DNA of 24,859 bases from a virus. Shown in pieces: positions 1-24,859 of this stretch. A program made the translations under genes and the position numbers. The stretch is from positions 563 through 25,421 of the IMG/VR virus record IMGVR_UViG_3300030116_006859; one strand, given 5' to 3'. The notes under the pieces are model-generated. The model searched no databases. It was given only the letters and a program-made list of their open reading frames with translations, and was not told where the DNA came from. Position 1 is the stretch's first letter. Each line of letters begins with the position of its first letter.

Positions 1-41
1 TGTAACAATTAGTACACAAGTATTATAAATAAATTGTTACA
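1..41. repeat. 10-bp perfect inverted repeat flanking a late-promoter-like box
   Basis: TGTAACAATT at 1-10 and its exact reverse complement AATTGTTACA at 32-41 enclose 21 bases that contain TATAAATA (24-31). It may be an operator over the promoter-like element or a hairpin. It has no U-tract, so a terminator is unlikely. The left edge is the window edge, so the repeat could extend further. Confidence 0.6.
24..31 (+). promoter_or_regulatory. TATAAATA, T4-type late promoter-like element
   Basis: The octamer matches the T4 late promoter consensus read by the gp55 sigma factor, and the same octamer lies before gp25 and gp8 in this window. Here the nearest ATG (46-48) opens a reading frame of only four codons, so its target is unclear. 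It may be inactive, or serve the 49-codon gene further on. Confidence 0.35.
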
Positions 42-50
42 TTATATGAA

Positions 51-196
51 TCTCGACTAGATTTCTCGTATTATACTTGACATCTCGACGAGATAGCACT
101 ATAATAACAGTATACAATTCAATTCTCGACTAGATTTTATGTACGACGATTTTGATCTCGACTATACATATGACTACTCATCGAGTCTCGACGAGG
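51..196. promoter_or_regulatory. Array of five TCTCGACKAGA palindromic operator-like sites
   Basis: Near-identical 11-mers start at 51 (TCTCGACTAGA), 83 (TCTCGACGAGA), 124 (TCTCGACTAGA), 156 (TCTCGACTATA) and 186 (TCTCGACGAGG). The copy at 83 is a perfect odd palindrome (TCTCG-A-CGAGA) and fills most of the spacer of a consensus promoter. Start-to-start distances are 32, 41, 32 and 30 bp, close to three or four helical turns, so the sites would face one side of the DNA. The last two lie inside the coding region of the 139-288 gene. Repressor binding is inferred. Confidence 0.6.
77..105 (+). promoter_or_regulatory. Consensus sigma70-type promoter with operator in spacer
   Basis: TTGACA (77-82), a 17-bp spacer and TATAAT (100-105) match the bacterial consensus in all twelve core positions. 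Transcription should begin near 112 and read into the small gene at 139. The perfect palindrome at 83-93 sits between the two boxes, and another copy lies at 124-134 in the leader, a classical arrangement for repression. Confidence 0.85.
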
Positions 197-288
197 ACTA
201 TGCAGACGCATATGAACACGACGAGAATGAAGAGCATGCACGAGAAAGTACAGACTTTCAAGAACTTGCATACCTGCATTATGCCTGA
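139..288 (+). CDS. Small acidic Asp/Glu/Tyr-rich protein (49 aa), unknown function
   Basis: The ATG lies about 27 bases after the predicted start site of the consensus promoter, and the frame ends in TGA at 286-288, ahead of a strong terminator at 387-423, so it forms a complete one-gene unit. The product begins MYDDFDLDYTYDYSSSLDED and continues with many Glu, Asp, His and Ala residues. It is strongly acidic and Tyr-rich, with no membrane segment or recognisable domain. Highly acidic small phage proteins sometimes act as DNA mimics or host-protein inhibitors, but nothing here proves that role. No clear Shine-Dalgarno is visible. Two copies of the TCTCGAC motif are read in frame as Leu-Asp. 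A TTG-started frame at 152-361 overlaps it and looks like a shadow. Confidence 0.6.
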   Translation: MYDDFDLDYTYDYSSSLDEDYADAYEHDENEEHARESTDFQELAYLHYA

Positions 289-329
289 TGTATTAGTACG
301 AGATTGCAGCTACAAGGAATCAGACTACG

Positions 330-359
330 AGACCCCATTATGGAGGGAAAGTGGGGTCT
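330..359 (+). other. Hairpin AGACCCCA / TGGGGTCT in the 3' untranslated region
   Basis: An 8-bp perfect stem (330-337 with 352-359) encloses a 14-base loop. No U-run follows, so it is not a terminator on its own. It lies between the end of the 49-codon gene and the terminator at 387-423 and could protect the 3' end of the short mRNA. Confidence 0.45.
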
Positions 360-386
360 GAATTCTAGTACGAGAATGAATTAACT

Positions 387-423
387 AAACTCTTGGACGT
401 GGGAAATCCAAGAGTTTTTTTTT
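387..423 (+). terminator. Rho-independent terminator
   Basis: AAACTCTTGGA (387-397) pairs perfectly with TCCAAGAGTTT (407-417) around a 9-base loop, and the stem runs into nine consecutive T residues (415-423). It ends the unit of the 49-codon gene. On the opposite strand it could weakly terminate the leftward gene at 442-594, although the U-run there is poor. Confidence 0.9.
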
Positions 424-428
424 ATGTG

Positions 429-452
429 TGTGCCAGTTCGTTTATTGGCACA
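429..452. promoter_or_regulatory. 24-bp inverted repeat TGTGCCA-N10-TGGCACA (copy 1)
   Basis: This is a perfect 7-bp inverted repeat with a 10-bp centre. It has the same geometry as the copies at 655-678 and 781-804. It overlaps the stop codon (442-444) of the leftward gene. It could be an operator or, as RNA, a short hairpin. Confidence 0.6.
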
Positions 453-594
453 TGTCCTCGAATCTGATCTGAGCACGATGGGCAGCGACTGCTTGGGTGG
501 TATCTTTATTAATATCATAACCTTGTTGCTCTAATTCGCATAGGCACTCATCGAACAAATCTTCCATAATCATTTCATTTTGGAGTGTAGACAT
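442..594 (-). CDS. Small acidic protein (50 aa), leftward, unknown function
   Basis: This is the only gene in the window placed on the minus strand. The product begins MSTLQNEMIMEDLFDECLCE and ends RFEDMCQ. It is acidic and probably helical, with no motif I recognise. The ATG at 594-592 is preceded by AGGA at good distance, which supports this start. A longer reading of the frame, back to 759, would run through promoter-like and operator-like DNA and is rejected. A minus-strand -10 box at 689-684 lies upstream, and a TGTGACA-N10-TGGCACA site (655-678) overlaps the expected transcription start, so repression at that site is plausible. It is divergent from the Api92-like gene at 916. Confidence 0.6.
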   Translation of the reverse strand: MSTLQNEMIMEDLFDECLCELEQQGYDINKDTTQAVAAHRAQIRFEDMCQ

Positions 595-654
595 TTTTGG
601 TTCCTGTAACGTTATTTTTAAGTTAGCATCGATCCTTGGAGAATGGGAATCTAA

Positions 655-678
655 TGTGACACTAATGTGACTGGCACA
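655..678. promoter_or_regulatory. 24-bp inverted repeat TGTGACA-N10-TGGCACA (copy 2)
   Basis: The half-sites are TGTGACA (655-661) and TGGCACA (672-678), spaced exactly as in copies 1 and 3. Its first 12 bases (TGTGACACTAAT) are identical to copy 3. It overlaps the expected start site of the leftward promoter, a typical repressor position. Confidence 0.65.
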
Positions 679-683
679 ACGAA

Positions 684-711
684 TTATAATTGCGCGGGAG
701 GAGTGTCGAAA
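684..711 (-). promoter_or_regulatory. Candidate leftward promoter for the 442-594 gene
   Basis: On the minus strand, TATAAT occupies 689-684. A weak -35 candidate, TTTCGA or TTCGAC, lies 15-16 bp upstream (about 711-705). The -10 is perfect but the -35 is poor, so the assignment depends mainly on position relative to the small leftward gene. Confidence 0.45.
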
Positions 712-780
712 GTTTAGAATCAGTCCTACCCCAGACCTATTACTAGTATTACTGCACATCTAATTGGATTCAAGTTAGAT

Positions 781-804
781 TGTGACACTAATAATATTGG
801 CACA
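781..804. promoter_or_regulatory. 24-bp inverted repeat TGTGACA-N10-TGGCACA (copy 3)
   Basis: The half-sites are TGTGACA (781-787) and TGGCACA (798-804). Its centre lies roughly 53 bp before the expected start site of the rightward promoter with -10 at 834-839. That promoter lacks a good -35, so this site could bind an activator. The stretch 595-915 has no convincing gene of its own: it holds the leftward promoter, copies 2 and 3, and the rightward promoter and leader. Confidence 0.65.
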
Positions 805-833
805 CTGACACTACTACTCGTGGCGATAGGCAT

Positions 834-839
834 TATAAT
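834..839 (+). promoter_or_regulatory. -10 box TATAAT of the Api92-like gene, weak -35
   Basis: A perfect TATAAT lies 76 bases before the ATG at 916. No good -35 stands at 16-19 bp; the nearest TTGACA-like hexamer, CTGACA (805-810), is 23 bp away. The long leader ends in a pyrimidine stretch (TCCTTTATTCCC) like the other first genes of this region. Dependence on an activator at 781-804 is inferred. Confidence 0.5.
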
Positions 840-915
840 AGACATATGAGGTTCTTAATTAGACTTGGTAAACAAGTTAGGATAGAATCTCAAGTCCTTT
901 ATTCCCTTTTCACTT

Positions 916-1374
916 ATGCCAAATTGGTGCAGAAACAGAGTTGATGTTTACTCAGAAAACAAAACTGACTTGCAGAAGGTGTTGGACATCTTTAGTAACA
1001 AAAATGTATTCGCACAGATTATCCCCGAACCAAACTGGGCAAAGATTCCTTTTAAAGGAGAACTTCCCAAAGTTCGTGAAATGAAAGCACCGAACGGAAA
1101 GGTAGTTACAACAGTCACAGAATTTTCTGATGGCACACAGGATACCAGATGGTATGACTGGAGACTACAAAACTGGGACACTAAATGGGATGTGCACGAA
1201 GTTGATATTGAGGAGGAAAGATGGAAAGATGAATTAGAATCTTTCCAAGCAACTTTCGATACTGCATGGTCACCACCCGAAGCAATCTGTCGTCGTCTTC
1301 GTGATATGTTCCCGAAGGTTAGCATCTCATGGTTCTATGATGAACCAGGAATGCAGACAGCAGGTTACCTATAG
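916..1374 (+). CDS. Api92/YubB-like (DUF1281-type) protein
   Basis: The 152-residue product begins MPNWCRNRVDV and carries WRLQNWDTKWD (about 82-92), FDTAWSPPEA (114-123) and a C-terminal YDEPG (141-145). This set of motifs is typical of the Api92-like/YubB ferredoxin-like family found in phages and plasmids. Known members share the N-terminal PNWC and the central NWGTKWD-type segment; their function is not established. The start is the only ATG that gives the family's N-terminal PNWC. No Shine-Dalgarno is visible and the ATG follows a pyrimidine-rich leader. It is a single-gene unit ended by the terminator at 1398-1420. The long antisense frame across it (948-1325) is a shadow. Confidence 0.85.
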   Translation: MPNWCRNRVDVYSENKTDLQKVLDIFSNKNVFAQIIPEPNWAKIPFKGELPKVREMKAPNGKVVTTVTEFSDGTQDTRWYDWRLQNWDTKWDVHEVDIEEERWKDELESFQATFDTAWSPPEAICRRLRDMFPKVSISWFYDEPGMQTAGYL

Positions 1375-1395
1375 GACAGTTATATTACTGTCACA
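1374..1395. repeat. Stop-adjacent stem-loop repeat, copy 1
   Basis: GGACAGTT-N2-ATTACTGTCACA overlaps the last base of the stop codon of the preceding gene. It matches 2189-2210 at 20 of 22 positions. GACAGT (1375-1380) pairs with ACTGTC (1387-1392) around a 6-base loop. Its 3' end, TGTCACA, is the reverse complement of the half-site TGTGACA found at 655 and 781. Confidence 0.6.
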
Positions 1396-1397
1396 AT

Positions 1398-1420
1398 ACC
1401 CTCTTCACAGAGGGTTTTTT
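1398..1420 (+). terminator. Rho-independent terminator overlapping next promoter
   Basis: ACCCTCT (1398-1404) and AGAGGGT (1409-1415) form a perfect 7-bp stem with loop TCAC, followed by a run of six T (1415-1420). It ends the Api92-like unit. The TTCACA that would serve as -35 of the following promoter lies in the loop. Confidence 0.85.
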
Positions 1421-1434
1421 ATTGCTATTATAAG
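1404..1434 (+). promoter_or_regulatory. Promoter of the 1458-2187 operon, embedded in the terminator
   Basis: TTCACA (1404-1409) is followed either by TATTAT (1426-1431, spacer 16) or by TATAAG (1429-1434, spacer 19). The start would lie about 20 bases before the ATG at 1458, and the leader carries GCAAATTTCCC as in two other units of this region. A conserved TATAA-plus-GCAA(A)TT layout supports it although the boxes are not consensus. Confidence 0.55.
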
Positions 1435-1457
1435 TATGTAAGCAAATTTCCCACACT

Positions 1458-1736
1458 ATGCCGAAACCCGAAATTCATTTCAGTCCCGCATTTGGAATGG
1501 GGTTCTACATCGCAGAAGATGGAACTCTCATGAGCATGCCAGCAGTTACAGATGTAAATGGTCGCACCACTATGGATATTGACAATGAAATTGCCGTTGA
1601 TGAGTGGGATGACCCAAGTGTTTATTCCCCATCTCATATGATGGTGCTTGCACAGATTATGCAGATCTGCACTCTCAAACGTGACTATGTAAGAATCGGT
1701 TACTATGCCGAAAGATTCGGGAGTGCAGCAAAATGA
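1458..1736 (+). CDS. Hypothetical protein (92 aa), first gene of a four-gene operon
   Basis: The product begins MPKPEIHFSPAFGMGFYIAE and has an acidic middle with IDNEIAVDEWDDPS (about 41-54). It has no domain, signal peptide or membrane segment that I recognise. The ATG follows a short leader containing GCAAATTTCCC rather than a Shine-Dalgarno, like other unit-opening genes here. Its TGA overlaps the ATG of the next small gene as ATGA, so the two are probably translationally coupled. A comparable antisense frame (1428-1637) is a shadow. Confidence 0.7.
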   Translation: MPKPEIHFSPAFGMGFYIAEDGTLMSMPAVTDVNGRTTMDIDNEIAVDEWDDPSVYSPSHMMVLAQIMQICTLKRDYVRIGYYAERFGSAAK

Positions 1737-1861
1737 ATGAGCATACCTACGAAGAAATTCTCAAACTTTATAACGAAGGGGACTTTGACCTCTTCGACTT
1801 AAAGTCCGATCTTTATTACCAACTCTTTTACTCTTACAAGGACGATTATTATGAAACCTAA
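1733..1861 (+). CDS. Very small acidic, Tyr-rich protein (42 aa)
   Basis: The ATG overlaps the stop of the preceding gene (ATGA at 1733-1736), and GGGAG stands at suitable distance upstream. The product begins MNEHTYEEILKLYNEGDFDL and ends YSYKDDYYET. It is acidic, aromatic and probably helical. Its stop TAA (1859-1861) lies 11 bases inside the next gene. The tight overlaps on both sides and the good ribosome site support a real gene that size-limited gene calling would miss. No function can be assigned. Confidence 0.65.
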   Translation: MNEHTYEEILKLYNEGDFDLFDLKSDLYYQLFYSYKDDYYET

Positions 1862-2054
1862 CGGAATTAACATCGAATTGACACCCTGTCAGTATGACTA
1901 CCTATATGAAACCTTAATGGAAGCATACTCAAACGATGTCGCACAGCAAAAGGAATGGGACGTGCAGACATTCGACAATCTAATTGATAATGTCTGTAAT
2001 GGTAAATCTACCATACTATCAAACGATGTCAAGGGAGTATTACATGACACTTAA
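1851..2054 (+). CDS. Hypothetical protein (67 aa)
   Basis: The product begins MKPNGINIELTPCQYDYLYE, contains an acidic and probably helical middle, and ends KGVLHDT. AAGGAC upstream of the ATG is a reasonable ribosome site inside the preceding gene. It overlaps both neighbours (11 bases each side), which marks it as an internal gene of a compressed operon. No recognised family. Confidence 0.65.
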   Translation: MKPNGINIELTPCQYDYLYETLMEAYSNDVAQQKEWDVQTFDNLIDNVCNGKSTILSNDVKGVLHDT

Positions 2055-2187
2055 ACAACAGATTAAAGAATACGTTGACGACCATTACACACATTTCGGA
2101 TTCTATCCCTATGATGTCGAAGTTGATGGGCAAATTTATTCTTATGGTGGTTACTGGGCAATCTTAGAAGATGATAGATTTGACTAG
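2044..2187 (+). CDS. Conserved-looking small phage protein (47 aa)
   Basis: The chosen ATG at 2044 follows AAGGGAG at ideal spacing; an earlier start at 1984 would add 20 residues overlapping the upstream gene and has no such site. The product begins MTLKQQIKEYVDDHYTHFGF and continues YPYDVEVDGQIYSYGGYWAILEDD in pieces that resemble small hypothetical proteins of marine T4-like phages (recalled, not searched). It probably folds as a helix followed by a short beta sheet. It is the last gene of the operon; a stem-loop repeat follows its stop at once. Confidence 0.7.
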   Translation: MTLKQQIKEYVDDHYTHFGFYPYDVEVDGQIYSYGGYWAILEDDRFD

Positions 2188-2188
2188 T

Positions 2189-2210
2189 GGACAGTTGAAT
2201 TACTGTCACA
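2189..2210. repeat. Stop-adjacent stem-loop repeat, copy 2
   Basis: This second copy of GGACAGTT-N2-ATTACTGTCACA starts two bases after a TAG stop; the first copy is at 1374-1395. GACAGT (2190-2195) pairs with ACTGTC (2202-2207). No U-run follows directly. It may be an mRNA 3'-end stabiliser, a partial terminator or a protein-binding site. Confidence 0.6.
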
Positions 2211-2217
2211 CATCGAC

Positions 2218-2252
2218 TTCACAAAACGTTTACCTATCGTTTATAATAGGTA
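2218..2252 (+). promoter_or_regulatory. Promoter of the 2280 gene with a palindrome over the -10
   Basis: TTCACA (2218-2223), an 18-bp spacer and TATAAT (2242-2247) form the promoter. TACCTAT (2231-2237) and ATAGGTA (2246-2252) are perfect inverted repeats with an 8-base centre that straddles the -10. The leader carries AAGCAATTCACCC. Binding of a repressor to the palindrome is inferred. Confidence 0.65.
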
Positions 2253-2279
2253 CATAAGCAATTCACCCTCTTTCCCTAC

Positions 2280-2636
2280 ATGAGACTAATTGAACAGCAA
2301 ATGAACTCAGCAGTTCGTAACAAACAGAACTTCTCCAAGTCTAACACTATGGTTCGTTACGACAAAGCAGAGAACATGAGTTCCGTTTATTTACATGGTC
2401 ATCGTATTGCCGACTACTGCCACACTAAAGGCAAAGCATGGATCAGTTCTTGCGGATGGGAGACTAACACCACTAAGTCCAGACTTAATGCGTTTCTTTA
2501 TGAAGTTGCATACGGTGTGAGCATCTTTCAAAAGAACTGGGAGTGGTTCCTACATGATAACCGCACCACTGCAACAATCGATTTCTATGATCGCATGGTC
2601 GTATTCAGCAAACCTCTTACACTCTCAGCAGTGTAA
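2280..2636 (+). CDS. Hypothetical phage protein (118 aa)
   Basis: The product begins MRLIEQQMNSAVRNKQNFSK, then SSVYLHGHRIADY (about 34-46), then NTTKSRLNAFLYEVAYGVSI (63-82), and ends with a short beta-rich segment. It resembles a hypothetical protein that I recall from marine T4-like phages, in which an N-terminal IEQQM helix and an R-x-YLHG strand are followed by a T-x-SR-NA helix. Function is unknown. It is basic in its first part and might bind nucleic acid, but no known motif shows this. It is a single-gene unit between the promoter at 2218-2252 and the terminator at 2647-2677. The ATG follows CCCTCTTTCCC, with no Shine-Dalgarno. Confidence 0.75.
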   Translation: MRLIEQQMNSAVRNKQNFSKSNTMVRYDKAENMSSVYLHGHRIADYCHTKGKAWISSCGWETNTTKSRLNAFLYEVAYGVSIFQKNWEWFLHDNRTTATIDFYDRMVVFSKPLTLSAV

Positions 2637-2646
2637 ACAATTGTTT

Positions 2647-2677
2647 CAGATGCTCACACTGCGTGGGCATCTGTTTT
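2647..2677 (+). terminator. Rho-independent terminator overlapping next promoter
   Basis: CAGATGC (2647-2653) pairs with GCATCTG (2667-2673). Inside the 13-base loop CAC and GTG can pair further. TTTT follows. The last T is also the first base of the TATAAT of the next promoter. Confidence 0.8.
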
Positions 2678-2682
2678 ATAAT
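2653..2682 (+). promoter_or_regulatory. Promoter of the 2714 gene, embedded in the terminator
   Basis: CTCACA (2653-2658) lies at the edge of the terminator loop, followed by an 18-bp spacer and TATAAT (2677-2682). The 15 bases from the -10 onward, TATAATAACAGTATA, are identical to those of the promoter at 100-114, which supports a shared promoter and start-site design. Confidence 0.7.
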
Positions 2683-2713
2683 AACAGTATAGCAAATTAA
2701 TTCCCTTTCCCAA

Positions 2714-2959
2714 ATGAATCCAACAGAAAGAATTATCAAACGCATCCTTGAAGTTGAGAACTTTCAGAACATGGCATGCGTATGTGCTGACTTCGCAGAG
2801 TTTTGTGAAGAGGTTATGGAGTGGGGTGTAGACCACATTGCACAGGTAGAGTTGTTTGATACCTACCGCAGTTTCAGAGACTACACCTTTAACCCTGAGT
2901 TAGACATCAAAAGACTTGATGCGTTCATTGTAGCAGAAAACGGTTACATTCGTTCGTGA
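2714..2959 (+). CDS. Hypothetical protein (81 aa)
   Basis: The product begins MNPTERIIKRILEVENFQNM and is mostly helical and acidic, with three Cys or Phe-Cys positions near CVCADFAEFCEE (about 22-33). No domain is recognised. It is a single-gene unit with its own promoter, a pyrimidine leader (TTCCCTTTCCC) directly before the ATG and a G/C-rich hairpin after the stop. The antisense frame at 2654-2836 is a shadow. Confidence 0.7.
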   Translation: MNPTERIIKRILEVENFQNMACVCADFAEFCEEVMEWGVDHIAQVELFDTYRSFRDYTFNPELDIKRLDAFIVAENGYIRS

Positions 2960-2971
2960 CTACAGCAGTTC

Positions 2972-2992
2972 GGGGGGTTGATGCCCCCCTTA
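2972..2992 (+). terminator. G6/C6 hairpin, probable terminator
   Basis: GGGGGG (2972-2977), loop TTGATG and CCCCCC (2984-2989) form a very stable stem 12 bases after the stop of the 2714 gene. The tail is TTATATAAAA rather than a pure U-run, so termination may be partial. Confidence 0.65.
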
Positions 2993-3041
2993 TATAAAAT
3001 CGCATGACTCCCCTAGTCTACAAAGTGTTACGAAAGGCAGA

Positions 3042-3049
3042 TATAAATT
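3042..3049 (+). promoter_or_regulatory. Possible late-type element TATAAATT before the 3106 gene
   Basis: TATAAATT differs from the late octamer TATAAATA at one base and lies 64 bases before the start at 3106. No good sigma70 -35 pairs with it. The rest of 2993-3105 holds A/T-rich DNA, including TATATAAAA at 3074-3082, and no gene that I can support. Confidence 0.3.
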
Positions 3050-3105
3050 CCACGTCTTAAAAAAAATTTTCGCATATATAAAAACGACGACTAGGTTTTC
3101 ATGAA

Positions 3106-3282
3106 ATGAAAAAAAATTTTGACGAAATTTATTCCACTGTAGAGATCGATCCAGTAACTGACAGATATCATATGACAATTCCCGAAGAAATTGTAAATGA
3201 ATTTGACTGGTATGAGGATCTTGTGTTAAAATGGAATTTAGAAGTCGATGGAATCTATCTCACACTTAAGAAGGATGATTAA
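3106..3282 (+). CDS. Small protein (58 aa), possibly AbrB/MazE-like fold
   Basis: The ATG at 3106 is the first that opens a frame; an ATG five bases earlier stops after two codons. The product starts MKKNFDEIYSTVEIDPVTDR and includes HMTIPEEIVNEFDWYED (22-38) and DGIYLTLKKDD at the end. The strand, IPEEI helix and final beta strand recall small SpoVT/AbrB-like swapped-hairpin proteins in phages, which bind DNA, but this is a pattern impression only. Its stop overlaps the start of the next gene (ATGATTAA), so the two are probably co-translated. Confidence 0.7.
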   Translation: MKKNFDEIYSTVEIDPVTDRYHMTIPEEIVNEFDWYEDLVLKWNLEVDGIYLTLKKDD

Positions 3283-3454
3283 AAGCTATCACATTTACCT
3301 CAACGATAAATGTCTGTTTAAGAATTTAAATGAAGAAGAGTTTGATCTGATATGGAATAAGTTATATACATCATACTGGAGAGAGGAAATTACATACACA
3401 GAAGTGAATGAGATGAGTATGGAAAACTCTACAATATATGAATCTTCTTATTGA
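3275..3454 (+). CDS. Hypothetical protein (59 aa)
   Basis: The start at 3275 is chosen over 3248 because AAGAAGG precedes it and the overlap with the upstream gene is then only 8 bases. The product begins MIKSYHIYLNDKCLFKNLNE and continues EEEFDLIWNKLY, followed by an acidic, Ser-rich tail. It resembles small hypothetical proteins that I recall from T4-like cyanophages. Its stop codon is embedded in the -35 box of the next promoter (TTGACA at 3451-3456). Confidence 0.7.
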   Translation: MIKSYHIYLNDKCLFKNLNEEEFDLIWNKLYTSYWREEITYTEVNEMSMENSTIYESSY

Positions 3455-3479
3455 CAAAAGCTTCTATATAAGTTAGAAT
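3451..3479 (+). promoter_or_regulatory. Strong sigma70-type promoter of the glycosyltransferase operon
   Basis: TTGACA (3451-3456), a 17-bp spacer and TAGAAT (3474-3479) match eleven of twelve consensus positions. The start would lie near 3486, about 14 bases before the ATG at 3500. The TGA stop of the preceding gene is part of the -35. Confidence 0.8.
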
Positions 3480-3499
3480 TGAATTGATCGCAATCTATT

Positions 3500-4276
3500 A
3501 TGGCAAAAGGATTTACAGTAAAAGCAAAGAAACCCGCTGTTCAGAAAAAACCCGAATGGGATTATGAAAGAGCAAAGGAATTAGTAAAAGGTAAGAAAAT
3601 AGTTTTTTGTTTACCAGGTCGAGGAGTATCATACCAATACTTAAAAAGTTTCGTACAATTATGTTTTGATCTTGTGCAATGTGGTGCAAGTATTCAAATC
3701 TCACAAGATTATTCATCAATGGTTAACTTTGCCCGTTGTAAGTGTCTTGGTGCAAACGTTCTTCGAGGACCAAATCAAATTCCATGGGATGGAAAATTGG
3801 AATATGATTATCAACTTTGGATTGACTCTGATATTGTTTTTAATTCAGAGAAGTTCTTTCAGTTATTGTTAGATGCAAATCCAGAAGGAGGAAAAGAAAG
3901 ACATATTGTTGCAGGTTGGTATTGCACCGAAGATGGTAGAACAACCTCGGTGGCACATTGGTTGGAAGAGGACGATTTTCGAACCAATGGTGGTGTGATG
4001 AATCACGAAACCATCGAAAGTATGTCAAAACGCAAGAAACCATTCACCGTTGACTATACAGGTTTCGGATGGTTATTGATCAGAAAGGGTGTATTCGAAG
4101 ACGAAGGATTACCTTATCCTTGGTTTGCTCCAAAGATGCAGGTATTTGAGTCGGGTGAGGTACAGGACATGTGCGGCGAAGATGTCTCGTTTTGTCTCGA
4201 TGCAAAGGAAGCAGGTTTCGAGATCTGGTGTGATCCACGAATTCGTGTCGGACATGAAAAGACAAGAGTTATATAA
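3500..4276 (+). CDS. GT-A-type glycosyltransferase-like protein (258 aa)
   Basis: The likely role is transfer of a sugar from a nucleotide-sugar donor to DNA, protein or glycan; the acceptor is unknown. A Lys-rich N-terminal tail (1-30) precedes the fold. KIVFCLPGRGVSYQYLKS (33-50) is the first strand, ARCKCLG (78-84) follows, LWIDSDIVF (106-114) carries the DxD metal and donor motif (D109, D111), and GFGWLLIRKGVFE (188-200) with CGEDVSFCLDAKEAGFEIW (225-243) gives the acceptor-side ED and the end of the fold, with H252 as a possible metal ligand. This order is standard for small GT-A enzymes. It has no membrane segment, so it should be cytoplasmic. It opens a three-gene operon ending beside the baseplate genes, so modification of a virion protein is possible but unproven. 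No Shine-Dalgarno is visible. Confidence 0.8.
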   Translation: MAKGFTVKAKKPAVQKKPEWDYERAKELVKGKKIVFCLPGRGVSYQYLKSFVQLCFDLVQCGASIQISQDYSSMVNFARCKCLGANVLRGPNQIPWDGKLEYDYQLWIDSDIVFNSEKFFQLLLDANPEGGKERHIVAGWYCTEDGRTTSVAHWLEEDDFRTNGGVMNHETIESMSKRKKPFTVDYTGFGWLLIRKGVFEDEGLPYPWFAPKMQVFESGEVQDMCGEDVSFCLDAKEAGFEIWCDPRIRVGHEKTRVI

Positions 4277-4427
4277 AGTTCGTCGAGGACAGAAGATTCT
4301 TGGTAAGAATCTTACAGAAGAGGAGTACTTTGATTTAATGGAAGATCTTGCTCAAGAGTTTTATGAGGGCAAACTTCCAAATCCTCTCGATCTTACAACT
4401 GAAATACAAAAAGAATATGAAGAATGA
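4254..4427 (+). CDS. Conserved-looking acidic small protein (57 aa)
   Basis: The start at 4254 is preferred to one at 4089, which would add 55 residues read wholly inside the glycosyltransferase gene. The product begins MKRQELYKVRRGQKILGKNL and continues TEEEYFDLMEDLAQEFYEG, then ends with an acidic tail. A basic beta-like start followed by an acidic helix (EYFDLMEDLAQEFYE) resembles hypothetical proteins that I recall from T4-like cyanophages. It overlaps the glycosyltransferase by 23 bases and the next gene by ATGA, so translation is probably coupled through the operon. Confidence 0.75.
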   Translation: MKRQELYKVRRGQKILGKNLTEEEYFDLMEDLAQEFYEGKLPNPLDLTTEIQKEYEE

Positions 4428-5146
4428 GCACATTAATTACGAATTTACCCTCCTATGAGGTATGGGTACGAAAAGAATACTTAACCGATCACAAGAGTGG
4501 TCATGGTGAATTTGTAAAGGGAGTCTGGGTATCTGCAAAAAGTATACCTGGTCGTGCCTTTTATTTTGAAACTTATCTACCTGAGTATGCGGCCATGTTC
4601 GATAAGTTGCCAATTTCTGCGTTTCTCTCGTCTCCAGAAATACCCGATCCTGATATGACTCTTCATAATCTACAGTTTTGGAACTGTATGGACTATGGTG
4701 TAGTTGCCGTTCAGAAGCAGTTTATCGGAAGTATGCACTATGAAGTCTATACAAGAGATTTTGGCAATCAGACGGGCACGTACATATGTACTCTTGACAA
4801 TTATCACTCAGATGTAGACGCAATTGACTACTCAACCAGTGAACAACCTGCCGAACATAAGTCTCATAACCTTCTTGAATTGGACAATGGGCAGTTTTGT
4901 CTCTATCCAAACAACAGAATGAGAATCTATGACAACAGTATCACTCCTGAGACACCTAAGATTCCTGATTTTAAGGTATCAACCGTGTATTATCAGGTGG
5001 AGAACGGTCATGATCGTGATGGATTAGGTTCAGAAGAGAATTATTTTTGGAAAACAGCAAAAGAAAGGTCAGTTGATACGAATGTTGGAGCAGGAAATAC
5101 GGCAACTGGGACTGTAGATGTTAATATTGAACCAGAACTCGGATAA
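4424..5146 (+). CDS. Phage protein of unknown function next to the baseplate genes (240 aa)
   Basis: The product starts MSTLITNLPSYEVWVRKEYL and is rich in Tyr, Trp and Asp. It includes PGRAFYFETYLPEYAAMFDK (about 45-64) and HNLQFWNCMDYGVVAVQKQF (86-105). A Gly/Thr-rich tail starts near residue 210. No catalytic motif, signal or membrane segment is seen. I recall similar proteins upstream of gp25 in marine T4-like phages, annotated as hypothetical. It begins in an ATGA overlap with the preceding gene and ends 17 bases before the late promoter of gp25, so it belongs to the transcription unit of the glycosyltransferase. A structural or assembly role is only suggested by position. Confidence 0.7.
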   Translation: MSTLITNLPSYEVWVRKEYLTDHKSGHGEFVKGVWVSAKSIPGRAFYFETYLPEYAAMFDKLPISAFLSSPEIPDPDMTLHNLQFWNCMDYGVVAVQKQFIGSMHYEVYTRDFGNQTGTYICTLDNYHSDVDAIDYSTSEQPAEHKSHNLLELDNGQFCLYPNNRMRIYDNSITPETPKIPDFKVSTVYYQVENGHDRDGLGSEENYFWKTAKERSVDTNVGAGNTATGTVDVNIEPELG

Positions 5147-5163
5147 TTTTCTTAAAAAAAGGG

Positions 5164-5171
5164 TATAAATA
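5164..5171 (+). promoter_or_regulatory. Late promoter TATAAATA before gp25
   Basis: The exact T4-type late octamer starts 25 bases before the ATG of gp25. By T4 spacing, transcription would begin near 5178, leaving a leader of about 11 bases without a Shine-Dalgarno. The same distance is found before gp8. Confidence 0.8.
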
Positions 5172-5188
5172 AATATAAAACTTGGTTC

Positions 5189-5590
5189 ATGGCAATCAGA
5201 CGGGTATCAAGAGCGTTTAAAGACATAAGTTTATCGTTTAAACCCCATCCAATCACAAAAGATTTACCCATTCTTAAAAATGAGAGGGCAATTAGTCGAT
5301 CAGTAAGGAATATTGTAGAGACAATACCGACTGAAAAATTTTTTAACCCTGATTTTGGGTCTGATGTATATAAAAGTTTATTTGATTTTGTTGATTTTGG
5401 TACAGCAAACATTATACAGAGTCAAATTGAGTCTTCGATTGCAAATTTTGAACTAAGAGTTGATAATGTAAGGGTTGAAGTTGATCCACAACCTGATTTA
5501 AATCAGTTTGAAGTCACTGTAATTTATGATATCGTCGGTCAAGAGTTCCCAACTCAAGAATATTCATTTATATTAGAGGCAACAAGGTAA
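5189..5590 (+). CDS. 25: Baseplate wedge protein gp25 (GPW/gp25 family)
   Basis: This 133-residue protein matches the length and core of T4 gp25, a wedge subunit that binds gp6 and helps trigger sheath polymerisation. The family core is visible as FFNPDFGSDVYKSLFDF (51-67), IESSIANFELRVDNVRVEV (80-98) and a final beta hairpin with EYSFILEATR. T4 has GCDLSDQLFE and NYEPRIDKL at these places. The signature EPR is here ELR (88-90): Glu and Arg are kept, Pro is replaced. The N-terminal 35 residues are phage-specific. It is the first gene of the late unit and ends directly before gp6 (TAA then ATG). Confidence 0.93.
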   Translation: MAIRRVSRAFKDISLSFKPHPITKDLPILKNERAISRSVRNIVETIPTEKFFNPDFGSDVYKSLFDFVDFGTANIIQSQIESSIANFELRVDNVRVEVDPQPDLNQFEVTVIYDIVGQEFPTQEYSFILEATR

Positions 5591-7495
5591 ATGCCTTTCT
5601 CAAATTTTACAAATCTTGATTTCGATCAGATAAAAACATCAATTAAGGACTATTTAAGAGCAAATTCCAACTTTACGGACTTTGATTTTGATGGTTCGAA
5701 CTTTTCTGTCTTAATTGACACTCTTGCATACAATACTTATATCACTGCATTCAACTCAAACATGATTGTGAATGAATCTTTTCTTGATTCTGCCACTTTG
5801 AGAGAAAATGTAGTGTCGTTAGCAAGCAATATTGGATATACACCACGATCTAGAACGGCAGCAAACGCACAAATATCATTTGATGCCAAAGTAACTGATG
5901 ATACAAGCACATTAACCTTAGAACCAGGCATAGTTTGTACTGGAGACGTTGATAATGAGACATATACCTTTGCAATCACCGAATCAATAACTGCGAATGT
6001 TGTTGATGGAACCGCAAAGTTTGAAAATATTAACGTTTATCAAGGAACTTATCTCGAAAAAGAATTTACATATGATGGATCTCTTGATCAAAGATTTATT
6101 TTAGATAATCCCTTCATTGATACATCTAAAATTACAGTTGATGTCAGATTCAGCACTGATAGTGGTGAAGGTATACAATATTCATTAGTAAATGATATTA
6201 TTACTGTTGATTCAGACTCAAAAATATTTTTAATAAAAGAAATTCAGGACGAAAAGTATGAATTAAAATTCGGAGACGGATTTTTTGGTAAAAAATTAGG
6301 AGAAGAAGCAGGTTCAGATGGTAATCTTATTCGAGTCAGGTATCTTACAACAGATGGAGAGGATGGTAACGGTGCTCAAAGATTTACTTTCTCTGGGACA
6401 TTAACAAAATCAAATAATACTCTAGCCAACGCCTCTGTCACATCAGTTACAACCAATGCAAAGTCACAAAATGGTGGAAATATCGAATCTGTAGATTCTA
6501 TCAAGTATTTTTCACCTCTTTTATACTCATCACAGAATAGAGCTGTTACATCGAGAGATTATGAGGCAATAATTAAGAAAATTTACCCAAATACTGAGTC
6601 AGTTTCGGTAATTGGTGGTGAAGAACTCGATCCTCCAGAATTTGGAACAGTTGCGATTAGTATTAAACCCAAAAATGGTGATTTAGTATCTGATTTTACA
6701 AAAAATCAAATTTTATCTAAATTAAAACAATATTCAATATCAGGTATTAATCAAAAAATCATAGATTTAAAGTTATTATATGTTGAACTTGACTCAAATG
6801 TTTATTATAATGATTCTCGTGTCTCAACCGCAGATTCATTAAAAACCGAAGTCGTAAATTCACTAACAACTTACTCAAAATCAATAAATTTAAATAAATT
6901 TGGTGGAAGATTAAAATATAGTAAATTACTTAAAGTTATAGATGATACAAATAATGCAATTACTTCAAATATTACAAAAATTAGAATTCGAAGGAATTTG
7001 CAAATATCTGCAAACCAATTTGCACAGTATGAGCTTTGTTTCGGAAATAAATTTTATGTTGACCCAAACGGATATAATATCAAATCGACAGGATTCACTA
7101 TTTCTGGATATTCGGGGACACTATACTTATCTGATGTTCCAAATTCGGATTTAAAAACGGGGATTATAAGAATTATTAAAATATTAGATGATAATTCAAT
7201 TCGAATTATAAATTCATCAGCAGGTTCAATTGATTATGAAAAAGGAGAAGTGAATTTATCAACTATCAATTTCTTATCAACAACAAAACCAAATAACATA
7301 GTTGAAATACAAGCTTTTCCAAGATCAAATGATGTAGTTGGTCTAAAAGATTTATATATTTCATTAGACGTGTCAAATAGTACAATAAATATGGTTAGGG
7401 ATGTTATTTCATCGGGAGATGAGATTTCTGGAGTACAGTTTACTAGGAATTTTTATTCATCAAGTTATCCAAATGGAAGAATAATTAGAACATGA
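5591..7495 (+). CDS. 6: Baseplate wedge protein gp6 (baseplate J-like)
   Basis: The length (634 residues) is close to T4 gp6 (about 660), which dimerises to form the ring linking the wedges. Visible features are an N-terminal helical part with TLAYNTYITAFNSNMIVNES (about 47-66), the segment VVSLASNIGYTPRSRTAANA (74-93) typical of gp6/J-like proteins, a beta domain with KYELKFGDGFFGKKLG (222-237), and the conserved RAVTSRDYEAIIKKIYPN (about 317-334) followed by a Gly-Gly-Glu turn. The C-terminal 250 residues are beta-rich and less conserved. AAGG lies before the ATG, which abuts the gp25 stop. Its TGA overlaps the start of the giant gene. Family identity is very likely; detailed T4 equivalence is from memory. 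Confidence 0.92.
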   Translation: MPFSNFTNLDFDQIKTSIKDYLRANSNFTDFDFDGSNFSVLIDTLAYNTYITAFNSNMIVNESFLDSATLRENVVSLASNIGYTPRSRTAANAQISFDAKVTDDTSTLTLEPGIVCTGDVDNETYTFAITESITANVVDGTAKFENINVYQGTYLEKEFTYDGSLDQRFILDNPFIDTSKITVDVRFSTDSGEGIQYSLVNDIITVDSDSKIFLIKEIQDEKYELKFGDGFFGKKLGEEAGSDGNLIRVRYLTTDGEDGNGAQRFTFSGTLTKSNNTLANASVTSVTTNAKSQNGGNIESVDSIKYFSPLLYSSQNRAVTSRDYEAIIKKIYPNTESVSVIGGEELDPPEFGTVAISIKPKNGDLVSDFTKNQILSKLKQYSISGINQKIIDLKLLYVELDSNVYYNDSRVSTADSLKTEVVNSLTTYSKSINLNKFGGRLKYSKLLKVIDDTNNAITSNITKIRIRRNLQISANQFAQYELCFGNKFYVDPNGYNIKSTGFTISGYSGTLYLSDVPNSDLKTGIIRIIKILDDNSIRIINSSAGSIDYEKGEVNLSTINFLSTTKPNNIVEIQAFPRSNDVVGLKDLYISLDVSNSTINMVRDVISSGDEISGVQFTRNFYSSSYPNGRIIRT

Positions 7496-10400
7496 TCGAA
7501 ACAGGTATTATAAGTAAAGTTAAGATACAGGACGTATTATCAAATCAACTTCCTAATTTTATTCGGGATGAGAGTCCTGATACGATTGATTTTTTAAAAC
7601 AATATTATATTTCACAGGAATATCAAGGTGGTCCAAGTGATATCTCTGATAATTTAGATCAATATTTAAATGTTGATAATTTAACACCTGAAGTCATAGT
7701 TGATACCTCTACTACAGTTGGTATTACTACCATTGGTGCTGAAATAGTTAAAGTTACTAGCACAAAAGGATTTCCAAATCAATATGGTTTATTAAAGATT
7801 GATAATGAAATAATTACCTACACTGGATCAACTCCAACAAGTTTCACTGGTTGTAAACGTGGATTTAGTGGTATTACTAGTTATCATTCAGATGTAAATA
7901 AAGAAGACCTAGTATTCAGTTCTTCATCCGCAGCAGAGCATGAAGATTCATCTACGGTTCAAAATTTAAGTTCTTTATTTTTAAAGGAATTTTATAAAAA
8001 ATTTAAAACTACTTTTTTACCTGGTTTAGAGCAGGTTGATTTTCAATCAAACTTAGATGTTGGCACATTTATAGGTAAAGCAAGATCATTATATCAAACA
8101 AAAGGAACAGAAGAATCATTTAGAATTTTATTTAATGTTCTGTATGGAATTAATCCAAAATTAATTAATTTAGAAGAAAGATTAGTAAAACCATCATTCG
8201 CAAATTATGTTAGGAGAAGAGTTTGTGTTGCAGAAATATTAGAAGGAAATCCAATAAAACTCAAAGGACAAAGTATATTAAAAGGATTAACAGGACAAAC
8301 ATTATTCAGAAGTGATCTTGACTTAGATATAAATGCGTCAATATCAGACATTGAACCCTTTGAAAGAAGTGGTTCTGGTCTAACTGGAATTACAACTTAT
8401 TATAAAATTGGATTATTTGTTGGTTATGATGAAACTTCAGATATTGAGGGTGATTTTGTAATCGTACCAAACACAAAATCTATAGAGGCAGTATCAGTAG
8501 GATCAAGTGTAATTTCAGTTGATTCTACAATTGGATTTGGTGTGACAGGAATTATAATATCTGGTTCAAATACGATTAGTTACACTGATAAAACTGTTAA
8601 TCAATTTCTAGGTTGCACTGCAACTAGTACAGGTTCATTTAACAGTCCAATTGAACCAACTGCTAATATAAGATCAAACATTACATATTTTGGTTTCGAA
8701 GATGGTGATTTGAATAAGAAGGTTGTTTTAAGACTCACTGGAGTGCTGTCAGAATTTGAGCAGGAGGGTGATTTAGATGTTGAGGAGGGAGAAATTATTT
8801 CAATAAAATCTATCGGTGATAAAGTTGAAAATCCTAAACAGAACAGTTCTTACAAAGAAATATTCTGCAATTCATGGATTTACAATACAAGTTCTTCTTA
8901 TTTTAGTAATTTTTCAGGTTTTTCAGATTCTGAGGATGGTCAATTCAATTTACTAAGTAAAACTGATCCATCAAGTTTAAAGGTAGGTGATTTTGTAGAG
9001 ATAGTTGAAAGAGATAGTAATAAAATTATCAATACTGGTAATACATCTGTAAAAACTATTAATGATAATAACAATATTACACTAGAGGGTGGAACTTTTA
9101 GTGATATAGACATAAAAACAGATTATAAAATAAGAAAAAAATTAAACAAGGCAAGTAGTTCTGGTGCACCAATTGAATTTGGTAATGATGTAATTATTTC
9201 AGATGTTCAAAATGTTTATGTGGAATCGGAAAATGCATATGTCTCATCTAACTCTTTACCATCTTTTGTTAATAATAATTTTGCAGAATTTTCAAAACAA
9301 ATTAATATTAATGTAAATCAAATATCTTTAGACTTGAGTGATACTGATAATACTCTGTCTGGAGATACTGGTGATCAAACTGACTTTTCAACCATAAATT
9401 TTAAAGTTAATCATAATTTTGACACTGGTGATAAAGTATTTTACACTTACACAAATGGTGATTCTCTTGTTGGTCTAGATACTGGAATTTATTTCATTGA
9501 TAAAATTGGAGATAAGAGTATTAGACTGTTTGGATCTCCCTCTGGTATTGCTGATGGAAAGAATATAACTTTTTCAAAAAGTGACAATGATGGAATTCAT
9601 AATTTTGTTTTATTTTCTCATAAATCTGGTGAAATAGGAGCACAAAAATTAATTAAGAAATTTCCTTTAAGTCAAAACTTAAATATTGGAAACAACGATT
9701 CAACTCCAACAGGGCAAATTGGAATGTTGAAAAATGGTGTTGAGATATCTAATTACAAATCAGAAGATAAGATGTTTTTCGGTCCTTTGACTGAAGTGAA
9801 TGTTTTAAATGGAGGAGAAAATTTTGATGTTATTAATCCTCCAATAATATCCGTTTCTTCTGGAATTGGAATCACCGCTTTAGTTCAACCAGTTGTTAGT
9901 GGAAAAGTTGAGGATGTATTTATTGACACGCAATCTTTCGATGTTGACAAGGTTATTTCAATTGGTGTAACTGGAGGAAATGGATCTGGATGTATACTCG
10001 AATCAGTTATTGGAATTAGATTTAGGGAAGAACTTTTTAACGCACAACCAACTACATCTGGTGGTGGAATATCAACTATTGTAACTGGAAATCCAGTATC
10101 TAGAATTACATTCGATAGAGATCACAATTTCATAAATTCCGAACCAATAATTTATGATTCAAATTCGAATCCAGAGGTGATTGTTGGAATTGGAACTAGC
10201 ACTTTAATTAATCAGTCAATATACTATCCTGAAATTGTGAATAGTAGATCAATAAAGTTATACGAATCTCTTTCAGATTTATCATCGGGAATAGGAACAG
10301 TAAAATTTTATGGTGGTTCTTCAGGAAAGCATATATTCAAAGTTGGTCTTCGAAATACATTATTAGGTGTAAATGTAATTGATGGTGGTAAAAATTATAC

Positions 10401-13400
10401 AAATAGGAATTTATTTGTTAAACCTTCAGGTATATCTACATCAGATAATAAAATAAATTTTGTAAATCATGGATTTACAAATGGAGATCTTGTCAATTAC
10501 TCAACGTTAGCAGGACTTGGATCTGATAAACCACAGACGATAAGTGGATTAAGTACATCACTAAGTTATTATATTTTAAAAGATGATGATAATTCATTCA
10601 GATTAGCAAATGCAGGTATTGGTGGAACAATTACAACTAATTTTGAAAGAAATAAAAATGTATCTCTAGAATCTACTGGAACAGGATTCCAATCTTTTTC
10701 TTATCCAGAAATTAAAATTATAGCTAATTTTACCTCTGTTGGTATTGGAACATCACCAGTAGTTAGAGAAATTACTGCAACACCAAAAGTAAGAGGAACT
10801 ATACAACAAACTTATCTTTATGAAACTGGAACAGGTTATGGGTCAACAATTATTAACAACCATAAAAAACCAATCATAACTTTAAAAAATGGTAAAGACG
10901 CATCGATAAAACCTATTATTATAAATGGAAAAATTGATTCTGTAATAATTAACTATGTTGGTCAAGAATATTTTTCCTCTCCAGACCTAGATGTCATAGA
11001 TCCTACAGGTCTAGGAGCTGGTGCTAAACTAAAACCAATCATAGCAGATGGTAAGATCTCTGATGTGCAAATAATAAATGCAGGTATTGGATACTCAACG
11101 AGCACATCTATTAATGTTAAATCGGCAGGACAAAATGCATTTTTTGATTCGAGTGTAAGAGCACTAACATTAAACAAACATGATGGGAATACTAATGAAT
11201 TACTTGAGGAATCTATGAACAAGTTAAAATATTCTTTTACAGGATATTCGACTTCATTATTAGGTAATTCTGGTTTGATAGGATGGGCTTATGATGGAAA
11301 TCCAATATATGGACCTTTTGGTAGTAAAGATCCTCAACAATTATCTCCTTTAGATACAAAACTAAAATCAGGATATAGTAGCAATGATACTAATATAGTA
11401 GATCGACCACCTAATTTTAGTATTGGACATTTTATCGAAGATTTTAAATATGATAATAGTAATGGTGATTTAGATGAGCATAATGGTAGATTTGAAGTAA
11501 CAGCAGAGTTTCCAAATGGAGTTTATGCTTATCATGCAACAATAGATAATCAAAATAAACCAGAATTTCCATATTTTGTAGGAAATACATTTAGATCAAA
11601 ACCAATATCTTTTAACTTTGAAAATAATTCACAAACTAATTTTGATTTTGTCTCAAATAATTTAATTCGAAATACATTTCCATATAAAGTTGCAGACGAT
11701 TTTGCAGAGAATGATTTTATAGTTGAAACAAATGAAATACAAGACCAAAAAATTGAAATCAATTCTATTTCCTCTGGTTCAATTACAGGATTTGATATTT
11801 TATCTGGAGGATCTGATTATAAAGTTGATGAATTTTTAAAATTTGATAATCAAAATACTGAAGGGGATGGATTATTATCGTTTATATCTAAAATCTCAGG
11901 AAAAGAAATTCAATCAATTGATACTACCATAGAAAAAAATGATAACTCAATTATTACTTGGTCGGAAAATCAAATTAATATTTTTACTAATTTAAATCAT
12001 AACTTAAAAAATAATAATCTAGTTAAAATATCAGGATTATCAACAGATATTTCAATATTAAATGATTTATTTAAAATTGGTGTTTCAACATTTACGACAA
12101 CCACTATATCAACAATAACAGCATCACCATCTGCTGGATTCACCACTGAAATATTTGTATCAGAAATACCATCCTCAGTAGCAGTTGGTAGTAGTATTGG
12201 AATCGGTACTGAAACATTAAAGATATTAAACATCTATAGGGACTTAAACATTCTAACAATTCAAAGAGATTTTGATTCTTCTTTTGAAACTATTCATCCA
12301 AAGGGATCGAAAGTAGAATATTTAACAAATAAATTTACAATTAACAAATCAATCCCCTATTTTGATTCTAAAGTAAATCAAAAGGTATTTTTTAATCCAG
12401 CACAATCAATTGGAGTGGGTGGCACTGAAGGACTAGCAACCGAGGTTTCATTTTCTTTTGCAGGACAAGACATTAAGAGAAATATTCCAGCAAAACAAAT
12501 TTTCATTGAGAATCATCCCTTCAAGACTAACCAAAAAATAAAGTTTACAAGACCCGATTCCACTCAAATTTCAATATCAACTGAGAGTGGATCATCACAA
12601 TTTAATTTACCATCGGCACCCGAATTTCTTTATGTTGTGAGGAAAACTCCAAATACGATTGGAATTAAAACTGGAATTGGAAATAATTTTAATGAAGTTT
12701 ATTTTAGAAATATTAATAGTGCTGATAGTGATTTATATCAATTTGAAACAGTTTTTGATCAAGTGATCGGAGATATTGAAAGTATAAAAACTACTGTAAC
12801 AACAACAGAGTCTCATGAGTTGCAAAATAATGATCAAATATCACTTAACTTAAAATCTGATTTATCTGTAGGAATTGGAACATCTATTCATATAAATGTT
12901 TCTAGAGATTCTTCTACGGGCAATGTACTGTTCAATTCAATAGGATTTAATTCTACTGGAATTAATACTTCATCGGATACAATAACAATTCAAGATCATG
13001 GTCTTAAAACGGGAGATAAAATTAAATATGAATCTAATCTTATACCTGAAGGATTAGAAAATAAAAATTATTTTATATACAAGGTTGATGATAATAATGT
13101 TAAATTGTGTGAAACTATTGTAGATGTAAAAAAAGATATACCAAGAATTACTGGAATTGGATCAACAGGTGGAAGCACTCAATCAATATCATTAATTAAT
13201 CCTAAAATTAAATCAGTTAAAAATAATAATTTAGTCTTCAATCTCTCAGATCCCTCATTAACTGGATATGAGTTTAAAATTTATTATGATCAAGAATATA
13301 AAAATGATTTTATATCATCAGGAGAAAGTTCGATATTCAGCATTTCTACATCAGGATCGAATGGATCAGTTGGAGCAGCTTTAACAATTGGATACGGAAG

Positions 13401-16400
13401 TAGTATGCCAGATTTGTTATATTACAATTTGGAAAAAGCAGGAACAATTAGTACAACCGATAAAGAAGTTAAAGATTATTCTAAAATATCCTTTATTGAT
13501 AGTGTTTATAATGGATCTTATAATATTTCTGATGTAACTAGTAATTCTTTTGTTGTATTTTTAAATAATATTCCAGAAAAATTATCTTACAATCCTGTCG
13601 AATGTGATGTATTAACATATGATACGAATTCAAAAACGGCAAAAGGATCAATCAATAGCATCAAAATACTCTCTGGTGGATCTAATTATAAAAAACTTCC
13701 TAATTTTGTGGGAGTTGGGAAAAATTCTCTAGGCAAAGATGCAGTTATCATACCAACTTCAAGTTCAATTGGAAATGTTAATAAAGTTAGAATTATAAAT
13801 GAGGGATTCGAATACTCTTCTGATCAAACTCTTAAACCAGAAAGTCTTATTGCTGCGAGTGTGAATGTCATTAATACTGAAACCCTTGGCATTGTGAGTG
13901 TTACTAATGGTGGAGCAAATTATATTGAGGCACCTGATATGATAATAGTTAATACTGACACAGGTGAAGAAATAAAAAGTGGATTTTTGGAACCTGTAAT
14001 GTTAGAAAATAGCATTTTATCTGTGAATATTACTGAACAACCAATTGGTTTACCTGAGAAAACAGTAACTTTAAGAACAATTAACAACACTAATGGAATT
14101 GTAATTACAGAAGTAGTGTCTAATGGATCAGGAATTTTTACTTGTAAAATAGCCACTCCTAATCCTGTGTTTCCTATAGATCCATTTTCTGTTGGGGATA
14201 AGGTGTTTATCGAGGGTATTGAAAAAGTTGGAACTGCTGGATCTGGTTTTAACTCATCTGATTATGGATTTAAGTTGTTAACAGTTTCTGATTATGATAA
14301 TGGTGTCACACCAGTAGAAGTTACATTAGATGTTTCTACATTAACATCAAATACAGGTATAGCTGTAACAGCAGTTAAAACTTTTTCAAATATTATTAAT
14401 GAGTCTGATTATCCATCTTTCTCAATAACTCAAAATCAATCTTTATTTACTATTGGAGAAAAATTAATAAAAAATAATATTCCGAGTAATTTAACTGTTA
14501 GTCGTGTAGATACTGGAAGACTGAAAATTTTTGGGAAAGAGGAATTAAAAGTTGGTGATATATTACTTGGTCAAAATTCTGGAAGTCAGTGTGAAATATC
14601 TAAAATAGTTGAGAATCGAGGAAAATTTAAAACTGATTTTTCAATACTCAAAAATTTAAATTGGAGTGATAACATTGGTAAATTAGATGAAGATTTTCAG
14701 GTTGTTGCTGATAACGATTATTATCAAAACATGTCATATTCCATTCAAAGTTTAATTGAGTGGAGAACTTTAAGAAAACAAGTAAATAATCTTCTTCATA
14801 TCAGTGGTATGAAAAATTTTGCAGACACTGAAATAGTGTCAACCTCACCTGTAGGAGTGGGTTCAACATCTAATGTAAACGTAGTTGTAGACTTAATTTC
14901 TGAAAAAAGAGTGGATGAGATAAAAGATATTGATCTTGTGAGAGATGCTGATGTTGTAGATAATAGTTCTAGATTTATACAGTTTAAAAATATAAGATTA
15001 TCCGATTTTATTAGTTGTGATACAAACGATGTATTAACAATTGATAGTATTAAGAGTCAGTTTTCAAATTTTCAAGGAACTCCTAATGAATTTCTGAATA
15101 TATTTGATTTTTCCAATCTAACTTCAAATGAATTATTTAATGAATTTTTAATAGTTGTAAAAAATCCATCAACCACAAACTTTGATAAAATACAATTATT
15201 AAATTTACTTGTATTAAGTAATGGATCTAAAAATATTTTAGTTGAAAAATCCGATTTAATTAATTCAGGGATTGGATTTACAAATTCTGAGAGTAATAAT
15301 TTTGTTGACTTTAAATTAGTTGATAATAATTTAAGATTTACACCAAATGTAGATTTAGATGTAACTAATGAAAGAGATTATGATTTAAAAATATTTTCAT
15401 CTACATTCAATACAAACTCAGTTGGAGTTGGAACAAGTTCTATCGGACCAATAGATTTAAGTTCTCGTATTCAAACATGTACGGCGGGTATAACCACCAA
15501 TATCATCACTGTGCCCAAAGATAAATTTGAATCTTTATATGCTACATTGCATATAATTGATGATAGCACCAAGGAGATGAATTTAGTTGAAAGTTTTATA
15601 TCTCATTCAAATACAGATACTTTTCTTTCAGAAGCATATTTTAACACTGATAATAATGATTTATCTCTTAATAAATTAGGTATTATTACATCTAGTATAT
15701 CGGGTAATAATTTAATATTAAGTCTTGAAAATAATGAATCAAATACATTAAAAATAAAATCTAGAATTATAGGTATAGGAACAACTGGAGTCTCTGATGG
15801 ATCTTATAGATTTAAAACATCAGGTCAATTAGATGGTGCTGAAAGAACATCACTTTATTCGGGAGTATCTACAAGTAACATAGGAATATCTACACTAGTT
15901 AACTTAAATTCACTTTTATTTAATGCGGTTAAATCAATTGTTGAAGTTAGTATCGGATCTTCAAGAGCTATTCATGAAGTATTGTCTCTTCATGATGGTA
16001 CAAATGCTTACGCACAACAATCTGGATCTTTGTCAGTCACAAAAGATAGTATTACTGAGTATGATCCATCTTCAGGACTAGGAACTTTTGGAGCAAATCT
16101 TTCTGGATCTAATTTTATTTTAAATTTCCACCCTGATGATTCTTCAGGTATATCAACAGTGGTCTCTTTAAATCATTGCTTTTATACCATAACTGACACA
16201 GAAAACACTCCAGAAAATTTAACTTATGGTGTAATTACTGAAAATAATTCAACTCAATTATATAATTCATTATTTGGAAATAGAATCAATAAAACACAAT
16301 TTACTCTTAAAAATAATTCAATACCAATTTTTGGAAAAGTGTTTAATCCATCAGATACAACAGGTAAATTTATATCATCAACTGGTCAATTTAACATAGA

Positions 16401-19400
16401 TAATCATTTCTTTAGGGAAAATGAACAATTGGTGTATAAGCCTAAATCTACATTTGTTGGTGTTGGTTCCACACCCATGGAATTTAAAAATGGTTCTATA
16501 GTTGATCAATTACCTGCAACAGTTTTTGCAAAAAACGTAACTGATACTTCATTCTTTATATCAACCACAAGGGCAGGAACTGCTGTTACATTTATAAGTT
16601 TAGGTGAAGGTAATGCTCATGAATTAAGCATGGCAAAGGCAAATGAAAAAACTTTAATAACAGTTGATGATGTAGCACAGTATCCATTAATAAGGGCTGA
16701 TGTAACACATACCTTAGATAGTAATAATGGACAAATTGGATTAACAACAACAATCTTACATTTAAGTGGAATATCTACAGTTTCATCAGAAGATGTTTTA
16801 AAAGTAAATGATGAGTTTATGAAGGTAGTAAACGTTGGATTTGCAAATGAATATGGTGGTGTCGTTGGTTCTTCAGGAACATTTAATACAGTTGAAGTGG
16901 AAAGATCTTTTGTAGGAACCTCTGCTACAACGCATTCAAATGGAGATGCAGTCAATGTATTCAGAGGATCATATAATATTTCAGGTAAAGATATTTTCTT
17001 TACTCAAGCACCTAGAGGACAGGCTGGAAATCTTAAAACTGAAAATGATTTAAATTTTGTAACTTCTAATTTTACTGGAAGAGTGTACTTGAGAAATGAT
17101 TATAGTTCAAATGTTATTTACGATGATATATCAAATCAGTTCACAGGAATTAATTCTACATTTACGATAAAAGTTGGTGGTGCTAATACAATTGGTATCG
17201 GAACCACTGGTGGTAGTGGTATTATGTTTGTTAATGGAATATTCCAATCACCATCAACAGAATTTAATCCTAACAAAAACTTCAAGATTATTGAAAGTGG
17301 TAGTGGTGCTACTGGTGTTTCGAGTGTTATATTTACAGGAATTACTTCATCCGATGGATCTATATTTGTATCAAATAATATCAATACAAATGAACTACCT
17401 AGAGGTGGAGTTCCCATTTCGATTGGAAACACAGTTAATGGATTAGGATATGCTCCTCTTGTGGGTGCAAAAGTCAAAGTACTTACTGGTGCAGGTGGGA
17501 CAGTATCAAGTATTGTTGGAGTTGCTTACAGTGGATCTGATTTGGGTATTCAAACTGCAGCATACAATAATATAACTGGAATCATAACATTTACAACTGT
17601 TAATGAGCATCAATTTAGAGATTCAAATGATTTTGTCTTGATTGATAACATGAACTTTACACCACCTTTGACATTGCGTCCAAATGAATATGAAGTAGTT
17701 TCAGTCGCCGCAACAAATGTTTTTGGTGTAAGTGTTGGGTCAAGCACAGTATCTCATGTGTATCAAGGTTCTGGTAACTTATATCCATTCTTCCCCAATT
17801 TAACTTTTGGATCAGGATATAACGGTCTCTCACCAATTGGAGTTGCAGTAACTGACTTGGGATACGAACATCGTTTTGTGTCTGCAAATACAAATGCGAT
17901 TTCTGGTAGTTTAACACCTACAAACGCAGTTTACAATCCTGTAACGGGAGAATTGCAATTGACAATTCCGAATCATGGAAAAAATACAAGTGAAACTATA
18001 ACAATTGCAGATCGCAGTATATTCTTCACATGTTCAAGAGATGATTTTAGAACTGTTCATCCTTATCCAAGACCAACAGATCCAGCATCAACAAATACAT
18101 CAGAATTAAATAATGGTGTTTTATCAATTGGAAGCACTACTATTAATACACTTACTGTAAATGTTGGAACCAATGTTGGTTCTGGTGCACAGGTAACTGC
18201 CACTGCAGGTGTTGGGGGAACAGCAATATTCTCAGTCGTAGGAATTGGAACAAGTTATAAAGATCCTCAGATATTTGTTTCTGAACCATCATATTCTAAC
18301 CTATCAGTTAGAGGAGTATCACGACTTGGAATTGGTCCAACAACTGAAACAGGAACTGGTTTAAAGGTAAATGCGATTGTTAAACCTGTAACAGGAATTG
18401 GATCAACTTTATTTGAAGTATCAGGATATGAAATAGTAAATAGGGGATTTGGATATAAAAAAGGTGATGTTGTAGAGGCTGTTGGATTAGTTACTGCAAA
18501 AGAAATGGGTAATCTTGATCAAAGATCAACACTTACTATCGATCAGGTATATAATGATTCATTCGCACTATGGCAGTTTGGTGATTTTGATTATATTGAC
18601 TCAATTAAAACACAACAAGATGGTAGTCAAAAGGATTTTCAATTAGAATTAAACAATCAATTAATTAGTGTTGAAGTTGGCGACAACTTAAATGAGAATG
18701 TTGATATTGAAAATATATTCTTAGTTATTGTAAATGGTGTAATCCAAGAACCGAAAATATCATACAATATTTTTGGGGGAACAATTATTAGTTTTGTAGA
18801 ACCACCAATACCCGAAGATGATATTACAATACTATTTTATAGAGGAACCGCTGAAGAAGATTCGGAGGTTAATCTCAAACAAAAATTAATCATAGAAGAG
18901 GGTGATAAGGTTCAAATAACACAAGGTTCAGGAGTCGTAGAACAGAGTGAAAGAACAGTATTTAGTTTAGAGACTTCTAAAAAATTAGAGACTAATGCAT
19001 ATCTAGGTAATGGAATTAGTGAAAGTGTTGATAGACCTCTTAGTTTGATAAAACAAAAAGAAGATAGGATTATTAATAAATCATTAGTATCAAAGAAAAG
19101 ATCAAGCATTGAACCAAGAATTACACCAACGGCAAAAATTATTAGTGATGTTAAAACAACTGGTATATTTTATGTCGATGATGCAACATTGTTTGAATAT
19201 GAAACTAAGGATGAGAATCCAAATGACAACCTAATTGATCTATCAATTAATTCAAGGGATCAAATTGATTTCGTAAATGCATCAGCAACTGCAAACATAG
19301 GTATTGGAACAACTGTTTTATCAATTTCAATTGGAATTGCTGGAACAGGATACGATTCTGCACCAACTGTTAAACTATCAGCACCACCATTAATTGGTGT

Positions 19401-20100
19401 TGGTGTAGGAACAACGGCAACAGCAGAGACAACTATCGGTGTTGGTGGAACTGTCACTGGAATAAATATCACGAATCCTGGTCTAGGATATACTATCGCA
19501 CCGAAAGTTTTAATATCAAGTCCTATAGATTACTCTACTACTCATGAAAATATTACATCAGCAGTAATAAAAAATGCTTTTGGTGTGGTAACTGGAATTG
19601 GAACAACCACACTTGATGGTAAATTAGCAATTAAATTCGTTCTTGAAAAAGATGATAAACCATCTTTTACTCCAGTATTTCCTGGTGCAACGGATAATAG
19701 ACCAGTTTATATTTCTGATACTCGTATTGGAACAGGAGTCACATCACTTTCGATAAGTGGAAATGATAATGATGTATATGCTATTGGTGAATCTTTCCTA
19801 GATAACATATATGCACAAGCATCTTTCACTAGTACTGATAATGTTGGGGTACTTACATGCTTCATAAAATCTGATACTGATACCACAGGTCTTACATCAA
19901 CAGGATCTAAGAGTCAACCAGTTGGTAAATTCTCTGTTAGTCGTGTAATGAATCTTACTCGTGGATCAAATCCAATTGCAATTGGAATCACTGGACGAAC
20001 TGTTGGATCAACCACTGGTTTGAGCACATTCCCAACATTAAAGAGAACTGGTGGACAACTTACTTTTGAACAAAGTGGTTCACTTAGACCAGAAAATTGA
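7492..20100 (+). CDS. Giant gp7-like baseplate wedge protein (4202 aa)
   Basis: Position between gp6 and gp8, the ATGA overlap with gp6, and two segments matching T4 gp7 identify it as the gp7 equivalent, the central wedge subunit. Segment 1 is YQTKGTEESFRILFNVLYG (201-219), against T4 YSTKGIEASYKFLFKVLYN. Segment 2 is NDYYQNMSYSIQ (2408-2419) followed by W2424, against T4 SRSYYVMKIKS and W. T4 gp7 has about 1032 residues and these pieces lie in its last 40 percent; its first 600 residues seem absent here. Between and after the two segments lie beta-rich, Asn/Ser/Gly/Ile-rich regions with GGxGY-type repeats, H-(G/N)-F-GD repeats, a YHYH-type domain (1250-1370) and two VNG-x-x-Q domains (3244, 3744). 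The frame has no break over 12.6 kb. No signal or membrane segment is seen. Confidence 0.85.
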   Translation: MIETGIISKVKIQDVLSNQLPNFIRDESPDTIDFLKQYYISQEYQGGPSDISDNLDQYLNVDNLTPEVIVDTSTTVGITTIGAEIVKVTSTKGFPNQYGLLKIDNEIITYTGSTPTSFTGCKRGFSGITSYHSDVNKEDLVFSSSSAAEHEDSSTVQNLSSLFLKEFYKKFKTTFLPGLEQVDFQSNLDVGTFIGKARSLYQTKGTEESFRILFNVLYGINPKLINLEERLVKPSFANYVRRRVCVAEILEGNPIKLKGQSILKGLTGQTLFRSDLDLDINASISDIEPFERSGSGLTGITTYYKIGLFVGYDETSDIEGDFVIVPNTKSIEAVSVGSSVISVDSTIGFGVTGIIISGSNTISYTDKTVNQFLGCTATSTGSFNSPIEPTANIRSNITYFGFEDGDLNKKVVLRLTGVLSEFEQEGDLDVEEGEIISIKSIGDKVENPKQNSSYKEIFCNSWIYNTSSSYFSNFSGFSDSEDGQFNLLSKTDPSSLKVGDFVEIVERDSNKIINTGNTSVKTINDNNNITLEGGTFSDIDIKTDYKIRKKLNKASSSGAPIEFGNDVIISDVQNVYVESENAYVSSNSLPSFVNNNFAEFSKQININVNQISLDLSDTDNTLSGDTGDQTDFSTINFKVNHNFDTGDKVFYTYTNGDSLVGLDTGIYFIDKIGDKSIRLFGSPSGIADGKNITFSKSDNDGIHNFVLFSHKSGEIGAQKLIKKFPLSQNLNIGNNDSTPTGQIGMLKNGVEISNYKSEDKMFFGPLTEVNVLNGGENFDVINPPIISVSSGIGITALVQPVVSGKVEDVFIDTQSFDVDKVISIGVTGGNGSGCILESVIGIRFREELFNAQPTTSGGGISTIVTGNPVSRITFDRDHNFINSEPIIYDSNSNPEVIVGIGTSTLINQSIYYPEIVNSRSIKLYESLSDLSSGIGTVKFYGGSSGKHIFKVGLRNTLLGVNVIDGGKNYTNRNLFVKPSGISTSDNKINFVNHGFTNGDLVNYSTLAGLGSDKPQTISGLSTSLSYYILKDDDNSFRLANAGIGGTITTNFERNKNVSLESTGTGFQSFSYPEIKIIANFTSVGIGTSPVVREITATPKVRGTIQQTYLYETGTGYGSTIINNHKKPIITLKNGKDASIKPIIINGKIDSVIINYVGQEYFSSPDLDVIDPTGLGAGAKLKPIIADGKISDVQIINAGIGYSTSTSINVKSAGQNAFFDSSVRALTLNKHDGNTNELLEESMNKLKYSFTGYSTSLLGNSGLIGWAYDGNPIYGPFGSKDPQQLSPLDTKLKSGYSSNDTNIVDRPPNFSIGHFIEDFKYDNSNGDLDEHNGRFEVTAEFPNGVYAYHATIDNQNKPEFPYFVGNTFRSKPISFNFENNSQTNFDFVSNNLIRNTFPYKVADDFAENDFIVETNEIQDQKIEINSISSGSITGFDILSGGSDYKVDEFLKFDNQNTEGDGLLSFISKISGKEIQSIDTTIEKNDNSIITWSENQINIFTNLNHNLKNNNLVKISGLSTDISILNDLFKIGVSTFTTTTISTITASPSAGFTTEIFVSEIPSSVAVGSSIGIGTETLKILNIYRDLNILTIQRDFDSSFETIHPKGSKVEYLTNKFTINKSIPYFDSKVNQKVFFNPAQSIGVGGTEGLATEVSFSFAGQDIKRNIPAKQIFIENHPFKTNQKIKFTRPDSTQISISTESGSSQFNLPSAPEFLYVVRKTPNTIGIKTGIGNNFNEVYFRNINSADSDLYQFETVFDQVIGDIESIKTTVTTTESHELQNNDQISLNLKSDLSVGIGTSIHINVSRDSSTGNVLFNSIGFNSTGINTSSDTITIQDHGLKTGDKIKYESNLIPEGLENKNYFIYKVDDNNVKLCETIVDVKKDIPRITGIGSTGGSTQSISLINPKIKSVKNNNLVFNLSDPSLTGYEFKIYYDQEYKNDFISSGESSIFSISTSGSNGSVGAALTIGYGSSMPDLLYYNLEKAGTISTTDKEVKDYSKISFIDSVYNGSYNISDVTSNSFVVFLNNIPEKLSYNPVECDVLTYDTNSKTAKGSINSIKILSGGSNYKKLPNFVGVGKNSLGKDAVIIPTSSSIGNVNKVRIINEGFEYSSDQTLKPESLIAASVNVINTETLGIVSVTNGGANYIEAPDMIIVNTDTGEEIKSGFLEPVMLENSILSVNITEQPIGLPEKTVTLRTINNTNGIVITEVVSNGSGIFTCKIATPNPVFPIDPFSVGDKVFIEGIEKVGTAGSGFNSSDYGFKLLTVSDYDNGVTPVEVTLDVSTLTSNTGIAVTAVKTFSNIINESDYPSFSITQNQSLFTIGEKLIKNNIPSNLTVSRVDTGRLKIFGKEELKVGDILLGQNSGSQCEISKIVENRGKFKTDFSILKNLNWSDNIGKLDEDFQVVADNDYYQNMSYSIQSLIEWRTLRKQVNNLLHISGMKNFADTEIVSTSPVGVGSTSNVNVVVDLISEKRVDEIKDIDLVRDADVVDNSSRFIQFKNIRLSDFISCDTNDVLTIDSIKSQFSNFQGTPNEFLNIFDFSNLTSNELFNEFLIVVKNPSTTNFDKIQLLNLLVLSNGSKNILVEKSDLINSGIGFTNSESNNFVDFKLVDNNLRFTPNVDLDVTNERDYDLKIFSSTFNTNSVGVGTSSIGPIDLSSRIQTCTAGITTNIITVPKDKFESLYATLHIIDDSTKEMNLVESFISHSNTDTFLSEAYFNTDNNDLSLNKLGIITSSISGNNLILSLENNESNTLKIKSRIIGIGTTGVSDGSYRFKTSGQLDGAERTSLYSGVSTSNIGISTLVNLNSLLFNAVKSIVEVSIGSSRAIHEVLSLHDGTNAYAQQSGSLSVTKDSITEYDPSSGLGTFGANLSGSNFILNFHPDDSSGISTVVSLNHCFYTITDTENTPENLTYGVITENNSTQLYNSLFGNRINKTQFTLKNNSIPIFGKVFNPSDTTGKFISSTGQFNIDNHFFRENEQLVYKPKSTFVGVGSTPMEFKNGSIVDQLPATVFAKNVTDTSFFISTTRAGTAVTFISLGEGNAHELSMAKANEKTLITVDDVAQYPLIRADVTHTLDSNNGQIGLTTTILHLSGISTVSSEDVLKVNDEFMKVVNVGFANEYGGVVGSSGTFNTVEVERSFVGTSATTHSNGDAVNVFRGSYNISGKDIFFTQAPRGQAGNLKTENDLNFVTSNFTGRVYLRNDYSSNVIYDDISNQFTGINSTFTIKVGGANTIGIGTTGGSGIMFVNGIFQSPSTEFNPNKNFKIIESGSGATGVSSVIFTGITSSDGSIFVSNNINTNELPRGGVPISIGNTVNGLGYAPLVGAKVKVLTGAGGTVSSIVGVAYSGSDLGIQTAAYNNITGIITFTTVNEHQFRDSNDFVLIDNMNFTPPLTLRPNEYEVVSVAATNVFGVSVGSSTVSHVYQGSGNLYPFFPNLTFGSGYNGLSPIGVAVTDLGYEHRFVSANTNAISGSLTPTNAVYNPVTGELQLTIPNHGKNTSETITIADRSIFFTCSRDDFRTVHPYPRPTDPASTNTSELNNGVLSIGSTTINTLTVNVGTNVGSGAQVTATAGVGGTAIFSVVGIGTSYKDPQIFVSEPSYSNLSVRGVSRLGIGPTTETGTGLKVNAIVKPVTGIGSTLFEVSGYEIVNRGFGYKKGDVVEAVGLVTAKEMGNLDQRSTLTIDQVYNDSFALWQFGDFDYIDSIKTQQDGSQKDFQLELNNQLISVEVGDNLNENVDIENIFLVIVNGVIQEPKISYNIFGGTIISFVEPPIPEDDITILFYRGTAEEDSEVNLKQKLIIEEGDKVQITQGSGVVEQSERTVFSLETSKKLETNAYLGNGISESVDRPLSLIKQKEDRIINKSLVSKKRSSIEPRITPTAKIISDVKTTGIFYVDDATLFEYETKDENPNDNLIDLSINSRDQIDFVNASATANIGIGTTVLSISIGIAGTGYDSAPTVKLSAPPLIGVGVGTTATAETTIGVGGTVTGINITNPGLGYTIAPKVLISSPIDYSTTHENITSAVIKNAFGVVTGIGTTTLDGKLAIKFVLEKDDKPSFTPVFPGATDNRPVYISDTRIGTGVTSLSISGNDNDVYAIGESFLDNIYAQASFTSTDNVGVLTCFIKSDTDTTGLTSTGSKSQPVGKFSVSRVMNLTRGSNPIAIGITGRTVGSTTGLSTFPTLKRTGGQLTFEQSGSLRPEN
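7741..7893 (+). other. RGF-type beta module, copy A of four, in the giant protein
   Basis: Residues 84-134 carry GFPNQYGLLKIDNEIITYTG and then F-x-GC-x-RGFSG with a downstream His. The pattern (Gly-Phe turn, I-x-x-E strand, F-x-GC or R-F, H-x-x-G) recurs at residues 332-383, 1552-1610 and 3085-3159. It interrupts the N-terminal gp7-like core, between a DFLKQYY helix (33-39) and the segment 1 region. Confidence 0.5.
7939..8241 (+). other. gp7-like core segment 1 in the giant protein
   Basis: Residues about 150-250 are helical and contain LFLKEFYKKFKTTFLPGLEQ, then a YQTKGTEESFRILFNVLYG motif that aligns with T4 gp7 without a gap over 19 positions. A following beta stretch (LKGQSILKGLTGQTLF) resembles the EDLVGQTIY of T4 gp7. 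The alignment is from memory of the T4 sequence. Confidence 0.7.
11239..11601 (+). other. YHYH-type domain inside the giant protein
   Basis: Residues about 1250-1370 hold GWAYDGNPIYGPFG (1264-1277), LDEHNGRF (1327-1334), YAYHAT (1345-1350) and FPYFVGNTF. This order matches the YHYH family of secreted and membrane-bound bacterial proteins: a D-G-x-PIYG turn, a DE-x-NG-R motif, an aromatic-x-Y-H motif, and a final PY-x-x-G. GxGY repeats flank it (Y1201 and Y1443), so it looks inserted between repeat units. The function of YHYH domains is not well established. Confidence 0.7.
14629..14841 (+). other. gp7-like core segment 2 in the giant protein
   Basis: Residues about 2380-2450 include VADNDYYQNMSYSIQSLIEW and then VNNLLHISGMKNFADTE. 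They resemble the T4 gp7 stretch with RSRSYYVMKIKS, W and VHPVGFGF. In T4 this lies some 100 residues after segment 1; here the gap is about 2,190 residues. The match is weaker than segment 1 but keeps order and motif spacing. Confidence 0.6.
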
Positions 20101-20118
20101 TTAACTTATAAAATGTTG

Positions 20119-20126
20119 TATAAATA
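20119..20126 (+). promoter_or_regulatory. Late promoter TATAAATA before gp8
   Basis: The exact late octamer starts 25 bases before the ATG of gp8, the same distance as for gp25. It lies in the 43-base gap after the giant gene and gives gp8 and the following gene their own late unit. The leader would be about 11 bases long, with no Shine-Dalgarno. Confidence 0.8.
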
Positions 20127-20143
20127 TCTAAAAAACTATTAAT

Positions 20144-21736
20144 ATGCCCGCCGTAGTAACAGATCAGTTTAGAATAACGAATGCAAGTAATTTTATAGAT
20201 TCTGTATTAGACTCTAATAATTCTTATTATGTATTTTTAGGATTACCTAATCCAGCAGTTGATGGTTTTGGTAGAACAACAACATGGAATTCTGCTAATG
20301 GAACACCAAATCCAGTAGATAATTTACAATATCTTACTCATTATAGAGATACATCATTATTTGGAAAAAAAATAAATTCTTCAAATATTCGCAGAGTAGT
20401 AAAAAAACATACATGGTCTGCAAATACAAGATATGATATGTATCGTCATGATTATGAGGCATTAAGTAATCCTGCACCTAATTCTCAAAGTGGGAGTTTA
20501 TATAAAACAAATTATTATGTGATCACATCTGAATTTAAGGTTTATATTTGTTTAGATAATGGTAGTAGTAGCACTAATCTAAAAGGAAATGAGTCATTAG
20601 ATGAGCCTACTTTTACAGATTTGGAACCTGCATCTGCAGGAACACAAAATGATGGATATATTTGGAAATATCTATTCACAGTATCTCCAAGTGATGTAAT
20701 TAAATTTGATTCAACTGAATACATAGTTTTACCAAGTGATTGGTCAACTACAACTGACGCTCAAATACAGGCAGTCAGAGAGGCAGGAGACTCAGATATA
20801 AACAAGAATCAATTAAAAAAAGTTTATATCGCAGAGGGTGGAGTGGGATATAATGGTAATCTTTCTGATAGTAAAATTTGTAATATTCTTGGTGATGGAA
20901 GTGGTGCAAAAGCACTAGTGACTGCTACTAATGGTGTTATCACTGATGTAATTGTTACTGCTGGTGGATCTGGATATACTTTTGGAATGGTAGATTTGAC
21001 AGATTTTGGTACTCCATCAACTCGTGCAAATTTAATACCAATCATACCTCCATCAAGAGGGCATGGATTTGATCTTTACACTGAACTTGGTGCAGACAAA
21101 GTTTTAGTTTATTCACGTTTTGATGATTCAACAAAGGATTTTCCAACAGATACCCATTTCGGTCAGGTAGGAATAATTAAAAATCCATTACAATTCAGCA
21201 CGGCAGCAGGTATTTTAACTACATCTCAATTTTCATCATTATCATCAATTAAGTTAAATTCCAGTATACCTGCACCTAACACATCAGGTGGTTATGATGA
21301 TTTAATTGGAGTTGGTATAGCACAAAGCGTGACTGGTGGAACTGCAAGAGGTATTGTAGCCTCTTATGATCAGGATACTTTTGTTTTAAAATATATTCAA
21401 GATCGAAGTTCAAATTTAAATCAGACCACTAATGATACAACTGATTATCAGGGTGTTGATCAACGAGCTAAAGTTTTATCTTTTGAATCAACTGATCAAG
21501 AAATAAGTGGGAGTGGAAATGGAATTACGTTTGATAGTACAGTAGATAAAAATTTCACTGGCATCACCACCACTGTCGGCAACAAACAAATTAATTTGGG
21601 AGTTGAGTTCACAGGAGGTCTAGCTAATCCTGAAATAAATAAAAAGACTGGGGATGTCATTTACATTGACAATCGCGAAGAAGTCGAAAGAAACAGTAGA
21701 CAAAAAGAAGACGTTAAAATCATTCTAGAATTCTAA
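20144..21736 (+). CDS. 8: Baseplate wedge protein gp8, enlarged
   Basis: The product (530 residues; T4 gp8 has 334) matches T4 gp8 along its length. It has an N-terminal VVTDQFRITNASNFIDSV strand-helix, W and R-rich loops, DGYIWKYLFTV (170-180; T4 DGYVWEYLFEI), STEYIVLPSDW (T4 NEYIVVPW), NPLQF (T4 NPLEA) and a C-terminus GDVIYIDNREE ending in KIILEF (T4 GEMIYMENRPP and NILFTF). In T4, gp8 is a dimer holding the wedge near gp10 and gp7. The extra length lies mainly after residue 215 and includes two GGxGY-type beta repeats (EGGVGY at 231-236 and AGGSGY at 273-278), a module also abundant in the giant neighbour. It has its own late promoter. Confidence 0.92.
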   Translation: MPAVVTDQFRITNASNFIDSVLDSNNSYYVFLGLPNPAVDGFGRTTTWNSANGTPNPVDNLQYLTHYRDTSLFGKKINSSNIRRVVKKHTWSANTRYDMYRHDYEALSNPAPNSQSGSLYKTNYYVITSEFKVYICLDNGSSSTNLKGNESLDEPTFTDLEPASAGTQNDGYIWKYLFTVSPSDVIKFDSTEYIVLPSDWSTTTDAQIQAVREAGDSDINKNQLKKVYIAEGGVGYNGNLSDSKICNILGDGSGAKALVTATNGVITDVIVTAGGSGYTFGMVDLTDFGTPSTRANLIPIIPPSRGHGFDLYTELGADKVLVYSRFDDSTKDFPTDTHFGQVGIIKNPLQFSTAAGILTTSQFSSLSSIKLNSSIPAPNTSGGYDDLIGVGIAQSVTGGTARGIVASYDQDTFVLKYIQDRSSNLNQTTNDTTDYQGVDQRAKVLSFESTDQEISGSGNGITFDSTVDKNFTGITTTVGNKQINLGVEFTGGLANPEINKKTGDVIYIDNREEVERNSRQKEDVKIILEF

Positions 21737-21740
21737 GAAA

Positions 21741-24700
21741 ATGTCACAAAAAATTAATTTAAATGCAAGTCCATATTATGATGATTTTGATAATCAGAAA
21801 AATTTTCATAGGGTTCTTTACAAACCTGGTTTTCCAGTACAGGCAAGGGAGTTAACACAGCAACAATCAATATTACAAGATCAAATCGAAAAGTTTGGTG
21901 ATCATGTCTTTAAAGAGGGTTCGGTTGTAATACCTGGAGGAGTTGGGTATGATACTCAATATAATGCAGTAAAATTAAATAATACTAATTTTAATGTTGA
22001 CATATCAATTTATATTAATAATTTTATAGGTAAAAGAATAGTTGGAAGTGAATCTGGAATTGAAGCTGTTGTAAAATTTATTGCTCTTCCAGATGGTGGT
22101 GATGTAGAAAATATAACTTTGTATGTAACGTATCTAAGTTCTGATATTAATTCACAATTTAATTCATTTACAGATGGTGAGACTTTGAGTGCAACTGAGA
22201 ACGTCATATATGGTAATACCACGATTTCTGCTAACACTCCATTTGCATCATTAATTTCCGAAGATGCAACTGCTGTTGGATCTGCTGCATTTATCTCACA
22301 GGGAGTTTATTATGTAAGAGGATTTTTTGTAAATGTTTCCGATCAGACGATAATATTAGATAATTACTCAAACACTCCTTCATACCGTGTTGGATTGCAA
22401 GTTAGAGAAATTATTGTAAATGCCAAAGAAGATGAAAGTTTATATGATAATGCAAAAGGATTTACTAATTTTGCAGCACCAGGTGCAGATAGATTAAATA
22501 TTGAGTTAATATTAACTAAAAAATTATTAACAGATAAAAATGATACTGATTTTATTGAGTTACTAAGACTTGATGAGGGATTATTAAAAATAATACAATC
22601 AAAGAGTGAGTATAACAAAATTCGTGATTGGATTGCAGAAAGAACCTATGATGAGTCTGGTGATTATAGTATAGAACCATTTAGAATGAATCTATTTAAT
22701 TCATTAAATGATAATTTTGGAAATGGTGGATTATTTTTTGAAAATGAAAGAACAGATCAAGAAAATGTACCATCAGATGATTTAATGTGCTTAAAAATAT
22801 CTGCAGGTGAAGCATATGTGAGAGGATATGATGTTGAGAAAACAGGAACAACAATTATAGATGTTGATAAACCAAGAGATGTTGGTATTAGAAGTGATAT
22901 TGGTGTTGGTTTTGAGATGGGAAATATTTTAAAGTTAAACAATGTCACAAAAGGTATTATAGGTCAAGGAGATGTAATAAAATTATTCCATAACTTTGAT
23001 TCTTCTGGAACACCTATTGGTAGTGCACGAGTTTATGCGTTTAATTTGGAGGACGCTCCTTATTCATCTGAAGATGGATCTACAAGATGGGAACTGAGAT
23101 TATTTGATGCTCAAACACATACAGATTTAGTTTTAAATCAACCAATAAGTAATACTCAGTTACCAAAAGGTTCATTTGTAAAGGGAAAGAATAGTGGAGC
23201 AAGTGGATTTGCTGTTGGTGCAGGTGGTAATTCAACATTAATTGAATTAAATGAAACTTCAGGATCATTTAATGTTGGTGAACAGATACAAATAAATGGT
23301 GTTGATTTCCCAAGAACGATTGGAATTATAACTGCATATACAGCACAAGATATTAAATCTGTAGGTGATGGTGCTAAATTTAAAGCAGATGCCGTATTAG
23401 AGAGATTCAGACTGCCAAATAACATAGTTAATGTAGTTATTGATGGTGCTACTGTTACCGCACCAGGTAACGTATTTACAGGCATGAAGGTTGGATCTGT
23501 TGTTAGATATGCAAAACCAGGATTTAGCACAGAAACTTATAATAAAGTTGCATCTGTTGGTGCTGGTGGAACTAATTTAACACTTGAAAGAATATCCACA
23601 GGAGTTGCTGGTGTATATGAGGGTGAACTCGTTGCTGGAGATTCAATATCAGTTCCAATGTTTATTGGTGCACCATTTATTACTGGATCTGGAACTTTAT
23701 ACGCACCATTACCAAATGGTAATGTATCAGATATTGATTTATCAGATTCTACATTAAAAATTACAAAACAAGTTGCTGAAGATGCAGGTAGTGGACAGCT
23801 AACAATCAATGTAAATTCTACTTCTCCTTTAAGTGATATACCTGATATAATATTTGAGACTTTTGATCAAGAAAGATATTCTTTATTTACAACGGCTAGT
23901 GGTGCTCCTCTCACAATTACAAACGACGCATTCGAATATGGTAGTGAGGAAATTAGTATCAATGACATTGCTGTTAATGATAATAAAACAATAAATGTAA
24001 CTCTTACTAAAACAAAAATAAGATCAAAATTAAAAACTTATAATCGAAGTCAAAAATTAAATGTAACCAGATCAAAACTTGCACAATCAGGTAGTGTTGC
24101 AGGAGGAAATGGTGGATCAATTGCTGATGGACTTACATTTGATGCCAGATATGGTTTAAGAGTGCAAGATGAGGAAATATCTTTAAATTATCCAGATGTT
24201 GTCAAGTTTCTAGCAGTTTATGAGTCTACAAACACATCTGCACCAGTATTAGATAAATTAACCTTTACAAGCACTGTTGCTGTACAGACTAATGCAATCA
24301 TTGGTGAAAATATAATAAGCAAGGACACTGGTGTTATCGCAAGAGTAGTATCCTCACCCTCTAACAACATATTAGAAATTGTATACTTAACATCAGGGAA
24401 ATTCCAAGCAGGTGAATCAGTCGAATTTGATGAATCAAATATAAAAACAACTATCGAATCAATTACAATCGGAAATTATAAAGATATAACAAATTCATTT
24501 ACTTTAGATAAAGGTCAAAAAGATCAGTATTATGATTATTCTAAATTAGTCCGTAATCGAAATGTTCCAGAACCAAGTGCTCAGTTATTAGTTGTATTTG
24601 ATTATTATTCTGTTGCTTCTGATGATGGTGATGTATTTACAGTATTAAGTTACGATGAAGAAAGATTTTCAAATGATATACCATATATTGGTGCATTTGG

Positions 24701-24859
24701 TATAAGAGCAACCGATACACTTGATTTTAGACCAAGAGTTTCAGTATATGATCCCTCTTCTAATACAGGTTCACCTTTTGAATTTTCTGCAAGAGATTTC
24801 AGTGGAAATGCAGTTTTACGTTATCTAACTCCAAATGAAAGTTCTATAGTTGACTTTAA
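21741..24859 (+). CDS. Large virion structural protein, DUF4815-like, 3' end outside window
   Basis: The frame opens with ATG four bases after the gp8 stop and stays open for 1039 codons to the edge, so the product is longer. It starts MSQKINLNASPYYDDFDNQK, followed by VLYKPGFPVQARELTQQQSI (25-44), a helix, and HVFKEGSVVIPGG (55-67). This N-terminus is typical of DUF4815-type proteins in marine T4-like phages, annotated as virion structural proteins (from memory). The rest is beta-rich with Gly/Ser turns and a motif GEAYVRGYDVEKTG (about 356-369). Position after gp8 is where T4 has gp9 and gp10, so a wedge or fibre-attachment role is plausible. No separate promoter is seen; it is probably read from the gp8 late promoter. 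Confidence 0.8.
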   Translation, partial: MSQKINLNASPYYDDFDNQKNFHRVLYKPGFPVQARELTQQQSILQDQIEKFGDHVFKEGSVVIPGGVGYDTQYNAVKLNNTNFNVDISIYINNFIGKRIVGSESGIEAVVKFIALPDGGDVENITLYVTYLSSDINSQFNSFTDGETLSATENVIYGNTTISANTPFASLISEDATAVGSAAFISQGVYYVRGFFVNVSDQTIILDNYSNTPSYRVGLQVREIIVNAKEDESLYDNAKGFTNFAAPGADRLNIELILTKKLLTDKNDTDFIELLRLDEGLLKIIQSKSEYNKIRDWIAERTYDESGDYSIEPFRMNLFNSLNDNFGNGGLFFENERTDQENVPSDDLMCLKISAGEAYVRGYDVEKTGTTIIDVDKPRDVGIRSDIGVGFEMGNILKLNNVTKGIIGQGDVIKLFHNFDSSGTPIGSARVYAFNLEDAPYSSEDGSTRWELRLFDAQTHTDLVLNQPISNTQLPKGSFVKGKNSGASGFAVGAGGNSTLIELNETSGSFNVGEQIQINGVDFPRTIGIITAYTAQDIKSVGDGAKFKADAVLERFRLPNNIVNVVIDGATVTAPGNVFTGMKVGSVVRYAKPGFSTETYNKVASVGAGGTNLTLERISTGVAGVYEGELVAGDSISVPMFIGAPFITGSGTLYAPLPNGNVSDIDLSDSTLKITKQVAEDAGSGQLTINVNSTSPLSDIPDIIFETFDQERYSLFTTASGAPLTITNDAFEYGSEEISINDIAVNDNKTINVTLTKTKIRSKLKTYNRSQKLNVTRSKLAQSGSVAGGNGGSIADGLTFDARYGLRVQDEEISLNYPDVVKFLAVYESTNTSAPVLDKLTFTSTVAVQTNAIIGENIISKDTGVIARVVSSPSNNILEIVYLTSGKFQAGESVEFDESNIKTTIESITIGNYKDITNSFTLDKGQKDQYYDYSKLVRNRNVPEPSAQLLVVFDYYSVASDDGDVFTVLSYDEERFSNDIPYIGAFGIRATDTLDFRPRVSVYDPSSNTGSPFEFSARDFSGNAVLRYLTPNESSIVDF

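Follow-up and report, generated by a model that had tools for sequence, protein, structure and literature searches.

A phased array of near-palindromic sites at a sigma70-type promoter of T4-like cyanophages, a probable multi-site operator

Control regions of the lambda CI/Cro type contain several nearly identical odd palindromes along the same face of the helix, one of which lies in the core promoter. Operators of the ribbon-helix-helix proteins P22 Arc and MetJ are built of short half-sites in repeated arrays, with a site in the promoter core.

Middle promoters of phage T4 combine a MotA box in the -30 region with a sigma70 -10 box (PMC3016281). Cyanomyoviruses are without MotA, AsiA and Alt/ModA/ModB, and their early and middle control has been called unresolved in a review (PMC2984593). 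Promoter predictions for 16 cyanomyovirus genomes were confined to a search for sigma70, T4 late, Pho and NtcA types (PMC3037559), and the paper on cyanophage S-SRM01 names no promoter or motif (PMC8557907). Infection by cyanophage P-SSM2 has been followed by RNA-seq, as stated in PMC7238727. Variable gene regions of T4-like phages contain early promoter/stem-loop (PeSL) cassettes, as named in PMC4503421. The locus presented here has an early-type promoter and hairpins and may be related to such cassettes; a repeated palindrome array does not figure in the cassette description given there. Nothing on the motif in a phage context was found among the 40 of 146 full-text matches listed. In the reading favoured below, with a probability of about 0.6, the array serves T4-like cyanophages as an operator with several sites at an early promoter of the sigma70 type, most likely for a cooperative repressor.

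Array, promoter and gene in the window

The window, the whole stretch of 24,859 nucleotides analysed, covers positions 563–25421 of the 25,421-base viral record IMGVR_UViG_3300030116_006859. An earlier note on this DNA had described five near-identical 11-mers at defined positions and spacings, a TTGACA-N17-TATAAT consensus promoter, a single perfect palindrome inside its spacer, a leader copy and two in-gene copies read in frame as Leu-Asp, and all of these features were borne out (Table 1). Three copies of TCTCGACKAGA are exact and two have one mismatch, with copy-to-copy steps of 32, 41, 32 and 30 bp. The sole perfect odd palindrome (TCTCG-A-CGAGA) is the core copy, whose first base is the base right after the -35 box, and both one-mismatch copies read CTC GAC in the open reading frame. 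The promoter, the 49-codon gene, a hairpin and a terminator form a short single-gene unit. Since a run of 10 N (contig positions 553–562) directly precedes the window, further upstream copies may be missing from it; a near-identical locus, L095, likewise has just the same first copy upstream.

Table 1. Features of the array locus, in window coordinates
Feature	Position	Strand	Remarks
Upstream motif copy TCTCGACTAGA	51..61	+	Exact match; orthologues keep upstream copies at ~31–32 bp steps
-35 hexamer TTGACA	77..82	+	12/12 promoter match
Core copy TCTCGACGAGA, within the spacer and flush with the -35 box	83..93	+	Offset 0/-1 in 46/55 loci
-10 hexamer TATAAT, spacer 17	100..105	+	12/12 promoter match
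Leader copy TCTCGACTAGA, ending 4 nt 5' of the ATG	124..134	+	Exact match
49-codon gene MYDDFDLDYTY...LAYLHYA, acidic, Tyr-rich	139..288	+	ORF; pN/pS 0.32; orthologue alignment
Intragenic copy TCTCGACTATA, codons 6–9	156..166	+	One mismatch; +17 in 39/55 loci
Intragenic copy TCTCGACGAGG	186..196	+	One mismatch; +47/+50/+53 in 38/55 loci
Weak intragenic copy ACACGACGAGA, sixth of the window	216..226	+	Two mismatches
Hairpin 3' of the 49-codon gene	330..359	+	-15.6 kcal/mol, z -3.0
Intrinsic terminator, 11-bp stem, run of T	387..423	+	-13 kcal/mol, z -3.6

Other elements were observed in the surrounding DNA. Dyads of the form TGTGCCAGT...ACTGGCACA occur in the window at 429–452 (a strong hairpin, z -5.6), 655–678, 781–804 and 1372–1395, in P-SSM2 at 66350–66640 and in loci L027 and L058, and are also found between the motif copies of some other arrays. 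A conserved intergenic string, a G-rich stretch followed by GAGTGTCGAA, is present at ~690–708 of the window and ~66497 of P-SSM2, with a similar string in S-SM2; it is possibly a leader or small RNA, and no Rfam match was found near it. Farther downstream, after homologues of gp25 and gp6, a single open reading frame of 4202 amino acids (7492–20100) occupies the place of gp7.

Conservation, layout and codon constraint

Within the window alone the motif is only marginally enriched: 10 matches with up to two mismatches were counted against 5.8 +/- 2.3 expected, and 6 of 100 shuffles reached 10. The case therefore rests on the clustering of exact copies and on comparative data. Exact motif pairs 15–45 bp apart were found on at least 120 IMG/VR viral contigs, against one contig for the reversed motif, a control in which the first copy of the pair was less degenerate. 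The fetched loci contain 500 exact copies in a total of 1.11 Mb.

The first sample, 55 dereplicated loci, had been picked by the motif itself, and conservation was therefore re-tested on a second one fetched by the start of the gene (gene-first), comprising 83 loci after dereplication, each with 220 nt or more of upstream sequence. At least three copies with no more than one mismatch lie within these 220 nt in 80 of the 83 orthologues, and the mean number of upstream copies is 4.6, compared with 0.05 in dinucleotide shuffles. The only gene-first locus without any upstream copy, L294, looks like an array deletion, because far-upstream promoter sequence is joined directly to the ATG there. Both checks proposed in the earlier note, occurrence above chance and presence upstream of the gene's orthologues, thus came out in favour of the motif, and the array is real and much larger than first noted.

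Positions are conserved as well. In the 55 motif-first loci the copy starts cluster near -148, -117, -86, -54, -13, +17 and ~+50 relative to the ATG. The copy near -54 lies directly behind the -35 hexamer, inside the spacer, in 46 of them; when copies were slid along each locus, such abutment occurred in 2.4 loci on average and 8 at most (1000 trials). The leader copy starts 11–16 nt 5' of the ATG in nearly all loci, mostly 38–44 bp from the spacer copy (mode 42). Steps of 31–33 bp, equivalent to three helical turns as the 42-bp mode is to four, account for 78 of 155 adjacent upstream steps, while a minority (13–17 and 22–25 bp) falls off multiples of 10.5 bp; position jitter matched the observed phase coherence in none of 2000 trials. 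The -35 boxes are kept, with 6/6 matches in several loci including the window, and spacers measure 16–18 bp; in several loci the -35 is weak (TTGCAT) and the -10 extended.

Half-sites read TCTCG or TCTAG on either side of the centre, which is A or T in upstream copies but A in almost all copies of the leader and the gene. This C/A variation on both sides and the A or T centre upstream are as expected of sites for a DNA-binding dimer. The flanks are asymmetric: A precedes the motif in 75–100% of copies and T follows it in only 20–75%, irrespective of the central base, and the asymmetry follows the direction of transcription, which counts against the dimer operator reading.

In some loci the copies share a change, ACTCG or GCTCG for TCTCG in L298, L301 and L315 and exclusively CTAG half-sites in L299, as if they drifted jointly with a changing binding protein. 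Type A loci carry, ~150–220 nt 5' of the gene, a conserved divergent promoter-like block, TTGACAAACTGCGCGTCTTATGATACGCTCGCTAAAC, that points away from the array.

The small gene encodes a real protein, as indicated by a mean pN/pS of 0.32 over 3403 pairs of the 83 orthologues. The products are 42–71 amino acids long, start with MYDDYDLDY and end with LAYRHYA, and contain 24% Asp, 20% Tyr and almost no Lys. One representative had no match among PHROG and Pfam families, and AlphaFold gave a single helix at low confidence (pLDDT 63, pTM 0.17). The promoter type suggests that the protein is made early. The in-gene copies, of which a locus has two or three as Leu-Asp codons, force the codon choice: Leu-Asp is written CTC GAC in 67% of 174 cases in the gene, compared with 6% of 296 in other open reading frames, and in 38 of 71 cases in the independent gene-first loci past the searched codons, codon 7 being excluded from this evidence since the search pattern fixed it. 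For the conserved Leu in the C-terminal LAYRHYA, a residue beyond the array, 71 of 79 orthologues use CTT.

Distribution and search for the binding protein

Among named phages, the array and the acidic gene are present in P-SSM2 (PSSM2_098; also in P-SSM5), S-T4 (as an unannotated open reading frame), S-SKS1 and S-SRM01, and they co-occur in all four isolates having them (P-SSM2, S-T4, S-SKS1 and S-SRM01). No array copy was found in S-PM2, S-SM2, S-CRM01, S-RSM4, S-TIM5, S-SCSM1, B23 or T4. S-SM2 keeps the small downstream gene common to many loci and lacks both the acidic gene and the array. A lone match in Syn9, inside the primase gene, and scattered matches in S-SSM7 look like chance. The GenBank record of S-T4 (MH412654) lists the array and genes twice, with ~9.5 kb repeated at 1–9513 and 171570–181082, apparently an overlap left when a permuted genome was assembled.

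Clustered sites form one to three clusters per genome. They are limited to the acidic-gene locus in P-SSM2, S-T4 and S-SKS1; S-SRM01 and related contigs have extra clusters within ~10 kb. In P-SSM2 and S-T4, as in the window, gp25-gp6 follow a few kb 3' of the locus. Of the 181 fetched loci, 60 carry a homologue of gp25, of gp6 or of their neighbour. Arrays without a promoter were seen in L030, L033, L038, L044, L046, L051, L065, L089 and L117 and at 88.1 and 90.9 kb of S-SRM01. They are intergenic, often right after a stop codon; their steps measure 24–33 bp, their spacers are AC-rich, and hexamers resembling a promoter are lacking. Such arrays, among them those of the S-SRM01-like contigs, do not fit a simple promoter operator.

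When ~85,000 genomes of bacteria and archaea were scanned for motif pairs, 36 scattered matches came up, none titled cyanobacteria and most of them coding repeats or GC-rich chance pairs. One of these, L142, resembles a phage-type contig with a 24-bp repeat.

The earlier note took the layout for that of a cooperative repressor or an immunity-like switch. Its operator part is upheld by the conservation and by the fixed promoter offset. Immunity is not: profile searches of nine phage genomes with HTH_3 and RHH_1 gave no match above the cut-off, so that the phage-encoded classical HTH or RHH repressor typical of temperate-phage immunity was not found there. The limitation of the clustered site to one gene in P-SSM2, S-T4 and S-SKS1 and the T4-like nature of the phages also count against an immunity switch.

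Phylogenetic profiles of four phages that have the array, compared with those of five that lack it, yielded no convincing DNA-binding protein. A winged-helix protein (family 20) was rejected as the regulator, S-SRM01 being its sole carrier among the named phages. The small AbrB/MazE-like protein (phrog_661; window 3106–3282) was rejected for its mismatched distribution: its gene lies a few kb 3' of the array in S-T4, S-SRM01 and P-SSM2, but S-SKS1 yielded none and a weak relative occurs in the array-less S-PM2, and a MazE family search of the phages gave no consistent match. The array may be bound by a host protein or by one whose fold escapes recognition. GIY-YIG endonuclease genes adjoin the array in a number of loci; the array as a homing-endonuclease target was rejected because such targets are single sites.

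Interpretation and comparison with known systems

The locus has the conserved near-palindromic sites upstream of orthologues, the fixed core-promoter position and the helical phasing of an operator array. In the proposed mechanism, a sequence-specific protein, probably a dimer, would recognise two TCTMG half-sites that flank a central A/T. Steps of 31–32 bp (three turns) and 41–42 bp (four turns) would set the copies on one face of the helix, so that neighbouring dimers could touch or loop; the helical phasing thus suggests cooperative binding. With the spacer copy behind the -35 box, the start-region copy and the in-gene copies all occupied, the full array would block RNA polymerase and keep the gene for the small acidic Tyr/Asp-rich protein off. 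The spacer and start-region copies point to repression rather than activation.

An activator array, whose bound protein recruits RNA polymerase and stands in for the missing T4 MotA-type middle control, appears unlikely. It would suit phages without motA and asiA whose early and middle control is unexplained (PMC2984593), as well as the loci with a weak -35 and an extended -10. However, the -35 boxes are retained, perfectly so in the window, the 16–18 bp spacers exclude a long spacer of the MerR type, and the motif would sit under the polymerase, with copies over the start region and gene as in repression.

It is quite improbable that the array is primarily an iteron-type element, to which a replication initiator or a protein that organises DNA binds, with transcription control secondary. 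The evenly spaced 12-nt repeats, early promoter and small early genes of T4 oriE near gene 6 (PMC3016281) invite this idea, as do the position of the array 5' of gp25-gp6, the promoterless arrays of some phages and the cumulative GC skew of P-SSM2, which peaks at the array. Homology with oriE was nevertheless rejected, the T4 repeats being a non-palindromic coding repeat of gene 5 with a 24-bp period. GC skew was rejected as an origin marker for its inconsistency, since its extremes misfit in S-SKS1 and S-SRM01 and have the opposite sign in S-T4, and an origin has no need of a rigid -35 offset.

Doubtful, too, is a decoy that titrates a host DNA-binding protein, with the Asp/Tyr-rich product as a DNA mimic of the same target. 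The joint presence of gene and array in four of four isolates and their joint absence from S-SM2, the composition of the product, the failure of profiling and Pfam searches to yield a phage regulator and the ArdA-like anti-restriction genes (phrog_36653) near some arrays would agree with it. Against it stand the weak structure prediction and the lack of any match titled cyanobacteria in the bacterial and archaeal scan for motif pairs. Just as doubtful is the reading in which DNA array and protein together act as a decoy for one host protein instead of an ordinary operator, the array capturing that protein and the product, with its gene itself built from array sites through the Leu-Asp codons, mimicking the protein's DNA site.

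An RNA-level element, with transcript copies acting as hairpins or as sites of a translational repressor such as RegA, is very improbable: the start-region copy in nearly all loci and the flank asymmetry would suit it, but many copies lie 5' of the promoter, the common TCTCGACTAGA and TCTAGTCGAGA variants break pairing within the motif, and the transcript fold is ordinary (z -1.3), for which the hairpin reading was rejected.

The array phages are a large, mostly uncultured and abundant group of T4-like cyanobacterial viruses. With four cultured phages and well over a hundred contigs from the environment carrying it, the array can serve as bait for its regulator, and the locus shows coding sequence bent into carrying regulatory sites.

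Among the known systems, T4 oriE (PMC3016281) shares with the array evenly spaced short repeats, an early promoter, small early open reading frames and a location upstream of gene 6, but the repeats of the oriE region differ in period, in symmetry and in lying inside gene 5. T4 middle promoters also have a sequence element in the -30 region together with a sigma70 -10 box; the array element, unlike that of MotA promoters, is palindromic and multi-copy, and the -35 box is retained.

As in the P22 Arc and MetJ operators, short half-sites are repeated and one site lies in the promoter core, although sequence and spacing are different and no RHH_1 protein was found in the nine phages searched. Compared with the lambda CI/Cro regions, the sites are 11 bp long, occur in four to nine copies reaching into the coding region and belong to T4-like phages, and a search of the array phages gave no repressor gene; what the locus has in common with them is a set of nearly identical odd palindromes that share a helical face, one of them within the core promoter, at a gene that is probably early.
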